Shown here: in pieces, positions 1-64,000 of the stretch
Layout: each line of letters begins with the position of its first letter
How positions within the stretch are numbered: position 1 is the first letter of the stretch
Assembly (NCBI GenBank): GCA_036567965.1
Contig: DATCTN010000016.1
Coordinates: forward strand, 1-64,000
From: Candidatus Kryptoniota bacterium
GTDB taxonomy: Bacteria > Bacteroidota > Ignavibacteria > Kryptoniales > JAKASW01
Reading direction: 5' to 3'
DNA: 64,000 nt
Program-made: the position numbers and the translations under genes
Notes under the pieces: generated by a model
Told to the model about the DNA's origin: nothing
The model's database searches: none
What the model saw: the letters and a program-made list of their open reading frames with translations, nothing else

Positions 1-58
1 TCACCGCATCCAGCTTGAACTGCCGGTCGTACGTCTTTCTCTTCTTCTCTGTCTCCAT
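1..58 (-). CDS. IS3-family transposase OrfA, N-terminal 19 codons only
   Basis: The reverse strand from 58 reads METEKKRKTYDRQFK followed by LDAV and then runs off the window. This is the classic start of the helix-turn-helix OrfA protein of IS3/IS911-type elements (KRRxYxxEFKxxAV). OrfA binds the element ends and, fused by frameshift to OrfB, forms the active transposase. Only the first residues are visible, so the integrity of the element cannot be judged. Confidence 0.7.
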   Translation of the reverse strand, partial: METEKKRKTYDRQFKLDAV

Positions 59-141
59 TTCCAGTCTCCTCTACGAGGTCGTAGACCTCCTTCACGAAGT
101 TACTGGCTTTTCTCCTTGTCTACAAAACGGGGTAAGGTCCA
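1..141 (-). mobile_element. Left-cut end of an IS3-family insertion sequence
   Basis: Read on the minus strand, the terminal inverted repeat begins at about 141 with TGGACCTTACCCCGTTTTGT, which resembles the ends of IS3-family elements of the type that finish in a 'TTTTGTAGACA' motif. It is followed by an OrfA start at 58. The rest of the element lies outside the window, so neither the other end nor a target duplication can be seen. The element starts one or two bases after the stop codon of the neighbouring small gene (143-454), so that gene may have been trimmed by the insertion. Family assignment rests on the OrfA N-terminus and the end sequence. Confidence 0.7.
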
Positions 142-142
142 C

Positions 143-454
143 CTATAAACACCCACTCGCTTTCAGCTCATCAACTAACTTCCATACCGGCATATCAAGG
201 GAGATTTTCAACTTCTTCCCGAAGTGAGATTTGAGTTTACTTCTTAATTCTCGCTCACTTATTTTAAACAAGTCGTAAAGTGTACCATAATCTGACATAA
301 ACCACGGCTGTAAGCGAGCATCAGGCTCGATTATCTGTACTAGATTTTTTATCTCTCGCTCGCGTTTGATAACTCCCTTCTGATATTTCGGGTTAGGGTG
401 CTTGTGCAGAATCCCGATACAACGAGCCGTACTTTTACCTCTCGATCGGAACAT
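143..454 (-). CDS. Hypothetical 103-aa protein, possibly trimmed by the IS
   Basis: This is an open frame starting at an ATG (452-454) with AGGA eight bases upstream. It overlaps the last 20 bases of the lipoprotein gene 435-911 in the same direction, suggesting co-transcription. The protein is basic and mostly predicted helical, with no signal peptide and no domain I recognise. The C-terminal half (residues about 55-100: LYDLFKISERELRSKLKSHF and beyond) looks like a short helical DNA-binding or structural module, but this is only an impression. Its stop codon is one or two bases from the IS3 end, so the native C-terminus may be lost. Confidence 0.4.
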   Translation of the reverse strand: MFRSRGKSTARCIGILHKHPNPKYQKGVIKREREIKNLVQIIEPDARLQPWFMSDYGTLYDLFKISERELRSKLKSHFGKKLKISLDMPVWKLVDELKASGCL

Positions 455-911
455 AAAGACTGTCCTTCCAGGAGAAATTTCCGGATAAATCGTATCCGTT
501 TGTTGAATTCTTGATCCAAAATGTACCGCTCAATCCACGAATGACTTTCACGCTGTCTTTGCCACTCAGAGAATCAGGAAACGAAAATTGTTGCGCAAAT
601 CGGTGCGAGTCATTCATGCTCTCCGGACCTATGTAATCGATGATTACGTTTACGCCGTAAGAATTCTTCATGAAAAGCGAAATGTTGTCTAATGCGCCAG
701 GAGAATTTTCAAAGTGATATACCAGTGAAAAGGTCACGAAGGTCCGCAGGTTGTTTGTGCTCGAATCTCTTTTCACGCTCGCATTTGTTCCAATGCTGTC
801 AACGATGAACACTCCTGTTTTTGAAGATGGCGTGATTATGTTATCCCCTTTATTACATGACGTAATAAAGATCGATCCTGCAATTGACAATATGAAGAGG
901 TGTTTATTCAT
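435..911 (-). CDS. Small secreted lipoprotein of unknown function
   Basis: The start is placed at the ATG at 909-911, because it gives a compact type II signal peptide, MNKHLFILSIAGSIFITSC, with the lipobox cysteine at residue 19; upstream in-frame codons would spoil the signal peptide. The mature part (about 140 residues) is rich in Ser, Thr, Asp and beta-strand-forming residues and contains no motif I recognise. It is probably an outer-membrane or periplasmic lipoprotein. The next gene on the same strand, 143-454, overlaps its end, and another lipoprotein (1070-1474) lies upstream in the same orientation. Confidence 0.7.
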   Translation of the reverse strand: MNKHLFILSIAGSIFITSCNKGDNIITPSSKTGVFIVDSIGTNASVKRDSSTNNLRTFVTFSLVYHFENSPGALDNISLFMKNSYGVNVIIDYIGPESMNDSHRFAQQFSFPDSLSGKDSVKVIRGLSGTFWIKNSTNGYDLSGNFSWKDSLYVPIER

Positions 912-1069
912 GGGAATCCGATAGTTCAGTTGACCTGCTGTGCACAACTGATAGTATTATTCTTCCTTTTACTTCTCTCCTTGTTGGTTTCACAATGTAC
1001 TTTCATCGCAGGCATTCGTGTTCAAGGAACATGTCGAATAGTTGATGAAGAGAAGGAAAGCGTCCGCAA

Positions 1070-1474
1070 TTACTGCACTGAAATGAAAAACTTCAGCGAA
1101 TCGATTGGTGGAACATTCGGCTCCCAACCACGATGTTCGACCATTACTACTAAACATGTTCCTGGCTTCATCGTACGGAAAAAGAAACTCTCGACGGTAA
1201 GGCCGCCAACCTGATTCCAGTTACCACTTTTGGGTCTGTAATTTGTGCTATCGATTCTTGCGACGATCGAATCGCTCACTGAATAGTCCCACTGGTAACC
1301 GGCATCAGCCGATAGATCCAACTCCAAAAGGAACCTTTGATTAGTACTATATGCAAGGGTCTTTCCACTGATAGTTGAATCCAGTTTCGGTTCAGTTGGA
1401 GAAAGAGAGTTACCGCTCTTGTTACAGCCGACGAACGTTATTAAAAGGACTGATACGATTAGAGTATATCGCAT
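1070..1474 (-). CDS. Chagasin-like (I42) protease-inhibitor lipoprotein
   Basis: The start is the ATG at 1472-1474, with GGGAGG a few bases upstream; a TTG at 1486 is in frame but precedes the Shine-Dalgarno. MRYTLIVSVLLITFVGC is a lipoprotein signal peptide with the cysteine at residue 17. The mature domain carries the three loops of the chagasin/amoebiasin family of cysteine-peptidase inhibitors: an AGYQW loop (the family NPTTGYxW), a central VGGLTVESFFF strand (family GxxGxxxFxF) and HRGWEP (family RPWE). Chagasins block papain-like (C1) cysteine proteases with these loops. The first loop lacks the usual NPTTG, so activity is uncertain. The likely role is protection of the cell surface from host, neighbour or own secreted proteases. 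Confidence 0.72.
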   Translation of the reverse strand: MRYTLIVSVLLITFVGCNKSGNSLSPTEPKLDSTISGKTLAYSTNQRFLLELDLSADAGYQWDYSVSDSIVARIDSTNYRPKSGNWNQVGGLTVESFFFRTMKPGTCLVVMVEHRGWEPNVPPIDSLKFFISVQ

Positions 1475-1980
1475 AGGACCTCCCAATTACTTGCTGAAGT
1501 GGCCACAAATCCCTTTCCACAACTTTAACGGACGCATGAAATTAAGTCAAGTCCGATGAAATGGGTCCCAACCAAAGTCCTTTTACATAAGTGTGCTACC
1601 CACATGGGTTTTACATGTAGGGTGGAACAGGTCCAGGCAGATATTCTTTTTGGGAATCTTGAACAAACTGTACGCAGTGTCAAGTTGCAATTTCATAAAG
1701 GGTGATGACAAGCTTGATATTTGAGCAATGGGCAGTTAGATTAGCTCGTCAGGCAAAAGGGCTGTACATCTTCCGGAACTCCTCTTTCCAGGGAGTACGA
1801 AGATAATTAGGTATCATCTACATGTAAACCAAAACGTGCGGGCGAGAACGATAACCCTTTAAACATACACTCCTGACAAGTTTGGAGTATTTGATATATA
1901 TGATCAATGACGACACCTTCGTTTTTGGAGAGAGGTTCCCGAAAAATCACATAAGCGTGAAACTTAGAAGGAGGTTAGAA
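1475..1980. other. Divergent intergenic region with one imperfect inverted repeat
   Basis: The region lies between the minus-strand lipoprotein gene ending its 5' side at 1474 and the plus-strand gene starting at 1981. It contains an imperfect dyad at about 1597-1623 (ACCCACATG ... CATGTAGGGT), and another CTACATGTA appears near 1819. These could be operator sites, but no regulator is assigned. No convincing gene was seen in it. Confidence 0.35.
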
Positions 1981-2550
1981 GTGAAGAAGAATCTACTTTG
2001 TGCTGCAGCGGCAATTATGTCGCTTTTCGTGTTCTCGTCGTGCACAAACGACAATCCGGTGGCTGCAGCTGACCCCAGTGGCACAATAACCACCAATATC
2101 AATTATTATGCAAATCCAACGCCCATTACATTGTACCAGGGTCTAGCAGACGATGGTCCTTATCAGGGTGGTTGGGGAGTACAATGTCCTTATCTCATGA
2201 TAGTAGCAGGAATGAATGTCTCGTTGAATTTTGTGTTCAATGTTGGCATAAATGGGGTTCTCGATTTTTCAACCAATCAAGGTACTACCTGGTATAGTGG
2301 TGGAACTGAGGTGGCGGACGTTGGAAAAGTAAATGGTTTAGGTGATGTTACTACTAAACCAACATCTGGTTGGGCGTCTACTTGCGCCATTCAAGTAGGA
2401 CACGGCTACGTTATTAGATTTAAGAAATCCAAAAATTATGCAACAGCTAACCTGCCATATTTGTATGCTCGAATATATGTTGTGGAATGGGTGGAGGATG
2501 TGTCGAATGAGATTATCGGGGCCAAAATGAAATATCAGGTTCCGTTTTAG
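1981..2550 (+). CDS. Secreted lipoprotein, unknown function
   Basis: The start is GTG at 1981, preceded by AGAAGGAGGTTAGAA, a strong Shine-Dalgarno; the open frame extends further upstream but without a signal sequence. The protein (189 aa) begins with a lipoprotein signal peptide, with FSSC at residues about 21-24. The mature part is rich in Gly, Thr, Tyr and Asn, with a beta-sandwich look, and has no domain I can name. A broken sorting-domain gene (2647-3075) follows on the same strand but is not obviously part of the same reading frame. Confidence 0.7.
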   Translation: MKKNLLCAAAAIMSLFVFSSCTNDNPVAAADPSGTITTNINYYANPTPITLYQGLADDGPYQGGWGVQCPYLMIVAGMNVSLNFVFNVGINGVLDFSTNQGTTWYSGGTEVADVGKVNGLGDVTTKPTSGWASTCAIQVGHGYVIRFKKSKNYATANLPYLYARIYVVEWVEDVSNEIIGAKMKYQVPF

Positions 2551-2646
2551 AGAGAATTTTTCTCTTGGCTCTGGAAGTTTGTCCGGTATGGAGAGAAAGG
2601 GATGAAGAGTCGAGGAAAAGAAAGCCGGTAACTGCGCACTTTTGAA

Positions 2647-3075
2647 ATGGAGACGGGCGCGTATCTCTTTGCGGCGGCGAATAACTATCCTGAGCCTACT
2701 ACCAGCGTCTGGATACGACCTCTGTTGCAAATGATTACTTCTATCCAAAATGGATTAGCAGGGGAGCCTCAACTTTTTTCGCTTGGGCAAAACTACCCGA
2801 ATCCATTTAACCCAAACACCGTGATCAACTATCAATTAGTAGAAAACAGCTTTGTGAGGTTGAAGGTTTACGATATTCTGGGCAGAGAAGTCAAATCACT
2901 TGTCAACGAACGTCAAACCGCAGGGAGTCACAACGTGACATTCAGCGCGAGCAATCTTCCCAGCGGAGTCTACTTCTACAGGCTTTCCGCAGGATCCTCC
3001 GAAGGAGTCCTTCGTGACCTTACGGGACAAGCAGGAACCTTCACACAAGCCAAGAAGATGATCTTGACAAAGTAA
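2647..3075 (+). pseudogene. Orphan type IX secretion sorting domain, 5' part missing
   Basis: The frame has no signal peptide and consists almost entirely of a C-terminal type IX sorting domain: GQNYPNPFNP at about residue 48, VYDILGREV, SGVYFYRLSAG and a terminal TFTQAKKMILTK. In other genes of this window such a domain is always the last 90 residues of a large secreted protein, so this is most likely the tail of a deleted cargo gene. Inside it, a 42-bp in-frame insertion (2995-3036) splits the usual SAG-TFTQ junction. A hairpin terminator follows at 3110. It may not be translated, since no good Shine-Dalgarno precedes the first ATG. Confidence 0.65.
2989..3036. repeat. 42-bp in-frame insertion flanked by a 6-bp direct repeat
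   Basis: The sorting-domain motif SAG-TFTQAKK is interrupted after SAG by 14 extra residues (SSEGVLRDLTGQAG). At DNA level the insert 2995-3036 is bracketed by GCAGGA at 2989-2994 and 3031-3036. It contains the palindromic core CTCCGAAGGAG. Similar AAGGAGTCCTTCG text occurs in the intergenic repeat near 5150, so it looks like a small mobile palindromic element inserted without breaking the frame. Confidence 0.55.
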
Positions 3076-3109
3076 CCTTAGTTTGATTGACGATTGTAGG
3101 AGTTGAGGA

Positions 3110-3137
3110 GGCGGATCGCAAGGTCCGCCTTTGTTTT
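3110..3137 (+). terminator. Rho-independent terminator after the orphan sorting domain
   Basis: GGCGGA (3110-3115) and TCCGCC (3124-3129) form a six-base stem with an eight-base loop, followed by TTTGTTTT. It lies 34 bases after the stop codon at 3075. Confidence 0.7.
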
Positions 3138-4034
3138 GGAAAGCTAGTAGAGGCCCGAACAACTCAACCCAGAACCCCATTTCGCTTCATAAAATCTGCA
3201 ACGAATTTTGTCCCAAAGATATTTGTGTACGATCGTTGACAGATGCTTGACCGCGTGTGCACTTTCGAGGGCTCCGATATTGGATGGATTCGCATTCGGA
3301 TCAAATATATCCACGCTCGTTTGATTTTAGAGAATAGAAGGACAATCGTACAATTAACCTTTCCGTTCTGTAGGGTACTGTCGAATTCAGAGTGACACTG
3401 CAAGCGTTCTCTACGAATTGACGTGCCCCCAAAGTAATCGAGTGTATTATTAGTGCGAACGTCGGATCACTGACTTCATGTTGGTACATCATTCAGGGGC
3501 TGTTCGTGCCGGATATTCCGAAACCTACACGGGGTGGTTACCTCTTTGTATCGCTGTCCGCATTTAGGTGGAGTTGGGTATCGCTTTTGTGGCAGTTTCT
3601 TCATCTTTTCTCGGCGCGGGTATTGAAGCATATATTCCAGAAATGTTCGGCGAAGAATGATCTGAAAGACCAAAAGGTCATTTAGTTGATGTGACATGCC
3701 GAATTAGTTCTTTAAGCTGTCCTGTCGATCCAAAGAGCGGCGTGCAAAATCCCTCTTAGCTAGGGCCGCGGGTGGATTGGTTTATTAGATTCTGGAATGA
3801 CATTTGGAACAGGTCAACCCCAGGCAACATAAACGTTGGTGGAATTATCTGACAGGTGTCTATCGGATGATATTCAGGTGAAAATGGTGCGAAGATCGCG
3901 GACTTACAGTGTGTTCATAAAAGAATCAAAGGAGTGCGGACGCCATCAAGACGAGTAAACGTGCATTGCTAGTGACGCTTAGACTATCTATCGGAGAATT
4001 GTTTAAGCGAGAAGGCCAATTATGAGGAGGAGGC
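3138..4034. other. Gene-poor spacer of about 900 bp
   Basis: No gene can be supported here. Three overlapping minus-strand frames of 60-80 codons cover 3164-3697 but show no Shine-Dalgarno, signal peptide or recognisable family. Near 3946 the text AGACGAGTAAACGTGCA resembles the first codons of the secreted-protein gene at 20833 (ATGAAAACGAGTAAACGTTTA), so a decayed gene start is possible. Codon-level decay suggests this is a graveyard around the orphan sorting domain. Confidence 0.35.
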
Positions 4035-4502
4035 ATGATTAGAAGGATTTTCGTTTTTGCATCTCTCCTGGTTATCTTGACTCTCTGTATCTCCTGCCAA
4101 CAAACGGCATATGGACAAATCAGGACGCCGGAGAAGTATTCGCTTTTGACGGCAGGTTCCGATCAGGAGATAACTTGGAACACACAAGGGGATTCGGCCA
4201 GTATTATACTCCTGCAATTCTCGACAGATGGGGGAGCCAACTGGGACTATATCGGCACCTCCGGAGTGTTAGCAGGTACGTATAACTGGGTCATTCCTGT
4301 CACAATCAATTCATGGGACTGTATGATCAGGATGGAGCAATACAATGGTAGCCGTTATGAAACAATTGCGTCGACTGGGATCTTCTCAATTAATGCCCTG
4401 GATCCAAGTGCTTATGCTCAAGGGGTTTTCTCCCACCATCCGATAATTCATCGCAGTGACATCGTCAGAAGCCACACCCCGAATGGCTGGGGACGAAAGT
4501 AG
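4035..4502 (+). CDS. Lipoprotein with Kre9/Knr4-like Ig domain, C-terminus replaced
   Basis: The ATG is preceded by GAGGAGGAG. Residues 1-21 form a lipoprotein signal (LTLCISC). Residues about 35-120 resemble the short Ig-like domain often annotated Ser/Thr-rich Kre9-like in Bacteroidota secreted proteins: AGSDQEITWNTQG, ILLQFSTDGGANWDYI, GTYNWVIP, DCMIRM, GIFSI. After that domain the sequence becomes low quality (YAQGVFSHHPIIHRSDIV...), coinciding with the start of repeat-like intergenic DNA at about 4420. The gene therefore seems to have lost its original downstream part, and the last 30 residues are probably read from foreign or decayed DNA. A structural cell-surface role is plausible; no enzyme motif is visible. 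Confidence 0.6.
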   Translation: MIRRIFVFASLLVILTLCISCQQTAYGQIRTPEKYSLLTAGSDQEITWNTQGDSASIILLQFSTDGGANWDYIGTSGVLAGTYNWVIPVTINSWDCMIRMEQYNGSRYETIASTGIFSINALDPSAYAQGVFSHHPIIHRSDIVRSHTPNGWGRK

Positions 4503-4838
4503 CCTATTGAACAGGGTGTACCAAAAAGCCGAGATAACATCCCTCCACGACACGTGGAAAGCTATTGGTTTCAATCAGAGAGCACGAGTCGTCCGTAACC
4601 GTAATAAATAGCAGACCCACACCGACCTTACAGTGACGTCCTGATAAACGCACACCTCAATGAAGTGCGCGCTTTACTACCTTCACATTTGTACTCGAAT
4701 CGGGGAGAGCTCAACGGGCGGTCGCCTTTCAATTGAAATCCGGGCGACTTCCTGCAAGTACTTAGGGCTGAAGAGTGGTAAGTCCGCGCCTTACAGACAA
4801 TAATACTCTGACTCGATTTGAATGGTTCTCCATTGTTC

Positions 4839-5045
4839 ACTTTCTTTTGTCATCTTGAGACCCGACGATTCGCAGTCGGGTCGAAAGATCTGGAGCTCCT
4901 CAAGGCCAATCAGACTCCATGGCAGGGCATCATAAAGATTGGTACGAGGTACAAGACTCATTCCTTACTTTAGTGCCGTTAGGCACGACCTATTTGTAAA
5001 CCGCGATAAAAAATCTAATTACAGCTCCGTTAGGAGCGACCTGTA
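4839..5045 (+). repeat. Dispersed repeat A, copy 1, with two GTTA-loop hairpins
   Basis: A block beginning near CACTTTCTTTTGTCATCTTG runs through a conserved ACTCCATGGCAGGGCATC segment and ends in two hairpins: GTGCC-GTTA-GGCAC at 4973-4986 and GCTCC-GTTA-GGAGC at 5024-5037, each followed by GACCTRT. The same block recurs at 13080-13490, 16310-16535 and 37866-38345. The two hairpins have different stems but the same kind of loop. After the repeat the sequence matches the DNA upstream of lemA at 13473-13515. Confidence 0.8.
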
Positions 5046-5256
5046 ACGAACCACAATCGTTCCGCGACGCTTATCGAACCCTCTTTTCGCGGTAGTATCT
5101 CAGTTTATAATCCATTGTCATGCTCCGATCCAAAGGATTCCGTTGGAAAGGAGTCCTTCGGACTGAACTTGTCCCGCCATGCGCCTACGCACCAGAGCGC
5201 TTCCGCCTGCACTTCGTTCCGGCGGACGGGCCGGCGCGTAGACGTGTCTCCCGCGT

Positions 5257-5443
5257 TTTAATTTAACCACAGAGACACAGAGGCACGGAGATTGTACGGA
5301 GCTTTAATCAATATTCTTCCCTCCGGTGTCTCAGTGTCTCTTGAGGCTTAACCACAGAGGCAGAGAGGACCCAGAGAATGCACGAAGCTTTGATCATTAT
5401 TTCTCCCTCTGTGTCTCCGTGCCTCTCGTGGTTTAATTTAAAC
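5257..5443. repeat. Inverted-repeat element of the 'ACCACAGAGACACAGAGGCAC' type
   Basis: TTTAATTTAACCACAGAGAC at the left end and the complementary GTGCCTCTCGTGGTTTAATT at the right end form imperfect inverted repeats of about 35 bases. A second internal copy of TTAACCACAGAGGCAGAG lies near 5350. This MITE-like text is widespread in many bacterial genomes. Here it sits inside the interrupted copy of the lemA upstream region, so it probably inserted after that duplication. Partial relatives occur at 16660-16750 and 62700-62735. Confidence 0.7.
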
Positions 5444-5445
5444 CT

Positions 5446-5591
5446 CGCCTCCCTTCTTGTAACAACCCTTCCAGACTTTTACATTACGAAAGAATTTCAA
5501 AAGGAGGCTTTGCATGTTCATCTTCTACGCAATCATTGTCTATAGGCATAGCAGGCCTATCATGATTTGCCATGTGTTCAGCCACTCCTGA
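5446..5591 (+). pseudogene. Duplicated lemA promoter with a 9-codon lemA stub
   Basis: Bases 5452-5540 are nearly identical to 13515-13608, the promoter, Shine-Dalgarno (AAAAGGAGG) and first nine codons of lemA. The predicted promoter elements TTGTAA (5457-5462) and TACATT (5480-5485) keep the 17-base spacing. From the ATG at 5514 the frame reads MFIFYAIIV like LemA, then diverges at the palindromic text ATAGGCATAGCAGGCCTAT and stops at 5591. It is probably a live promoter driving nothing useful, or the downstream gene at 5682. Confidence 0.75.
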
Positions 5592-5681
5592 TTTGCAATT
5601 GTATCGGCCACTCGATAAAATTCAAAGGTTTTTGATCTAAGGGCGATCCACACAACTTAAGAGGAATTGGGCACTCTGTAG

Positions 5682-6731
5682 ATGACTCGAACGAAGAGAG
5701 TGATGTGCAGTAATGAGCTCGCTCTTATCAACGATACTAAGAAATTACTCCAATCGATACTCTCCGGCAAACAATTCGAAGTTGAGTTGAACTCCCTCGT
5801 CCATCTCTGCCATTCGCTGGCGATCCCTTATGTTGCAAAGCGGCTGAACAAGGACTCGATACTCAGGGGAACACTCGGCCTCGATGTTTCCGACTTCGCG
5901 TACGATTGCATCGCCGACCTCTTCGCGTTTTCGGGAAGCGGACAGTTCCCGCATTTCCATGCATACTTCGCCGCGTTTCCTCTCGCATCCTTGAGCGACG
6001 CGGAGGCTGTTTCTCATTTGAGGCGGCTTGTCTTCTCTCATGCGAACCAGGGAATATTTCGTCTCTATAATCAGGTCGATCCGACATTAGGTAAGATCAT
6101 AAGGAACGTAAAGCTCGCCCTGCAGGAATTCACGAGCCTCGAGTTGGTCGAGCAGTTCGGCGAGCAGCGCCTTGCTCCTTCGGGATGCGATCAACTCATT
6201 CAATTCCGTACTCTCGATGCTGTCGAGCTTGAGACGGGGCTCGGCAAGTATCTCCATGGCACGGAAAATATTCCGTTCATGCTCGGCAAGCTGGCGCTTT
6301 TTCTTCGGGAGCAGGAATACACTTCGCGCGTCGTTTCACTGACAATCGTGGCCATTGTGTTTCGATCTCTCTACAAACGTGCGGCTGATGTGGACCTGAA
6401 CCAGGACATGGAGAAGGTGGAGACGGTAAGCGATGACTTGAATGGAGTCATTCGAAAAGCCGTAAAGAGCACAATGAAGAGAGCACAGAATACCTATGCT
6501 AGAAAGAAGAATATGGACGTTGGCCTGCTGGAAGTTTATTTCAGAGTGATAGAAAAAAGATTCGTGCTGATTCACTCAGGCGACGGCGTTGAGGTAGGAC
6601 TGCGGGAATTGTTGAAGGAGCATTTCCCTGACATGTCCGCCGACGAGTATAAGAAGAAACATAGAAGCAGACTGGAATATCTCTCGAGGCTGACAGGACT
6701 CGAAGTTGGCAAAGAACTCAGGGAGATCTAG
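5682..6731 (+). CDS. Divergent sigma-factor-like protein (hypothetical)
   Basis: The 349-residue protein has no signal peptide or membrane segment. Residues about 40-140 have a helical pattern reminiscent of sigma region 2 (CHSLAIPYVAKRL, DFAYDCIADLF, LRRLVFSHANQGIFRLYNQVD). The C-terminal 50 residues (MSADEYKKKHRSRLEYLSRL) could be a region-4-like or other helix-turn-helix segment. The similarity is weak. The main support is context: the next gene, 41 bp downstream, encodes a zf-HC2-type protein with one membrane span, the usual form of an anti-sigma factor. The start could be ATG 5682 or ATG 5703, the latter with GAAGAGAG just upstream. The duplicated lemA promoter lies about 200 bp upstream and could feed it. 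Confidence 0.6.
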   Translation: MTRTKRVMCSNELALINDTKKLLQSILSGKQFEVELNSLVHLCHSLAIPYVAKRLNKDSILRGTLGLDVSDFAYDCIADLFAFSGSGQFPHFHAYFAAFPLASLSDAEAVSHLRRLVFSHANQGIFRLYNQVDPTLGKIIRNVKLALQEFTSLELVEQFGEQRLAPSGCDQLIQFRTLDAVELETGLGKYLHGTENIPFMLGKLALFLREQEYTSRVVSLTIVAIVFRSLYKRAADVDLNQDMEKVETVSDDLNGVIRKAVKSTMKRAQNTYARKKNMDVGLLEVYFRVIEKRFVLIHSGDGVEVGLRELLKEHFPDMSADEYKKKHRSRLEYLSRLTGLEVGKELREI

Positions 6732-6772
6732 ATTTTCAGCGACCTCAGAGACATGAAAGGACTATATAAATA

Positions 6773-8197
6773 GTGAAACATATCGAAGAACATGTTCTCG
6801 AGCTCCTTGTGCTGGGAGAGCCGTCTGCGGTAAAGCTGGAGAAGGAAATTCGAGCACACCTCGATGAGTGTTTGGGGTGCAGAGCAATTTACTCCGAAAT
6901 ACACGCCTACTACGATGATGTGAAGCGAGAATATGCGAAGTCGAATGAACCGCACAAATCGACGGCGAGCGCGATTGTTCCGAGGAAGAGGGAGGTGGAA
7001 CCGTATCTCGAACCCGTTCACACGTCAGATGTAGTGTTAAGCGAAGTGACGGTGCCGACGATTTGGCGAAGAGTCGGAAATTTTACAAGAAGTCACCCAG
7101 CTGTAAGTTTTTTCTTTGGGGTTATGCTTATTACCCTGTTGGTCATCGGTGTTAGGTCCTTTATAAAAGTGTCTGAAAATCCGTCCTACTTCTATTACAA
7201 CACAAAGACGAATGATGTAGATATATACAGCAGTGACGACAAACTGCTATGGTCTATACCTGCGTATGATGCTGCTATCTATAAGTACAATGACGCCAGC
7301 CTTGACCTTCATCAAACGATTTTAGCAGATCTTAATGGCGACGGAAAGAACGAAGTCATTACCACTGCACAACCCCGCAACGGCCAGAAGCCAAGTCATA
7401 TGAGAATGTATGATTGGAAGGGTAATCTTCTTCAATCGTTCATATTCAAAGTCCGAAATGTCACGTTCAGGGGTGAACATTACTATTCCCCTTTTGAGCC
7501 GGACAAGTTACTGTCGATCAGGATGCCTGACGGCATTAACAATCTGTTCGTTTACGCAACCGGCGGCCGATCTCCTTCCTTTCTGGCGCGACTCGATTAT
7601 AATCTGAACGTCATCGGAAAATACTGGCACTACGGCAATTTCACGCCGTTTTCTATTGACGTAAAGCATCATGGAACCCAGGAGATCGCAATTACCGGGA
7701 CAGACGATTTGCATGATATGAGCGGGGGTAAGTTTAATTTCCTGGCAATCTTGGACCCTTCGAAGATAATCGGGGATAAGGAATGTCTGGAGACTCCTGG
7801 ATTCGGATTTGAACCTTCAGAAGCGGAGCTGTACTACATCAGGTTTCCTAAGTCGGACATAGAAACATCACAAGCGGTAGGTGGCAGATCATATGTCATG
7901 AGGCAAACCGGCGATAGTCTTATTCATGTCAAAGTCCAATCAGTTCCGGACGATGCCCTTTCCGGGTCATGGGGATTTGAATTCCTCTTTTACGAGGGGG
8001 ACATGAGCGTCAGGGATGTGAAGTTCGCGAGCCCCACTCCCGAGACTTTTGAGACGCTCAAGAAAGAGGGGAAGGTTCGTGGAGTGTTTGGCATGCACTA
8101 CCTTCAAGCATTGAAAAAAGGCGTCGAGTACTGGAACGGCGCGAGATGGGTGCATGTACCTACGATGATACAAAGGGGACCGTTCGCCGCTAATTAA
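6773..8197 (+). CDS. Putative anti-sigma factor: zf-HC2, one TM helix, FG-GAP-like exterior
   Basis: The start is GTG at 6773. Residues about 20-45 carry the anti-sigma zinc-finger pattern (IRAHLDECLGCRAIY: H-x3-C-x2-C). A single hydrophobic segment at about 110-128 (FFFGVMLITLLVIGVRSF) should cross the inner membrane. The outer part contains an FG-GAP/VCBS-like calcium loop DLNGDGKNEVI near residue 185 and beta-rich sequence to the end. In the family, the cytoplasmic zinc finger holds a sigma factor until a periplasmic signal arrives. Here the partner is probably the upstream 349-aa protein. A propeller-like sensor domain on an anti-sigma factor is unusual. Confidence 0.65.
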   Translation: MKHIEEHVLELLVLGEPSAVKLEKEIRAHLDECLGCRAIYSEIHAYYDDVKREYAKSNEPHKSTASAIVPRKREVEPYLEPVHTSDVVLSEVTVPTIWRRVGNFTRSHPAVSFFFGVMLITLLVIGVRSFIKVSENPSYFYYNTKTNDVDIYSSDDKLLWSIPAYDAAIYKYNDASLDLHQTILADLNGDGKNEVITTAQPRNGQKPSHMRMYDWKGNLLQSFIFKVRNVTFRGEHYYSPFEPDKLLSIRMPDGINNLFVYATGGRSPSFLARLDYNLNVIGKYWHYGNFTPFSIDVKHHGTQEIAITGTDDLHDMSGGKFNFLAILDPSKIIGDKECLETPGFGFEPSEAELYYIRFPKSDIETSQAVGGRSYVMRQTGDSLIHVKVQSVPDDALSGSWGFEFLFYEGDMSVRDVKFASPTPETFETLKKEGKVRGVFGMHYLQALKKGVEYWNGARWVHVPTMIQRGPFAAN

Positions 8198-8322
8198 AGA
8201 TAATCTCTCCCGAGCGGTTTCAAATTCCCACTTTTCAGAGAGTCCTGCCATTGAATCCCGATAGCACCGGCTAGCTTCCACTCCTTAACGTTTACCATTT
8301 TCAGCAGGGTGGTTTATCTGCA

Positions 8323-8634
8323 ATGACAAGAAGTAAGAATAAGACTCGGGTTGGTTTCACTCAGACGTTGCAGACTATGGACGACTATAAATTCCGTTGT
8401 AGCCGATGTGGATCGGGGATCCAACATGCGGACGATCCCATCGTCATCGTTGCACTTAATGAATTGTACAAGAATGCCGAATTTGCGATTTGCCGTGACT
8501 GCATGACTCAGGAAGAAAAGGAAAGGGCGCTGGATGTCATCGTGCAAAAACTGGTCGATTACTACGCCTCCCAAGGAATGGAGGCGTCAATAAGAATTGG
8601 CCAAGGCGGGCGCCAGCGGTCGAACCAATTGTGA
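8323..8634 (+). CDS. Small zinc-ribbon protein, unknown function
   Basis: This 103-residue soluble protein has two CxxC pairs (CSRCG near residue 27 and CRDC near 61) that could form one zinc ribbon. A charged helical tail follows (TQEEKERALDVIVQKLVDYY). GGTGG lies about ten bases before the ATG. No specific function can be assigned; zinc ribbons of this size occur in transcription or phage/plasmid accessory proteins. It stands alone between the anti-sigma gene and a LamG relic. Confidence 0.6.
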   Translation: MTRSKNKTRVGFTQTLQTMDDYKFRCSRCGSGIQHADDPIVIVALNELYKNAEFAICRDCMTQEEKERALDVIVQKLVDYYASQGMEASIRIGQGGRQRSNQL

Positions 8635-8684
8635 GTACTTGCGACAACTAAACGCTGGTAGCTTCCGCCCATTCATCCATCGGC

Positions 8685-8921
8685 ATGATCGGAAATCCAA
8701 ACGCAGCTTATCTCTTCAATGGGAGTACAGATTACATTCTGGTTAATAAATCGAGCACTTTTCCTGATAATGCTATCACGATTACCTTCTGGTTCGACAG
8801 AGAAGGAATTATCCCGACAGGATTATAGAATTATGTTTCAAAAGAGGACGCGTTTCAATCTTACCTTTATTCAGACTCTACGATAAGCACGGGTGTTTAC
8901 CTTGGTTCACCGGGTGCCTAG
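8685..8921 (+). pseudogene. Relic of a LamG/concanavalin-like domain
   Basis: The frame from ATG 8685 reads GNPNAAYLFNGSTDYILV, then AITITFWF, an in-frame TAG at codon about 47, then NYVSKEDAFQSYLYSD and GVYLGSPGA before a stop. This is the start of a LamG-type jelly roll (AAxxFNGxxDYI ... TITxWF), as also seen intact in the protein at 17163. With no start signal and an internal stop, it must be debris of a deleted secreted protein. Confidence 0.7.
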
Positions 8922-9034
8922 GAAATTCTAAATTGAGGTGGTAAAAATCATTTGAGAAATTTTCAGCAGAGTACTTCCTTTGTTAGGAATAGTGTGTAAT
9001 GATCTGCAGCAATGTAAAACTAAGGGAGGATTCC

Positions 9035-10597
9035 GTGAAAAGATTGACAGCAGTTGTTCGGTACCTGACCGCCATAACACTACTTTCATCTCTCGAAACT
9101 CTGGCACAACAGACATTCAATGTTGCTGACTACGTGGGTTATGCGGACGTTTATGTTGCGGACTCGACAGATAACTGGTCTCATCTGCTTCGTAGGTTGC
9201 AGCAAGACAATGACAATGGGTGGACTGATGGCGCTACATCTTGGTCGAGATTTGAAACATGGAGAAGCCAGGCTGCAAGCGGAGGTACAATGGAACAATT
9301 TGTAATAGATGCTCCAACTTCCGATTACGACATAGCCACGGTGGGAGATTTCACCGTTTACGGTCTCAGGACAATTCAAGGTTTCTTTGGTCTGAGAGAT
9401 GGTAGATCCACGGATTATGCCGATGTAAGATTCGTAATACAAGTAGAGACAGATAGCCTTCATTATGTCACTCTTATTGATAGTACCGTTACTGCTGATG
9501 AGCCTGCTGGATGGAGAGCATTTAGCATGGACGTTTCTTCGTACCACTTTGGGAAAGTAAAGCTGAGATTTATTACTGATCCGAATGGCGTCACGTGGGA
9601 GGATTGGTCAGAATGGGCTGATGTCTCGGTGTCCGCTGATTCCGTAGTCTGGGGATCTATTGGAACAACTCGAAATGTAACATTCCAAGCTGATATGTCA
9701 AGACTTATTGCGGCCGGGTTCAATCCGTCGAATGATACAATAAGCGTGTGCGGAGGCTGGCCACCGTTAAGCTGGTCTAACAACATGCTCATGTCACAGG
9801 ACTTGTCTAAGCCCAATATTTACAAGCTGACGGTTACGACACATCTCCCTATTGGAGCAAATTTACAGTACAAATTTCATGCGAGCCCGGAAGGGTTGTT
9901 CATAAGCTATGGCTGGGATACACTTTCAAATAATCGGTACCTCATTTTCCCGGATTACGACACGACGCTAGCTGCAGTAGATCCTGCAATCTGGTTTCTC
10001 GCCGAAACACCTCTTTCCGTTTCCGCCACGAACTTCAGAGCAGTTTCATCAGATGGCTCCGTAGTTCTATCCTGGCAGACTCAATCGGAAATTAATAACC
10101 TGGGCTTCAATATTTTCAGAAAAGATTCACAAACTGGCACCTCTTCTCTGATTGCTGGTTACATTTCAAATAAATCTCTGCAAGGTCTCGGTACATCCAC
10201 GACTGGCAGGAGTTATTTTTATTCCGATGGGCATGTTGCTTCTGGGCACACTTATGAGTACACGGTCGAAAGTGTGGCTTCAGACGGAACCAAGAAAGAT
10301 TATCCTGCGATACAAGTGACGGTTAATGTTCCAAAGGTTTACGCTTTGTACCAGAACTATCCCAACCCATTCAACCCGACGACAACGATCAGTTATGATC
10401 TCCCGAAGGCTAGTCATGTGACAATAACGCTGTATGATATGCTCGGAAGAGAAGTGACGACGATTGTCGATGCACAGAAGGACGCTGGATCATACCTGGC
10501 AGTGTTCGGTGGTTCTCGGTTTTCCAGTGGTGTTTACTTCTACAAGATAAGTGCGGGTCCGTTCACGCAAATCAGGAAAATGGTTTTGATGAAATAG
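9035..10597 (+). CDS. Type IX secreted protein with CBM20-like and fibronectin-like domains
   Basis: The start is GTG at 9035 after GGGAGGA; the frame extends to 8999 but only this start gives a clean signal peptide (cut near SLETLAQ-Q). The first 190 residues are beta-rich and unrecognised, with aromatic-rich motifs (WTDGATSWSRFETW). Residues about 210-300 (NVTFQADMS, VCGGWPPLSW, YKLTVTTHLP, LQYKF) resemble a starch-binding CBM20-like or related carbohydrate-binding fold. A fibronectin-like segment typical of type IX cargo follows (SVVLSWQTQSEINNLGFNI). The last 90 residues are the type IX sorting domain (LYQNYPNPFNP ... GVYFYKISAG ... KMVLMK). It is likely released or surface-attached and binds glycan. 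Confidence 0.78.
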   Translation: MKRLTAVVRYLTAITLLSSLETLAQQTFNVADYVGYADVYVADSTDNWSHLLRRLQQDNDNGWTDGATSWSRFETWRSQAASGGTMEQFVIDAPTSDYDIATVGDFTVYGLRTIQGFFGLRDGRSTDYADVRFVIQVETDSLHYVTLIDSTVTADEPAGWRAFSMDVSSYHFGKVKLRFITDPNGVTWEDWSEWADVSVSADSVVWGSIGTTRNVTFQADMSRLIAAGFNPSNDTISVCGGWPPLSWSNNMLMSQDLSKPNIYKLTVTTHLPIGANLQYKFHASPEGLFISYGWDTLSNNRYLIFPDYDTTLAAVDPAIWFLAETPLSVSATNFRAVSSDGSVVLSWQTQSEINNLGFNIFRKDSQTGTSSLIAGYISNKSLQGLGTSTTGRSYFYSDGHVASGHTYEYTVESVASDGTKKDYPAIQVTVNVPKVYALYQNYPNPFNPTTTISYDLPKASHVTITLYDMLGREVTTIVDAQKDAGSYLAVFGGSRFSSGVYFYKISAGPFTQIRKMVLMK

Positions 10598-10878
10598 CCG
10601 CCTCCTTCTATTGCTGACCCTTGGTGCTCAGATCCAGTATGTCCCCTTCTTCAAAACGGGGCTGAGGGCATCTTGAGATGTACGGAAAGCCTTCGCTTCG
10701 CAGCAGCGCTACAAACTTATTTCCGTAGAGCACAATAACTTTGAGGAATATAAAGTGAAGATCGCCGGGGCGACTGCAATACTAAAACCAAAAGAAAAAC
10801 TTCTCAGCAAGCCAGGGCATTTGCAACGAATGGAGATGGACAGGAGTTTACAGGAACTAATCAGTCGAGGAGCATCTT

Positions 10879-12606
10879 ATGAAGATACCAGTTTCAATTC
10901 CCTTGTTGGTCCTAGTAAGCATCTTACTTCTATCAGTTAAGTCAAGTGCCTATCGAACCGTCGCCCCTGCCTTCAATAGGAATAACGAAGTATTTTCTAC
11001 ACGACTCCACAGCGGCAAATCCTGTGGCGGAAATATTATTCATCTGCTTCCGACATCGAATTATCCAATTCGAAGATCCGTTCCCAAGCTGGGAGATGTC
11101 GTGGGGAATGAACTGAGGGGTAAAATGATCAATCCGGATAAGGCGACGAGCTACACAACTCAACTTTATTTGCTTGACACTGTGGTCGTCTTTTCCACTG
11201 ACTCGGAACGCTATGCTTACTCATGGGATGGCGGCGGGAAGATTCTTACCGAATCAGACCAAAAGCTGGAAAATGGTCAGTGGGTAGGTATAGCGGATTA
11301 TTCTTCTACATATGACCCGGATGAAAAATGCCTTACCTCCTGGTATGAACAGTGGCAGGACGGTCAATTGACCTCCTCATCTTATCGTGATACGTATGAA
11401 TTTTATGCCAATGGGGAAATGCTTACGGAATTGGTTGAGACATGGAACGGCACTCAATGGACCAATGATAGTCTTAAGACCTATAGTTACGATGCGGCAG
11501 GCAATCATATTGGAATACTCATACAGTTATGGGAAACAGGTCAATGGGATAATTCGTTTCGGTATACGTATTCATATGACAGCACGGACAAGAACTTCGC
11601 GGAGTTGATGGAACAATGGGATGGTGTCCATTGGATCAATAACCGTCGGGATTTCTTCAGTGATTCTACCGACGAAAAAGGTGATTCCATTCATACAGAC
11701 GTGTATCAGATTCCGGTGGACACCTCGTGGGGTGACACTTCGTGGGTCAATTATTCGCGCTATACCTACACGTATGCTCCCACAGGGACACTGCTCGGGT
11801 TCGTTCAGGCATTCTGGGGGACTAGTGGGTGGTTTAACACGGTTACGGGTTCATTTCTTTACACACTTACGTATGATCAGCAGGGCAACATACTTACAAT
11901 GTTGGACCAGTACTGGACGAGCGGGCAATGGACTGATCTCTCCCTAGACACATACACGTATGATGCCGTGGGACATATGCTTACTGATTCAGAGGCGGTG
12001 TTGATGGGGGGAACGCAATGGACTCCGAGGGCAAAATATGTTCAGACTTGGGATTCTAATGGAAATTTGCTTACATGGACATTTGAACCTTGGGGAAACT
12101 CACAGTGGACGAACTATGAGCGGGACACTCTTGGTTATGATTCAGATGGGAACCAAATACTTTATCTGCACCAATCGTGGACGGGTTCTTCCTGGTTGAC
12201 CTCCGTCGGCAGTGGCGCTTACGATTATTCAGAAGTTCTGAACATTAATGGCTATTATTTTCAGTATCATGGAGATAAGGTTACATATAGCTACAGTCTT
12301 ACAACCGTCACCGCCGCGTCTTCCAAAAGCGACAAGGTCCCGATTGAATTTTACTTAAGTCAGAACTATCCTAATCCTTTCAATCCGACCACTACAATTT
12401 CTTATAATCTGCAGAAAGCGGGGCATGTGACCTTGAAAGTGTATGATGTTCTGGGAAGAGAGGTCGCGACACTGTTTGATGGCTTCAAGACTGCGGGAAG
12501 CCACACCACATCATTCGATGCTTCCGCGCTGGCGAGCGGTGTATACTTTTATAGAATTGTCGCCGGTCAATTCGTTTCAACAAAGAAAATGCTCTTGATG
12601 AAATAA
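10879..12606 (+). CDS. Type IX secreted protein with YD/RHS-like repeats
   Basis: GAGGAG precedes the ATG, and residues 1-25 form a signal peptide. Residues about 90-470 contain repeated units of 25-45 residues with the theme YTYDxxGNxLxxLxQxWxxGQW, related to YD/RHS wrap-type repeats, each with W and Q pairs. The C-terminus is a standard type IX sorting domain (LSQNYPNPFNP, VYDVLGREVATLF, GVYFYRIVAGQF, KKMLLMK). Unlike classical Rhs toxins there is no core DPxG cleavage site or toxin tip. The role is probably structural or adhesive at the cell surface. A terminator follows at 12638. Confidence 0.75.
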   Translation: MKIPVSIPLLVLVSILLLSVKSSAYRTVAPAFNRNNEVFSTRLHSGKSCGGNIIHLLPTSNYPIRRSVPKLGDVVGNELRGKMINPDKATSYTTQLYLLDTVVVFSTDSERYAYSWDGGGKILTESDQKLENGQWVGIADYSSTYDPDEKCLTSWYEQWQDGQLTSSSYRDTYEFYANGEMLTELVETWNGTQWTNDSLKTYSYDAAGNHIGILIQLWETGQWDNSFRYTYSYDSTDKNFAELMEQWDGVHWINNRRDFFSDSTDEKGDSIHTDVYQIPVDTSWGDTSWVNYSRYTYTYAPTGTLLGFVQAFWGTSGWFNTVTGSFLYTLTYDQQGNILTMLDQYWTSGQWTDLSLDTYTYDAVGHMLTDSEAVLMGGTQWTPRAKYVQTWDSNGNLLTWTFEPWGNSQWTNYERDTLGYDSDGNQILYLHQSWTGSSWLTSVGSGAYDYSEVLNINGYYFQYHGDKVTYSYSLTTVTAASSKSDKVPIEFYLSQNYPNPFNPTTTISYNLQKAGHVTLKVYDVLGREVATLFDGFKTAGSHTTSFDASALASGVYFYRIVAGQFVSTKKMLLMK

Positions 12607-12637
12607 CCCATTCTCGACATAACTGTATTAATGAGGG

Positions 12638-12670
12638 TCCCGCCACATAGCTTGGCGGGACTTTCTTCTT
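12638..12670 (+). terminator. Rho-independent terminator
   Basis: TCCCGCCA (12638-12645) and TGGCGGGA (12653-12660) form a perfect eight-base stem, followed by CTTTCTTCTTTTT. It lies 32 bases after the sorting-domain gene ending at 12606. Confidence 0.8.
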
Positions 12671-12727
12671 TTTGACTTCCCGGCTTGCTTTGAAATAGGA
12701 TCCGTATTCTCTCTACATCTCCATAGA

Positions 12728-12822
12728 GCATCCGTTCGAGCGGATGCTTCACGGTGCATAGAACCCGTCGTGTAACGGACGGGTTTAAATTCTTAAGCTA
12801 GCCGTCCGTTTCAACGGATGGC
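12728..12822. repeat. Cluster of three short hairpins with CCGTT/AACGG theme
   Basis: There are three palindromes in under 100 bases: GCATCCG-TTCGAG-CGGATGC (12728-12747), ACCCGTC-N8-GACGGGT (12763-12784) and GCCGTCCGTT-TC-AACGGATGGC (12801-12822). They share the ATCCGTT / CCGTCCGTT motif with sequence changes that keep pairing. This is typical of a short palindromic repeat family rather than an operator. Confidence 0.6.
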
Positions 12823-12888
12823 GTGAGAAAGCCTCTCACCTTGCAGGCAGGAGCAGGAGGTTTTTAGGTTTCACCCTCCCAGATTAAA

Positions 12889-13030
12889 CCGTCGTTGCGA
12901 AGTCGGCCCGCTCCTCCGGCCAACGGCGGACGACGAAATCCGCTCGACGAGTCCCTACGGGTCTATCGACCCGAAGGGTCGTAGACGAGTATTCGACCTC
13001 CGCGGCCAATCCCCCCGGACTTGACCACCA
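12889..13030. repeat. Dispersed repeat F, copy 1 (AACCGTCGTTGCGAAGTCGG type)
   Basis: AAACCGTCGTTGCGAAGTCG followed by GCCCGCTCCTCCGG recurs at 22077-22112. Related text (TCTTCCGGACGGACGCGGTTGAG) occurs at 37057. A palindromic TCGACCC-GAAGGGTCG core at about 12966-12983 is shared with 15530-15555. It is non-coding; the short frames here are products of the repeats. Confidence 0.55.
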
Positions 13031-13079
13031 AAGGTAAACGCGCCCGCAATTCGGCAAAGCGTTGGACACGGCTCCGCCT

Positions 13080-13490
13080 CACTAAGTGCCGTCAGGCACG
13101 ACCTATTTGTAAACCGCGATAAAAAATCTAATTGTAGCTCCATTAGGAGCGGCCTGTTTGCCTGACTCCATCAACCATCTCACCAGAGTCACATCTGATG
13201 TAACATTCGCAGAGGCTTTGAGAAGATTCCTCGTCGTCACCAGGCTGATTCCCACAAGACTCCTCGGAATGACAATTCTTAGTTTGTTTTCTTTCCGCGA
13301 AAGGTCCGCCTTGGGTCGAGAGATCTGGGGCTCCTCAAGGCCAATCGGACTCCATGGCAGGGCATCATAAAGATTTGTATGAGGTACAAGATTCATTCCT
13401 TACTTTAGTGCCGTTAGGCACGACCTATTTGTAAACCGCGATAAAAAATCTAATTACAGCTCCGTTAGGAGCGACCTGTAACGGGTGACA
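13080..13490 (+). repeat. Dispersed repeat A, copy 2: tandem double unit upstream of lemA
   Basis: Hairpins are at 13086-13099 (GTGCC-GTCA-GGCAC), 13137-13150 (GCTCC-ATTA-GGAGC), 13408-13421 (GTGCC-GTTA-GGCAC) and 13459-13472 (GCTCC-GTTA-GGAGC), separated by the conserved linker with ACTCCATGGCAGGGCATC. So it is two hairpin pairs flanking one linker. The linker carries an extra insertion at about 13197-13262 (GATTCCTCGTCGTCACC ... GACTCCTCGGAATGACA), itself a repeat seen at 37605-37700. Confidence 0.8.
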
Positions 13491-13523
13491 AGCGTTTCGC
13501 GACCCTTGTCGAACCCTCTCTCC

Positions 13524-13552
13524 TTGTAACAACCCCTCCCGACTTTTACATT
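13524..13552 (+). promoter_or_regulatory. Predicted lemA promoter
   Basis: TTGTAA (13524-13529), a 17-base spacer and TACATT (13547-13552) lie just upstream of the Shine-Dalgarno AAAAGGAGG and the lemA ATG at 13582. The same elements and spacing are kept in the duplicated copy at 5457-5485. The assignment is by motif only. Confidence 0.5.
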
Positions 13553-13581
13553 ACAAAAAGAATTTCAAAAGGAGGTTTTGC

Positions 13582-14148
13582 ATGTTCATCTTCTACGCAG
13601 TCATCGTCATCTTAATTCTCCTTATCATGTGGGTAGTCGGAAAGTATAACACCCTCATCACACTTCGCAACCAGGTCACCAACGGCTGGAAACAAATCGA
13701 CGTCCAGCTGAAAAGAAGACACGACCTGATTCCTAACCTTGTACAGGCAGTCAAGGGAGAAATGCAGTTCGAACAGGATACACTCCAAAAAGTTATAGAA
13801 GCCCGCAACTCCGCCATCTCCGCGAAAGGAGTCGCCGATTCTGCGGGCAAAGAAGATTTACTCTCGGGCGCACTCAACAAATTGTTCGCGCTTGTCGAGA
13901 ACTACCCGAACCTGAAAGCGAACGAGAACGTGAAGCAGCTCCAGGAAGAAGTGACGAGCACAGAGAACAAAATCTCATTCGCAAGACAGTTCTACAACGA
14001 CATCACCACAAAGTTCAACATAGCCCAGCAGGTCTTTCCGGGCAACATCGTAGCGACGATGTTCAATTTTAAGGCATCCGAACTCTTCGAGATAAAGGCG
14101 GAAGCCGACCGCGAAGTCCCGCCCGTCGATTTATCACTTCGCCACTAA
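13582..14148 (+). CDS. lemA: LemA family membrane protein
   Basis: The 188-residue protein has an N-terminal hydrophobic helix (residues 2-20), then the LemA core: YNTLITLRNQVTNGWKQIDVQLKRRHDLIPNLVQAVKG, coiled coil around EVTSTENKISFARQFYND, and FNFKASELFEIKAEADREVP near the C-terminus. LemA proteins are single-span, mostly extracytoplasmic-coil proteins often paired with an M48 protease, as here with the gene at 14188. AAAAGGAGG precedes the ATG at ideal distance. Its 5' region is duplicated at 5446-5540. Confidence 0.95.
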   Translation: MFIFYAVIVILILLIMWVVGKYNTLITLRNQVTNGWKQIDVQLKRRHDLIPNLVQAVKGEMQFEQDTLQKVIEARNSAISAKGVADSAGKEDLLSGALNKLFALVENYPNLKANENVKQLQEEVTSTENKISFARQFYNDITTKFNIAQQVFPGNIVATMFNFKASELFEIKAEADREVPPVDLSLRH

Positions 14149-14149
14149 C

Positions 14150-14169
14150 GGCGGCTTTAAAGCCGCCGA
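14150..14169. other. Perfect 20-bp palindrome between lemA and htpX-like gene
   Basis: CGGCGGCTTTAAAGCCGCCG starts immediately after the lemA stop codon and ends 18 bases before the GTG start of the protease gene. With no U-run after it, it is more likely an RNA-stability or attenuation hairpin setting the ratio of the two products than a terminator. Confidence 0.55.
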
Positions 14170-14187
14170 TAATCCGGAGACTATCTG

Positions 14188-15207
14188 GTGGATGATGTCA
14201 GGAACATCTATGAAGAGCAGGCGCACAACAGGCGGGCCACCATTCTTATCATGGCGGCCTTCATCCTTTTCTTAGGGCTCCTCGGTCTCGGGTTCGACGT
14301 GTTCTTTCTCGACACGGTGAACGAGGATACATTCTTTCCTATCGGCACCCTTATCGCCATCGCGATCGGTGTTATCACGGCATCGTGGAGCCTGCGAAGC
14401 GGCGCAAAGGCGGTACTCAACTCGACTCATGCTGTCCCTGCCGACCCGGCTGATCCCAAACAGAAACAGCTTCTCAATGTGGTTGAAGAGATGAGCATCG
14501 CTTCCGGACTGCCGAAGCCGCAGGTCTACATAGTACCCGATCCCGATCCCAACGCGTTCGCGACGGGGAAGGACCCCGGTAACAGCTCGATCGCAGTTAC
14601 GCAGGGGCTTCTCGATACGCTCAACAGGGATGAGCTCCAGGGTGTAGTGGCACACGAGATGAGCCATATCCGCAATTACGACATCCGGCTCATGACTGTG
14701 ATCGCGGCATTGGTAGGAGCGATACTTCTCCTCTCCGACTGGGCAAGGCGCGGCATGCTCTGGGGCGGCGGGAGGCGCCGCTCCCGGAGTTCGGGCGGAG
14801 CGGTTGCTATTGTCCTCCTTGTGATCTGGATTATCGGGGTCGTACTTGCTCCGCTTATAAGTCAGATCATGGCGATGGCAGTTTCACGCAAGCGCGAATA
14901 TTATGCGGACGCTTCGGGCGCCGAGCTGACAAGGAACCCGCTCGCGCTTGCAAGTGCGCTTCAGAAACTCGATGACGCTTCCGCGCCGACTGAGTCGATC
15001 AAGCGCGGCGCGGCTCACCTGTGCATCGTCGATCCGCTCGGGCGGAGGATGAACGCGAAAGAAGGACGCGCGGCGGATCTGTTCGCCACGCACCCGCCGA
15101 CATTCAGACGAATCGCTCTTCTTAAGGCGATGGCGTACGAGACGAAGCCGGGCGCGCCGGAACAAAAGCTGGCACAGCCGGGGACACCACAAGCACCCGC
15201 TCAGTAA
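14188..15207 (+). CDS. htpX: HtpX-like M48 family membrane metalloprotease
   Basis: The start is GTG at 14188, with GGAG ten bases upstream. Two N-terminal transmembrane helices (about residues 17-40 and 47-65) precede the zinc-protease core: VVAHEMSHIRNYDIR, where HExxH binds zinc, and a third ligand Glu in KREYYADASGAELT. Between them is another pair of hydrophobic helices (TVIAALVGAILLLSDWA and VAIVLLVIWIIGVVLAPLIS). The C-terminal 20 residues are Pro/Ala/Gln-rich. HtpX-type enzymes degrade damaged inner-membrane proteins. Pairing with lemA is common in many phyla. The symbol is by family; a distinct M48 subfamily is possible. Confidence 0.88.
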   Translation: MDDVRNIYEEQAHNRRATILIMAAFILFLGLLGLGFDVFFLDTVNEDTFFPIGTLIAIAIGVITASWSLRSGAKAVLNSTHAVPADPADPKQKQLLNVVEEMSIASGLPKPQVYIVPDPDPNAFATGKDPGNSSIAVTQGLLDTLNRDELQGVVAHEMSHIRNYDIRLMTVIAALVGAILLLSDWARRGMLWGGGRRRSRSSGGAVAIVLLVIWIIGVVLAPLISQIMAMAVSRKREYYADASGAELTRNPLALASALQKLDDASAPTESIKRGAAHLCIVDPLGRRMNAKEGRAADLFATHPPTFRRIALLKAMAYETKPGAPEQKLAQPGTPQAPAQ

Positions 15208-15683
15208 GATATACCTGTAGCCGCGGATGAGCGCCCCGTCTCCCGTGGGCCGGGTCTTCGACTTGCGCCATCCGGCCATATATATTTATTTCGGACCGGA
15301 CTTGAGGTTTATCCCTCACCTCGTGCGGGGTCCGCGCCTTACAGACAATGATACTCCGGTTCGATTTGCAGGATTCTCTCTTGTCCAATTTCTTTTGGTC
15401 GTCCAAAAGTCCCGCAGTATGCCTACGCGCCGGAGCGCTTCGGCGCGCAGGTGCGGGATCCCTTACATATGAAAGTATTACTGAGCGGGAAAAATGGACT
15501 GAAAGTCCGCCTAAGGTCGATGACACGTCTACGACCCTTCGGGTCGAAAGACCCGTAGGGACTCGTCGAGCGCATGCACATATGGGGGACATTAGTACCT
15601 TCCGGCACCTGTCGCGACCTTAGTGAGGATGTCAAGACAGAGGCAAGTAAAAGAGAATCATCAAGTTTTAGGGCATATTACTT

Positions 15684-15719
15684 GTCCACTTTCTTTTGCT
15701 CGTCCAAAAGAAAGTGGAC
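15684..15719. repeat. Repeat C hairpin, copy 1
   Basis: GTCCACTTTCTTTT - GCTCGTCC - AAAAGAAAGTGGAC is a perfect 14-base stem. Related hairpins with the same CTTTCTTTT core are at 16245-16276, 36958-36993 and 45371-45402, with changes on both arms that keep pairing. Confidence 0.75.
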
Positions 15720-15829
15720 TGAAAGAAAAGGACGCCCCGCGAAAATGATCCCGACTATCGTCCCGTCCAAATATTTGTGTGTCGGGATGCCGCAAGGCGG
15801 CATCGGGACCGTCCCGTGCTCAGTTGTAT

Positions 15830-15879
15830 GCGATTTTTTGAATAGCGATGTCAATACCTACGTTTGACAAAAAATCGCT
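15830..15879. repeat. Repeat D, copy 1 (CGATTTTTTG inverted repeat)
   Basis: GCGATTTTTTG and CAAAAAATCGC lie about 50 bases apart end to end. The same arrangement is at 36835-36884 (inverted) and 45716-45765, always next to CGGGA(C/T)CGTCCCG text and near repeat C. Repeats C and D therefore probably belong to one composite element. Confidence 0.7.
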
Positions 15880-16244
15880 GTAACCAGTTGTGGAGCTGAA
15901 ATAGAGTGTTCCCCTTCAACAGGACTTCATTTTCGCAAGGGGATGATATACGTTCTGCGTGAATTAGCAGAATATGACTAATGAATGCTTTCGACATGAT
16001 ACTACGTGTTTGTGGACTGAGGGATTTACTTTACCGCATGGGGTGTCAGGGATCTTCTTGGTTAAGTTGCAAATAATGTTCGAGAAGGCATTCGAAAAAA
16101 ATGGCGATTAGGAAATTTCCTCCGGTGCTCTAACCTAGCCCTAACAAACAAATCGCCGACGCCGATAGGCGGAGGCTTGATTTGTTTCCAACTCAAGCGG
16201 AAATTTCCAGCCATTTTTTCCGAGAGCCTTGACTTTTTCTTTGG

Positions 16245-16276
16245 TACTTTCTTTTGTGTCAAGACAAAAGAAAGTA
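16245..16276. repeat. Repeat C hairpin, copy 2
   Basis: TACTTTCTTTTG - TGTCAAGA - CAAAAGAAAGTA is a perfect stem. The flank on the left (GGAAATTTCCAGCCATTTTT through CCTTGACTTT) is shared with the copy at 45300-45402, showing the repeat unit is at least 100 bases long. Confidence 0.75.
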
Positions 16277-16309
16277 CATAAGCAATCATCGTGTCAAGTA
16301 CAGTGTCTC

Positions 16310-16535
16310 TTGTCCACTTTCTTTTGTCATCTTGAGACCCGACGATTCGCAGTCGGGTCGAAAGATCTGGAGCTCCTCAAGGCCAATCGGACTCCATGGC
16401 AGGGCATCATAAAGATTGGTATGAGGTACAAGACTCATTTCTTACTTTAGTGCCCTTAGGCACGACCTGTTTGTAAACCGCGATAAAAAATCTAATTGCA
16501 GCTCCGTTAGGAGCGACCTGTTCGCCTGGCTCCAT
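16310..16535 (+). repeat. Dispersed repeat A, copy 3
   Basis: It is nearly identical to copy 1 (4839-5045). Hairpins are at 16450-16463 (GTGCC-CTTA-GGCAC) and 16501-16514 (GCTCC-GTTA-GGAGC), continuing into TGGCTCCATCAACCATCTCA like the copies at 13160 and 38085. Confidence 0.8.
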
Positions 16536-17162
16536 CAACCATCTCACCAGAGTGACATCGAATGACAATTCTCCGTTTGTTCCTCTTCCGGGAAAGGTCC
16601 GCCCTTTGGACGGAGATCCGAAGTCGCAAAGGTCGCAAAAGGTAATATATTTATTCTCTGTTTCCTCCGTGCCTCCGTGCCTGCACGCCGGAGTATCATC
16701 AGGGTTGGTTCCGGCACGCAGGCGTGTCTCAGTGGTTAAACTGAACCACAAGCATCGGCATCCATTGTCCGCCACATTATTTTCTGGCGGAGGACGCCTC
16801 GTCAAATCAGGAAACCCCGAAGGGGTCTACAGATTTTGAAGCCGTCGAGTTCATTCGATGGCAGACCTGCATACACTTATTGTTTATGTTGACGGATTAA
16901 GCCAAATTACTTACCAGGGCCGGCTGATATAGTCAACAACAGCGATAGTGGGATTTCCGTTTGCATCGTCCCGCTATTTTCCGAATTCGTACTCCGTAGA
17001 GAATGTTCGCCTGGGATCGGATGATCCCGGAAGGCTCTACAGTTTCGCGCGTTTGAAGTCGATGACGACGCCAACGGGATGTCAGGGAGCATTAACCCAG
17101 CGTTGTGCTGGTGCAATTCCAGCCTGTAATTAACGCCGCAAAAGAGTGAGGAGGGAACAAAC

Positions 17163-20100
17163 ATGAAGAGACTCATACCGGGTCCGGAGTCTACACAGGG
17201 GCAATTCACAAGTTTTGCCGAAATCTTAAACCATCTCAGGAGGACACTTCTGAAATCCTCCTTACTATCCTTCGCTATCACAGGTCTGCTTGTTTGTTCT
17301 GTTCATGCTCAAACCATCTGGAGCAGCAGCAACGGAACGATCACATTTACGAAGGCAAATTACGCCGATTACACACAGGCGGCTAGTCAAGACCGCATCA
17401 CAGACAATGTATGGATTACACGTGCGGACAATCAACAGATTTTCAATATCAAAACGGAATCGTCGGCTGATGGCCACGGTGGGAGCTCACCGGCAGGAAC
17501 TGAATGGGCAATTGGGACAACAGCGGACTTTTCTTCGCTGACGTTTACATCGTGGGGAGATGCGATTACATGGGTTCCACCCCTCATGGTAGGCAAGGAC
17601 ATGGTCGTACATCTCATTGCTGATAATATCTATATCGACATCAAATTCCTCTCGTGGAGCCAGAATAGCACGGGCGGAGGATTTTCTTACGTTCGTGCCG
17701 GTGGACCACTTGAAGCGGTATCAATACCGGCGCCGCTCTTCTCAGGGACTTCGGAGACGCTTTCGGGTCAAGTGTTTTCTTCAGGGTCGGCGGCGACTGC
17801 ATATGTACTCCTTGGAACCGCGAGCGGCAATTATACCGACAGCGTTCTGGCTGCACCGTCATCCATTGGCGCCGGCACCCAGACCACGGTGTCTGCCGAT
17901 TTCTCCGGTCTTGATTCTACGAAGACCTATTACTTCTGCACATCCGCATCTAATGGCGTATTGTACAAGCGGAGCGCGGAGCTCAGGTTCTCTCACCCAA
18001 AAGTCTGGAGCAGCAGCAACGGAACAATCATATTCACGAAGGCAGCTTACGCCGATTACACACAGGCGGCTAGTCAAGACCGCATCACAGATGATGTATG
18101 GATCACGCGTGGGGACGATCAGCAGATTTTCAATATCAAAACAGAATCCTCAGCTGACGGTAACGGCGGAATCTCACCGGCGGGAACAGAATGGGCGATT
18201 GGGACAACTGCGGATATTTCTTCACTCACGTTTACGCCTTGGGGGAATGCGATTGGATGGCATCCACCCGGCATGTTGGGCAAGGACATGGTCGTACATC
18301 TTACTGTTGATAATATCTATATCGACATTAAGTTCCTCTCGTGGACGGGAAGGGCCGCCGGTGGTGGATTCTCGTATGTGCGCGCAGTGGGACCGTTTGA
18401 AGTATCGTCCGTGGCTCCGCCGCTCATGACAGGTACTTCAGAGACGCTTTCGGGTCAAGTGTTTACTTTAAGTTCAGCAGCTACGGCTTACATTCTGCTT
18501 GGAACCAGCAGCGGTAATTATACCGACAGTCTGCTTGCGACGCCGAACTCGGTTGCTGCCGGCACCCAGACAACGGTGTCTGCCGATTTTTCTGAACTCG
18601 ATACTACGAAGACATATTACTTTTGTGTTGCTGCATCGAATGGAACATTGTACAAACGAAGCGCTGAGCGAAGTTTCTCTCATTTCGTTGGAACCATCTG
18701 GAGCAGCAGCAACGGAACAATCATATTCACGAAGGCAGATTACGCCGATTACACACAGGCCGTCAATCAAGACCGCATCACAGACAGTGTATGGATTACA
18801 CGTGCGAACAGTCAGCAGGTTTTCAATATCAAGACAGAATCATCGGCTGATGGTAACGGCGGAATCTCACCGACAGGAACAGAATGGGCAATTGGGACGA
18901 CGACAGATCTGGCTTCGTTAACGTTTGGGACGTGGTATAGCACCGTCTGGTCTATCGGTGGTCCGCTGTCCGCTGTTGGTCACGACATGGTGGTTCACCT
19001 CATAGCGGATAATATCTATATCGACATTAAGTTCCTCTCGTGGACTTACGGCAACAACGGTGGTGGATTCTCGTATGTGCGCGCCGGGGGACCGCTTGAA
19101 GTATCTTCTACTACACCGTCACATGCGACACGCACTTCAGTTACAGTGGGCGGCAAAGTTTTCTCTTTGAGTTCGACAGCGGTGGCTTACGCATTATACG
19201 GAACTACCAGCGGCGCTTATACAGACAGCGTGCTTATGACGCCGTCTCCAATCACAGCCGGCTCCCAAACAGATGTCTCTGCAAATCTTTCAGGCCTGAA
19301 TAATTCAACCGCGTATTATTATTGTACTGCTGCCTCCAATGGAACACTTTATAAGAGAAGCGGCGAGACAATCTTCGCGACTCAGACTACCGAGAATTAT
19401 GCGTTGGAGTTTGACGGAACCGATGACTACGTATCGCTGCCGGCAAATTTATGGAATAACAACTTCTCTAATGGTACTGCGATAAGTGTCGAGTACTGGT
19501 TCAAAGGAACCTGGTTAAGCTCGCCGTATCGGGCTCAGGATTACAGCGGCAATTACTTCGTTCCAGGTTGGGAAAATACCAACGACGGGAATATCTATCA
19601 TATCATTTCTAACGACGGCGGCACCACCGATGGGGTTTTGATTGGATCAATTTCGACGTTGAACGACAATCAATGGCATCACATTGCAATGACGTGGCAA
19701 AAAGCCGGCCTGTTTACGAGCTATCTTGATGGCGTACAGGTGGCGCAACGCGCTGCAGCAAATGTTGATCTTCCCGCGATGAATGTCACGAATTATTTTG
19801 GGGCGTATTTCGGAAATGCTGAATTCCTTAGTGGCCTTCTTGACGAAGTGCGAATATGGAATGTCGTCCGGTCTCAAGTCGAGATTCAGTCCACCATGAA
19901 CGACACCCTTACGGGCACCGAAACAGGGCTTGTTGGTTACTGGCAATTCAACGAATCAGGAACGACCACGACCGCTTACGAACAGATGGGACTCTACAAT
20001 GGTACCCTGAATAACTTCGCATTTAGCGGCGACGGCTGGGTCACCGACTCGGACCTCGCGCTTCCTGTTCAAGCCACAGACTTTGTCGCGAAAGCAGATA

Positions 20101-20663
20101 TCGGTTCTGTCACGCTTTCCTGGAAAACCGGCTCCGAAGTGAACAACGCTGGATTTAACATCCTCCGCCGGGACGCCGGCATCGGTGCGTTCATTTCAAT
20201 CGGAGGCTACACAACCAATGCAGCGCTTAAAGGAATGGGCACCAGCACTACCGGAAGGAGTTACACCTTCACCGACACAAAAGTCAGATCAGGCGCTGTC
20301 TACGACTACAAGATTCAGTGCGCAACCGCGGACGGGATTGCCAAAGACGTTACGACACTGACAGGCATCCAGGTTGAAATTCCAAAGGATTATGCTCTCT
20401 ACCAGAACTACCCGAACCCGTTCAATCCGAGTACCACGATACGTTTCGACTTGAAGGAATCATCTACAGTGACTCTTGAGGTCTACAACATGCTTGGACA
20501 GAGGGTGATGAAACAGGATTACGGGACAATGAACGCTGGACGATACAACGAGAATATAAACATGGGTCGGTTTACCAGCGGGGTGTATTACTACCGGATT
20601 GATGTGTTGGGATCTGATGGACAGAAGTTTGTTTCGATAAAGAAGATGCTGGAGATGAAATGA
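17163..20663 (+). CDS. Large type IX secreted protein: three tandem uncharacterised domains, LamG, sorting domain
   Basis: GAGGAGGG precedes the ATG. The signal peptide is long (about 49 residues, cut after VCSVHAQ). Three copies of a 130-residue domain follow at about 51-182, 280-411 and 510-645. Each starts WSSSNGTI(T/I)FTKA and has YADYTQA, QDRIT, VWITR, SPAGTEWAIGTT, KDMVVHLI, YIDIKFLSW and GGGFSYVRA. Fibronectin-like linkers (TATAYVLLGT ... TYYFCTAASNG) separate them. A LamG-type jelly roll is at about 743-950 (YALEFDGTDDYVSLP). After a fibronectin-like segment, the C-terminus is a type IX sorting domain (LYQNYPNPFNP ... KKMLEMK). The 130-residue domain also occurs once in the next gene. 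I recognise it only as recurring in Bacteroidota secreted proteins, without known function. Confidence 0.85.
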   Translation: MKRLIPGPESTQGQFTSFAEILNHLRRTLLKSSLLSFAITGLLVCSVHAQTIWSSSNGTITFTKANYADYTQAASQDRITDNVWITRADNQQIFNIKTESSADGHGGSSPAGTEWAIGTTADFSSLTFTSWGDAITWVPPLMVGKDMVVHLIADNIYIDIKFLSWSQNSTGGGFSYVRAGGPLEAVSIPAPLFSGTSETLSGQVFSSGSAATAYVLLGTASGNYTDSVLAAPSSIGAGTQTTVSADFSGLDSTKTYYFCTSASNGVLYKRSAELRFSHPKVWSSSNGTIIFTKAAYADYTQAASQDRITDDVWITRGDDQQIFNIKTESSADGNGGISPAGTEWAIGTTADISSLTFTPWGNAIGWHPPGMLGKDMVVHLTVDNIYIDIKFLSWTGRAAGGGFSYVRAVGPFEVSSVAPPLMTGTSETLSGQVFTLSSAATAYILLGTSSGNYTDSLLATPNSVAAGTQTTVSADFSELDTTKTYYFCVAASNGTLYKRSAERSFSHFVGTIWSSSNGTIIFTKADYADYTQAVNQDRITDSVWITRANSQQVFNIKTESSADGNGGISPTGTEWAIGTTTDLASLTFGTWYSTVWSIGGPLSAVGHDMVVHLIADNIYIDIKFLSWTYGNNGGGFSYVRAGGPLEVSSTTPSHATRTSVTVGGKVFSLSSTAVAYALYGTTSGAYTDSVLMTPSPITAGSQTDVSANLSGLNNSTAYYYCTAASNGTLYKRSGETIFATQTTENYALEFDGTDDYVSLPANLWNNNFSNGTAISVEYWFKGTWLSSPYRAQDYSGNYFVPGWENTNDGNIYHIISNDGGTTDGVLIGSISTLNDNQWHHIAMTWQKAGLFTSYLDGVQVAQRAAANVDLPAMNVTNYFGAYFGNAEFLSGLLDEVRIWNVVRSQVEIQSTMNDTLTGTETGLVGYWQFNESGTTTTAYEQMGLYNGTLNNFAFSGDGWVTDSDLALPVQATDFVAKADIGSVTLSWKTGSEVNNAGFNILRRDAGIGAFISIGGYTTNAALKGMGTSTTGRSYTFTDTKVRSGAVYDYKIQCATADGIAKDVTTLTGIQVEIPKDYALYQNYPNPFNPSTTIRFDLKESSTVTLEVYNMLGQRVMKQDYGTMNAGRYNENINMGRFTSGVYYYRIDVLGSDGQKFVSIKKMLEMK

Positions 20664-20832
20664 TTTCATCATTTCATCGGAAGTCCGCCGCGCTTTTTGG
20701 CGGAGTGTTGATGAAGTAGAGATTGAACTCACCACTTTTCCCCTCGATGGCCCGCGGCTCGAGCCGTGGGTCCCGCAGGGGGAGAGGTGGCGCAACCCCC
20801 ATTCTCAAGCAGGAATAAAGACCTGGAGGAAA

Positions 20833-21993
20833 ATGAAAACGAGTAAACGTTTACTTCATCTATTCCTGATTTGGAGCCGACCGGGCGCATCTGCCCGATT
20901 CATGTGCGCGAATGCGATGCGGCTTTTGAATCCGTTCATCCTCTCTTTAGGTATCCCGGGTTTGCTGGTATTTTCTGCAGAAGCACAGACTACCTGGAGC
21001 AGCAGCAGCGGCACAATCACGTTTACAAAGTCGGATTATGCCGACTGGACACAAGCCGCGAATCAGGACCGGATTACGAGCGACGTATGGATCACGCGTG
21101 CCAACAACCAGGCCATCTTTAACATTAAGTCGGAATCGTCTTACGATGCCACTCATAATACCTCACCGGCCGGGACAGAATGGGCGATCGGGACGACGGC
21201 GGATATTCACTCATTAACGTTTAGTACCTGGTATAATACCGTTCAGTCGGTGGGAGGTCCGCCATCCTCTGTTGGCAAGGATATGGTCGTTCACCTCATT
21301 GCCGATGATGTATATATTGATATTAAGTTTCTCTCATATACCGGTGGCAATAAAGGCGGGGGATTCTCGTATGTTCGTGCCGCTGAGACTCCCCTTCCGG
21401 TCCAGGCGACCGGCTTCAAAGCGATTTCGGATATCGGCTCGATCACCATTTCGTGGAGGACGGAATCGGAGGTTGACAATGCGGGATTCGTGGTGATGAA
21501 GCAGCAATCAGGTATTAGCAATTGGCAATTAGCTGGAAGCTATAAAGCTGACCAGAATCTCGAGGGACTGGGCACGAGCAGCACAGGAAGAAATTATTCG
21601 TTCACCGACAACAAAGTCGTTTCGGGAAGGACATACGGCTACAGGGTCCAGAGTGTATCGACGAGTGGAGTCGTCAAAGGCTTATCCACAATTTCTGTTA
21701 CAGTAGATGTACCGAAGACGTTTGCACTTTATCAGAATTATCCGAACCCGTTCAACCCGGAAACAGTCATCAGTTATCAGTTGTCAGTCGCGAGTAATGT
21801 GAAGCTGGAAGTGTACAATGCGATTGGAGTGAAAGTCGCGACGCTTGCTAATGGAAAACAGGATGCAGGAGTATACGACGTGACGTTCGATGGAGCTGGA
21901 TTTGCGAGCGGAGTGTATTTCTATCGCATTGTCGCAGCAGGGGACGGCGGACAGACGTTCGTCTCGACAAAGAAGCTTATACTGATGAAGTAA
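20833..21993 (+). CDS. Type IX secreted protein with one copy of the WSSSxGTIxFTK domain
   Basis: CTGGAGGAAA precedes the ATG. The signal peptide is unusually long (about 51 residues, ending VFSAEAQ). Residues about 52-185 match the three-fold domain of the upstream gene almost motif for motif (TTWSSSSGTITFTKSDYADW, SPAGTEWAIGTTAD, GGGFSYVRA). Then come one fibronectin-like segment (GSITISWRTESEVDNAGFVV) and the sorting domain (LYQNYPNPFNPE ... STKKLILMK). Upstream and downstream genes are clear paralogs by duplication. Such cargo is normally exported by the type IX system and anchored or released. Confidence 0.85.
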   Translation: MKTSKRLLHLFLIWSRPGASARFMCANAMRLLNPFILSLGIPGLLVFSAEAQTTWSSSSGTITFTKSDYADWTQAANQDRITSDVWITRANNQAIFNIKSESSYDATHNTSPAGTEWAIGTTADIHSLTFSTWYNTVQSVGGPPSSVGKDMVVHLIADDVYIDIKFLSYTGGNKGGGFSYVRAAETPLPVQATGFKAISDIGSITISWRTESEVDNAGFVVMKQQSGISNWQLAGSYKADQNLEGLGTSSTGRNYSFTDNKVVSGRTYGYRVQSVSTSGVVKGLSTISVTVDVPKTFALYQNYPNPFNPETVISYQLSVASNVKLEVYNAIGVKVATLANGKQDAGVYDVTFDGAGFASGVYFYRIVAAGDGGQTFVSTKKLILMK

Positions 21994-21999
21994 GATTGG

Positions 22000-22025
22000 G
22001 ATTCTCTTTCAAGAGAATCTTCCGA
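22000..22025 (+). terminator. Hairpin after the sorting-domain gene
   Basis: GATTCTCTT-TC-AAGAGAATC (22000-22019) begins seven bases after the stop codon and is followed by TTCCG. The stem is good but the U tract is poor, so terminator function is only likely. Confidence 0.45.
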
Positions 22026-22076
22026 ACGTCTTTTCCCGAAGGGTCCTGCGGCCAACGCCGGCGCGCTCTCCCAAAT

Positions 22077-22225
22077 CAAACCGTCGTTGCGAAGTCGGCC
22101 CGCTCCTCCGGACGGACGCGGTTGAGTGCCTTACGATGCCGACCATGCGCATCCAGAATGTATGGGGTTGCTTCGTCGTCCGCCCCAAACACATTTGGAC
22201 GGACTTCTCGCAACGACGAATCGCG
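22077..22225. repeat. Dispersed repeat F, copy 2
   Basis: AAACCGTCGTTGCGAAGTCG at the left matches 12889. TGGGGTTGCTTCGTCGTCCG ... GGACGGACTTCTCGCAACGACGA at the right matches 37208-37266. The ends are roughly inverted (GTCGTTGCGA versus TCGCAACGAC), so the whole may be a composite inverted-repeat element. Confidence 0.6.
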
Positions 22226-22337
22226 CAATTACGCAACGCGGGCATGAAGTCCGGTCCGAAACCAATTTATATGCCCGAATGGCGCCCATGGCGATCACCC
22301 GCGGCTACAAGAGCGAACGGCGCGGCTGTCTCCCATT

Positions 22338-22471
22338 GTCATTCCCGTCACCGCCCTGCGGGATCTCCCGCTCTGACATCATAGCCATTCAAATGATGCG
22401 GGATCCCGCTTCGCGGTGACCGACATATAGAATATTTCGGTCGGGACGTGCTCTTAACGGGAATCCATTTC
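22338..22471. repeat. Repeat B, copy 1: 134-bp near-identical to 44317-44450
   Basis: From GTCATTCCCGTCACCGCC to GGGAATCCATTTCT the two copies differ at only a few positions. Internal palindromes GCGGGATCTCCCGC and GCGGGATCCCGC, and outer ATTCCCG/CGGGAAT ends, give a REP/BIME-like architecture. Shorter relatives are at 37337-37420 and 53239-53275. Confidence 0.8.
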
Positions 22472-22702
22472 TGCTACTACCAACTGCGTCGAAACCTTGC
22501 TTACGTGGAATCCTTGCGAAGGTAACTCGGATTTTACGTAGACACCTCGCCGTAGGCGAGTCCGCGCGCGGCGTGACTTCGCAAGGTGGCTCTGCGCACC
22601 GAAGCCGCAAACGTCGCAAAAGGCAATGTGTTTATCCATTGCGTCCTCTGCGGTTAAAAGAAGTCGAGGCTCGCCCGGCGAATTGAATCTGAGCCCCTCT
22701 GT

Positions 22703-22730
22703 TTGCACTATTCCAACCCGTAATTATATT
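22703..22730 (+). promoter_or_regulatory. Predicted promoter of gene 22751
   Basis: TTGCAC (22703-22708), a 16-base spacer and TATATT (22725-22730) lie 20 bases before the ATG, with AGGAGG between. Motif evidence only. Confidence 0.4.
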
Positions 22731-22750
22731 CCCTTAACCAGGAGGCTGAT

Positions 22751-23854
22751 ATGGGCGATCAAGCCGAAGAAGAGAAACAGGGCGGACAGGTAGCGAAGAC
22801 TCGCGCCGAACTCCAGCAGGAATTCATGAACGACCTCCAGACAAACGAGAGGTACAAAGCCTTCTTCGAACAGTACACCTCGCATAGTGTGGAATCGTTC
22901 ATTGAGAGTTACGCCAGTCTTAAATGCGACATCATCGAATACGGGAAGGCAAGCTACAAAAGGGAAGAGGGAAACGCCGAGGACGAGGAAACAACTGCCG
23001 CCACTTATCTCTGGCAAATCCAGCAGCGGAAACTCTTCGACCTTCAGTGCCGGTGGCGCGCCGGACTCATAGACCTTCCTGAGATAGAGACGATCTGGGA
23101 CTTCGATTACTGGGGAGACATGATCCAGGCCTGTCCATTCATACCACCCATCACACAGGAAGAGTTCAATCTCTATCTCGACTATATCATGAGTGACTAT
23201 TTTGAACCGAGGACGTTTTATTACCACAATTGGCAGAACTACGACACGTTCAAAGCATTGGCTGATGACGATGAATGGGAAGGTTATCCTCAATGGTACG
23301 AATACTACGAACGCTTCGCGGGCCCTGCAGACTGGAGGCTTCTTCCGGACGTGCGCGGAGAAAGGGATCACGAATACTTCCATCTTGGAGTATGGGAAGG
23401 GTGCGAATCGGTGAGCCACGCCCCGGCCGACAATAGACCGATTCTGGGAACCTGGGACGAAGATCTCCTTGAAGAATTCATAAGAAAGTTCGAGTCGCCG
23501 GAAGTTCTGCGATACATGCAGGCATGGAACAGGAAGAGGGACCTAGATGAAGACGATGACCTGGAGATGGCAGTGTACACGCTTCAGCACACTGAAGAGC
23601 ATGTACCGATGGAGTTCAACGAAAACTGGCGTGATGCAATCATGGCCGCAGCCAGACTGGCCAGGCAGCTCGAGATTACAAAGCGCTGTAAGAGAGCATA
23701 CGAAGAATACCTCCGCCGCGAGGAGCTTGGGCTCTGCCATGAGCTGCTTCAGGACGAAAAAGATGTGAAGACTCATGAGAAAAGCAGAAGTTACTATCTT
23801 GAGATGGTGAGAAAGGGGAGGGAATTGAAGGGGGATAAATCCAAGGACATGTGA
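22751..23854 (+). CDS. Acidic cytoplasmic protein, unknown function
   Basis: The 367-residue protein has an ideal Shine-Dalgarno (CCAGGAGGCTGAT). It is strongly acidic and rich in aromatic residues (DYWGDMIQACPF, NWQNYDTF, YPQWYEYYERFAGPADW), with no signal peptide or membrane segment. An acidic run DEDDDLE sits near residue 270. The C-terminal 100 residues are helical and charged. I do not recognise the family. It stands alone, flanked by repeats on the left and the restriction-modification operon on the right; it is on the same strand, but the predicted operon promoter at 23999 separates them. Confidence 0.65.
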   Translation: MGDQAEEEKQGGQVAKTRAELQQEFMNDLQTNERYKAFFEQYTSHSVESFIESYASLKCDIIEYGKASYKREEGNAEDEETTAATYLWQIQQRKLFDLQCRWRAGLIDLPEIETIWDFDYWGDMIQACPFIPPITQEEFNLYLDYIMSDYFEPRTFYYHNWQNYDTFKALADDDEWEGYPQWYEYYERFAGPADWRLLPDVRGERDHEYFHLGVWEGCESVSHAPADNRPILGTWDEDLLEEFIRKFESPEVLRYMQAWNRKRDLDEDDDLEMAVYTLQHTEEHVPMEFNENWRDAIMAAARLARQLEITKRCKRAYEEYLRREELGLCHELLQDEKDVKTHEKSRSYYLEMVRKGRELKGDKSKDM

Positions 23855-23998
23855 GGAGGCTGCGTAGCGGTCGGGGGAAGGCGTACGAGATGAACCCAGA
23901 GGCGAAACAGGAGCAGCCGAACTTGTAGCCGCCCTCGCGCATATCTAGTTATTTCGGGCCTGATTTTATGTCCGCTTGGTTGCTGCTGCCGCAGCAAT

Positions 23999-24027
23999 TT
24001 GAATCGTGCCGCGAAAGTGGTTATAAT
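23999..24027 (+). promoter_or_regulatory. Predicted promoter of the type III R-M operon
   Basis: TTGAAT (23999-24004), a 17-base spacer and a perfect TATAAT (24022-24027) form the best sigma-70-like promoter in this part of the window. It lies 92 bases before the first open frame (24119) and in a 260-bp gap free of repeats. Confidence 0.6.
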
Positions 24028-24118
24028 GTCAAAAGTCAAGGGATTAGATTTCATTGGAATAGCAGGTGCGGAGTTTCTAATGTCCTTATCGTGCAGCATT
24101 CTGGTTCAGAGTTGAACG

Positions 24119-24514
24119 ATGTTATTGCCCGTAAGTCATAACTACCATTATCTCAATACGGATGTGAGCGTTGTTAAAGACGAGAAATTGCTCGCGCTCT
24201 TCGGTGAAATTGAAGGGCTTCGGAAAGAAAAGCTTCAAGGCTTTGTTCTGCACTTTTTGACACAATCCCTGCACCCTTTCAGTAAGAACCAGAAGCGGAC
24301 GCCATTCAAGAAATCCGAATTCTCGACAGAGGAATATTTGAGAAAGAAAGTTAAGGAATTGAAGGAATCAGAGGTCTACAAGTTGTGTATTGATTTGGTC
24401 TATTTCTCCCAAAAAGGTCACATAGACGACTATGATGGTACGCAGGTTTATGTCGTGCTGAACAAGACAATCCCTGACATGAAAAAGGGAAGAAAGCAAA
24501 GAAAGACAAGCTAG
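24119..24514 (+). CDS. Hypothetical protein heading the type III R-M operon
   Basis: The 131-residue basic protein has no signal peptide. Its stop codon overlaps the GTG start of mod (TAGTG), so the two are translationally coupled. Motifs: FVLHFLTQSLHPFSKNQKRTPF in the middle and a Lys/Arg-rich tail. No known domain is recognised. The Shine-Dalgarno is poor at ATG 24119, and GTG 24161 is another in-frame start. By position it could be a regulator or accessory specificity factor of the methyltransferase, but nothing in the sequence proves this. Confidence 0.6.
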   Translation: MLLPVSHNYHYLNTDVSVVKDEKLLALFGEIEGLRKEKLQGFVLHFLTQSLHPFSKNQKRTPFKKSEFSTEEYLRKKVKELKESEVYKLCIDLVYFSQKGHIDDYDGTQVYVVLNKTIPDMKKGRKQRKTS

Positions 24515-26373
24515 TGGACGGGAAATCTTCAGACGTTAAGCGACAACAACTCGACAGGCTGAAAGTACTCTTTCCTGAAGTCATCTCCGAAGGGAAGATC
24601 GACTTTGAAAAGCTCAAGCTTACTTTAGGCGAAGATATAACGGTCGACAACGAACGATATGTGCTCAACTGGGCAGGCAAGTCCGACGCGTTCAGAGCAA
24701 TTCAGACTCCAACCACGGCGACGCTGAAGCCTCAGCGCGACCAATCAATTGACTTTGACACGACGCAGAACATCTTCATTGAGGGCGAGAACCTCGAAGT
24801 TCTGAAGGTGCTTCAGAAATCGTACTACGGAAAGGTGAAGATGATTTACATCGATCCGCCGTACAACACGGGCAACGACAGCTTCATCTATCCTGACAAG
24901 TTCAGCGAGAGCAAAGACGAATACTTGAAGCGCATTGGCGACAAAGACGAGGCAGGATACCTTACGAAGGAAGGCTTCTTCAGAAAGAACAGCAAGGAAA
25001 ATGGGCAATATCATTCCAACTGGCTCTCCATGATGTACCCGCGCCTCTTCCTCGCGAGGAATCTCCTGCGAGAAGACGGCGTAATATTCGTTTCCATTGA
25101 CGACAACGAGGTACACAACCTGCGGCTCATGATGAACGAGATTTTTGGAGAAGAGAGTCTGATTGCTTCGTTTGTTTGGCATCGAAGGCAAATGGCGGAT
25201 AGCAGGAATCAGGATCGTGCTTCAACTGACCATGAATATGTGCTTTGCTACAAGAAGGAAACAGGAGTACTTCGCGGAAGGGATATTGACACCGGGAAGT
25301 TCTCGAACCCCGACAACGACCCACGCGGGCCGTGGTTCAGTGCTGACTTGACAGGCCTTGCCACGAAGGACAAAAGACCTAATCTGCACTATGATGTAGT
25401 GAATCCTCGAACCGGCATAGTTCATCACCCGTCTACGACGCGTGGGTGGTCAGTATCGCAGGAGAAATTTCAAAAGTACATCGAGGAAGATAGAATCCTA
25501 TGGCCTGCTAAACCAGACGGACGGCCTCGCTTTAAGAAGTTCTTCAATGAGGTTACCGAATTCCAGACGGGCTTCTCTACAATGTTAAAAGTTGGGTTTA
25601 CAACTGATGGCACCAGAGAGATACAGGAAATTTTCGGAGGGAAAATAATGCCCTTCCCAAAACCCGTGGAGTTGGTAAAAACACTTATACAACAAGCGGC
25701 ATCGGGAGCCGATATTGTCTTAGACTTCTTCGCAGGCAGTGGGACAACAGCGCAGGCTGTCATGGAACTCAACAAAGAAGACAGCGGGAATAGAAAGTTC
25801 ATACTGGTACAACTTCCCGAAAAGACGGACGAAGACTCGGAAGCGTATAAGGCGGGCTATAAGACGATTGCGGATATTTGTAAAGAGAGGATAAGAAGAG
25901 CAGGACAAAAGATAAAAGGCGAAAAGGCAAAAGAGGAAGGGTTGTTCAAGGGAAAGGAAGTTGATACCGGTTTCAAGGCGTTCACACTCGAACCGTCGAA
26001 CTTCAAAGTTTGGAGAACGGATACAATGGACAACGGTGATGATCTGGTTAAGCAGATGGACGCCTTTGCCGATCCAACACGTGCAGGCTCAGAGGCAGAT
26101 GCCATGGCGTGGGAAATACTTGTGAAATCGGGCTATGAGTTGACAACGAAGTTGGAGAAGTTAACCGTCGGCGGTGTCCCAATCTATTCGATTGCTGAGG
26201 GCGAAGTTGCGCTTGCACTCGAAAAGATCTCTCGCGACGCAATAGTTGAGATCGGTAAGATGAAGCCAAAGAATTTCATTTGTCTCGACCGCCTTTTCGC
26301 CGGGAACGATCAATTGAAAACAAATACCGCATTGCAGATGAAGGATGCGGGGGTGGAGTTTAGGACAATATGA
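24514..26373 (+). CDS. mod: Type III restriction-modification methyltransferase subunit Mod
   Basis: The 619-residue protein carries motif IV IDPPYNTGND (about residues 113-122) before motif I DFFAGSGTTAQAV (about 404-416). This is the order of beta-class adenine-N6 methyltransferases, to which type III Mod subunits belong. The region between, about 150-400, is the target-recognition domain. FIEGENLEVLKVLQ upstream of motif IV is also typical. Mod methylates one strand of a short asymmetric site and recruits Res for cleavage of unmodified DNA. It starts with GTG overlapping the previous stop. A 56-bp gap separates it from the PHP-ATPase gene, and its partner res is two genes further on, which is unusual. 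Confidence 0.92.
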   Translation: MDGKSSDVKRQQLDRLKVLFPEVISEGKIDFEKLKLTLGEDITVDNERYVLNWAGKSDAFRAIQTPTTATLKPQRDQSIDFDTTQNIFIEGENLEVLKVLQKSYYGKVKMIYIDPPYNTGNDSFIYPDKFSESKDEYLKRIGDKDEAGYLTKEGFFRKNSKENGQYHSNWLSMMYPRLFLARNLLREDGVIFVSIDDNEVHNLRLMMNEIFGEESLIASFVWHRRQMADSRNQDRASTDHEYVLCYKKETGVLRGRDIDTGKFSNPDNDPRGPWFSADLTGLATKDKRPNLHYDVVNPRTGIVHHPSTTRGWSVSQEKFQKYIEEDRILWPAKPDGRPRFKKFFNEVTEFQTGFSTMLKVGFTTDGTREIQEIFGGKIMPFPKPVELVKTLIQQAASGADIVLDFFAGSGTTAQAVMELNKEDSGNRKFILVQLPEKTDEDSEAYKAGYKTIADICKERIRRAGQKIKGEKAKEEGLFKGKEVDTGFKAFTLEPSNFKVWRTDTMDNGDDLVKQMDAFADPTRAGSEADAMAWEILVKSGYELTTKLEKLTVGGVPIYSIAEGEVALALEKISRDAIVEIGKMKPKNFICLDRLFAGNDQLKTNTALQMKDAGVEFRTI

Positions 26374-26429
26374 ATCGTGATTTACGTGATTCTCATGAAT
26401 TACATTATTACTTTGATTGTGGAGGATGA

Positions 26430-29054
26430 ATGGAAGACAACGATCTCCAACATATATTCGAGCAGGGGTCTGCGTGGCTCCGTATAGATTTTCATTTGCA
26501 CACCCACGTAGACAAAGAATTCAAATACAATGGCACTGAGAGTGACTTTATTAATCAATACATCGAAAAACTAAAGAGCGAAAGCATTTCTGTTGCAGTT
26601 ATTACTAATCATAATAAGTTTTCGCTTTCGGAGTATAAAGCCCTAGCAAAAAAAGGAAGAAAGGAAGGAATTTACGTCCTGCCGGGAGTTGAACTCTCGG
26701 TAAATGACGGTGCTAATGGAATCCATACCCTCGTAGTTTTCGATCCAGGCCAATGGTTAGAAAACGCAAACGACCTTATTAACCAGTTTCTCACGACCAC
26801 TTTTTCTGGAAAAGTTAACTATGAAAACGAAAATGGGAGATCAAACCATGGTCTAACTCAAACCATTGACCTGCTGAACAAGTTTCAAAAGAACTATTTC
26901 ATTCTAATGGCCCACGTGGAACAGCAGAGCGGTTTCTTAGAAGAGCTTGATGGTGGAAGAATAATTGAGTTCGGAAAGGATCCACTTTTTAGAAAGGCTG
27001 TCTTGGGTTTTCAAAAGGTTCGAAGCAAAGAAAAGTTGGATCGCCTAACGCAGTGGTTCAATAATGAGTTGCCAGCTCGTATCGAAGGGTCAGATCCAAA
27101 ATCGATAGATGAAATTGGGAAGGGTGAAAAGACATTCATCAAGATTGGCGCATATGACTTCGATGTGGTGAAGTATGCTTTGATGGATTGGAAATATCGA
27201 GTTGGGAAGGAAATTCCTTTACTGAATCAAGCGTACGTAAAATCTATTTCTTTCATCACCAGCAAACAGGACATCAAACAAATATGTCTTAGCCCTGAAA
27301 TGAATAACTTAATCGGGATACGAGGTAGCGGAAAATCTACGCTCCTTGAAACGCTTCGTTATGCGCTGGACATAATGTTAGATAATACTCGTGTTGACGA
27401 AAAGTATAAGAATGACCTTATTTCAAATTTTCTCGGTAGTGGGGGGAAAACAAGAACAGAAATAGTCGATCACCAAGGCAATTCGATAGTTGCTGAAAAG
27501 ATTCTTGGAGATAGAACGAACGTGTACGTGAATGGGACGCTAAATCCTAGTTTGAAAATATCCGGCATCTTGAAAAAGCCGCTATATTTTGGGCAAAAGG
27601 ACTTATCCAGTATCAAGGGATCGAATAGCATTGAAAGTTTGATTAATCAATTAATCGGTGAGAAAGTCAAGGGTCATCGCCAGAGGATCGAAGACAAGAA
27701 TTCTGAAGTTGTGAATATTCTCAATGATATTTCGCGGCAGAACAGAACCCTTGCTCTTGGACCTGATCTCGAATCCCAAAAAGCAAGTTTGGAACATACG
27801 CTGAAGGCGTTTTCTGACAATGAAGTTGACAAGAAGCTGAACAAACAGGTTGAGTTTGATAAGGATGCTAGCCGTCTTAAGAATCTGATAGACTTTGAAC
27901 GTGATATTATGTCCGGCTTAGAAGAATTCATCTCCAATTATAGCGGTAGCTTTAAATCTTACATTGGCTATCAATCGAAGGAGAACGCCGACATTATCGA
28001 GAGTGCCCATCAATCATTTACCAATTTTTCTAACCTCTTCAATCAGTTGTCTGCTCTCCTATCTCAAATGAGAAAAGAACATATAGCCCTTTCTTTGATT
28101 GAGAAGCAATTCCAAACGAAATATGAGGATCTGAAGGAGGAGTTTTCTAAGATCAAGAGAGAAATAAACCTACCAAATGTTCAAGCAGATGATTATGTGA
28201 AGTTTAGAAAAGATTTGGAAAACACTAATTTCAAATTAGGAGAGCTTGAAAGGGTCAAAGCTAGATACGTTGAGATGCAAAGACAATTGGTAGTCTCTCT
28301 TACAGAGCTTCAATCGCTTTGGAACGAGGAATATGTTGTTGTTAGCGAAGAAATTCAAAAAATAAACATGGATCAGTCTTCAATTAGAATTGAAATGAAA
28401 TTCAAGGGAGATAAGGGTCAGTTCAAAGAATTCTTAAAAGACAACCTACGGGGAACAGGCATAAGAGATACGAACATCCAAACGTTAGTAGAGAGCTACT
28501 CTGATCCCATTGAAATTTATCGGGACTTGAACGAAGCATCGAGTACTACAAAAGTGAACAATATATTATCAGGTGGTGGTCAATTGGTCTCATTCAAAAC
28601 TCGGTTTGAAGAAAATCTCCCAACGTTTTTGACATACCGCGTTCCCGACTACTTTGAGATATTTTATAAAGCCAAACCGCTTGCTGAACACTCTCTAGGC
28701 CAGAGGGCTTCTGCCCTGATTATTTTCCTTCTGTCTCTGAAGGAGAATGACATTATCATCATAGACCAGCCTGAAGACGACCTTGATAATCAGACGATCT
28801 ATGACGACGTGATCCGAGTCTTGCGGGATCTCAAGACTAAAACCCAGTTTATATTTGCGACACATAATCCGAACATACCTGTTCTAGGTGATTCGGAACA
28901 AATAATAAGTTGTCGCTACGAAAACAAAAAAATTTCTGCGATCATCGGAAGCATTGACAATATAGACATTCGAAAACACATCGTGATGATTATGGAAGGT
29001 GGAGAAGAGGCATTCGAGAAAAGAAAGATGATATACGAACTATGGAACCAATAG
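26430..29054 (+). CDS. PHP phosphoesterase - SMC/RecN-like ATPase fusion (TrlF-like)
   Basis: The 874-residue protein has an N-terminal PHP domain: FHLHTH (21-26), ITNHN (about 59-63, with Asn replacing the usual Asp of TDH), LPGVELS and a later LMAHVEQ. An ABC/SMC-type ATPase follows: Walker A IGIRGSGKSTLLETL (about 292-306), a long charged helical region (about 410-700, coiled-coil-like), signature SLGQRASALI (about 752), Walker B IIIIDQPEDDLD (about 772-783) and an H-loop FATHNPNIP (about 807). PHP domains are metal-dependent phosphoesterases or nucleases. The ATPase resembles RecN/RloC/OLD-type DNA sensors. The architecture matches the family NCBI calls TrlF. Its DNA is visibly more A+T-rich than mod or res. 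It overlaps the next gene by 13 bases. It is likely a defence effector. Confidence 0.8.
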   Translation: MEDNDLQHIFEQGSAWLRIDFHLHTHVDKEFKYNGTESDFINQYIEKLKSESISVAVITNHNKFSLSEYKALAKKGRKEGIYVLPGVELSVNDGANGIHTLVVFDPGQWLENANDLINQFLTTTFSGKVNYENENGRSNHGLTQTIDLLNKFQKNYFILMAHVEQQSGFLEELDGGRIIEFGKDPLFRKAVLGFQKVRSKEKLDRLTQWFNNELPARIEGSDPKSIDEIGKGEKTFIKIGAYDFDVVKYALMDWKYRVGKEIPLLNQAYVKSISFITSKQDIKQICLSPEMNNLIGIRGSGKSTLLETLRYALDIMLDNTRVDEKYKNDLISNFLGSGGKTRTEIVDHQGNSIVAEKILGDRTNVYVNGTLNPSLKISGILKKPLYFGQKDLSSIKGSNSIESLINQLIGEKVKGHRQRIEDKNSEVVNILNDISRQNRTLALGPDLESQKASLEHTLKAFSDNEVDKKLNKQVEFDKDASRLKNLIDFERDIMSGLEEFISNYSGSFKSYIGYQSKENADIIESAHQSFTNFSNLFNQLSALLSQMRKEHIALSLIEKQFQTKYEDLKEEFSKIKREINLPNVQADDYVKFRKDLENTNFKLGELERVKARYVEMQRQLVVSLTELQSLWNEEYVVVSEEIQKINMDQSSIRIEMKFKGDKGQFKEFLKDNLRGTGIRDTNIQTLVESYSDPIEIYRDLNEASSTTKVNNILSGGGQLVSFKTRFEENLPTFLTYRVPDYFEIFYKAKPLAEHSLGQRASALIIFLLSLKENDIIIIDQPEDDLDNQTIYDDVIRVLRDLKTKTQFIFATHNPNIPVLGDSEQIISCRYENKKISAIIGSIDNIDIRKHIVMIMEGGEEAFEKRKMIYELWNQ

Positions 29055-30205
29055 AATTACTAGATTTAATAAGCAAAGGTGAGAACAGTAAAATTCAATT
29101 CAAAGAACGTGTCCTTGATGCTTACAGCATAGCTACAGAGATGGTAGCTTTTTCCAATTCAGCGGGTGGATTGATAGTCGTAGGGGTAAATGACAAGACA
29201 GGTACTTTGAACGGACTGACCTTCCAGGAACTGCAGGTCACGAATCAATTGCTGTCGAACGCAGCTTCCGATAACGTCAAGAGACCAATAACAATCTTCA
29301 CTGAAACAGTTTCGGTCTCTGGAAATAATTTGGTGGTAGTTCAAATTAACGAAGGAAGAGACAAACCCTACAGGGACAACAAGGGAATTATCTGGATTAA
29401 GAATGGCTCAGATAAACGAAAGGTTGTTTCCAACGACGAGTTGCTTCGATTATTACAGAGTAGTGGCAATATCGCTGCGGACGAACAAGCTGTTGAGAAT
29501 ACAACGTTGAACGATATTGATACGGACTTCTTTAAGAAATTTGTCGAAAGGAAAACGGGAAAAAAACTTGATGAGTTAGGTCAACCATTGCCAAAGATCT
29601 TAAGCAACATGGGATTTGCATCAGGTGATCAACTTACGCTTGCTGGGTTGCTGTTGTTTGGCAAGAGACCACAGGCATTTAAGCCTATGTTTACTGTGCA
29701 GTGCGTTGCGTTTGTCGGCAACGACCTATCTGGCACCGAATTCAGAGACAAGGCAGAGCCGATGGAAGGCAACTTGGATCTCCTCTTTGAAAAATCGATG
29801 TCCTTCATCATTAGAAACCTGCGCAAGATTCAGGCTGGAGGCTCATTTAACACTATTGGAGAATTGGAGATTCCGAGAGGTTCAATAGAAGAATTAGTGG
29901 TAAATGCTCTGATTCATCGCGACTATTTCATCCGAGCAGATGTCAAGATCTTTATCTTTGACAATAGGATTGAAATAATTAGCCCGGGTAAGTTACCTAA
30001 TACACAGACTATTGATAAGATAAAAGCCGGAACCTCAATTGTGCGCAATTCGATCCTTTTCTCAAATGCAAGGTATGTCCTCCCCTATGTAGGTATCGGT
30101 AGCGGCATACCTAGAGCTTTGAGTTTCTACTCGGATATCGAATTCATTAATGATACGGACAGGGAACTATTTAAGGTAATGATTCAGAGACCGCAACCTG
30201 TTTGA
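29042..30205 (+). CDS. AlbA_2 (Schlafen-type) / HATPase_c_4 protein
   Basis: The 387-residue protein begins with an AlbA_2 domain: EGENSKIQFKE-like start (GENSKIQFKERV), AFSNSAGGLIVVGVNDKTG at about 38-56, and RIxxDKPYRD. The C-terminal half has the HATPase_c_4 pattern: RGSIEELVVNALIHRDYF (about 279-296) and NRIEIISPGKLP (about 308-319). These proteins are usually annotated as putative DNA-binding transcriptional regulators or RecG-like ATP-binding proteins, and AlbA_2 is related to the Schlafen core nuclease. It starts inside the end of the PHP-ATPase gene (13-base overlap), and its stop (30203-30205) directly abuts the res ATG at 30206, so all three should be made from one transcript. Confidence 0.85.
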   Translation: MEPIELLDLISKGENSKIQFKERVLDAYSIATEMVAFSNSAGGLIVVGVNDKTGTLNGLTFQELQVTNQLLSNAASDNVKRPITIFTETVSVSGNNLVVVQINEGRDKPYRDNKGIIWIKNGSDKRKVVSNDELLRLLQSSGNIAADEQAVENTTLNDIDTDFFKKFVERKTGKKLDELGQPLPKILSNMGFASGDQLTLAGLLLFGKRPQAFKPMFTVQCVAFVGNDLSGTEFRDKAEPMEGNLDLLFEKSMSFIIRNLRKIQAGGSFNTIGELEIPRGSIEELVVNALIHRDYFIRADVKIFIFDNRIEIISPGKLPNTQTIDKIKAGTSIVRNSILFSNARYVLPYVGIGSGIPRALSFYSDIEFINDTDRELFKVMIQRPQPV

Positions 30206-32875
30206 ATGAAACTCCAATTCGATTCACATCAGGATTTTCAAATACAAGCGATCCAGTCTGTCGTTGACGTATTCGAAGGACAGCCTTTGAGCGCGGGCGA
30301 CTACGAATTCTCACTTCAACAAGCGGATACAAGTCTTGCATTCACAGAGAATGGCGTAGGCAACGCGATCAGACTCACCGAGCAGGAAATATTAAAGAAC
30401 GTCCGCTCTCTCCAGAAACGAAATGGAATAGAAGAGTCCTCCCAATTAAAAGGCGTCAACTTCTCCGTTGAGATGGAAACTGGTACGGGCAAGACGTATG
30501 TTTATCTTCGCACCATCTATGAACTCAATAAGACTTACGGCTTCAAGAAGTTCATTATCGTCGTGCCGAGCATCGCCATCCGGGAAGGGGTTCTCAAAAA
30601 TCTCCAGATTACACATGAGCACTTCCAAAGCCTTTACAATCGCGTTCCTTTAACATACACCGTCTATGACTCCAAGAATGTCTCAGCTTTGCGCGGCTTT
30701 GCCTTGAGCAATACGATCCAGGTACTCGTGATCAACATCGATTCTTTTGCCAAGGATGAGAATATCATTAACAAGCCGAATGACAAGCTTACTGGGAAGC
30801 GACCGATTGAATTCATTCAATACACAAATCCTATTGTCATCGTGGATGAGCCGCAGAACATGGAGACTGACCTCCGGAAGCAGGCAATCGCTAACCTCAA
30901 ACCATCATGTACTCTTAGATATTCCGCAACGCATCGGGATGTTTATAATCTTGTCTATAAACTCACTCCTGTGAAAGCCTATGACCTTGGATTGGTAAAG
31001 CAGATTGAAGTCGATTCGGTAGTCAGCGAGGACAGTTTCAACCAGGCGTTCGTGAAGCTGGAAGGAATAAAAACACAGAAGACGAGGATCAGTGCAAAGC
31101 TTACTTTCGACTATGAGGGAGCCAGCGGAGTTCTGCGCAAAACCGCGTACGTCCGTAACGGCGACAACATGTACGACCTTTCGAACAAACGTGAGATGTA
31201 CCGTGAAGGATACGTTGTCAATGAGATTAACGCTGAAGAAGGCTTCGTCGAGTTCTCAAATGGGACAAGACTTGAAGTCGGACAAACATTGGGCGGTCTG
31301 CGGGACGACATAATGAAAGTCCAGATCAGAAAGACGATCGAAGAGCACTTCCGAAAAGAGGCGATCCTTAAACCTAGAGGAATTAAGGTATTGTCGCTCC
31401 TTTTCATAGACAAGGTGAAAAACTACAGGTCGTATGATGAAGGAACAACCTCAAAAGGAAAGTTCGCATTGTGGTTCGAGGAGTTGTTCGATGAATACGC
31501 GAACAAAGAGGAGTACAACGGGCTCATCCCTTACGACGTGGCGCGGGTTCACAACGGCTACTTTGCCCAGGATAAGAAGGGGATCTTAAAGGACTCTCGT
31601 GAAGGCAGAACATCCGAAATCGATGCAGAAGCTTACGAACTGATTATGAAGGACAAAGAAAGGCTGCTTGACTTGAATGAGCCGCTTAGATTTATTTTCA
31701 GTCATTCCGCGCTAAGAGAAGGCTGGGACAGCCCGAATGTCTTCCAGCTTTGCACACTCAATGAAACCACCTCGGAGCTTAAGAAGCGTCAGGAAATAGG
31801 AAGAGGGCTGCGGCTTGCAGTAAACTCGGATGGGAATAGGGTATTCGACAAGGCTGTAAATAGGCTGACAGTTATCGCCAATGAGAGGTATGAGCAATTC
31901 GCAAAGAAGCTCCAGAAAGAAATTGAGGATGATACAGGCGAGAAATTCGAAGGACGAATAAAGAACAAGAACGATAAGAAGAAAGTAACTCTCCGCAAAG
32001 GTTACGAAGTAGACCCGATGTTCATTGAGCTGTGGCAGCACATACGTCAGAAGACCACGTACAGAGTGGAATACCAGACCGAGGAGTTGATCCGCGAAGC
32101 CGCCAACCGGGTCAGCAAGATGGAGGAGATCCTTCCCCCGCGAATTGTTGCACAACGCACGACGGTTGTCATGGATTCAGGCGGCTTGTCGGGAGAGATC
32201 GCCTCAACCAAGTTCTATTCGCCCGAATATGGCACCGTGGCGATCCCCGATATCGTTGGATACATTGAACAAAGAACTCATCTTACCCGGTCAACGATAA
32301 GGGAGATTCTTCGCAAGTCTGGAAGACTCCTCGATTGCCTGAAGAATCCTCAGCTGTTTCTTGAAAACACAGTTCACGAGATAAGGACCAAGTTGGAATC
32401 CATAATGGTCGAGGGAGTGAAGTACCAGAAGATAGAGAACGAATACTATGAGATGCGGCAATTCGCGTCGGACGAAATCGAGGAATACCTGACGAATCTT
32501 TACAGTGTTAAGAACAAAGAGAAGACCATCTTCGATAACATAGAGATAGATTCGCTTTCAGAGACTGAACGCAAGTTTGCAAAGGCGTGCGACGACAGCG
32601 ATGACGTAGAGTTCTTCTTGAAGCTTCCGCGCTGGTTTGAGATAGAAACGCCGGTTGGAAAATACAGACCCGATTGGGCTTTGATGTTGAAGAAAGAAAA
32701 GCGGCTTTACTTCGTTGCAGAAACCAAATCGACGCTAGATAAATCCAAGCGCCTTGAAAGCGAAAACCAGAAGATCGAATGCGGGAAGAAACATTTTGCC
32801 CAACTCAAGGAAGTTCATTTTACAGAGGCGACAAAGCTTGAAGACGTAGAAAGGGAGGCGAGTCAGCTCAAGTAG
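30206..32875 (+). CDS. res: Type III restriction endonuclease subunit Res
   Basis: The 889-residue protein is a DEAD-like superfamily 2 translocase with Walker A METGTGKTYVYLR (about 90-102), a DEPQ box (IVDEPQNM, about 211-218), SATH at about 240, and motif VI KRQEIGRGLRL (about 527-537). The C-terminus has a PD-(D/E)XK nuclease: YRPDWALML (about 820) and VAETKST (about 838-844). This is the standard length and order for type III Res, which needs Mod for site recognition and ATP for translocation between two sites. The start abuts the stop of the AlbA_2 gene. All motifs look intact, so the system should be active. Confidence 0.93.
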   Translation: MKLQFDSHQDFQIQAIQSVVDVFEGQPLSAGDYEFSLQQADTSLAFTENGVGNAIRLTEQEILKNVRSLQKRNGIEESSQLKGVNFSVEMETGTGKTYVYLRTIYELNKTYGFKKFIIVVPSIAIREGVLKNLQITHEHFQSLYNRVPLTYTVYDSKNVSALRGFALSNTIQVLVINIDSFAKDENIINKPNDKLTGKRPIEFIQYTNPIVIVDEPQNMETDLRKQAIANLKPSCTLRYSATHRDVYNLVYKLTPVKAYDLGLVKQIEVDSVVSEDSFNQAFVKLEGIKTQKTRISAKLTFDYEGASGVLRKTAYVRNGDNMYDLSNKREMYREGYVVNEINAEEGFVEFSNGTRLEVGQTLGGLRDDIMKVQIRKTIEEHFRKEAILKPRGIKVLSLLFIDKVKNYRSYDEGTTSKGKFALWFEELFDEYANKEEYNGLIPYDVARVHNGYFAQDKKGILKDSREGRTSEIDAEAYELIMKDKERLLDLNEPLRFIFSHSALREGWDSPNVFQLCTLNETTSELKKRQEIGRGLRLAVNSDGNRVFDKAVNRLTVIANERYEQFAKKLQKEIEDDTGEKFEGRIKNKNDKKKVTLRKGYEVDPMFIELWQHIRQKTTYRVEYQTEELIREAANRVSKMEEILPPRIVAQRTTVVMDSGGLSGEIASTKFYSPEYGTVAIPDIVGYIEQRTHLTRSTIREILRKSGRLLDCLKNPQLFLENTVHEIRTKLESIMVEGVKYQKIENEYYEMRQFASDEIEEYLTNLYSVKNKEKTIFDNIEIDSLSETERKFAKACDDSDDVEFFLKLPRWFEIETPVGKYRPDWALMLKKEKRLYFVAETKSTLDKSKRLESENQKIECGKKHFAQLKEVHFTEATKLEDVEREASQLK

Positions 32876-32948
32876 GGCAAGCCGTCGAACAAGCTTATGG
32901 CCGCATGCCTGCAATCCAATAGTGGGACCGAAATCAAAGGAGGATATC

Positions 32949-33233
32949 ATGCCAAGTTACACAGTGCGAGTCGAACTGCACACCGGTACTGAGCAGGATT
33001 ATGAAGAACTTCACGGTTACATGGAAGCGCAGGGGTTTGAGCGCACGATTACCGGTGATGACAAAAAAGAGTGCAAAATGCCACCGGCCGAGTATGTTAT
33101 GCGAAATGTGGGAATCGGCATTGATATCGTCTTATCGAAAGCGAATAACGCTGCTGCACTTACGTTCAAATCTCACGCCGTTTTAGTTTCAGAGACGACC
33201 CAATGGAAGTGGATCAACCTCGACACAGTCTAG
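32949..33233 (+). CDS. DUF2622-like small protein
   Basis: The start is ATG 32949 after AAAGGAGG; the longer frame lacks any signal. The 94-residue protein begins MPSYTVRVELHTGTEQDYEE and continues LHGYMEAQGFERTITGDD, then MPPAEYV and a final SETTQWKWINLD. This fits the small ferredoxin-fold family DUF2622, the broad group that also contains the GhoS antitoxin ribonuclease. The family match is from memory of the pattern and its activity is unknown. It lies 73 bases after res on the same strand and may belong to the same island. Confidence 0.6.
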   Translation: MPSYTVRVELHTGTEQDYEELHGYMEAQGFERTITGDDKKECKMPPAEYVMRNVGIGIDIVLSKANNAAALTFKSHAVLVSETTQWKWINLDTV

Positions 33234-33279
33234 CATTACGAGCAATAAAGGTTCGTTCGACAATTTACTGGAGGGAAAA

Positions 33280-33801
33280 ATGCTTTACTCGATCCATGGG
33301 CCATATGAGATTCCAAGGCAGAACACAGTCGTAGATCGTAGCGCCGAAGCCTTGACCGACCTCTGGCAAGAGATCGAGGATAACTACGAGGGACTCCCAG
33401 AAGGATGCGGTTGCTACCTTTTCGCGTTGAGGGCCGGAAAGGGGATTACCCCATGGTATGTCGGCGTCGCCGAGAAGCAGTCCTTTCAACGAGAGTGTTT
33501 TTCACCTCATAAGATCAGTATCTATAACGACGTGCTTGACGAATGGAAGGGGACGCCGCTTCTGTACCTTGTGGCGCGAAATACTCCCGAAGCGCGATTC
33601 TCAGCGCCAAGCCGCAGGGGGCATCCATCTGCCAGGTATTTGGAATTAATTCTCATCAGCAGAGCCATGGAGAAGAATCCAGAGCTCATGAACAAGAGAG
33701 ACACCAAGCTCTTGCGAGACATGGTTGTTCCGACCATTCTCAATTCCCCTCCGGGCCGCCGCACTCTGGATGAAGAAGAGTTTCTATTGGCCTTGCAGTA
33801 G
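33280..33801 (+). CDS. GIY-YIG-like protein
   Basis: The 173-residue protein has TGGAGGG upstream of its ATG. The segment EGCGCYLFALRAGKGITPWY then VGVAEKQSFQRECFSPHK resembles a GIY-YIG nuclease core: GCYLF stands for GIY, WYVG for YIG, and a following R in QRE could be the catalytic arginine. A later glutamate (ARYLELILISRA) could be the metal ligand. GIY-YIG domains act in repair, homing and restriction. The rest of the protein is unrecognised. It is 46 bases downstream of the DUF2622-like gene on the same strand, followed by a small CxxC gene. Confidence 0.6.
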   Translation: MLYSIHGPYEIPRQNTVVDRSAEALTDLWQEIEDNYEGLPEGCGCYLFALRAGKGITPWYVGVAEKQSFQRECFSPHKISIYNDVLDEWKGTPLLYLVARNTPEARFSAPSRRGHPSARYLELILISRAMEKNPELMNKRDTKLLRDMVVPTILNSPPGRRTLDEEEFLLALQ

Positions 33802-33832
33802 GCATGGACTTCTAAAATTGGAGTTGCTGACT

Positions 33833-34039
33833 ATGTGCGGCACATGCGGTCGCATATGGGAAACCGCAATTGCCATGAATCTTGTGGGTGCTCCGCACGT
33901 GCACGAGCTGCTGCCAGGAAGCGATCACAACCGAACACACTGTGATAACGGTAGGCCCATCGAAACCATGAACTACTACTTCATCGAGCAGCCACGAACG
34001 GGCCAGATTTATTCCTTCTCAGTGCCGACAGAGAGTTAA
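33833..34039 (+). CDS. Small CxxC protein (68 aa)
   Basis: The frame starts at ATG 33833 with GGAG eight bases before, 31 bases after the GIY-YIG-like gene. It reads MCGTCGRIWETAIAMNLV, then HVHELLPGSDHNRTHCDNG and a hydrophobic end. One CxxC pair plus His/Cys residues (HVHE, THCD) suggest a small metal-binding fold. No family is recognised. Tight spacing suggests it is co-transcribed with the upstream gene. Confidence 0.5.
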   Translation: MCGTCGRIWETAIAMNLVGAPHVHELLPGSDHNRTHCDNGRPIETMNYYFIEQPRTGQIYSFSVPTES

Positions 34040-34472
34040 GTGAAATAAATGTGAAGGCACTAAACGAGCAGATTCTCAGTCAACGAAGTCTACACGGGGT
34101 TCCTGATATCCACGGCAAGTTAAGACTAAGTTGGGTGTTCGATCTAAGTAAGGCTTGCTACACTGGCTTGATATCATATGTCTTCAAAGTCAATCGGACA
34201 AATCATCGATTTCGCTAAGAGACTGTTTTTGGGTAAATGTTCGTGATAAGTCCTAACCATTTCTCGCGGTGAGTGCTCCTCATTTGATGCTCTCTCTTCA
34301 ACTCATTGCTTCCTCCTCGCTCCGACTGCGGGGTTTTATCGCATCGCACAGTGGTCTTGTCCGCATCTAGCTTGATATACACCAGCAATGTCTCGTGCTC
34401 TTTGCAGGTATCAGTGAGTTGCTACCTAGTACATGGATCCACCGTGAAACTCAAGTACCACAACCTCAAACC
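34040..34472. other. Convergent spacer, no gene seen
   Basis: This is 430 bp between the end of the small-gene cluster and the terminator of the minus-strand gene at 34557. No repeat family of the window, no RNA gene and no frame with a start signal was seen. Confidence 0.4.
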
Positions 34473-34511
34473 CCCAAAAACAATCCCCCTCTCTTTTTTC
34501 CAGAGAGGGGG
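34473..34511 (-). terminator. Rho-independent terminator of the DUF6266-like gene
   Basis: On the minus strand CCCCCTCTCT-GGAAAAA-AGAGAGGGGG is followed by ATTGTTTTTGG. The stem is ten perfect pairs (34485-34494 with 34502-34511), 46 bases beyond the stop codon at 34557. Confidence 0.75.
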
Positions 34512-34556
34512 TAGGTCTCCATGACCCGGCTGGATTCGCTGCGGGGGGATACGTAT

Positions 34557-35240
34557 TTACCTCAGCACCGTCTCCGAACCTCTCACCGCGTTCCCATCCG
34601 CGTCGAGAGTGACAAGCGCGATAAGAAGCTTCTTGTCGCCATAGCTTTCCACACTCACTCCGTCCTGACCCGACAGGGCGATGTTGAATGTGAGAGGAGC
34701 GTTCAGCACGAGCGGCTTCGGCTCGCTTGCACCCGCGACAAACCAGACGTCGGGGTACGACGCATTCGAGGGGTTTGTCAGACTCAGGATGTACGCGAGC
34801 TTCGCGTTCGGCTCCTTCGCTATGTCGATCCCCCATATACTCCCGATCGCCGCAAGCTCCACCGCAATGCTGTCTGCCGAAACCGCGGAGCTCGTGCAGT
34901 TCACGATGAACCCGCCGTTCGGCGTTATTACCGTGAGCCCCGAAACCGAGTTCGGGTTTACGACAAGGATGTTCTTCTGAATTATGTAGTTGAACGTCGA
35001 CATCCCCGCCGGCGTCTGGGGCGTCCAGAGCGACAGGAGCTCGGGGACGGACTGGACTCCCTGCGCCAGCTTCGCAGTGAGCGTGAACCGCGCCCTCCTC
35101 CCGACCGATCCTTCGTCGTCCGGCGGTGTGTAACGCCGCGGCCGCATCCCGATTACGTTCTTGCCGTTCCGCTGGCGAAACGTTATGTCGCCCAGCGTCC
35201 CGGTCACTTTTCCTAGTACCGCTTTGACTAGCTCTGCCAT
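34557..35240 (-). CDS. DUF6266-like protein
   Basis: The start is ATG at 35238-35240, preceded on the minus strand by AAAGGAGAAGTAAG. The 227-residue protein opens MAELVKAVLGKVTGTLGDIT and continues FRQRNGKNVIGMRPRRY and VGRRARFTLTAKLAQGV. This is the N-terminal pattern of the Bacteroidota DUF6266 proteins, whose function is unknown. The remainder is beta-rich with two similar halves (LTVITPNGGFIVNCTSSAVS ... LALVTLDADGNAV). It has no signal peptide. It is divergent from the sigma-factor gene at 35561, and such proteins are often strongly expressed, so the ECF sigma factor may control it. Confidence 0.65.
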   Translation of the reverse strand: MAELVKAVLGKVTGTLGDITFRQRNGKNVIGMRPRRYTPPDDEGSVGRRARFTLTAKLAQGVQSVPELLSLWTPQTPAGMSTFNYIIQKNILVVNPNSVSGLTVITPNGGFIVNCTSSAVSADSIAVELAAIGSIWGIDIAKEPNAKLAYILSLTNPSNASYPDVWFVAGASEPKPLVLNAPLTFNIALSGQDGVSVESYGDKKLLIALVTLDADGNAVRGSETVLR

Positions 35241-35277
35241 CTTACTTCTCCTTTCTTTGGTTGTTGTTAAATGGCAA

Positions 35278-35433
35278 TTATTTAACTTTGCTGTCAGGAG
35301 GCTCTCTCTCTTCCTCTTCATCGGATTGGGTATGCAGGTCCAACAGGGAAGTAAAGCCGACTAAACCGAGAATGAACTGGAAGGCTCTCTCTGCGTGCCT
35401 CCTTCCATGTGAACTGTAATGGTCGTGGACCAT
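35278..35433 (-). CDS. Possible 51-aa acidic-tailed small protein
   Basis: The minus-strand frame from the ATG at 35431-35433 encodes MVHDHYSSHGRRHAERAF then a short hydrophobic stretch FILGLVGFTSLLDL and an acidic tail QSDEEEEREPPDSK. Its stop is 37 bases before the start of the DUF6266-like gene on the same strand. The start codon lies inside the palindrome ATGGTC-GTG-GACCAT. No clear Shine-Dalgarno is present, so it could be a chance frame, but its composition is protein-like. Confidence 0.35.
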   Translation of the reverse strand: MVHDHYSSHGRRHAERAFQFILGLVGFTSLLDLHTQSDEEEEREPPDSKVK

Positions 35434-35474
35434 GATGTTTTGCCGTGAAGAAATATTTTTTATCCGCGGCAAAA
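35419..35474. promoter_or_regulatory. Two palindromes in the divergent promoter region
   Basis: ATGGTC-GTG-GACCAT (35419-35433) is followed by TTTTGCCG ... CGGCAAAA (35438-35445 with 35467-35474). They sit between the divergent DUF6266-like and sigma-factor transcripts and are good candidates for an operator or for leader structures. GACCAT appears again at 35499, just before TTATATATAG. Confidence 0.45.
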
Positions 35475-35560
35475 CCGTCGTCCTCGCGACCATTATATAT
35501 AGAGCGTTTGGTGCGGCAGGGATCTTACAGAGTTTTCCGCAAACACAAGGAGCAAAGGAT

Positions 35561-36133
35561 ATGGGAAACGGAGAGCAAGTCCATAAGGTCTGCCAGATTG
35601 AGGCGTTTGTCAGGGACAAATCAAAATCCGGTAAGATAGCCGCCACCATAGACAGGGAGCTTCGGAGCAGGCTGTTTCGAAGAAAGGAGATGGGAATCAC
35701 GGCGTGGGATATCTCGTCCGACCTGGTGGAAGAAGCGCTGAATTGTCCCGATATTTGGGATGCGACCGAGTATCCCGAATTTGCCGATTGGCTCCTCAAG
35801 CGGTTCAGAAATTGCAGGCATAACATCGTACGCAAAGAAAACCGGCACTATAAATGTGAGGACGAAGTGAGAGAAAATCTTTTCGACCCGTCGAATAATC
35901 CGGACCACGTCCATGATTTCGAAAATTCAGAACTCGTCAAACAGATTCGAAAGGCCCTCAACGACAAAGACGATTTGGAAGCGCTGGCGGTCTTCGATTG
36001 TGTGCTCAATGAAAAGACCAACCAGGAAATGTCCCGCGAATTATGTTTGGATATAAGCAGGGTCGCGAATGCGAAGAAGAGAATCAAGAGGGCCGTCGAC
36101 TGCTTGCTGCGCGATTTTGACAGCTCAGTCTAA
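35561..36133 (+). CDS. ECF-like RNA polymerase sigma factor
   Basis: The start is ATG 35561 with AAGGAG at 35547-35552; the longer upstream frame runs through the palindromes. The 190-residue protein has a helical N-terminal part (TAWDISSDLVEEALN, WDATEYPEFADWLLKRFRNC, reminiscent of region 2) and a typical region-4 helix-turn-helix at the end: LAVFDCVLNEKTNQEMSREL then CLDISRVANAKKRIKRAV. Members of this sort in Bacteroidota are stress or cell-envelope sigma factors. No anti-sigma gene is adjacent; the next gene is a 78-aa acidic protein that could be a modulator. Confidence 0.7.
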   Translation: MGNGEQVHKVCQIEAFVRDKSKSGKIAATIDRELRSRLFRRKEMGITAWDISSDLVEEALNCPDIWDATEYPEFADWLLKRFRNCRHNIVRKENRHYKCEDEVRENLFDPSNNPDHVHDFENSELVKQIRKALNDKDDLEALAVFDCVLNEKTNQEMSRELCLDISRVANAKKRIKRAVDCLLRDFDSSV

Positions 36134-36308
36134 CGCTCCTCCTGCATAAATGTTTAATTGCATAGAACAGCGGCGGTTTCACCGCAAAGTGGATTCCGGA
36201 TCAATGACCCGCTGCTTCGTCAAGAGAGCGCTTGAAGCAAATCGGACATCTGAGACAAGAGATGATAAGCCCGGCCGCCGGGTTTCAATAATAGAAAGGA
36301 GCTGCACC

Positions 36309-36545
36309 ATGGATCAGGACACTTTCATGGACTTCTACAGTGACATGAGCGATGAAGATCCGGAGTATATTCAAGAGTACCTCACCAGGCGAGGAATCGA
36401 TGTGGACAAGTTGCAGGAAAAGCTTCTTGATTTGCTCGCGAAACACAAAGCTGCTCTTCAAGCCGAAAAGGAGTCTGCCGAGAACGATGGCTCCAAGCAG
36501 AAACCGAACACCAAAGCCACCCCACATATGGAAGAGGGTGGCTGA
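36309..36545 (+). CDS. Small acidic protein downstream of sigma gene
   Basis: The ATG at 36309 follows AAAGGAG. The 78-residue protein starts MDQDTFMDFYSDMSDEDPEY and is predicted mostly helical (IDVDKLQEKLLDLLAKHKAAL), with a low-complexity tail. No family is recognised. It lies 175 bases after the sigma-factor gene on the same strand. Possible roles are a small sigma modulator or the antitoxin-like partner of a lost gene; neither is shown by sequence. Confidence 0.55.
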   Translation: MDQDTFMDFYSDMSDEDPEYIQEYLTRRGIDVDKLQEKLLDLLAKHKAALQAEKESAENDGSKQKPNTKATPHMEEGG

Positions 36546-36834
36546 GCCCTGGCGGCAGTTGTACTGCCATAGCGCCTGGGTAATTGACACGAGCAGATCG
36601 AATGAATCCCTGGAAGAGTTTGTCCCCTCATAAAGACCGCTCGTAATTGAGCAGTGGTTGACCCGGTATTCTCAGTTTACTAACGGTTAGTGCCTGACAG
36701 CCTTAAGCGAAGGAATATCTACATGCATACTACACCAATGCTTATAATCCCCTTGCGAAAAGGTCCCGAAGGGATCCCTTCGGGAGAGTCCCGTTGGGTA
36801 GGATGAAGATCTGCAGGACTTCTAGCATGGATAT

Positions 36835-36884
36835 AGCGATTTTTTGTTCGGCGAAAGGTTGAGCAGTGATATTCAAAAAATCGC
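36835..36884. repeat. Repeat D, copy 2 (inverted orientation)
   Basis: AGCGATTTTTTG and CAAAAAATCGCG sit 50 bases apart end to end, like 15830-15879 and 45716-45765 but in the opposite orientation relative to the neighbouring GGGACGATCCCGAC text. Confidence 0.7.
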
Positions 36885-36957
36885 GTACAGCTGAGTACGG
36901 GACGATCCCGACGGTCTTCCGTCGGGACCATTTTCGCGGGGCACCCTTTTATTTTTG

Positions 36958-36993
36958 GTTCTTTTTCTTTTGGGTGAGCAAAAGAAAAAGAAC
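36958..36993. repeat. Repeat C hairpin, copy 3
   Basis: GTTCTTTTTCTTTTG and CAAAAGAAAAAGAAC form a perfect 15-base stem with a short loop. Compared with the other copies both arms changed together, keeping pairing. Confidence 0.75.
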
Positions 36994-37056
36994 AATAGAG
37001 ATTTGATGATTCTCAATAATTCTAATGTACTTTCCATTGTCTTGATATCCCGATCT

Positions 37057-37266
37057 TCCGGACGGACGCGGTTGAGTCCGTTCATCGCAGATGAAAGAAC
37101 GAAATCCGCCGTTAGGCGGACAATCCCCATCGGACTACCGGCAAACATATGCAGACCGCTTTGGAATATGTGTGCGACTCGATGCCGACTAGAAGCGTCC
37201 AACATGTGTGGGGTTGCTTTGTCGTCCGTCCTGGAAATATATGGACGGACTCCTCGCAACGACGAG
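37057..37266. repeat. Dispersed repeat F, copy 3
   Basis: CCGGACGGACGCGGTTGAG at the left matches 22111-22129. TGTGGGGTTGCTTTGTCGTC through GGACGGACTCCTCGCAACGA at the right matches 22166-22216. Confidence 0.55.
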
Positions 37267-37865
37267 TGTCTGATAATTGAGCGCTACTAGTTTCGGGGTC
37301 TACGGTCGCGAAACAAGGCAGCGCGGGTGTGAAACCCTCCCAATGTCATTCCCGTCCGACCGCGGGAGCAGCGGCCGGATCGTGGGACATGCTCTTAGCG
37401 GGAATCTAGTTCTGCTACCCTTATTGGATTCCCGATGCCGCGTTGCGGCATGCCGCACGTGCGCGCCGATCCGTCCGCCGAAACGAAGTGTAGGCGGAAG
37501 CGCTCCAGTGCGAAGGCGCTGGGCGGGACGAGTCCAGCATGACGGTGGATTTTAATTTGAGACACCATCAGAGAATGCGGCAGAACGAGGTAAACTACCC
37601 ATCTGTCATTCCGAGGAGTCTTCCATGCATCGACACGGTGACGACGAGGAATCTTCTTGAGTACTCCTGAATGATTGTCTTGTGGAAAACTACGGAAGAT
37701 TCCTCACTTCTTTCATCCCGACGATGTCGTGATTCAATCGTTCGGAATGACAAATAATATGAATCCATTTGGGGTTATGCATGCGTCGTCCGCTCACTTG
37801 CATGATGTTACACGATGACCCCCGCGCCTTACAGACAATAATACTCTGGTTCGATTTGCAGGATT

Positions 37866-38345
37866 CTCTCTTGTCCACTTTCTTTTGTCATCTTGAGACC
37901 CGACGATTCGCAGTCGGGCCGAAAGATCTGGAGCTCCTCAAGGCCAATCAGACTCCATGGCAGGGCATCATAAAAATTTTTATCAGCTGCAAGACTCATT
38001 CCTTACCTTAGTGCCGTTAGGCACGACCCGTCTGTAGACTGTGATAATAAGACCTAATTGTAGCTCCATTAGGAGCGGCCTGTTTGCCTGGCTCCATCAA
38101 CCATCTCACCAGAGCAACATCTGATGACAATTCTTAGTTTGTTCTCCTTCCGCGATAGGTCTGCCTTCGGTCGGGAGCTCTGGGGCTCCTCAAGTCCAAT
38201 CGCACTCCATGGCAGGGCATCATAAAGATTTGTATGAGGTACAAGACTTATTCCTTACTTTAGTGCCGTCAGGCACGACCTGTTTGTAAACCCCGATAAC
38301 GAATCCAATCACAGCTCCGTTAGGAGCGACCTGTTTGCCTGGCTC
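37866..38345 (+). repeat. Dispersed repeat A, copies 4 and 5 in tandem
   Basis: Hairpins are at 38011-38024 (GTGCC-GTTA-GGCAC), 38063-38076 (GCTCC-ATTA-GGAGC), 38263-38276 (GTGCC-GTCA-GGCAC) and 38314-38327 (GCTCC-GTTA-GGAGC). The linker between the two pairs matches that at 13160-13400 but lacks its nested insertion, so it is the cleaner form of the unit (about 250 bases). Confidence 0.8.
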
Positions 38346-38514
38346 CATTCCTGACCTTTCGTCAGGACAGGTTTCGCAAGGGGATATTCGCGGTTGAGGT
38401 TGAGACACTACCAAGCCGCCTTGCCAATGTCTTATCAAATTACGAACTTTGCATTGGACCATGCAGGTCACTCCAGTTGATGGTCAGGTATTACGAATAC
38501 AAATAGGTGATCAG

Positions 38515-39636
38515 ATGAGCGCGAAGAGATATGAAGCTGTAGTCAGACAGCTGCTGAACCTCGCCGGAATCGAGGTCAACGGAAACGGGCCATGGGACAT
38601 TCAGGTACGGGACCAAAGAGTGTACAAGCGGCTCGTTACTGAGGTGGAGCTCGGACTTGGTGAATCATATATGTCCGGCTGGTGGGACGCCCAACATGTC
38701 GATGAGTTTATCTTTAAAGTCTTGCGTGCCAACCTGCGTGACAAAGTCAGATCGAACTACAAGATTGCAATCCAACTCGCCGGGTTCCAGCTCACAAACA
38801 TGCAGAGAAGGAGCAGGGCATTCATCATCGGCAAGAGGCACTACGATCTCGGGAATGAGTTGTTCCGGAACATGCTCGACAAGCGTATGAATTACAGCTG
38901 TGCCTACTGGAAAAATGCGAAGACTCTGGATGAGGCACAGGAAAGCAAGCTTCGCCTAATCTGTGACAAACTATATCTCAAACCCGGGATGAAAGTTCTT
39001 GACATCGGCTGCGGCTGGGGTGCATTCGGCAAGTATGCCGCAGAAAACTACGGCGTCGAAGTTGTCGGAATAACCGTATCGACCAACCAGGTATCGCTCG
39101 GGAAGGAGCTCTGCAAAGGACTTCCCGTGGAGTTTAGACTCCAGGATTACAGGGAATTGAACGAGAAATTCGACAGGATTGTCTCGGTCGGAATGATTGA
39201 ACATGTCGGCTACAAGAATTACCGTGAGTACTTCAAAGTCGCGAACAGATGTCTCAAAGATGACGGGCTCTTTCTGCTGCACTCAATTGGTAATCTGCTG
39301 TCGGTGAAGAGTACGGATCCCTGGACCCACAAGTATATATTCCCGAACGGCATGCTCCCATCTGTCGCGCAACTGGGGAAAGCAATAGAAGGCCTCTTTG
39401 TGATGGAGGACTGGCACAATTTCGGCGCAGACTATGACAAAACGCTTATGGCCTGGCACGACAACTTCCTGAAAAGTTGGGACTCGTTGCGCGAAAAGTA
39501 CGGAGAGACATTCTTCAGGATGTGGAAGTTTTATTTGTTGTCCAGTGCCGGAGCATTCCGCGCGAGGACTAATCAGCTCTGGCAGATCGTGTTGTCGAAA
39601 AACGGAGTCATGGGCGGTTATCAGTCCGTCCGGTAA
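38515..39636 (+). CDS. cfa: Cyclopropane-fatty-acyl-phospholipid synthase
   Basis: The sequence follows E. coli Cfa closely along its whole length: LGLGESYMSGWWD near the start, GKRHYDLGNELFRNMLD, NYSCAYWKNAKTLDEAQESK, the SAM-binding loop VLDIGCGWGAFGKYAAENYG (about 160-179), DRIVSVGMIEHVG, YIFPNGMLPS, VMEDWHNFGADYDKTLMAW and GAFRARTNQLWQIV. The enzyme transfers a methylene from SAM to unsaturated phospholipid acyl chains at the inner membrane, usually in stationary phase. I chose ATG 38515 (AGGTGA upstream), which matches the family N-terminus; in-frame ATG 38461 and TTG 38449 lie further up. It is a single gene flanked by repeats. Confidence 0.93.
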   Translation: MSAKRYEAVVRQLLNLAGIEVNGNGPWDIQVRDQRVYKRLVTEVELGLGESYMSGWWDAQHVDEFIFKVLRANLRDKVRSNYKIAIQLAGFQLTNMQRRSRAFIIGKRHYDLGNELFRNMLDKRMNYSCAYWKNAKTLDEAQESKLRLICDKLYLKPGMKVLDIGCGWGAFGKYAAENYGVEVVGITVSTNQVSLGKELCKGLPVEFRLQDYRELNEKFDRIVSVGMIEHVGYKNYREYFKVANRCLKDDGLFLLHSIGNLLSVKSTDPWTHKYIFPNGMLPSVAQLGKAIEGLFVMEDWHNFGADYDKTLMAWHDNFLKSWDSLREKYGETFFRMWKFYLLSSAGAFRARTNQLWQIVLSKNGVMGGYQSVR

Positions 39637-39929
39637 CGGGTAATGGATGACAGCCTCCCGTGCAGCGCTTCGTGAAGGTTGATCATTCATTAGCGGCGGT
39701 CCTTTCGCCTCATCGCCGGTTCGGCAGTTGCTCGCCGGATTACTAATTTCACTTTGGTTTATGAATTTCGGGCGCGTCACGGGCTCATATCTCTGCAGCA
39801 TTATCCGACTCTTACTTCTTGTTTGTTGGCTTGCATTCTATTTCTTTGTCATTTAAGATTTAATTACAGGCATTAGTCGTGATGTTATCGGAAGCCTGAA
39901 GATTGTGCGACTTTAAAAAGGGGGAATTT

Positions 39930-41189
39930 ATGAGGCGCAGTCTCAGAATCTTCTTATTGGGTGTTGCGGTCGCGGCAATATCGCTGAATTACGGTTGCAG
40001 TCATGTGACCTCCCCGGGCGACGGCAAAGTAAATCCACCTGTTACTCAGGTTGAAAAGCAAGTCGAGTCCGCCAACAACTCTTTTGCTGCAAATCTTTTC
40101 ACCCAGGTAGCTGTGCAGGAGAAGGGAAAGAACTTTTTCATTTCACCTCTCAGCGTTTCTATGGCACTGGCAATGACCTTGAACGGTGCCGACGGTCAAA
40201 CTTATACCGACATGCAGAAGACTCTCGGCCTCGACGGACTCTCCAATAGCGACATTAACCAGTCGTACCAGTACCTGATGACGATGTTTGCGAACCTTGA
40301 CCCGGGCGTAACGTTCACTATCGCGAATTCGATCTGGTATCGAAACACATTTCCGGTACTGAGTTCCTTTATCGAAGTCGATTCAACTTATTTTGATTCG
40401 GATGTAAAGCCCCTGAACTTTAATGACCCCAGCGCTGCAGGCGTGATCAACTCATGGGTCAGCAACAAAACACACGGTAAGATCCCGGATATTATCACTC
40501 CTCCAATCGATCCGAGTGTTATAATGTATCTTATAAACGCTTTGTATTTTAACGGGAATTGGAAGTACATTTTCGACAGCACAAAGACAAAGCCCTATCC
40601 GTTTTACTTGTCCGACGGCTCGACGGAATCGGACTCAATGATGGTCATGCGCGACAGTCTGAACTATTATTTCGATGCTAATTTCCAGGTGGTTGAGCTT
40701 CCCTACGGCGATGGTGATTACAGCATGCTCGTATTGCTCCCTGTCAACTCAACTTCAACAAATGTATTTGCAAGCTTGAATCAAACTGAAATCAATAGCA
40801 TCATTCGTGGGTTGTCACCTCAGGATGTCCAACTGACACTTCCGAAGTTCAACGTACAGTACGGCACAAGTCTGAAGGATGTACTATCGCAGATGGGGAT
40901 GGGGAGTGCATTTGCCGGGAATGCCGACTTCACCAGGATCAGTCCAGCGGGTGGCCTGGCGATCTCGGATGTGCTGCACAAGACTTACATCGATGTCAAC
41001 GAGAAGGGGACCGTGGCAGCAGCGGTAACGGTAGTCATAATATATGACACCGTTGTAGAACCCATTCACAGTGGACCTATTCTGTTTAATGTCAACCGAC
41101 CATTTCTCTTCCTGATGAAGGAGAATCATAATAATACAATCATGTTCATGGGAGCGATAAATCAACCGAGCGTCCATATTTCAGAGTAA
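39930..41189 (+). CDS. Serpin-family lipoprotein
   Basis: The start is ATG 39930 after AAGGGGG. It has a lipoprotein signal with LNYGC at residues about 19-23. The serpin fold is clear: NSFAANLFTQV, KNFFISPLSVSMALAMTLNG, NSIWYRN, LINALYFNGNWKYIFD, MVMRDSLNYYFD, VVELPYGDGDYSMLVLLP, LPKFNVQYGTSLKDVLSQMG, the hinge DVNEKGTVAAAVTVVII (about 354-370) and the signature FNVNRPFLFLM followed by MFMGAINQP. The small-residue hinge (GTVAAAVT) suggests an inhibitory serpin. By spacing from the hinge the scissile P1 would be near Thr in YDTV, which is not a known bait. It probably protects the cell surface from serine or cysteine proteases. Confidence 0.9.
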   Translation: MRRSLRIFLLGVAVAAISLNYGCSHVTSPGDGKVNPPVTQVEKQVESANNSFAANLFTQVAVQEKGKNFFISPLSVSMALAMTLNGADGQTYTDMQKTLGLDGLSNSDINQSYQYLMTMFANLDPGVTFTIANSIWYRNTFPVLSSFIEVDSTYFDSDVKPLNFNDPSAAGVINSWVSNKTHGKIPDIITPPIDPSVIMYLINALYFNGNWKYIFDSTKTKPYPFYLSDGSTESDSMMVMRDSLNYYFDANFQVVELPYGDGDYSMLVLLPVNSTSTNVFASLNQTEINSIIRGLSPQDVQLTLPKFNVQYGTSLKDVLSQMGMGSAFAGNADFTRISPAGGLAISDVLHKTYIDVNEKGTVAAAVTVVIIYDTVVEPIHSGPILFNVNRPFLFLMKENHNNTIMFMGAINQPSVHISE

Positions 41190-41348
41190 AGTGCAATAGC
41201 TGCAGTAGAAGGGGCTGCACGTCGCAATTAACACGTTATCTGTTTCACGAAATGCATCGCTGGGCAACTGAAGCAAGTAGCCCGGGAATCGTTGGCAACG
41301 TGGCTCGCGAAGACAAGGGTCAGATGCTCGTCAACCAGGGTTAAAATT

Positions 41349-41567
41349 ATGGAATGGATAAAGGTAACTAACGAGAACTGGAAGGATGTGGAACGCGACA
41401 TAATGGAGTCGGGTATTGCCAATGCGACGTCCTACGAAAATGGCGGATTACATACCATCACTACCAAAAAAGGGATCAGGTACGAGTTTTCACAGGAAGT
41501 TATAAAGCAGCTTATCGAATCCAGGGCAATGGAAGTAAGAGTTGGAAGGAAAGTTGAGACGAAATAA
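41349..41567 (+). CDS. Small hypothetical protein (72 aa)
   Basis: The ATG at 41349 has AGGG eight bases upstream. The protein starts MEWIKVTNENWKDVERDIME and has an alternating beta/helix pattern, GGLHTITTKKGIRYEF then SQEVIKQLIE. It has no signal peptide and no known family. It lies 160 bases after the serpin gene on the same strand. Confidence 0.5.
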   Translation: MEWIKVTNENWKDVERDIMESGIANATSYENGGLHTITTKKGIRYEFSQEVIKQLIESRAMEVRVGRKVETK

Positions 41568-41754
41568 TCTGCATGCGAGTTAAGAAACAAAAAAAGAATT
41601 GGGGGCAGGTCAAACCTCTTTCCGAAAACTTGACAGGGATTGCGCCTCGTGTTCCGATTAAGATCCTGATTGGGGATCCTTTACAGGTGCGTGAGCCAAA
41701 CCTGTACCGCGTCTCGGAATGTCGGTGGAGGTGCCGGCAAAAAGGAGCGACACA

Positions 41755-43371
41755 ATGACACTTGCTCTCAGTGACTCAACACAGGTTCGTCCGATGTCGG
41801 TCCTTCACCACACGCACAGGTTTTATAAGTGGCTGGTGCTCTCAAATGTGATGATCGGAACATTCATGGCGGTCCTCGACGCGTCGATAGTTAATGTCGG
41901 GCTCCCCACCCTCATGGCTGCTTTCGGAGTGACTGTCGATAAGATCGAATGGGTAGCTACCGCGTATCTGCTTGTGTTGGCCGTAATGCTCCCGACATCC
42001 GGGTGGGTCGCAGATCATTTCGGATATAAGCGGACCTACCTCTTCGCGCTTACCATATTTACTACCGGGTCCCTTTTATGCGGGATGGCGTGGAACGAAA
42101 ATGTTCTTATAGCGTTTCGAATTATTCAAGGCGCAGGGGCTGGCTTCCTGATGCCTGTTGGCATGGCGATCGTTACACGCGAGTTTCCACCGGAGAGACG
42201 TGGAATTGCACTCGGTTTCTGGGGAATTGCCGCGGCCGCATCGGTTTCATTTGGCCCGCTGATCGGGGGATATCTCATCGACAATTTTTCATGGCACGAG
42301 ATTTTTTTCGTGAACGTCCCGATTGGACTTGTCGGAATTTTTGCGACCATGGTCATTCAGCGGGAATACAAAACGGAACATACGCGAAGCTTTGATGTTG
42401 CAGGGTTCTTATCTGTGGCGGTATTTCTGACATTCCTCCTGCTGGCATTGGCGGACGGGAATACATCATGGAACACAGGAGGGTGGACTTCAACATTCAT
42501 CCTGACATGTTTTGTTCTGTCGGGATTAGGGCTGATAATATTTTTGCTTGTGGAATTCAACATAAAGCATCCGTTGATAGAACTCAGGCTCATGAAGGAT
42601 TTCAATTTCGGAATTACAAATATAGTTCTGTTCATATACGGGCTGGGAATGTTCGGAAGTACGTTCCTGATGCCGCTGTATCTTCAGAACTCGCTGAACT
42701 ACACTCCATTTCAGGCGGGACTTGTTTTCTTGCCGGTGGGTCTCCTTCAAGGCATGACAGCTCCCGTTGCCGGTTATCTTTCCGACAAAGTTGATGCGAG
42801 AATCCCCGCAATCATCGGCGTTGTCCTTCTCAGCATAAGCCTGTATCTGAATTATTTCCTTTCACTGTTCTCGATGCATTCACAAATCATGCTCCCTCTA
42901 TACCTGAGAGGGTTTGCGATGGGGTTGATGTGGACTCCGCTGAGCGTGCTGGCGCTTACAAACGTTCCTAGACATAAGATGGCACAAGCATCGGGGCTGT
43001 TTAACGTTATTCGTCAGGTCGGCGGAAGTTTCGGTATCGCTCTCTTTGCAACTTTGCTCACTCGGAGAGTTATGTTTCACAGCACAAATTACGGTGATGG
43101 CGTGAGCCAGTATTCGCCTGTTTTCAAGAACGCCATGTATAAACTTGAATTGTTCTCACAGCATGCCGTCGGGGGTTCGATGTATCAATGCGGCGTTCGC
43201 GGGAAAGCGATAATTATCAATCACGTGATGCAGCAAGCTTTTGTGTCCGCCGTAAACGACGATTTTCTAGTTGCCGGCGCGATTTCGATTGTCTGCCTCA
43301 TACCAATATTGTTTCTCCGCCGAAGAAAAGTCTCTCATAACGGCAGCGGAAATATACCCTCAACAGTTTGA
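41755..43371 (+). CDS. DHA2 (EmrB/QacA) family MFS multidrug exporter
   Basis: The start is ATG 41755 after AAAAAGGAG; ATG 41719 is in frame but lacks a site. The 538-residue protein has about 14 hydrophobic segments. Motif D-like MAVLDASIVNVGLPTL in helix 1, motif A WVADHFGYKRTY (loop 2-3) and motif C FWGIAAAASVSFGPLIGGYL (helix 5) are those of the DHA2 drug:H+ antiporters. Such proteins extrude cationic or lipophilic compounds, often with a periplasmic EmrA-type adaptor and an outer-membrane channel. Neither partner is adjacent here, so the substrate is unknown. Confidence 0.9.
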   Translation: MTLALSDSTQVRPMSVLHHTHRFYKWLVLSNVMIGTFMAVLDASIVNVGLPTLMAAFGVTVDKIEWVATAYLLVLAVMLPTSGWVADHFGYKRTYLFALTIFTTGSLLCGMAWNENVLIAFRIIQGAGAGFLMPVGMAIVTREFPPERRGIALGFWGIAAAASVSFGPLIGGYLIDNFSWHEIFFVNVPIGLVGIFATMVIQREYKTEHTRSFDVAGFLSVAVFLTFLLLALADGNTSWNTGGWTSTFILTCFVLSGLGLIIFLLVEFNIKHPLIELRLMKDFNFGITNIVLFIYGLGMFGSTFLMPLYLQNSLNYTPFQAGLVFLPVGLLQGMTAPVAGYLSDKVDARIPAIIGVVLLSISLYLNYFLSLFSMHSQIMLPLYLRGFAMGLMWTPLSVLALTNVPRHKMAQASGLFNVIRQVGGSFGIALFATLLTRRVMFHSTNYGDGVSQYSPVFKNAMYKLELFSQHAVGGSMYQCGVRGKAIIINHVMQQAFVSAVNDDFLVAGAISIVCLIPILFLRRRKVSHNGSGNIPSTV

Positions 43372-43659
43372 ACAACGGCAAAAATAACTGCCAACTGCAG
43401 CTGCCTGATTGTTAGATCCAAGATCTTCCCGGATAAAAGCGGGTGAGAAATTGGGAGATGGATTTGAGCGGATTAGTGATCAAAAGAGAAGAGCTATTGC
43501 AGAGAAACAGGACAAGACTTCGGCAGCACAACTTTCAGAATGTCCGAAGCGGTCACCGGCTTTGCATTGGTACATGAAGTGGCGAAAAATTATCCGGACC
43601 TTTGATGCTTTTGAATTACAGTGCTCCCGGAAGACAAATAAGCCAAACTGAAGGCTGAA

Positions 43660-44175
43660 ATGAAAACAACATTTGCGGCTTTGTCGTTGTTGATGCTCGC
43701 CGGACGATGTCCCGCTCAATCTCCCGAAGTCGGAGCCAAATATAAAAGTGGGGGTGCAACGGTCGAAGTAGTGGAGAACGGTGCCTCGTGCCGTCTCGAA
43801 TACAAAAGCCAGGATGTATTACTCGACGAAACGAACCAGAGGGCAGACATTGAGATGTGGGATCCAGAGAAAACTGAAGAGGAGAGATCCGCAATCCCGT
43901 TAGGCGGTTGCATTATCGTTCATGTTTCTGACAGTACAATTGACGGTGCAAATACTAAATACTGGGAATATGTCCTTCAAACGACCAGAGGGAAAAGGAT
44001 ACTCGTTCAAAGGGGCAAGGATGAAATTCCAGAACACACCGTAATGGGATCTGTAACGATATGGTGGAATATCGACACTGTATATCTATCTGATAAGTTA
44101 TCTTCCTCAATAAAGGTATTTGTAATTGATAATCTGAGGCAGAAGAGGAGCGCTTTCATAATCTCTCCGCAATAG
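43660..44175 (+). CDS. Secreted hypothetical protein
   Basis: The 171-residue protein has a signal peptide (MKTTFAALSLLMLAGRCPAQ, cut after Ala-Gln). The mature part is beta-rich (GGATVEVVENGASCRLEYKS, IIVHVSDSTI, TVMGSVTIWWNIDTVYLSD). No family is recognised. The two cysteines in the mature part (ASC, GGC) could form a disulfide. It is alone between the transporter and a repeat-rich spacer. Confidence 0.6.
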   Translation: MKTTFAALSLLMLAGRCPAQSPEVGAKYKSGGATVEVVENGASCRLEYKSQDVLLDETNQRADIEMWDPEKTEEERSAIPLGGCIIVHVSDSTIDGANTKYWEYVLQTTRGKRILVQRGKDEIPEHTVMGSVTIWWNIDTVYLSDKLSSSIKVFVIDNLRQKRSAFIISPQ

Positions 44176-44316
44176 GTGTGGGCGGCATCTAATCATAAGT
44201 TGCTCCTCACAAACGATCCACTGTTACATTATCCTTCAATTCGAATCACCGACTCTGCGAGAATTTGGTAGTGGGCTACTTTCAAAGAGGTGTGATATCG
44301 ACAAGTTCTCTCACTG

Positions 44317-44450
44317 TCATTCCCGTCACCGCCTTGCGGGATCTCCCGCTCTGACATCATAGCCATTCAAATGATGCGGGATCCCGCTTCGCGGTGACCG
44401 ACATATAGAATATTTCGGTCGGGACATGTTCTTAGCGGGAATCCATTTCT
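44317..44450. repeat. Repeat B, copy 2
   Basis: It is nearly identical to 22338-22471. A REP-like hairpin with the same ATTCCCG/CGGGAAT ends follows at 44504-44522. Confidence 0.8.
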
Positions 44451-44604
44451 CAAGATAGAACCATCTTTCAAATTCACGTGATTCTAGATACTTGAAAGGT
44501 GGATTCCCGCGTTCGCGGGAATGACAGAGGAGGAGGTGGGCACCTGCTGGAGTTGATGCCGCGTGAGCGGGACAGTTGTGTTTGTTTTGAACGCGGTAGA
44601 GTAT

Positions 44605-45091
44605 TCAACGATGGGACATTTCAGTAGCGTCGAAGAAGCCCACTACCGAGAATTTCTTCCAATTGACTCCCTTCCCGGAAATCGACTTCCCGTAATTGTA
44701 CTCCAAAACCAGACGCGCGAAAGATCTTCGAATTCCATTAACGCGATCGGATAACGAGCTCTGCAGTGGTACACGATATAGTGGCAGGTCAAGATTGGCC
44801 AACCTTGGCGAAGCCTCCTGCCCATCTGGCAAGTTGTGAATTGAGACTCAACGTTCCAACCACTCCGCTGATGTAGTCCCCAAAGCCAAGGATCGTTCTA
44901 TTATCAGCTCGAACAATATTGATATTTCGTTTCTCATCATTTTCACTGAGAGTATTACAATCCCGCCCATAACGGGTTTGCAGTTCTTTTGCAGCATTAA
45001 CGGCGGAGCCTTGTTGATGAGGGGCACGCTGTATAAGCAATTGACTCGTTAGTCGTTTTTCACTCTGAACCAAGGAAGAAAAATTCCACAT
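44605..45091 (-). pseudogene. Possible gene remnant cut by a repeat
   Basis: Two overlapping minus-strand frames, 45091-44789 and 44832-44605, have protein-like composition (KELQTRYGRDCNTL, NINIVRADNRTILGFGDYIS, LNSQLARWAGG; then RRSFARLVLEYNYGKSISG). The first begins exactly where the repeat unit starting at 45092 ends, so its true start seems lost. The switch between frames near 44810 would be a frameshift. I do not recognise a family, and chance frames cannot be excluded. Confidence 0.25.
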
Positions 45092-45402
45092 ATGGCCTTC
45101 GGAAAAAATGGCGAGTAGGAAATTTCCAATGTGGGTTTAAGTCCCGCCATGCGGGATGCCGCATCATTATTGACACCTATAATGACGAAGCGGCAAAACA
45201 AATACTGTTCGACGGCGCCGTAAGGCGCCTAGTTTATCCCGCTCATTAATATTAAGAATGGATAATGCGGGATGCCACAAGGCGGCATTTGTTTCTTCAC
45301 AGCGGAAATTTCCGGCTCAACGAGTTGAGTTGTCAACCATTTTTTCCGATAGCCTTGATTTTTCCTTTGGTACTTTCCTTTGTATCAAGACAAAGGAAAG
45401 TA
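45092..45402. repeat. Repeat C composite, copy 4
   Basis: The stretch GGAAAAAATGGCGAGTAGG, GGAAATTTCC and CCATTTTTTCCGATAGCCTT, ending in the hairpin TACTTTCCTTTG ... CAAAGGAAAGTA (45371-45402), matches 16080-16276 in order. The hairpin has compensatory changes (CTTTCC/GGAAAG versus CTTTCT/AGAAAG). Confidence 0.7.
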
Positions 45403-45715
45403 CATAAGAGTCATTGAGATTCATCAACTCGTAGTTGTTCACTTTTCGCGCTCCATTTGTGTTTACAAATGCGCGCGATCCGCAAGGCGGGCTTTTGCTC
45501 ACCCAAAAGTCCCGCTCTACGCCCGCGTGCCCTCGGGCTTCGGGGTACAAGTATGGGATCCCGTTCATATACAATAATTGTGGAATGGGAAAAGTGAACC
45601 GAAAGTCCGCCTTCTGCGGATGCGCCGCATGAAAAATAATCGGAGGCGCAAAAAGGGTGCCCTGCGAAAACGGTGCCGACTAGAGCGGTCGGGATCGTCC
45701 CGCACTCAGCCGAAT

Positions 45716-45765
45716 GCGATTTTTTGAATAGCTATTCCAATTCATTCACCTAGCAAAAAATCGCT
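45716..45765. repeat. Repeat D, copy 3
   Basis: TGCGATTTTTTGAATAGC and CAAAAAATCGCT form the inverted ends, preceded by GGGATCGTCCCGCACTCAG as in copy 1. Confidence 0.7.
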
Positions 45766-45946
45766 ATAACCAGGTGTTGAAGCTTGAAAACACACTTCCC
45801 ACCCAACGGGACTCCGTTTTCGCAAGGGACATAATCGCGGTTGAAGTTGGGACACTACCGCATTGTTGTATTCATTCCGCGCCTATTTTATATTCCTGTT
45901 GGGACGCAACGTACCCGTAAGGGCATCGAAAGAAAGGTCGTGAGTC

Positions 45947-46861
45947 GTGCAAGTGTCGAAGCGATACAAGTGGATGCACAAAGTCTCGACAGGGCTTCTT
46001 TCACTATTAATCGTGGTGGTAACTGGTGGACGCGCGCGCGCCCAATCCGATAGCGTTTGGGTGGAAGCCCGGGGAAGGTGCTACAGCACAGAAGTAACTC
46101 CGGAAGAGGGGTGGAAGCGTGCGCTTCACGATGCCGAGGCGAATGCAATAAGAAGCTCTCTCGGCGTGAGCATTACCTCCCAAACCTTTGGCGTAACATC
46201 CGAGTCTGTCAACTCCAGGAATCAAAGCGACTACCTCAGCACTTTCTCCGAACTCAATACTTCCACAACCTGCGGTAAGGTAACCTCCGAAGAAATTCTC
46301 GATAAAAAACTCAGCAGCGAGAACCAGATTCCTGTTTATCAAATCACCATCCGCGCCCTCGTGGTCAAGGACAGAGGAGTACCTGACCCGAACTTCAGGG
46401 CGGAAATCCATTTGGATAAAGACACATACTATGACCGTGGTGCCATTGATCGCAATGACGCGGTGAAATTTTCTGTGTCGGTCAATCAGGACTGTTATCT
46501 GTACCTCTTTGACATCATGGCAAACGACTCGGTAATGATTTTGTTGCCGAACGATTATCTCAAAGACAATTTCTATCCCGCTGCTGAAGGCCCGGGCGCG
46601 TTCGATAAGAAGATTGCGCGTCTCCCCATCAACCTCACAGTGGGCTTGCCGCCTGGAAAAGAAACGACGACAGAGATGTTTTATCTGGTCGCTTTGAAGA
46701 AGAAGGTGGATTTCTATTCACAGACAATGACCCACGAATCCGTGGGAATAATACCGACATACCAGAGCGCAATTCTTGATTTTCAGAAGTGGCTCGTGTT
46801 AATTCCACAGGACTTGAGGACAACTGCATCTGCAACCTTCATTATAAAGAGGTTAAGATGA
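45947..46861 (+). CDS. DUF4384-like secreted protein
   Basis: The frame starts at GTG 45947 (GTG 45953 and ATG 45974 are alternatives; no start is clearly best). The signal peptide ends near GGRARAQ. Residues about 40-140 include WVEARGRCYSTEVTPEEGWK and RALHDAEANAIRSSLGV, a pattern of flagellar-assembly/LPP20-type lipoprotein domains. Residues about 168-205 (NDAVKFSVSVNQDCYLYLFD and SVMILLPNDYL) fit DUF4384, a sensor-like domain often linked with caspase proteases or kinases. Its TGA overlaps the next ATG (ATGA), and a caspase-like protein is encoded two genes down. Confidence 0.75.
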   Translation: MQVSKRYKWMHKVSTGLLSLLIVVVTGGRARAQSDSVWVEARGRCYSTEVTPEEGWKRALHDAEANAIRSSLGVSITSQTFGVTSESVNSRNQSDYLSTFSELNTSTTCGKVTSEEILDKKLSSENQIPVYQITIRALVVKDRGVPDPNFRAEIHLDKDTYYDRGAIDRNDAVKFSVSVNQDCYLYLFDIMANDSVMILLPNDYLKDNFYPAAEGPGAFDKKIARLPINLTVGLPPGKETTTEMFYLVALKKKVDFYSQTMTHESVGIIPTYQSAILDFQKWLVLIPQDLRTTASATFIIKRLR

Positions 46862-47361
46862 AACAGAGAACATTTTTCATGATTTGTCTTGGGAGCGTGG
46901 CGTGCGTGGCGCTCAGCAGTAAACCCATTTTTTCTCAAGAGATAACTCTCACGAATGTCTCATATTCGATGAGAGACAGCGACGTAGTGGTCCATTATGA
47001 TCTCAACGGGCCGACGGATAAGCCCTACAAGGTTCAGCTTGTCCTGAGAAGAGAATCGCAGCCTTTCTTCAAGATGCTTCCAAAGTATATTTCGGGTGAC
47101 GCCGGCACAGGGTCATTCTCCGGTAACAATAAAGAGATCGTCTGGCATCTTTATGATGAAATTCCTTACGGACTCGACGGGGAGGACTTTTACTTTGAAG
47201 TCAACGCTACTCTCATGGGAGTAGCAAAGGGTGGGGCATCCTGGATGTACTATGTGGGAGGCGCTATCGTTGTAGGCGGGGCAGCTGTCATATTTGGCCC
47301 TGACATATTCAAAAAGGCCGGCGGAGGAAACCAATTCCCCGTTCCGCCAGCAAGGCCTTGA
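46858..47361 (+). CDS. Secreted protein with C-terminal membrane helix
   Basis: The ATG lies in the ATGA overlap with the preceding stop and follows AAGAGG, so translation is coupled. The 167-residue protein has a signal peptide (cut near SKPIFSQ-E), a beta-rich domain (DVVVHYDLNGPTDKPYKVQL, NNKEIVWHLYDEIPYGL) and near the end a hydrophobic glycine-rich segment (YYVGGAIVVGGAAVIFG) followed by a Pro-rich tail. Proteins of this plan often accompany DUF4384/caspase genes in Bacteroidota. The exact role is unknown. Confidence 0.65.
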   Translation: MKQRTFFMICLGSVACVALSSKPIFSQEITLTNVSYSMRDSDVVVHYDLNGPTDKPYKVQLVLRRESQPFFKMLPKYISGDAGTGSFSGNNKEIVWHLYDEIPYGLDGEDFYFEVNATLMGVAKGGASWMYYVGGAIVVGGAAVIFGPDIFKKAGGGNQFPVPPARP

Positions 47362-47379
47362 GAGGATGGAGATGATTCT

Positions 47380-49155
47380 ATGAAGCAAATTCTCTTTCTA
47401 TGTGTAATGTTTTTGACCGGCGCTGCTTTTGGACAGACTGCCACCGGCAGAACCCAGGCAGGATCTCTGAAGCCCGTAATTCAGACTACAAATCCGGGTG
47501 AAGCGGCGAACGTGAAAAATCAAATAAACGCCTACAGTCCCTTCTTAACTGCCGATATCACATTCAAAGATTCATCAGGTGATAATGTTTTGGGTGCCGA
47601 TGAAAGCGCAGAGGTCATTGTCTTGCTGAAAGACATTGGTGGAAAGCCAGCGCAGGAATGCAAGGTGGAGCTGGTGGCTTCGGCGGAGAACTCAAGCATC
47701 GACGTTCTTAATCCACCCGTTATTCCGCGCCTTGGGTCCAACGAGGAGACGTCGACGCGTGTGCTCTTGAAGGGTTCTCACCACATCTCCACAGGTAATG
47801 TTGAGTTTACGCTCAAGGTGCTTGAGAAGAACGGATTTGACCTCGACCCCGAAAAGGTGCTCGTTGTCCCGACCCAGGCATTTCAGCCGCCGAATGTGGA
47901 ACTGGCCGACTATAGTATTCAGGATCTCAACAGAACCGGGAAGATCAAGAAACGTGAACAGGTGTCTGTGACTTTGAGGCTTCAGAACAAAGGTGGAACT
48001 ACAAGTTACGGTACCGTCGCATCGCTTACTCTCGGGCAAAATATTATGTCGCTCGATTCCGCTGCCGTGGAACAGGATAAAATTTTCCATTCAGCTTTCA
48101 AGATAGGTGACTTGAAACCGGGGGACTATAGGGACGTGACCACGAGCTTGATTACGAACGACCGTGCGACCGAAGTGCGCATAGAGATTGCCGTTGATGA
48201 CCGGAGCGGAGAATTTACCACGTCCAAGACGCTCGACCTTCCGTTCGATGCGCCACTGGCTAAACCTCAGATGACTGTACTTGCAGCCAGGAAGACCGAA
48301 GAAGCGAACATCCCCGACGTGGCCAACCTGAAACTTGATATCGGCGAGAATCTCCCTGTTGCAGCGCGGGTGAAGTCTGATGCTTTTGCTGTAGTTATAG
48401 GAAACAAAGATTACAGCAAAGCACCATCTGTGGACTTTGCAATAAACGATGCGGCATTAATGAAGCGATACCTGACCACAACCATGGGCTATCAGTCTGA
48501 CAACATCATTTATATAGAGGATGCTTCGCAGTCTGACATGACCCGCGTATTTGGAAATGAGACAAATTACAAGGGCCAGCTGTACGACTATACCGCGAAA
48601 GGTGGCGAAGTCTTCATTTATTACAGCGGACATGGAGCTCCTGAGACCGACTCGAAGGAAGGTTACATCGTTCCGGTGGATTGCGATCCGGCACATGTTG
48701 CCCTTAATGGTTACGCGCTGAAAACTCTTTACTCCAATCTTGACAAGATCGACACAGAAAAGGAATTGAAACACGTGACAGTCGTTCTGGATGCGTGCTT
48801 CTCCGGGAGTTCAGTTAAAGGCACCCTTCTTGCCAACGTTAGCCCAATTTATGTCACTGTAAACAAGAATGCGATGGCCTCCAGCAATGCAACGATCATA
48901 ACAAGTGCGAGCGGCGACCAGGTGAGCACCTGGTATCCAGATAAACAGCAGAGTCTGTTTACATATTTCTTCCTCAAGGGTCTCCAGGGCGGAGCTGACT
49001 ACAAGCACAACAACACTGTGACCGCGAAACAGTTATACGAGTTCACTGCCGACGAGCTGAATGGAGTCCCGCGATGGTCAAGACGCCTTAGCAGCAAAGA
49101 CCAAACACCAACATTTTATGGAAGCGACTGGGTGATTTATGAAGGAGCTAAGTGA
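47380..49155 (+). CDS. Caspase-like (C14) protease with CARDB-like region
   Basis: The 591-residue protein has a signal peptide (MKQILFLCVMFLTGAAFGQ). Residues about 50-290 are CARDB/Ig-like beta domains (NVLGADESAEVIVLLKDIGG, REQVSVTLRLQNKGGTTSYG). The caspase domain runs from AFAVVIGNKDYSKAPSVDFA (about 330): catalytic His in FIYYSGHGAP (about 418) and catalytic Cys in VVLDACFSGSS (about 473). Both are intact, so it should be a metacaspase-type cysteine protease. With its signal peptide it acts outside the cytoplasm. It is 18 bases after the previous gene in the same transcript, and the next, giant type IX protein starts just after or overlapping its end. Confidence 0.88.
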   Translation: MKQILFLCVMFLTGAAFGQTATGRTQAGSLKPVIQTTNPGEAANVKNQINAYSPFLTADITFKDSSGDNVLGADESAEVIVLLKDIGGKPAQECKVELVASAENSSIDVLNPPVIPRLGSNEETSTRVLLKGSHHISTGNVEFTLKVLEKNGFDLDPEKVLVVPTQAFQPPNVELADYSIQDLNRTGKIKKREQVSVTLRLQNKGGTTSYGTVASLTLGQNIMSLDSAAVEQDKIFHSAFKIGDLKPGDYRDVTTSLITNDRATEVRIEIAVDDRSGEFTTSKTLDLPFDAPLAKPQMTVLAARKTEEANIPDVANLKLDIGENLPVAARVKSDAFAVVIGNKDYSKAPSVDFAINDAALMKRYLTTTMGYQSDNIIYIEDASQSDMTRVFGNETNYKGQLYDYTAKGGEVFIYYSGHGAPETDSKEGYIVPVDCDPAHVALNGYALKTLYSNLDKIDTEKELKHVTVVLDACFSGSSVKGTLLANVSPIYVTVNKNAMASSNATIITSASGDQVSTWYPDKQQSLFTYFFLKGLQGGADYKHNNTVTAKQLYEFTADELNGVPRWSRRLSSKDQTPTFYGSDWVIYEGAK

Positions 49156-49219
49156 TCGACGTATTGACGGGTGCACTCCTGAGAAGCGGTTTTCCGGATC
49201 GTCGATTCGATTGGGAGAT

Positions 49220-52200
49220 ATGACGATGAGAAGGTGTCGAGTATACACGGCAGTCCTTGCCGCATGCCTGACTATGATGACGGCTTTTACGTTACAGTCT
49301 TACGCCGGTGGTAACACTCCGATTAAGATTCACAAAGGCGAGAAAACCGTACTTTCCACGGTTCTCAAGAATATGGTCCCACCAAACGCTGCGGAGAAAG
49401 TTGTCATGAATCCCAAAGTGGGAGGATCGAAATCGCGGGTGACGAGCGATTTAGGCAAGCGGGTGTCGGCCGACTCGGTTTCCTGGGTGCAAACGAATGG
49501 TCCATACGGAGGATTGGTAAACGCGCTTGCCGTAAATTCCTACGGGTACATTTTCGCAGGAACCTATGCAGGAGGAGTCTTTAAATCGACAGACAACGGG
49601 AACAGCTGGACTCAAGCCGGCTTGACAAATACCTACATCTACTCGCTGGCAGTCAACTCCACTGGATACATTTTCGCAGGCACTGAGGGTGAGGGACTTT
49701 ATCGATCGGAAGACAACGGCAACAGCTGGGCGCAGCTGACCGGCGGTTTGAGTGCTACCAGTAATGTCTATTCATTGGCAGTCAATGCATCGGGGTACAT
49801 TATTGCCGGAGTCGATACCGCGGTCTACATCTCCAAAGACAACGGGAGCAGTTGGACCCTGATTGGACACGGACCCCGGGCTTATGCACTGACGTTTAAC
49901 GCATCCGGATACATTTTTGCCGGAACGAGCGAGGAGATAGCGTATACGACGAACAGCGGCTCAAGCTGGACGAATCTTCATGGCTTGAGCAGCGGTGTTT
50001 CTTCGCTCGTTGTTAGTACCTCCGGCTATATTTTCGCCGGGACCTGGGGCAGCGGCGTTTATCTTTCTACGAACAACGGAGCAAGTTGGACTCCTTTAAC
50101 CAATGGATTATCGAATAACGTTGTTAACTCGCTTGCGATAAATTCCTCGGGCTACGTTTTTGCCGGCACAACCGGAGGCGTGTTTCTTTCGACAAACAAC
50201 GGATCCAATTGGACCCTGGTGAACGCCGGGTTGGCTAACGGCTATGTTGCATCGTTGTCGGTCAATTCTTCCGGATATGTTTTTGCCGGATCGTGGGGTG
50301 AAGGTGTCTATCTTTCAACTGACGACGGAACTACCTGGACACAGATGAACTCCGGGTTTACATCAAGCAATATCTGGTCGCTTTCGGCAAATTCGTCCGG
50401 TAATATTTTTGCAGGAGCCGATGGAGGAGGGATCTATGAATCTTCAGATAGAGGGAGCAGTTGGGCATTATCCGGTTTGATAGGGAAGACAGTTCGCTCT
50501 ATATCATTCAATTCGGCAGGCAACATTTTTGCAGGGACAAGCGGCGGTGTATTCATCTCGTCAAACAGCGGTACAAGCTGGACTCAGTCAAACACCGGCC
50601 TGACTGATACCACTGTCTATTCGTCAGTAATCAATTCATCCGGCCATATCTTTGTCGGAACGGATACTGAAGGCGTATATCGTTCGACGAACAACGGCGC
50701 TGCCTGGACGCATGTGAACAGTGGTTTGGGAGATAGCTCCATCACATCACTGGTCATCGATTCCTCCGGCCATATTTTTGCAGGAACGTGGGGAGATGGT
50801 GTGTACCTTTCGACAGACGACGGTACGAGCTGGTCGCGGAGTGGCCTGGCGAATAGTGAAGTCTATTCGTTTGCCATTAATTCATCCGGGAATATTTTTG
50901 CCGGGACATGGGGAAATGGAGTTTACATCTCAACAAATGGAGGCGGAAGTTGGACTGCTGTGAGCACCGGCCTTGCAAATACTCATGTCCAGTCTTTGGC
51001 AATTAATTCCTCAGGCTACATCTTCGCCGGGACGTGGCTCGGTGGAGTTTACGAATCGACGGATAACGGCGCCAGCTGGAGCCTGACAGGTTTGAGCGGT
51101 GATGACATCCAGTCGGTGGCACTAGATTCGACCGGTTATCTATTTGCAGGAAGCCTGGGTGGAGGAGTATATCGTTCGAGCAACTCGACCATTGTTGTGC
51201 CGTCCAAGCCGTCGCTTGCAGGTCCGGCAAATGCTTCGTCATACGTCTCTATCAATCCTACGCTGACATGGAATGTCACGACCGGAGCAACGAGTTATAG
51301 ACTACAGGCGTCAACCGATTCAACTTTTGCCACAACGATTTACGATGCAAGCGGATTGACTGGCACATCCAGGAGTCTGAGCGGCCTGGCGTATTCGACG
51401 AAGTATTACTGGCATGTAGATGCGAGTAACTCGGCAGGTACCGGTGCATGGTCGGCAACCTGGAGTTTCACCACGGCGAGTGCATCACCTCCTGTGCCGA
51501 CGCTTGCCAGCCCTGCAAATGGATTGACAGGAGTGGGGACCAAACCCACATTTACATGGAACGCTTCTCCAGGTTCTACAAGTTACGAGCTGCAGGTATC
51601 GAAGGTGTCCGCGTTTTCTTCCACCGTTTTTGACAGGTCTAATATCGCTTCGACTTCACAGAGCGTGAGCGGACTATCCAGAGGGACAACATATTACTGG
51701 CGGGTAAATGCAAGCAACCCGAACGGCACGAGCGGCTGGTCGACCGTAGACGTCTTTACAACGTTCACATACCAGTCTTCGATTCAGGTCTCAACGCAGT
51801 ACACTCCTCCTGCCACTATAGATTCTTCACATTACCGGATGATTGGCCTGCCTGGAGATATTGATGTTCTTCTATCGAATGTTGTTACGGGTACGCAGCG
51901 AAAGGATTGGAACGCATATTGGGACAATGGCGACAATCAAAACTATTTGGAGGAGTACGACGGCAGCGGGAAATTCTATTTTCTTCCAGGCACAGCCTTT
52001 TGGATACTTAGCAGGGATTCTTTTTCTGTATCACAAAACGTGACAACCGTGACTTTGGACACGGCCGACTGCTTTTCGATAACCGTTCACAGCGGTTGGA
52101 ATCTTATTTCAGATCCGTTCGAAAAGAGCGTCGACTGGTCGTCGGTACAAAGCCTGAACGGCACGTCTCAGCCAATCTGGGCCTTTTCCAGTGGTTCTTA

Positions 52201-53029
52201 TTCTCAATCGTCGACACTCGATCCATATGAAGGGTATTACTTCTTCAATGACATCGGAGCCTCTCAGCTTAGAATCCCTTACGTTTATTCTCCGACGGTT
52301 ACCGGTGTAGCTCGCCTGGAAAAGGTCGAAGACCAGAATCTTGCCATGACGTTATCGGAAAATCAGATTAGTCTGTCTTCAATTACGGTAGGGGTGAGAC
52401 CCATGTCGGGAGGAGGAAACATATTCGCCCCGCCTGGTAATTTCGAGCGGGCGAGAATCTGTGTCGTTGACTCCACTGTACATGCCGGGTGGAAGGAGCT
52501 CGTAACAGATTACAGGGACACGATCGGGACAGGTCAGGAGTTTGATTTCTATGTGAGAAACAGGACAGGTAAATCTCTGAAGTTATCTTCTACCACAGGG
52601 ATCAGCCAATACGAGGTTTACCTGATCGATAAGGATCTCAACAGGTCGTACAACCTCAAAGGCTCGACGGGGATCGCGATCCCATCATATAACAAGATCA
52701 AGAACTACTCGATTCTCATCGGTGACAAACCGTTTATTGACGCCAAGCTTGCAGAACTCCAGCCCAAAGATTTCCTTCTCTACCAGAATTATCCTAACCC
52801 GTTCAACCCGGTTACAGTCATTCGATTTGAAGTTCCGAGGACAGAGCGGGTGTCATTGGCAATCTATGATGTGTTGGGGAGGATGGTAAAGAGTATAGTG
52901 GACGAAAACATCTCGCCGGGTTATTATGAAGTCCCGTTCGACGGGACAGGTCTGTCAAGTGGAGTATATTTCTACAGGCTCTCTGCCGGTCCGTTCACGC
53001 AAGTGAAGAAGATGGTATTGCTCAAATAG
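49220..53029 (+). CDS. Giant type IX secreted protein with about 15 propeller-type repeats
   Basis: I chose ATG 49220 (GGGAG just upstream, signal peptide MTMRRCRVYTAVLAACLTMM ending near SYAGG); in-frame ATG 49139 overlaps the protease gene and would bury the signal. Residues about 90-660 consist of some 15 tandem repeats of about 40 residues with the theme SSGYIFAGTxGxGVYLSTxN then GxSW. These are the blades of a BNR/YCF48-like beta-propeller. Two fibronectin type III domains follow (about 660-752, 755-850), then a beta-rich region and the type IX sorting domain (about 1180-1269, YQNYPNPFNPVT ... KKMVLLK). It is probably an adhesin or scaffold at the cell surface, perhaps processed by the linked caspase. 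Confidence 0.88.
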   Translation: MTMRRCRVYTAVLAACLTMMTAFTLQSYAGGNTPIKIHKGEKTVLSTVLKNMVPPNAAEKVVMNPKVGGSKSRVTSDLGKRVSADSVSWVQTNGPYGGLVNALAVNSYGYIFAGTYAGGVFKSTDNGNSWTQAGLTNTYIYSLAVNSTGYIFAGTEGEGLYRSEDNGNSWAQLTGGLSATSNVYSLAVNASGYIIAGVDTAVYISKDNGSSWTLIGHGPRAYALTFNASGYIFAGTSEEIAYTTNSGSSWTNLHGLSSGVSSLVVSTSGYIFAGTWGSGVYLSTNNGASWTPLTNGLSNNVVNSLAINSSGYVFAGTTGGVFLSTNNGSNWTLVNAGLANGYVASLSVNSSGYVFAGSWGEGVYLSTDDGTTWTQMNSGFTSSNIWSLSANSSGNIFAGADGGGIYESSDRGSSWALSGLIGKTVRSISFNSAGNIFAGTSGGVFISSNSGTSWTQSNTGLTDTTVYSSVINSSGHIFVGTDTEGVYRSTNNGAAWTHVNSGLGDSSITSLVIDSSGHIFAGTWGDGVYLSTDDGTSWSRSGLANSEVYSFAINSSGNIFAGTWGNGVYISTNGGGSWTAVSTGLANTHVQSLAINSSGYIFAGTWLGGVYESTDNGASWSLTGLSGDDIQSVALDSTGYLFAGSLGGGVYRSSNSTIVVPSKPSLAGPANASSYVSINPTLTWNVTTGATSYRLQASTDSTFATTIYDASGLTGTSRSLSGLAYSTKYYWHVDASNSAGTGAWSATWSFTTASASPPVPTLASPANGLTGVGTKPTFTWNASPGSTSYELQVSKVSAFSSTVFDRSNIASTSQSVSGLSRGTTYYWRVNASNPNGTSGWSTVDVFTTFTYQSSIQVSTQYTPPATIDSSHYRMIGLPGDIDVLLSNVVTGTQRKDWNAYWDNGDNQNYLEEYDGSGKFYFLPGTAFWILSRDSFSVSQNVTTVTLDTADCFSITVHSGWNLISDPFEKSVDWSSVQSLNGTSQPIWAFSSGSYSQSSTLDPYEGYYFFNDIGASQLRIPYVYSPTVTGVARLEKVEDQNLAMTLSENQISLSSITVGVRPMSGGGNIFAPPGNFERARICVVDSTVHAGWKELVTDYRDTIGTGQEFDFYVRNRTGKSLKLSSTTGISQYEVYLIDKDLNRSYNLKGSTGIAIPSYNKIKNYSILIGDKPFIDAKLAELQPKDFLLYQNYPNPFNPVTVIRFEVPRTERVSLAIYDVLGRMVKSIVDENISPGYYEVPFDGTGLSSGVYFYRLSAGPFTQVKKMVLLK

Positions 53030-53238
53030 TCTGCGGATTTGTGTCGATAAAGAAGCGAGAATAACGGAGAGCTCACCTCATCATCATCGGGGCACACTTG
53101 CGCGCCACGAACTTCAGAGTATTCGCATCCCAATCGGACTGCCATCGATTGAGTCGGTTGCAGAACTTTTGGTGTGGTATCGGTTTCAAATGCTTGAATC
53201 GTGCACGACCGATGCAGGAGCAGGTACCAACCAACAGC

Positions 53239-53275
53239 CTGTCATTCCCGCGTGCCCTTAGCGGGAATCCATGTT
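53239..53275. repeat. REP-like short palindrome
   Basis: GTCATTCCCGCGTGCCCTTA followed by GCGGGAATCCATG has the same outer ends as repeat B. It is the only feature seen in the 420-bp gap between 53030 and 53450. Confidence 0.5.
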
Positions 53276-53450
53276 AAGCTCTGTCCCGGTTTTCCGATAG
53301 GAGTCCGGTAATGACTAGTGCCGGTAGAGCGAGGCGCCACGTAATTTTAGTGATACATAATTCGTAAATTGCTTCAGCTGCTCTTCCCGTCAAGTGAAGA
53401 TGCATGAAACTTGTTGATGACCGACAAAACCTGTAAAGCATGAGGCAACC

Positions 53451-54467
53451 ATGGCGAGACACACACCGGTAGAAAAAAGAAAACTCTCTCCTTCGAGGAT
53501 AATGGATTCAGTATTTGCCTTTCGAGAGGCACGCGTTCTGTTGACTGCCTTCGAGCTCGATCTTTTTTCTATGTTAGGCGACGGGCGGAAGTCTTCTGAA
53601 GAAGTGGCACGAATGGCGGGAACGAACCCACGGGCAACCGACAGGCTGCTGAATGTCCTAAGTGCTTCGGGATATCTTGTCAAGAAGAAGGGTGAATTCT
53701 CAAACACTCCGCTCACATCACGTTTTCTCATAAAGGGAAAACCTGAGTACCTCGGCGGGCTGATGCATCAGGTCAGTCTGTGGAATACCTGGAGCACCCT
53801 TACAGATGCTGTGCGCGTGGGGTCATCAGTAGCCCGGCGCGAACCAGTGAGCGGACACGCGGTGGATTGGTTGGGGGCTTTCATAGCAGCGATGCATATG
53901 CGCGCGATCCGCCAGGCTCCGGCTATTGTAAAGCTGATCGACCTCAAAAGGGCAGGACGCGTCCTGGATGTCGGAGGCGGATCTGGAGCTTTCTCAATGG
54001 AATTCGTTCGCGCGAAGAAAGGAATGAGTGCCGTAGTTTTTGATTTGCCGAATGTTACGAAATTGACGAAGGACTACGTCGGCAAAGAGAATCTCGACAG
54101 ATCGATAACCGTTGTTGGAGGCGATTACACGGTGGACCCTCTGCCGGGCGGTTTTGACCTGGTGTTTATGTCAGCGGTCATCCATAGCAACTCCTCGGAT
54201 ATAAATAGGCAATTGTTCAGGAAGGCGTTCGAAGCCTTGAACCCGGATGGACGTCTCGTCGTCTTGGACTATATAATGAATAGCGAGCGGACCTCACCCG
54301 CGGCGGGGACCTACTTCTCTCTCAACATGCTGGTGAACACGCTTGGAGGCGATACATACACTGAATCGGAGGTGCGTGACTGGATGCAGAGTGCCGGGTT
54401 AAGGAAGATCAGCAGGACGAAAACCCGGTTTGCAACAGAACTTATGATCGGGAGGAAAAAACTCTAA
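53451..54467 (+). CDS. O-methyltransferase (dimerisation + Methyltransf_2 type)
   Basis: The 338-residue protein has an N-terminal winged-helix dimerisation domain (LLTAFELDLFSMLGDGRKSS, NPRATDRLLNVLSASGYL, KKKGEFSNTPLTSRFLI). A class I SAM methyltransferase follows with motif I VLDVGGGSGAFSMEF (about 169-183), VVFDLPNV, GGDYTVDPLPGGFDLVFM and GRLVVLDYIM. This is the bacterial hydroxyneurosporene/acetylserotonin-type O-methyltransferase layout, acting on small hydroxylated substrates in quinone, carotenoid or secondary metabolism. GAGG lies six bases before the ATG. No biosynthetic partner is adjacent, so the substrate is unknown. Confidence 0.85.
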   Translation: MARHTPVEKRKLSPSRIMDSVFAFREARVLLTAFELDLFSMLGDGRKSSEEVARMAGTNPRATDRLLNVLSASGYLVKKKGEFSNTPLTSRFLIKGKPEYLGGLMHQVSLWNTWSTLTDAVRVGSSVARREPVSGHAVDWLGAFIAAMHMRAIRQAPAIVKLIDLKRAGRVLDVGGGSGAFSMEFVRAKKGMSAVVFDLPNVTKLTKDYVGKENLDRSITVVGGDYTVDPLPGGFDLVFMSAVIHSNSSDINRQLFRKAFEALNPDGRLVVLDYIMNSERTSPAAGTYFSLNMLVNTLGGDTYTESEVRDWMQSAGLRKISRTKTRFATELMIGRKKL

Positions 54468-54779
54468 CGGCTGCTACTCTTTCACTGGAAATATTTTCTT
54501 TGATTTTCCACCCACGAGTTTCTCCTTCAAACCTCGAACGCACGGCATTCAAGTTCGGTCTTAGAATGTCTGAGCGTAATATGCTTCGCTAAATCTTTTT
54601 CTTCGCGCGAAAACGACATTCCTTAAATCGACTCATCATCGAGGGCGCGCGATTGATCTCAAAGTTGCCAATGCCGGATGGGGTTACTATCTTGGCATTG
54701 TTATGCAAAATGGGGTTCGTTCAGGATATTTGCCTGATAAAATCAAATCACTTTATGAAAATCAGGAGGTCATGAGGCA
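54468..54779. other. mscL upstream region
   Basis: A 312-bp gap. It contains a CAATGCC ... GGCATTG inverted repeat at about 54670-54703 and an AGGAGG at 54764-54769. No gene is seen. The inverted repeat could be regulatory. Confidence 0.35.
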
Positions 54780-55214
54780 ATGAAAATCTTCGATGAATTC
54801 AAGGAGTTCGCCGTAAAAGGTAATGTTGTTGATATGGCGATCGGCATTGTCATCGGTGCGGCTTTCGGAACGGTGGTGAAATCATCGGTGGACGATATAA
54901 TCACGCCTCCTCTGGGGAGGATCCTCGGGGGAATGGATTTCAGCAATCTCTTCGTCAATCTATCCCCGGGTACGTACAGCTCACTGGCCGCTGCAAAGGC
55001 GGCAGGCGCGGCGACGATAAATTACGGGATATTTCTGAACAGCATCGTTTCGTTCCTGATCGTCGCCTGGGCACTCTTCATGGTCGTGAAACTTATGAAC
55101 AGACTGAAGCGCCAGCAGCCGGCACCGGTATCCAACACCAAGATATGCCCTCATTGCCAATCGAGCATCAATATCAAAGCGTCGAGATGTCCGTTTTGTA
55201 CATCCCAGCTTTGA
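54780..55214 (+). CDS. mscL: Large-conductance mechanosensitive channel MscL with zinc-ribbon tail
   Basis: MKIFDEFKEFAVKGNVVDMA then IGIVIGAAFGTVVKSSVDDI is the conserved N-terminal helix and first membrane helix of MscL. ITPPLGRILGGMDFSNL and the second helix NSIVSFLIVAWALFMVVKLMNRLKR complete the channel. The pentamer opens on hypo-osmotic shock and releases solutes. Unlike E. coli MscL, which ends in a cytoplasmic helical bundle, this one (144 aa) ends with CPHCQSSINIKASRCPFC (123-141), a zinc-ribbon pair following the RQQPAPVSNT linker. AGGAGG is upstream. The zinc-ribbon extension is a variation I associate with some bacterial MscL but is worth noting. Confidence 0.93.
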   Translation: MKIFDEFKEFAVKGNVVDMAIGIVIGAAFGTVVKSSVDDIITPPLGRILGGMDFSNLFVNLSPGTYSSLAAAKAAGAATINYGIFLNSIVSFLIVAWALFMVVKLMNRLKRQQPAPVSNTKICPHCQSSINIKASRCPFCTSQL

Positions 55215-55386
55215 TATACAAGCATGCGGGAGTCTGGAGACCGGAGGCCGCACGAGGATAACAGCCGGTAGGATAAACCTGGTTCTGGATCATCGCTCGG
55301 TTTCCGCGAACAGAGTGGTTGTTCGGATTTCTGTTCAAGTCCGCAAAGACAACATTTCACGCTTTTCAAAACTAGGGAGTTCAGCC

Positions 55387-56262
55387 ATGAGAAGATTTGC
55401 CTTTTTGTTGTTTTCGGTTTGCTGCGCCTTGGGATTGCAGGAGACTGTCGCAGCTCGGCCGGCAGCGGCCGATACTCTTAAGAAGGATTCAATCAACGTA
55501 TGGGTTCCCACCATGGTCACCGGGATAAACGTCAGTCAAATTGCGTTCAGTAACTGGACGCAGGGAGGCTCGAACGCACTCGCGTGGACCGTGACCGCAA
55601 ACCTGGGTTACGATTACAGGGGAGAGATCTGGGGACTTCAGAACCATCTCAAAGCGGCTTACGGGAGCACGAAACTTGGGAGTCAGGGCACCATTACGAC
55701 CGACAACACACTCTTCCTGGAGAACGTATTGACATGCAAGGTCGGCTGGATTGTCAGGCCGTACTTCAGTAACGCTGTGATCACCACCATCACCGCGGGA
55801 TATTCATACGGCGGTCCCCAGCCAGTTTTGATCGCAGACTTCTTCGACCCCGGGTACGTTACGCAAAGTCTCGGGTTCAGCTACAACAAGTTGAGTGACT
55901 TATCGACCCGGCTGGGGGTGGCAACGCAGGAGGTGTTTGCCAACAAGTATCGCCAGTACACCGATGACCCGAACACAACGGACAAGGTGGAAGCTTTTAA
56001 ACTGGAGATCGGATTGGAATCTGTCACCCAGGCGAAACTCCAGATTGCCGACAATATTCTTCTGACGACGGGCCTTACCCTTTTTACTAGGTTCAACAGT
56101 CTGGAAGTCTGGGATGTCAGGTGGGACAATATGATTGCGGCGAAGGTTAATTCCTTTATCAACGTGAACTTCAACTACTTGTTGGTGTATCAGAAGGATC
56201 AATCTCTTACGACGCAGATGAAAGAGGGACTGCAGCTTGGATTGGTGTACACGATATTCTGA
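55387..56262 (+). CDS. DUF3078 family secreted protein
   Basis: The start is ATG 55387 after GGGAG; the upstream extension of the frame lacks a signal. The signal peptide ends near VAARPAAA. The mature protein (about 265 residues) shows the DUF3078 hallmark: QIAFSNWTQGGSNALAWTV then NLGYDYRGEIWGLQNHLKAA YG-type strands, and repeated aromatic-ended beta strands to the final QLGLVYTIF. This suggests an outer-membrane beta-barrel, about 12 strands, of the type common in Bacteroidota. Function is unknown. Confidence 0.82.
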   Translation: MRRFAFLLFSVCCALGLQETVAARPAAADTLKKDSINVWVPTMVTGINVSQIAFSNWTQGGSNALAWTVTANLGYDYRGEIWGLQNHLKAAYGSTKLGSQGTITTDNTLFLENVLTCKVGWIVRPYFSNAVITTITAGYSYGGPQPVLIADFFDPGYVTQSLGFSYNKLSDLSTRLGVATQEVFANKYRQYTDDPNTTDKVEAFKLEIGLESVTQAKLQIADNILLTTGLTLFTRFNSLEVWDVRWDNMIAAKVNSFINVNFNYLLVYQKDQSLTTQMKEGLQLGLVYTIF

Positions 56263-56530
56263 TAAAGCTCCAGTATCTCCAGAGTCTCTCATCGGTATCT
56301 GCGAGAGGGTGTTTCTGTCTGTTTCTTTTGGAAGTTCAAGTATTAGTGAGATCAGTTCTGCCCGGTTTCCTCATTCAGCTCAAGAGCCGGTTTCCACGGA
56401 GTCACATGTTCGTCATCTTCTCACTCCTGGTATGAGCACCACCCGCGCGAAGCTTGATAATCAAATGTCGCGCTCATGAGGTGCCCCCAAAACAATCCGG
56501 TGTTGTAGCAGTAAGTCTTAGGCGAGCGTA

Positions 56531-56563
56531 TAAAAAAATGCCCCGTGCATACTGACGGGGCAA
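56531..56563 (-). terminator. Rho-independent terminator of gene 56584
   Basis: On the minus strand TGCCCCGTCAGTATGCACGG then GGCATTTTTTTA: an eight- to nine-base stem followed by seven T. It starts 21 bases after the stop codon at 56584. Confidence 0.85.
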
Positions 56564-56583
56564 TGAAGTGATAATAATCAGGA

Positions 56584-57075
56584 TTAAAAGGACCAATTGA
56601 CGATCGGGAACACTGGCATGAATCCGCCAGTCTTGATGATGTTTATGATTCCAATCTGGAGACCTTTCATGCTCCCGGCATAGTTCACAAGGCCGAGCTG
56701 AAATCCGCTGACATGAGAACCAGAATTGAACCAGCCCCACTGTAGTCCCTCAACGTTTTTGTCGGTCAGGTTCAGGGCGCTGCCCTGGAAACCGACGAAG
56801 TCCCCGTCACAAATATTCACGAAGCCAAACTGCAGTCCGGTGAATCCGCCCGTGCCGATACCGTTGACCAGCCCCCAATCCAATCCGACCATTGATACAT
56901 TGTTGCCATATATGAGATTCAGGCGTAGGCCCGCGATCGAATTGCTCTCCGGAAAAATCTGGATGGGATTGAACAAAGCGATGTTGATCGGCCTGGTCTG
57001 CGCAGCACTCAAGGATGGCAAAATAAGGACCGCGATTAGGAGGGCCCCAAAGACTCGAAAGAACTTCGTCTTCAT
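56584..57075 (-). CDS. Surface-repeat protein (LA_2272-like)
   Basis: AAAGGAG precedes the ATG. The 163-residue protein has a signal peptide (cut near LPSLSAAQ). The mature part consists of five or six repeats of 17-20 residues with the pattern GLxxGxVN / GLQWGWFN / GFQLGLVNYAG / GLQIGIINI. This is the short beta-repeat of proteins annotated LA_2272-type surface repeats in Leptospira and Bacteroidota. It probably forms a small beta-structure at the outer membrane. Function is unknown. Confidence 0.7.
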   Translation of the reverse strand: MKTKFFRVFGALLIAVLILPSLSAAQTRPINIALFNPIQIFPESNSIAGLRLNLIYGNNVSMVGLDWGLVNGIGTGGFTGLQFGFVNICDGDFVGFQGSALNLTDKNVEGLQWGWFNSGSHVSGFQLGLVNYAGSMKGLQIGIINIIKTGGFMPVFPIVNWSF

Positions 57076-57491
57076 GATTTTCTCCTTTTGCTATTTACAC
57101 ATAAATATACCAGCCGAAAGGACGTTTCACAATCTGAGTGCTTTAATGTCCATCCCATCTTGCTGGAGCCTCCACGCAGTGCAGGGTTCACCCGGCAGGG
57201 TGCAGTAACTGCCAATGTTCTTTTCGCTAAGTGTCGCCCAGCGAAGAGACCTAGTAAAAACTTGAATGCGTCGCACCTTCTCGTGGCAATATTTCCGGAG
57301 CATGGGCACTGCATCTGTTTCCCTTTATTTTCGGGAAAACGACTTCTTGTCATTCTGCTGAATGTCGATGCCACGCGCTTGATCTTCGAGTTGCCAATGC
57401 GAAATCGGACCGCTAACATTTAACGTCCCTCCAAGAACCGAGCGAGTGTTATATTAGTGAATTAAGAATCACCTGGTCCAAGGAGACAACA
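57076..57491. other. Divergent spacer
   Basis: It lies between the minus-strand surface-repeat gene and the plus-strand gene at 57492. No repeat of the window's families is present. TTATAT near 57448 may be a -10 element for the plus-strand gene, but no good -35 is seen. Confidence 0.3.
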
Positions 57492-58232
57492 ATGGGCAAG
57501 AAGGCACAAAGTAAAAGCAAGGCTCCGATACCACAGAATGGGAAATCTTCACTCAAGCCACCGTACATCAAGAAAGTCGGAGAACGAGGAATGATTGCTA
57601 TCTGGGTGGTCGACGGGACTTACGTGAGGACACATCTCGATGAAGAGTTTACAAACTTCGGCCAACACTATGCTTTCGAATGTATTCCGAAGGATGAATT
57701 TTGGCTCGATAAGGAGGCAACGGAGCACGAACAGAGCTTCTTCATCGACCATCTGCTGGTTGAACACAGATTGATGGAGAAGGGTGTTCCCTATGACGCT
57801 GCGCTGGAGGCTGCCGATAAGAAAGAGAGGGCAGAGCGTAAGAGAGCGGGTGATATTAAAAAGCTTACACGCGGAGGCAATCTTCCTGATTCAACAAAAG
57901 TGCACGTGCGGCTCTGGAAGAAATTAGAAACTGGAATCAGTGTTTGGATCATCAATGGCAGGTTAGTGAGAAGCGTCTTCGACATTGATTTTACCGAAGG
58001 CGGGCACGATTACGTGTATGAGTTTGTGCCTCAGAATGAAGTATGGATTGATGATGATCTTGAAGAAGTGGAGCGCCCCTATGTTCTTCTTCACGAGCTG
58101 CACGAGCGGAACTTGATGGCGAAAGGATGGACATACAGCAAAGCGCACGAGGATTCAAGCAAGATTGAGTATTACTGTCGCCATCATCCCAACGAGTTGC
58201 ACTCGAAGCTGGCAGATGAAGGGTGGGAATGA
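57492..58232 (+). CDS. Protein with an internal tandem duplication, unknown function
   Basis: AAGGAGACAAC precedes the ATG. The 246-residue protein contains two related halves. One spans about 30-120 (IAIWVVDGTYVRTHLDEEFT, GQHYAFECIPKDEFWLDKEA, FIDHLLVEHRLMEKGVPYDA) and the other about 145-235 (ISVWIINGRLVRSVFDIDFT, GHDYVYEFVPQNEVWIDDDL, VLLHELHERNLMAKGWTYSK). The conserved theme is H(E/L)LxE(H/R)xLMxKGxxYxxA with upstream FxPxxE(F/V)WxD. The HELHER motif recalls but does not match HExxH. I know no function for this domain. The N-terminus is Lys/Ser-rich. Confidence 0.65.
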   Translation: MGKKAQSKSKAPIPQNGKSSLKPPYIKKVGERGMIAIWVVDGTYVRTHLDEEFTNFGQHYAFECIPKDEFWLDKEATEHEQSFFIDHLLVEHRLMEKGVPYDAALEAADKKERAERKRAGDIKKLTRGGNLPDSTKVHVRLWKKLETGISVWIINGRLVRSVFDIDFTEGGHDYVYEFVPQNEVWIDDDLEEVERPYVLLHELHERNLMAKGWTYSKAHEDSSKIEYYCRHHPNELHSKLADEGWE

Positions 58233-58548
58233 GAGGATGTTTCTTGTTTGAGCGCGCGTTCCCTAGTCGCATCGGGATAATCACACCATGGTGCTGATGC
58301 TGATTCGCACAACTGACTTCTTCGGTGAATCGTGCCTAGCCGCGGTTGTTCTCTTAATCTTAGGTCCGTAGAATCGTCAAAATTTCCCCATCTGGGGAGG
58401 TTAGAATGATTTTTATTGAAATAATCCGGCCTGTTGTGTATAATTTCCACGCGGCAAGAAATGGTCGAGCTTCTCAACTCAAGTGGTCAATCCGACCTAA
58501 CGACCGTATGTTTATCTATTAAGATCGAGACAAATACAGAGCGAGGAA
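58233..58548. other. ROK gene upstream region
   Basis: A 316-bp gap holding a CCCCA-TC-TGGGG palindrome at 58386-58397 and the promoter 58416-58444. No gene or repeat is seen. Confidence 0.35.
58416..58444 (+). promoter_or_regulatory. Predicted promoter of the ROK regulator
   Basis: TTGAAA (58416-58421), a 17-base spacer and a perfect TATAAT (58439-58444). The transcript would have a leader of about 100 bases before the ATG at 58549. Confidence 0.55.
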
Positions 58549-59778
58549 ATGCAAACAGGTGATCTGAAGTTAGTAAAGAGTATCAACGACCGACTCGTCC
58601 TTAATTTGATCAGGACGAATCGAATCATTTCGAGTTCAGATCTTGTCAAGGTCACGGGTATGAGACCGTCGACAATCTTCAACATACTGAACGACCTGTC
58701 TGCGAAGTCCATGGTGATCAACCTTGGCAAGGGCGAGTCGACGGAAAAGGGCGGCAAGAAGCCGTACCTTTGGAGTTTGAATAAAGACGCTGCGTACGCC
58801 ATCGGTTTGGATTTTGAAATCGGTCAGCTCACTGCAGTCGTTCTTGATTTCAGTGCCGACATCGTAGCAAAGAAGACCTATAAGGTCGAGGAGTTCGAAT
58901 CTCTCGACGAATTAGTCAAACAGATTATTATGATAGTGGATGACGTCCTTGCCGACTCAAAAGCAGAAGGAAGCAAGGTGATCGGAATGGGTATCGCCGT
59001 TGCCGGGATAGTGAACAGCGAGACTGGCGTCGCCGTCATGACGAGTGTTTTTCAACAGATGAACGTGCCATTCCTTTCCGCACTGAAGAAGCATTACTCT
59101 TTTCCGATCGTAGTAGAGAACAACGCGAATGCTTCAGCTGTTGGCGACAAGTGGGTTGGAGTTGCGAAGGAAAGCAAGAATTGTATGACGGTGCTTGTCG
59201 AGTTCGATAAAATATTCCGCGGAATGGGTATCGGGTTGATAATCAACGAGGAGCTCTACCATGGTTCCTCCTTCAGCGCGGGCGAGATCAACTCACCTCT
59301 CTTGAACCTCAGGGAAATGCTGGACAATGTCAGGAATCTCCTCTCCAAGGGGGCAATCCTGAAACAGTACGAGTCCACGCCCGATCTCATTGATGTCAAC
59401 ATCATGATCGACGCTGCCAAACAAGGTGACGAAGTTGCTCTTGCGTTTTTCAAGCGGTTGGGTTACTTGATAGGGAGAAGTATAAGCGGCTACATCGCGG
59501 TTCTAAATCCTGACATGTTAATTATATCGGGAGACATTGCCGAGCTGGGCGAGATCATTGCAGCGCCCGTAAAAAGCAGCATCGACCTTCAGGTTCTTTC
59601 AATCACAAGTGAGACATTGAGTGTAGTGACAAGCTCGCATGGTCATTATTCCGTTGCAATGGGAGCGGCATCCATCATCCTTAGCAATCATTTCAAAGTA
59701 CCTAACGTCAGGATGATAAGTTTCGGAGCGGCTGGCAGAGGAGCTAAAAAGGTTTCTTCTGCTCGGCGTGCCTCCTGA
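58549..59778 (+). CDS. ROK-family transcriptional regulator (NagC/XylR type)
   Basis: GAGG lies upstream of the ATG. The N-terminal winged helix (about 15-70: LNLIRTNRIISSSDLVKVTG, RPSTIFNILNDLSAKSMVI) is followed by a ROK sugar-kinase fold: YAIGLDFEIGQLTAVVLDFS, GMGIAVAGIVNSETGV, VVENNANASAVGDKWVG, FRGMGIGLIINEELYHGSSF and SAGEINSP. The ROK zinc site CxCGxxGC is absent, and the usual GEIGH is changed to GEINS, so kinase activity is unlikely and sugar sensing more probable. Its neighbour on the right is a NagB-PIG-L enzyme, so it likely senses an amino-sugar phosphate and controls that gene and perhaps the TonB receptor. Confidence 0.88.
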   Translation: MQTGDLKLVKSINDRLVLNLIRTNRIISSSDLVKVTGMRPSTIFNILNDLSAKSMVINLGKGESTEKGGKKPYLWSLNKDAAYAIGLDFEIGQLTAVVLDFSADIVAKKTYKVEEFESLDELVKQIIMIVDDVLADSKAEGSKVIGMGIAVAGIVNSETGVAVMTSVFQQMNVPFLSALKKHYSFPIVVENNANASAVGDKWVGVAKESKNCMTVLVEFDKIFRGMGIGLIINEELYHGSSFSAGEINSPLLNLREMLDNVRNLLSKGAILKQYESTPDLIDVNIMIDAAKQGDEVALAFFKRLGYLIGRSISGYIAVLNPDMLIISGDIAELGEIIAAPVKSSIDLQVLSITSETLSVVTSSHGHYSVAMGAASIILSNHFKVPNVRMISFGAAGRGAKKVSSARRAS

Positions 59779-60223
59779 TCCACACTCCTTTTACCTGCAC
59801 ATTGCCTTAGACATCTATCCGGTATGTTTTCTTATCGAGTAAATGAGTGCTACAGCTTGAATGATCTTGAACTCGCTGCATTCTAAGACGAATTGATATG
59901 TCTAATTTCTTGCAAAAAAGCGGTGGCCTGGAAATCCGTCCCGAGGCTGGCCTAAGCTTCGCGAAGAGAGGCTCCTGTTCCAAACGAAGAAAGTTTTTCT
60001 TGCAAATAAACCGACCACTACGTAGATTTAGAATAGGAGATCACCAGCGAGTTTGACTGATGAGATACCGCGGAAGTTGCTGGGCAGTCCTGCGGCCGAT
60101 GGGGCGGCTCGACGTCAGCCCCCGAATCCTTGTATCCTCCAATTTGTTATGATGTCGGGATTGATTCCCTAAGAATGATCCGGTGATTTTTCTTGGCAAT
60201 GTAGAAAGGATGGAATCTAGAGA
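59779..60223. other. nagB upstream region
   Basis: This 445-bp gap contains no gene, repeat-family member or convincing -35/-10 pair. AAAGGA at 60205-60210 is the probable Shine-Dalgarno of the TTG start at 60224. Confidence 0.3.
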
Positions 60224-62599
60224 TTGAAAAAAACAGACTCTACGAGGAGAGAAAAAACAGAAAGCACCTTCTCGAAAGTTGAGTTGCAGGCCCTTGCGGT
60301 CTCAGGTGAGAAGCTGAGCTACTCGCCGGCAGAGAAGATCGGAGTGATCGTGGTCGACAACTTTCCCATGCTCGGTAAACTGACTGCCTTGAGATTCCTT
60401 GAGTGGATGCAGGATAATGCGGGCGGAACAGTCTCCCTTCCTACTGGAAAGACCCCCGAGCATTTTATCAAGTGGGTCTCGCATTATCTTGATAACTGGG
60501 GCGACGACTCCTTGAAGAAAGATCTTGAGGCCAACGGCGTCGACCCTTCGCGGAAACCTGATGTGAAATCTCTCCACTTCGTCCAGATAGATGAATTCTA
60601 TCCGATAAATCCTGAACAGCAGAACAGCTTCTATTATTATGTGAACAAATTTTATATAAAGCCGTTTGGATTCGACCCGAAGAGAAGTATGCTTATCGAC
60701 TGCAGCAAAATCGGACTCCCCGACGGCAAGAAGCTCGATGATGTCTGGCCCGACAACAAAGTGGATCTGACACTGAGGTTTCGACAGCCGAAGACAGCGC
60801 AGGACCGCCTTCAGCAAGCCGTTCTCGAAAATGTGGACCAGTGGTGTGCGGACTACGAGGAAGGAATCCGTGCCCTCGGAGGGATTGGCTTCTTCCTGGG
60901 CGGAATCGGACCCGACGGCCATATCGGTTTTAATATTCGCGGGTCTGATCTAAACTCAACGACAAGACTGACACCGACCAATTACGAGACGCAGGCAGCA
61001 GCGGCGACTGATCTGGGGGGCATAGAGGTGTCCAGGAACAGACACGTAATAACGATAGGGCTGAGCACGATCACCCGGAACCCCGATTGCACTGCCATAA
61101 TAATGGCTGCCGGCGAGGCAAAAGCACAGGTGGTCGCGAACGCGATTCAACATCCGAAGCATGTTCGATATCCGGCCACCGTTCTTCAGTCGCTTACTAA
61201 CGCGCGTTTCTATTTAACAAGAGGCGCCGCTAAGTTGCTGGATGAAAGACGATATGAGGGTTTGGTCGGGAAGAAGACGATATCCGATCAGGAGACCGAA
61301 GAGATTGTCATAAACCTCGCCGTTGAGAAGAGAAAGAGGATTAGAGATCTCACGCGAGCCGATTTCGAAAGTAACAGGCTTTCTTCAGAGCTGCTGCGAA
61401 AACGGCCCGATGGCATTGACGCGATAACCGCCTGTATAGAGAAGAACATCGTTGAGCGAATCGCGGTCGGGAGCAAATCCGAACTTAACACCGTGTTTCT
61501 TCACACTGAGCCGCACCATGATGATATAATGCTAGGCTATCTGGCATACGTCGTCCGGAGGACGCGCGATGCTTCAAACAGGCACACGTTCCTCACGCTA
61601 ACGAGCGGATTCAACTCGGTGACGAATGAATACATGCTGGAGCAGTTGAGAAATCTTAAATACTTCCTTAACCGCGGAATGTTCGACAAGCTCTTCTCTG
61701 AAAACTACTTTACCGCCAATGACGATCACAAGAGCAACCGGGACGTGTGGCAGTACCTGGACGGGGTGGCAGAGAACAATCCCCATACGAAACGCGAAGG
61801 AGAAGCGAGAAGACTTCTCCGGAACCTGACAACATTGTTCGAAGATGACAGCAGCGAAAATATTCTTCACCGGATAGACGAATTGATAAATTATTTCGAG
61901 ACACAGTACCCGGGCAAAAAGGACCTGCCTCATATTCAGCGTCTTAAAGGGATGGTCCGCGAATGGGAGGCTGAATGCCTCTGGGGATATTTCGGATTTA
62001 ATTCGCCGTCAATCGTGCACGCGCGCCTCGGCTTTTACAAGGGGGACGTCTTTACGGAAGAACCCGAAATCGGGAGAGATGTCGTACCGGTCCTGGGCAT
62101 TTTGCGTGAAGTCAAACCTGACATCGTGGGTGTTGCCCTTGATCCGGAGGCGAGCGGACCGGATACCCACTACAAAGTTCTTCAGGTCATGGCGGAAGCT
62201 CTGAAGATGTATCAGAAAGAAACGGGAAAAGATAACATTAAGGTGATCGGGTATAGAAACATCTGGTACCGCTTCCATCCATCCGAGTCGAATGTATATG
62301 TACCGGTATCTCTCAACATGCTTTCGGTTCTCAACGATTCCTTCATGAACGCGTTTGCGTCGCAGCGTGGCGCCTCATTTCCGAGCTACGAATATGACGG
62401 ACCGTTCTCGGAGCTTGCACAGAAGATTCAGGTTGAGCAATACAGGATTTTGAAAACCTGTCTGGGCCGCGAATACTTCAACGAACATGTAAGTCCGTTG
62501 ATTCGTGCTACAAGAGGGTTCGTATTCGTGAAAGCGATGACTCTGAACGAGTTTTACGAAACCTGCATGGCACTGAGGAAATCGACGGAGAATATCTAA
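60224..62599 (+). CDS. nagB: Glucosamine-6-phosphate deaminase fused to a PIG-L deacetylase
   Basis: The start is TTG at 60224; the next in-frame ATG is beyond conserved sequence. Residues about 45-370 are NagB: SLPTGKTPEHFIKW (phosphate loop), VQIDEFYPI (catalytic Asp), GGIGPDGHIGFNIRG (catalytic Asp/His) and VTRG-type end (FYLTRGAAKLL). Residues about 420-780 are a PIG-L/LmbE deacetylase: FLHTEPHHDDIMLG with the HxDD zinc motif, and IVGVALDPEASGPDTHYKVL later. NagB converts GlcN-6-P to fructose-6-P and ammonia; PIG-L enzymes remove N-acetyl groups, so the fusion could act on GlcNAc-type substrates in two steps. Such fusions are known in Bacteroidota. Both sets of active-site residues look intact. 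Confidence 0.88.
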   Translation: MKKTDSTRREKTESTFSKVELQALAVSGEKLSYSPAEKIGVIVVDNFPMLGKLTALRFLEWMQDNAGGTVSLPTGKTPEHFIKWVSHYLDNWGDDSLKKDLEANGVDPSRKPDVKSLHFVQIDEFYPINPEQQNSFYYYVNKFYIKPFGFDPKRSMLIDCSKIGLPDGKKLDDVWPDNKVDLTLRFRQPKTAQDRLQQAVLENVDQWCADYEEGIRALGGIGFFLGGIGPDGHIGFNIRGSDLNSTTRLTPTNYETQAAAATDLGGIEVSRNRHVITIGLSTITRNPDCTAIIMAAGEAKAQVVANAIQHPKHVRYPATVLQSLTNARFYLTRGAAKLLDERRYEGLVGKKTISDQETEEIVINLAVEKRKRIRDLTRADFESNRLSSELLRKRPDGIDAITACIEKNIVERIAVGSKSELNTVFLHTEPHHDDIMLGYLAYVVRRTRDASNRHTFLTLTSGFNSVTNEYMLEQLRNLKYFLNRGMFDKLFSENYFTANDDHKSNRDVWQYLDGVAENNPHTKREGEARRLLRNLTTLFEDDSSENILHRIDELINYFETQYPGKKDLPHIQRLKGMVREWEAECLWGYFGFNSPSIVHARLGFYKGDVFTEEPEIGRDVVPVLGILREVKPDIVGVALDPEASGPDTHYKVLQVMAEALKMYQKETGKDNIKVIGYRNIWYRFHPSESNVYVPVSLNMLSVLNDSFMNAFASQRGASFPSYEYDGPFSELAQKIQVEQYRILKTCLGREYFNEHVSPLIRATRGFVFVKAMTLNEFYETCMALRKSTENI

Positions 62600-62972
62600 G
62601 CAGAAAGTTCCGCCCAGGTAAGCCGCTTCGAATCTGTAAAAGAAATCCTCCTATCCAATCGGTTGAATCCAATCGTAGAGGAGATGAGGGGAGAACAAAA
62701 TCTTTTCTCCACGCCTCTGTGCCTCTCGTCGATTAATTCGGGCGTCGAAGGCAAGCGGGAAGTGCAAGCCTGAGAGTGACCCTTACCCGGCGACGATCAG
62801 GTCCGTCAGCCTGGACTCGATTTTGCGAATGTCGACATGAGGCCTTCCGTGTCCCTAGCTTCAGAATTTAATTTCTTCAGAAAAAAAATCAACAAACCTA
62901 TCCGCTTGAAAACAAGGGTGCGCGCAACGGTGAAACCGGCCTAAATTGTCCCCATTCCAGCCAAGGCGGCAC

Positions 62973-63001
62973 TTGACAATCAACCCATGATTGTCTAATA
63001 T
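62973..63001 (+). promoter_or_regulatory. Promoter with a perfect inverted repeat in its spacer
   Basis: TTGACA (62973-62978), 17 bases, TAATAT (62996-63001). The dyad GACAATCA-ACCCA-TGATTGTC (62975-62995) fills the spacer exactly and overlaps the -35 box, an arrangement typical of a repressor or MerR-like activator site. It would control the TonB-receptor gene 63248, leaving a leader of about 240 bases. The nearby ROK regulator is the obvious candidate binder, but this is inference. Confidence 0.6.
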
Positions 63002-63017
63002 TGTTTGGTTTGTTCGT

Positions 63018-63058
63018 GCTCCCGACAAACAGGCGGTCGTTTCGAAGACTGCGGGAGC
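63018..63058 (+). other. Hairpin in the 5' leader of the TonB-receptor gene
   Basis: GCTCCCG (63018-63024) pairs perfectly with CGGGAGC (63052-63058), enclosing a smaller CGGTC/GACTG stem. It begins about ten bases after the predicted transcription start. It could stabilise the message or be part of an RNA regulator; no known riboswitch consensus is recognised. Confidence 0.4.
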
Positions 63059-63247
63059 GGGAAGTCACATCGCCTTTCACACCGGTCAAGGCGAAATCCC
63101 GTACCACGATTTTGGGCGCACGATGACCTTGGCAAAGGATTAAAGCGCGGGAGCGAGGAACTAGTGACAAGGCAGATCCGTCCGATGCGAATCTAAGAAG
63201 TTGCGTACATGCATTTTCCAATCTTGAGTTTTCGAAGGGAAGGAAGT

Positions 63248-64000
63248 ATGCCAATCCAAATTAGAGCTGTAAGCCACAGACTTTTCGCGGGAGTCGCCGT
63301 TCCCTCACCGCTAGGAATCATCATTTCAATCAGCGTGCTCGTCACTGGTTTGCTCTTTCAGGTTTCCGCTTATGGCGCGGGGGTTCTGACAAATTCGAGT
63401 ATAAAGGGTAGTGTTAAGGATTCGCAAACAGGCGACGCACTTCCTGGAGCAACTATCCTTCTGAAGGGGACTAGCCTGGGGTCGTCGTCCGACCTGGCTG
63501 GCGACTTCATTATCAGGAATGTCCCGCCCGGCTCTTACACTCTTCGTGCTACCTATGTCGGCTATAGATCTGTTGAGGTTCCGATCACAGTGAATGAAGG
63601 CCAGGACCTGACCGAGAACCTGAAACTCGAAGCGGTTGCCATTCAAGGGCAGAGTGTATTGGTGACGGCGCAGGCTAGCGGACAAAATGCGGCGATAAAC
63701 CAACAACTGTCCTCCATGCAGATTACGAATGTCGTATCCGCCGCGAAGATTCAGGAGCTCCCTGATGCGAACGCGGCGGAATCGGTCGGCAGGCTGCCCG
63801 GAGTATCCTTGATCAGAGAGGGCGGCGAGGCCTCTCAAGTGGTCATCCGCGGACTCGCACCGCAATACAATCAGATAACGATTGACGGCGTCCAGATGGG
63901 TGGGAATGTCACTCCCAATACCTCCTATAATTTGCTGCCGGATACCCGCTCCCCGGGGATCAACGATCAAACAGCGCTGGCGAACCTCTCCAACTTTGGT
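63248..64000 (+). CDS. TonB-dependent receptor, N-terminal part (cut by window end)
   Basis: GAAGGGAAGGAAGT precedes the ATG. The first 58 residues form a long signal peptide (hydrophobic IIISISVLVTGLLFQVSA). Residues about 58-140 are the carboxypeptidase-D regulatory-like domain (IKGSVKDSQTGDALPGATIL, LAGDFIIRNVPPGSYTLRATY, VGYRSVEVPITV). The plug starts at ITNVVSAAKIQELPDANAAE and SVGRLPGVSLIREGGE, with VIRGLAPQYNQITIDGVQ. These are SusC-like/TonB-dependent outer-membrane transporters. The plug motif DANAAESVGRLPGV is typical of carbohydrate-type receptors (as in Caulobacter/Xanthomonas). With nagB and ROK upstream, an amino-sugar or glycan substrate is likely. The barrel lies outside the window. 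Confidence 0.92.
   Translation, partial: MPIQIRAVSHRLFAGVAVPSPLGIIISISVLVTGLLFQVSAYGAGVLTNSSIKGSVKDSQTGDALPGATILLKGTSLGSSSDLAGDFIIRNVPPGSYTLRATYVGYRSVEVPITVNEGQDLTENLKLEAVAIQGQSVLVTAQASGQNAAINQQLSSMQITNVVSAAKIQELPDANAAESVGRLPGVSLIREGGEASQVVIRGLAPQYNQITIDGVQMGGNVTPNTSYNLLPDTRSPGINDQTALANLSNFG

What the first reader, a model, noticed from the sequence alone, without database searches (positions are those of the whole stretch)
24119..34039. Type III R-M operon with a PHP-ATPase and an AlbA_2 protein nested between mod and res, plus a tail of small nuclease-like genes
Mod (24514-26373) and Res (30206-32875) are normally adjacent. Here two genes separate them: a PHP phosphoesterase/SMC-like ATPase (26430-29054) and an AlbA_2/HATPase protein (29042-30205). 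Overlap of 13 bases between the two, direct abutment to res, and the common strand show designed co-expression. The ATPase gene is visibly more A+T-rich than mod and res, as if a two-gene defence module had been inserted into an R-M operon. DUF2622-like, GIY-YIG-like and CxxC genes follow at short distance. Whether the whole acts as one system (for example R-M cleavage products sensed by the ATPase) or as a stack of independent defences is open.
Basis: partly seen in the sequence, partly recalled or inferred. Interest (0 to 1): 0.8.

Follow-up and report, generated by a model that had tools for sequence, protein, structure and literature searches.

The report
Growth-arrest gene pair inside restriction operon
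A mobile two-gene growth-arrest module (trlF and trlG, known from Photorhabdus) sits between the methylase and nuclease genes of a bacterial DNA-restriction operon, in a slot that related bacteria fill with other anti-virus genes, so it looks like an interchangeable second line of defence rather than one fixed machine.

Summary
The operon is orfA-mod-trlF-trlG-res, on one strand, with a 13-base trlF/trlG overlap, trlG abutting res, and foreign composition in trlFG. The "PHP-ATPase" is TrlF (NCBIfam NF045780, above cut-off). The AlbA_2/HATPase protein matches TrlG, its partner in the Photorhabdus temperature-restricting locus.

Of about 29 sampled operons in the phylum with both genes visible, two are adjacent. 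The rest carry RhuM+Fic, YhcG nuclease, GmrSD, HEC-01, Abi_2, AlbA_2 proteins or transposases. Four same-genus genomes with 85-87% identical Res carry four other cargos; homology stops at the mod stop codon and resumes at the res start.

Yet mod-trlF-trlG-res recurs in ten other loci from about five phyla, by repeated assembly: TrlF and Res identities are discordant and the trees force several changes. TrlFG also nests in type I R-M, BREX and type IIG/Hma-like operons, or stands alone.

Best reading: a mobile PrrC-like back-up module in an exchangeable cargo slot. That it guards the R-M system is inferred. TrlG lacks one catalytic acid of Schlafen RNases, so TrlF's PHP domain is the likelier effector. 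The tail genes are not part of it.

The parts
24119..24514 (+). orfA, 131 aa, no known family; belongs to this type III operon
   Evidence: Homologues at 49-52% identity directly upstream of mod in same-genus genomes G002 and G006; no family hit.
24514..26373 (+). mod, type III DNA methyltransferase (619 aa; DPPY motif)
   Evidence: MTase_III 5.8e-201, N6_N4_Mtase 6.5e-35.
26430..29054 (+). trlF: N-terminal PHP metallophosphoesterase plus SMC/RecF/Rad50-like ATPase with short coiled coil (874 aa)
   Evidence: NF045780 above cut-off; PHP ligands H22, H24, D28, H61, E88, H99, H162, D222 invariant in 49/49, Walker A K302, SxGQ signature and Walker B E782/D783 invariant; model pLDDT 85.6 matches SMC/JetC/RecF/Rad50 heads.
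29042..30205 (+). trlG: AlbA_2 (Schlafen-like) domain 14-128 plus HATPase_c_4 300-363 (387 aa)
   Evidence: Pfam; same domain coordinates as Photorhabdus TrlG (PMC7554251); 10 of 11 missense sites needed for growth arrest identical; model pLDDT 90.9 matches 3lmm and Schlafen N-domains.
30206..32875 (+). res, type III restriction helicase-nuclease (889 aa)
   Evidence: REase_III 1.3e-291, ResIII, PF19778 endonuclease domain; 85-87% identical to Res of four same-genus genomes.
26374..30205 (.). exchangeable cargo slot, from mod stop to res start
   Evidence: In five same-genus operons homology runs through the mod stop and resumes at the res ATG with nothing shared between; five different contents.
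32949..33233 (+). small ORF after res (ATG start behind AGGAGG); flanking gene, not part of the system
   Evidence: Weak YmfI-like hit below cut-off; no homologue beside any other res.

Best explanation
A laterally mobile TrlF-TrlG growth-arrest module occupies the exchangeable cargo slot between mod and res of a type III restriction-modification operon. Shown: the identity of both proteins, their conserved translational coupling, the slot and its exact borders, repeated independent assembly, and nesting in several other modification-based defence operons. Inferred: it works like PrrC inside EcoprrI. It is co-expressed with the R-M genes, stays silent while restriction works, and stops cell growth when phage DNA, DNA ends or inhibition of restriction is sensed. 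In this model TrlF senses aberrant DNA with its SMC/RecF/Rad50-like head and its PHP domain is the damaging phosphoesterase. TrlG is a nucleic-acid-binding and regulatory partner needed for arrest. It does not depend on any particular R-M enzyme.
For: Identity. The Photorhabdus TRL operon trlR-trlF-trlG causes growth arrest, and trlG mutations relieve it (PMC7554251). TrlFG is nested in type III, type I, BREX with pglX/pglZ and IIG or Hma-like operons. R-M/BREX genes are the neighbour in 30-34% of loci at +/-1 gene, against 3-7% at +/-4 to 6 genes. Slot. Other slot cargos are known or candidate defence modules (HEC-01A/B, HEC-06, PDC-S02, PDC-M59A/B, AbiD, PDC-S13/31/32). Independent assembly: TrlF tree, Res tree with 8 forced changes in 9 rows, discordant identities, remnant of a res start after trlG in L042. 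Stand-alone Bacteroidota copies have a small XRE-type HTH gene upstream that nested copies lack. PrrC precedent: PMC3710099, PMC12707154.
Against: No phage-defence assay of TrlFG was found; the only published phenotype is temperature-dependent arrest, and no mutations were seen in trlF (PMC7554251). About half of the loci with good flanks (21 of 39) have no R-M neighbour, and in a phylum-wide family sample only about 6 of 36 do, so coupling to R-M is not obligatory. The 80-locus set is biased towards window-like TrlF and rich in short metagenome contigs.
Confidence: 0.6

Rival explanations
1. A stack of independent defences. TrlFG gains only the R-M promoter and the maintenance (addiction) provided by the R-M genes, with no functional talk between them.
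For: Cargo is exchangeable and unrelated in type; TrlFG also stands alone; identities are discordant.
Against: Enrichment of TrlFG next to modification-based systems at +/-1 and repeated arrival at the same slot by separate TrlFG lineages suggest some benefit of the pairing.
Confidence: 0.25
2. One composite type III machine. TrlF and TrlG are subunits that use Mod for target recognition and act together with Res.
For: Same gene order in 11 loci (about five phyla), with res abutting or overlapping trlG in most.
Against: The same Res lineage works with many other cargos, TrlFG works in unrelated operons, and the trees are discordant.
Confidence: 0.08
3. A stress or temperature growth-control locus rather than phage defence.
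For: The only measured phenotype is arrest at 36 C in Photorhabdus (PMC7554251).
Against: Patchy, mobile distribution, defence-operon neighbourhoods and defence-type alternatives in the same slot. Arrest on heating could be misfiring of a defence module (inference).
Confidence: 0.07

Closest known systems
Photorhabdus temperature-restricting locus trlR-trlF-trlG (PMC7554251)
   Same: Both proteins, gene order, TrlG domain coordinates and 10 of 11 functionally required TrlG residues.
   Different: Photorhabdus TRL stands alone between polA and dsbA with its own regulator trlR. Here there is no trlR; the pair is inside a type III R-M operon.
EcoprrI-PrrC (anticodon nuclease embedded in a type I R-M operon)
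   Same: An SMC/ABC-type ATPase module nested between R-M genes, proposed as second line.
   Different: PHP and AlbA_2/GHKL proteins instead of a HEPN anticodon nuclease; type III instead of type Ic; no functional data.
TrlFG nested in the type I R-M operon of IncA/C and Yersinia ruckeri plasmids
   Same: Same pair within an hsdR-trlF-trlG-hsdS-AAA-hsdM operon (IncA/C plasmid); pYR3 with type I methylase genes beside the pair (PMC7554251).
   Different: Different R-M type; TrlF about 40% identical.
'Guilt-by-embedding' candidates of PADLOC (HEC, PDC)
   Same: Defence genes embedded in other defence operons; several fill the same mod-res slot in relatives.
   Different: TrlF scores only weakly against PDC-M49A (2e-17) and Ppl; TrlFG is not a PADLOC system of its own.
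Schlafen-family RNases reported beside BREX loci (PMC12839542)
   Same: AlbA_2 plus minimal histidine-kinase domain.
   Different: TrlG has Gln19 in 64 of 65 sequences where active Schlafens have an essential Glu.

Membership tests
TrlF family (NF045780) | score above the curated cut-off | tested here: met
   502.8 bits against 350, 13-869 of 874 aa.
TrlF family (NF045780) | intact PHP metal site and ABC ATPase motifs | tested here: met
   Eight PHP ligands and ATPase motifs invariant in 49/49; position 224 is Lys where a ninth ligand His is usual in other PHP enzymes (own knowledge).
TRL (trlRFG) locus | trlF followed by trlG with overlapping reading frames | tested here: met
   13-base overlap; same class of overlap in 68 of 79 junctions.
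TRL (trlRFG) locus | small regulator trlR upstream | tested here: not met
   mod lies 56 bases upstream of trlF; no small HTH gene.
TRL (trlRFG) locus | temperature-dependent growth arrest | not testable with these tools
   Needs culture work; 10 of 11 required TrlG sites conserved.
Type III R-M | Mod methylase and Res helicase-nuclease encoded together | tested here: met
Type III R-M | site-specific methylation and two-site cleavage | not testable with these tools
   Needs methylome or cleavage assay.
PrrC/RloC | embedded in an R-M operon | tested here: met
PrrC/RloC | ATPase fused to HEPN anticodon nuclease | tested here: not met
   TrlF has PHP, no HEPN hit.
PrrC/RloC | held silent by the R-M proteins, released by anti-restriction | not testable with these tools
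   Needs experiment.
Ppl anti-phage protein (NF042955) | score above the curated cut-off | tested here: not met
   162.5 bits against 1000.
Catalytic Schlafen RNase | Glu-Glu-Asp triad | tested here: not met
   E14 kept, second Glu replaced by Q19 in 64/65; E210A abolishes rSLFN13 activity (PMC5862951).

The most novel reading that the evidence does not exclude
TrlFG is a general guard of modification-based immunity. It is kept quiet by a working R-M or BREX complex, arrests the cell when that complex is inhibited, and the Photorhabdus temperature restriction is the misfiring of a stand-alone copy. The type III mod-res interval is a dedicated exchange site through which such guards are swapped.
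Probability: 0.22. Interest if true: 0.75.

Novelty: new variant of a known kind. Interest (0 to 1): 0.5.

Why it matters
It links a locus known only as a temperature-restriction system to phage-defence operons and gives a testable explanation for that odd phenotype. It also shows a natural cargo slot with exact borders inside type III R-M operons, where five congeners hold five different contents. That makes the question of whether embedded modules sense the state of their host R-M system directly testable, and it is a search rule for new defence genes. A secondary point: TrlG, easily annotated as a Schlafen RNase, lacks an essential catalytic acid across the family.

Tried and rejected
(1) Tail genes as part of the system: no homologue beside res elsewhere. 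(2) Filing TrlF as Ppl, Spaf_1101 or PDC-M49: scores below cut-off or partial. (3) TrlG as an active Schlafen RNase: fold matches but Q19 replaces the second Glu. (4) A single ancestral composite operon: the Res tree needs 8 changes for 9 TrlFG rows and the TrlF tree at least 7, although counts cannot tell gain from loss. (5) A general claim that TrlF is R-M-linked: a family-wide phylum sample showed about 6 of 36 R-M-adjacent and no further type III nesting, so the claim is restricted to the TrlFG subfamily. (6) TrlR homology across stand-alone copies: the small upstream genes fall into several unrelated groups, two of them XRE-type HTH. (8) Literature searches for TrlF in defence or for genes between mod and res gave nothing beyond the Photorhabdus paper.

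Full report
OBSERVATION. The ORF scan and translations reproduce all named genes. Mod (24514-26373) and Res (30206-32875) are a clear type III pair. Between them lie an 874-aa protein and a 387-aa protein whose genes overlap by 13 bases; the second abuts res. trlF and trlG have GC3 of 0.42-0.44 against 0.57 for mod and res, so the remark about composition is right.

IDENTITY OF THE NESTED PAIR. The 874-aa protein is TrlF (NF045780, 503 bits, cut-off 350). The 387-aa protein has AlbA_2 at 14-128 and HATPase_c_4 at 300-363. TrlG of Photorhabdus, its partner in the temperature-restricting locus, has them at 14-128 and 298-365 (PMC7554251). In that paper trlG mutants escape growth arrest at 36 C; no mutations were seen in trlF. 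Of the 11 TrlG missense sites found there, 10 are identical in the window protein and the eleventh (R80) is Lys. The same paper notes that the Yersinia ruckeri plasmid pYR3 copy has type I methylase genes between trlR and the pair.

PROTEIN ANATOMY. TrlF: eight PHP metal-ligand positions and all ATPase motifs are invariant across 49 homologues; position 224 is Lys in 46 of them. The AlphaFold model (pLDDT 85.6) matches SMC, JetC, RecF and Rad50 heads. TrlG: the model (pLDDT 90.9) matches 3lmm, Schlafen 11/13/14 N-domains and, at the margin, the SAMD9 tRNase domain. The profile aligns TrlG E14 and Q19 with the TESTHVEFK stretch of SLFN14, so Q19 falls on the Glu mutated in the E211A structures. 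Q19 is present in 64 of 65 TrlG. In rat SLFN13 the corresponding E210A is inactive (PMC5862951; the correspondence between Schlafens is by motif spacing). I therefore infer that TrlG is probably not a canonical Schlafen RNase, and that PHP is the likelier catalytic centre. This is inference.

THE SAME ORDER ELSEWHERE. A search of 84,980 genomes with a TrlF alignment kept 80 loci. In ten of them TrlFG lies in the same order with type III mod and/or res: L041 and L042 (Nitrospirota), L044, L055, L061 and L064 (Bacteroidota), L046 and L065 (Ignavibacteriota), L054 (Bacillota bin) and L056 (Deltaproteobacteria/Myxococcota bin). Both mod and res are visible beside trlF-trlG in L041, L042, L044, L055, L056, L064 and L065 (mod only as its tail in L041 and L044; res cut by the contig end in L044 and L056; trlG frameshifted in L042). 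L046, L054 and L061 are cut by contig ends. L044 is the same contig as L035, so it is counted once. Many are metagenome bins; the phylum count is approximate.

OTHER SETTINGS OF TRLFG. Type I: hsdR-trlF-trlG-hsdS-AAA-hsdM on IncA/C plasmids and in L036; hsdM-hsdS-trlF-trlG-hsdR in L100, L107 and L112. BREX: brxC...pglX-trlF-trlG-pglZ in L099; PglXI-type in L073 and, by similarity, L075, L080 and L093. IIG plus helicase: L097, L110. Hma-like: L103. Stand-alone: Photorhabdus and many Bacteroidota, the latter often with a small XRE-type HTH gene upstream. R-M/BREX genes are the same-strand neighbour in 30-34% of loci at +/-1 gene and 3-7% at +/-4 to 6. This sample is biased to window-like TrlF. 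A family-wide sample in the window's phylum gave 36 loci with about 6 R-M-adjacent and no further type III nesting.

THE SLOT. Four same-genus genomes have Res at 85-87% identity and Mod at about 60-74%, but no TrlF. Between mod and res they carry: an AlbA_2 protein plus Y1 transposase; DUF559, PDC-S32, PDC-S31 and DUF3800 proteins; a Y1 transposase with a broken mod; and an NsnB/HEC-like ATPase with a second ORF. An alignment of the junctions shows homology up to the mod stop codon and again from the res start codon, with nothing shared between. A survey of this Res family in 396 genomes of the phylum gave 33 genomes. Where both genes were visible on the contig (about 29 operons), only L181 and L194 had mod next to res; the others held RhuM+Fic, RhuM+SoFic, YhcG/DUF1016 nuclease, GmrSD, AAA_21+DUF4276, Abi_2, AlbA_2+ParA, DUF488 or transposase genes. 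Several match PADLOC defence candidates found by embedding (HEC-01A/B, HEC-06, PDC-S02, PDC-M59A/B, PDC-M19B, AbiD; the approach is described in PMC10855318 and PMC12988326). On nine named plasmids, eight from outside the phylum in NCBI terms, six have mod-res adjacent and three have cargo. The survey is dominated by one family (f33), so the exact rate should not be generalised.

HISTORY. Identities are discordant: window-L041 TrlF 77%, Res 61%; window-L055 TrlF 50%, Res 57%; L041-L054 TrlF 56%, Res 77%; L055-L056 TrlF 76%, Res 66%. In the TrlF tree the type III label needs 7 changes, all forced by well-supported branches. In the Res tree TrlFG needs 8 changes for 9 rows, all forced, and the window groups with the four congeners that carry other cargo. 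Both are quick trees and counts do not separate gain from loss. In L042 the stretch after trlG begins with 25 codons of a res start (72% identical to L041 Res), followed by unrelated sequence and then the intact res: a footprint of cargo exchange.

MECHANISM. Shown: a mobile, co-translated pair placed repeatedly in a borrowed slot of modification-based defence operons. Inferred from EcoprrI-PrrC (PMC3710099; PMC12707154) and from the Photorhabdus phenotype: back-up growth arrest when restriction is overcome. Nothing here tests whether TrlFG senses the R-M proteins, DNA ends or something else. A stack of independent defences remains possible (0.25).

NOVELTY. Defence modules embedded in R-M and Hma/BREX operons are a known kind, and TrlF and TrlG are known proteins. 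I found no report of TrlFG as phage defence, of TrlFG in type III operons, or of the mod-res interval as an exchangeable slot, within an open-access library only. Hence a new variant of a known kind, of moderate interest.

Noticed in passing
L042:13652-14257: After trlG an ORF begins with 25 codons of a res start and continues into unrelated sequence before the intact res: a recombination footprint in the cargo slot.
   Followed up: partly
L131, L132, L133, L134 (same-genus genomes): Four different cargos between mod and a nearly identical res, including Y1 (REP-type) transposases in two of them, a possible route of exchange.
   Followed up: yes
L180, L182, L184, L186, L189 and relatives: A complete RhuM-like plus Fic pair (PDC-M59A/B) between mod and res is the commonest cargo in one family of the phylum.
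   Followed up: partly
L032, L034, L092, L109: TrlF homologues without TrlG, e.g. on Listeria plasmids (L032) and beside a RecB-like nuclease next to BREX genes on a Vibrio plasmid (L034); they may use another partner.
   Followed up: no
window 2647-12606, 17163-21993, 49139-53029: Several secreted-type proteins share a C-terminal region; the one ending at 3075 contains SLGQNYPNPFNPNT, resembling a type IX secretion sorting motif (own knowledge).
   Followed up: no
window 24119-24514: orfA precedes mod in congeners too and has no known family; it may be a conserved regulator or partner of this type III subgroup.
   Followed up: no

Follow-up and report, generated by a model that had tools for sequence, protein, structure and literature searches.

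A caspase-like protease, predicted to be exported, encoded with DUF4384, immunoglobulin-like and type IX cargo proteins in a Candidatus Kryptoniota genome

Bacterial caspase-like proteases are usually discussed as internal enzymes, and a conserved family of exported ones would contrast with that picture. The locus described here raises the question of what such a protease does outside the cytoplasm, and with which partners. The window, namely, the whole stretch of 64,000 nucleotides that was analysed, sits on contig C16 of a 4.15-Mb genome in 32 contigs. It carries in order, on the forward strand, genes for a DUF4384 protein, a small Ig-like protein (SMP), a C14 caspase and a giant cargo of the type IX secretion system (T9SS) (Table 1).

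The four-gene unit and its products

The original prediction read these genes as one transcript from their junctions, which were found as described. The ATGA sequence is common to the DUF4384 and SMP genes, an 18-bp spacer (47362–47379) precedes the caspase gene, and the giant gene either overlaps the latter by 17 bp (first ATG, 49139) or nearly does so (49226). The start at 49226 is the likelier one on sequence grounds, since a GGAG lies upstream and a signal peptide follows; a 70-bp gap results, giving intergenic distances of −4, 18 and about 70 bp. No terminator-like sites were found in the gaps of the unit, and the promoter-like sites (13, versus 10.0 expected from shuffled sequence) are at chance level. 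The flanking genes are 1.8 kb away upstream and 0.4 kb downstream, and the upstream 1.8-kb non-coding stretch contains three G+C-rich hairpins (45214–45491).

Table 1. Features of the four-gene unit, with positions in the window
Feature	Position	Strand	Basis
DUF4384 protein, 304 aa; signal peptide, N-terminal region, DUF4384 at residues 170–239	45947..46861	+	Pfam
SMP, 167 aa; signal peptide, Ig-like beta-sandwich, Gly-rich membrane helix, tail PVPPARP	46858..47361	+	Alignment, AlphaFold2
Caspase (C14) protease, 591 aa; signal peptide, two Ig-like domains, linker, caspase domain	47380..49155	+	Pfam, model
Caspase, two tandem Ig-like domains, residues ~54–290	47539..48249	+	CARDB match, model
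Caspase, catalytic domain, residues 336–580	48385..49119	+	Pfam, conserved residues
Catalytic His418 (YSGHGA), codon CAT	48631..48633	+	Invariant in 34 sequences
Catalytic Cys473 (DACFSG), codon TGC	48796..48798	+	Invariant in 34 sequences
Giant cargo of the T9SS, 1267 aa; signal peptide, propeller with Asp boxes, two Fn3-like domains, sorting domain at the C terminus	49226..53029	+	Pfam, NCBIfam
Giant, propeller region, residues ~107–650	49544..51175	+	14 blade motifs, 12 Asp boxes
Giant, type A T9SS C-terminal domain	52790..53017	+	Pfam, NCBIfam

All four products open with a signal-peptide-like segment, in agreement with the proposal that the parts are secreted. By eye, cleavage is predicted before Gln, after ARA in the DUF4384 protein, FS in SMP and FG in the caspase, a position described as usual among exported Bacteroidetes proteins (PMC5837995). 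The DUF4384 domain was recognised with 45 bits (Pfam cut-off of 27); elsewhere, it terminates an alphaproteobacterial pseudo-orthocaspase with a QC dyad (PMC6426788). With regard to the giant, the predicted type IX protein with about 15 propeller repeats proved to have 14 repeats of the GY(I/V)FAG type, 12 Asp boxes and two Fn3-like domains. Its sorting domain exceeds the curated cut-offs (Por_Secre_tail, 36.7 bits versus 27; TIGR04183, 35 versus 23), which places it among type A T9SS cargoes.

The caspase matches Peptidase_C14 (PF00656) with 60 bits against a cut-off of 21.4, and a CARDB match of 32 bits (Pfam) covers one of its two Ig-like domains. In the structural model, these domains (pLDDT mostly above 80) are followed by a low-confidence linker (residues 295–318) and a caspase domain whose predicted fold matches metacaspase 9 and the MALT1 paracaspase. 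The catalytic residues, thought from the outset to be intact, are so, His418 and Cys473 being invariant in 34 aligned sequences. Two Asp shape the S1 pocket of metacaspases, which takes basic P1 residues (Asp95 and Asp211 in TbMC2; PMC6426788). The candidate equivalents, D357 and D471, are kept in 33 and 34 of the 34 sequences, respectively, the equivalence being drawn from sequence motifs rather than from a solved complex. Since the catalytic dyad and the S1-pocket Asp are kept, the protein is likely to be proteolytically active, and the retention of both pocket positions in relatives makes a preference for Arg/Lys plausible.

A relationship to gingipains or PorU was rejected, as the protein is not of the C25 family and has no C-terminal sorting domain (CTD). 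It matches neither Peptidase_C25 (PF01364), found in four proteins elsewhere in the genome, nor the T9SS sorting domain models PF18962 and TIGR04183. The model for EACC1-associated caspases (NF047832) gives 65.3 bits, below its cut-off of 140, and no EACC1 partner was seen beside the gene. A PADLOC search of the unit matched the caspase domain only, the partner gene set of anti-phage caspase systems being incomplete.

The most informative part of the unit is SMP, a point that escaped the original prediction, in which it figures as a small membrane protein. Searches of Pfam, NCBIfam and PADLOC gave no match for it. AlphaFold2 models residues 31–120 with a pLDDT of about 90–96, the tail being unreliable, and a structure search gave weak Ig-like matches (best E value of 1.8e-3).

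Conservation of the order and the link of SMP to type IX cargo

The check proposed at the outset was a survey of other genomes for the same four-gene order, absence from related genomes counting against the idea. In that survey, the order was present in relatives, at nine loci in six of the 13 genomes of the genus (the window, L051, L052, in which the giant is cut by the contig end, and L053, L054, L055, L056, L057 and L058), as expected of a single unit. SMP lies directly upstream of the caspase in only these 6 of 13 genomes. At the conserved loci, the caspase shares 55% to 76% identity with the window copy and, because the order persists despite such divergence, we consider from this comparison that it is selected; chance adjacency of the four genes was rejected on the same ground. 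The caspases fall into two subtypes, the longer (about 590 residues) with two Ig-like domains and the shorter (about 337 residues) lacking them, and three genomes (G048, G057 and G129) have both, at one locus each. Elsewhere in the class, other families have the same parts in a different order, for instance as giant-SMP-caspase-DUF4384 in L059, or as SMP-caspase-DUF4384-giant in L064.

The genome of the window also holds a paralogue (L004, contig C27) with SMP, a caspase 67% identical to the window copy and a 2472-residue giant in the same order, the DUF4384 gene being absent. By eye, this paralogue adjoins opposite-strand Cas3-like and Cascade-like genes, with an integrase-like gene nearby (L004, 1–5187 and 17498–18001). 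A third caspase is found in L005 (contig C26, 5141–13572), where genes for a TPR-caspase, a DUF4384 protein, a CHASE2 cyclase and an SH3-M48 protease are consecutive, the last two identified by eye from the sequence. At three four-gene loci of sister genomes (L051, L055 and L057), homologues of the L005 genes are again found alongside.

The SMP family occurs in 49 of the 245 genomes of the class, that is, about a fifth. Common to its members are a signal peptide, a single Ig-like domain, a hydrophobic helix rich in glycine and a conserved C terminus, with P-x-P-P-x-R-P found by pattern matching in 27 of 31 proteins. In 17 of 31 cases, the SMP gene immediately follows that of a T9SS-sorted protein, and 27 of the 31 have a T9SS cargo gene directly upstream or at most two genes downstream. 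At least 150 T9SS-sorted proteins are encoded in the genome of the window, an estimated 4% or so of its genes if about 3,500 are assumed; the adjacency is thus far above chance, although the genomes are related and the cases not independent. A caspase, of more than one architecture, follows SMP in only about half of the loci, so that the giant gene is tied to SMP no less than to the caspase. Furthermore, since SMP-giant pairs occur in many Ignavibacteria within polysaccharide-export or other operons without a caspase, this link need not concern proteolysis.

In seven loci (L033, L035, L036, L039, L044, L049 and L070), a giant T9SS gene and SMP lie inside a polysaccharide-export operon with a Poly_export/SLBB protein and a glycosyltransferase 4. 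In several of them, genes for a histidine kinase and a LuxR-type regulator come next. A second protease pairing for SMP is seen in L042 and L048, where a papain-like protease gene is upstream of SMP and of a different caspase; the papain-like protease of L042, which was tested, gives a weak DUF4384 match.

Caspase relatives in other phyla and their partners, some of them hypermutated

When 85,000 species genomes were scanned with the caspase alignment, 80 loci were obtained, 78 of which were scored. These relatives were picked by the caspase alone, regardless of neighbours, and companions were counted within 5 kb on the same strand. They are labelled as Deltaproteobacteria, Nitrospirae, Nitrospinota, Cloacimonadota, Neomarinimicrobiota, Calditrichaeota, Elusimicrobia, Bacteroidetes and others; the homology spans the whole protein across phyla, and the Ig-like domains are kept in 33 relatives. 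A DUF4384 gene accompanies 37 of the 78, which bears out the supposed companionship of DUF4384 and caspases, and an SMP-type Ig protein is likewise present in 37, with either partner in 54 and both in 20. An N-terminal hydrophobic segment is found in 61 of 68 caspases, 30 of 33 DUF4384 proteins and 37 of 42 Ig proteins. The protease and its partners form a widespread and apparently undescribed family; within the open-access literature, to which the search was confined, no description was found of the secreted set of caspase, DUF4384 and Ig partner, or of its T9SS form.

In other phyla, the Ig partner is mostly fused to an FGE-sulfatase domain (PF03781) or a Fib_succ_major/FISUMP domain (PF09603). 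The FGE domain adopts a C-type-lectin fold and is used elsewhere as a retroelement-diversified binding domain (PMC7159879, PMC10907252). In Kryptoniota and their relatives, a membrane helix ending in PPxRP stands in its place, and the window SMP accordingly lacks the lectin-fold head. The types of partner cluster in the caspase tree, in which lectin head and membrane helix are not ordered in time.

At nine loci, a reverse transcriptase gene (PF00078) lies beside the Ig-lectin gene, in some with bAvd (PF22296), and a near-repeat of 118–197 bp of the 3' end of the Ig-lectin gene is found near the reverse transcriptase. Mismatches between the copies fall at template A in 21/22 cases in L074, 18/18 in L080, 21/22 in L084, 15/16 in L089, 18/20 in L093, 23/24 in L094, 22/23 in L107, 15/16 in L111 and 22/24 in L144, L093 and L094 being near-copies of each other. 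As mismatches are almost restricted to template adenines, we assign these loci, from the repeats, to diversity-generating retroelements (DGRs) targeting the Ig-lectin partner of the secreted caspase in several phyla. The reverse transcriptase matches in L072 and L079 were rejected as DGRs acting on the Ig gene, as they lack a template/variable repeat. No reverse transcriptase was found in the genome of the window, and a retroelement was therefore rejected as a part of its unit. Since the SMP-type partner carries a diversified lectin-fold head in other phyla, the kinship of SMP to these proteins points, by analogy, to a role in recognition and not simply in processing at the surface.

Possible functions and comparison with known systems

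The reading that we tentatively favour, at slightly less than even confidence, is an extracytoplasmic recognition-and-proteolysis module, coupling receptor and protease, with an exchangeable recognition head. Judging from the signal peptides, all products would be exported by Sec. In the envelope, the Ig domain of SMP and those of the caspase may form a receptor-protease pair, with the DUF4384 protein as a constant accessory, probably a scaffold or an anchor. The lectin-fold head found in other phyla, hypermutated at some loci, would read an external ligand, while in Kryptoniota the Ig protein would be held in the membrane by its helix with the PPxRP tail, and the co-encoded giant with its propeller and Fn3 domains, brought to the surface by the T9SS, would take over recognition. 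The caspase would then be switched on when a ligand is contacted or the surface protein is lost, and would cut envelope substrates after Arg/Lys. For the unit of the window, the parallel with hypermutated receptors holds by homology only, because its genome contains no reverse transcriptase. If true, this recognition-and-proteolysis reading would provide a concrete and testable path from external recognition to proteolysis, and it supplies a context for DUF4384 and for an unnamed family of small proteins found mostly beside T9SS cargo. More doubtful is the broader proposal of a widespread, undescribed class of extracytoplasmic immune-like modules, in which a constant secreted caspase and DUF4384 protein would be joined by an Ig partner to a swappable head, namely, a lectin hypermutated by a retroelement in certain phyla and a giant T9SS surface protein in Kryptoniota.

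The same unit might instead process the cell surface, the caspase acting as a PorU-like sortase or maturation protease that trims or anchors the giant, and SMP escorting the latter to the T9SS. The position of the giant gene after the caspase at nine loci and in the paralogue, the proximity of SMP to T9SS cargo and a basic S1 pocket suited to cleavage after Arg/Lys would all fit. PorU is itself a caspase-fold protease, and PorZ is a propeller protein. The two are reported to operate together (PMC8545088). We nevertheless hold this reading to be unlikely, since the caspase family is widespread in phyla devoid of both T9SS and giant, the protease lacks the sorting domain that PorU possesses while separate C25 proteins are available in the genome, and nearly all of the many T9SS cargoes do without a private caspase. 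Of similarly low probability is the view that the DUF4384 protein, SMP and caspase form a module for envelope stress or signalling, with the giant as a hitch-hiking cargo gene, adjacent through shared regulation. The giants do differ strongly from locus to locus, both in length (1140 to 2806 residues) and in make-up (propeller, FG-GAP or Fn3), and genes for histidine kinases, polysaccharide export and papain-like proteases are also found beside SMP-giant pairs; yet the giant stays directly after the caspase at all nine four-gene loci despite the large divergence.

Least probable, in our opinion, is a device for cell death or abortive defence against phages or rivals, seated in the envelope and triggered from outside. 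It would account for the score of the caspase domain against the PADLOC caspase model, the patchy occurrence in the genus and the Cas-like genes adjoining the paralogue, and lectin-fold sensors that are diversified by DGRs and act through caspase or trypsin effectors have been put forward as conflict systems (PMC10907252, PMC7159879). However, known systems of this type rely on cytoplasmic NTPases and on adaptor domains, which are absent from the unit, the PADLOC match is confined to the protease domain, and the unit contains no toxin or pore gene.

Among known systems, EACC1-associated caspases have the caspase domain in common with the unit, which scores less than half of their cut-off. PorU/PorZ likewise joins a caspase-fold protease to a surface partner made of a propeller and a CTD, but the protease of the unit is C14 rather than C25, has no CTD and stands outside the core T9SS. 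C-type-lectin sensors diversified by DGRs, with peptidase effectors, have been published in multicellular bacteria (PMC10907252, PMC7159879), as have orthocaspase-CLec variable proteins in cyanobacteria (PMC7517822). Relatives of the unit similarly pair a retroelement-diversified FGE/CLec domain with a caspase; the published systems are for the most part cytoplasmic, with ties to STAND or MoxR NTPases and to effector-associated domains, whereas the unit is exported with DUF4384 and Ig partners and, in the window, without a retroelement. Fusions of metacaspase and FGE-sulfatase, and caspase genes in operons, have also been described (PMC3501461), whereas the present family has its FGE head on an Ig protein distinct from the caspase, or a membrane helix instead of that head. 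Finally, prokaryotic orthocaspases (MEROPS C14) resemble the caspase of the unit in their His/Cys dyad, p20 fold and acidic S1 pocket, and share the FGE-sulfatase link with its family, but the protease described here is secreted and carries two Ig-like domains in front of its catalytic domain.
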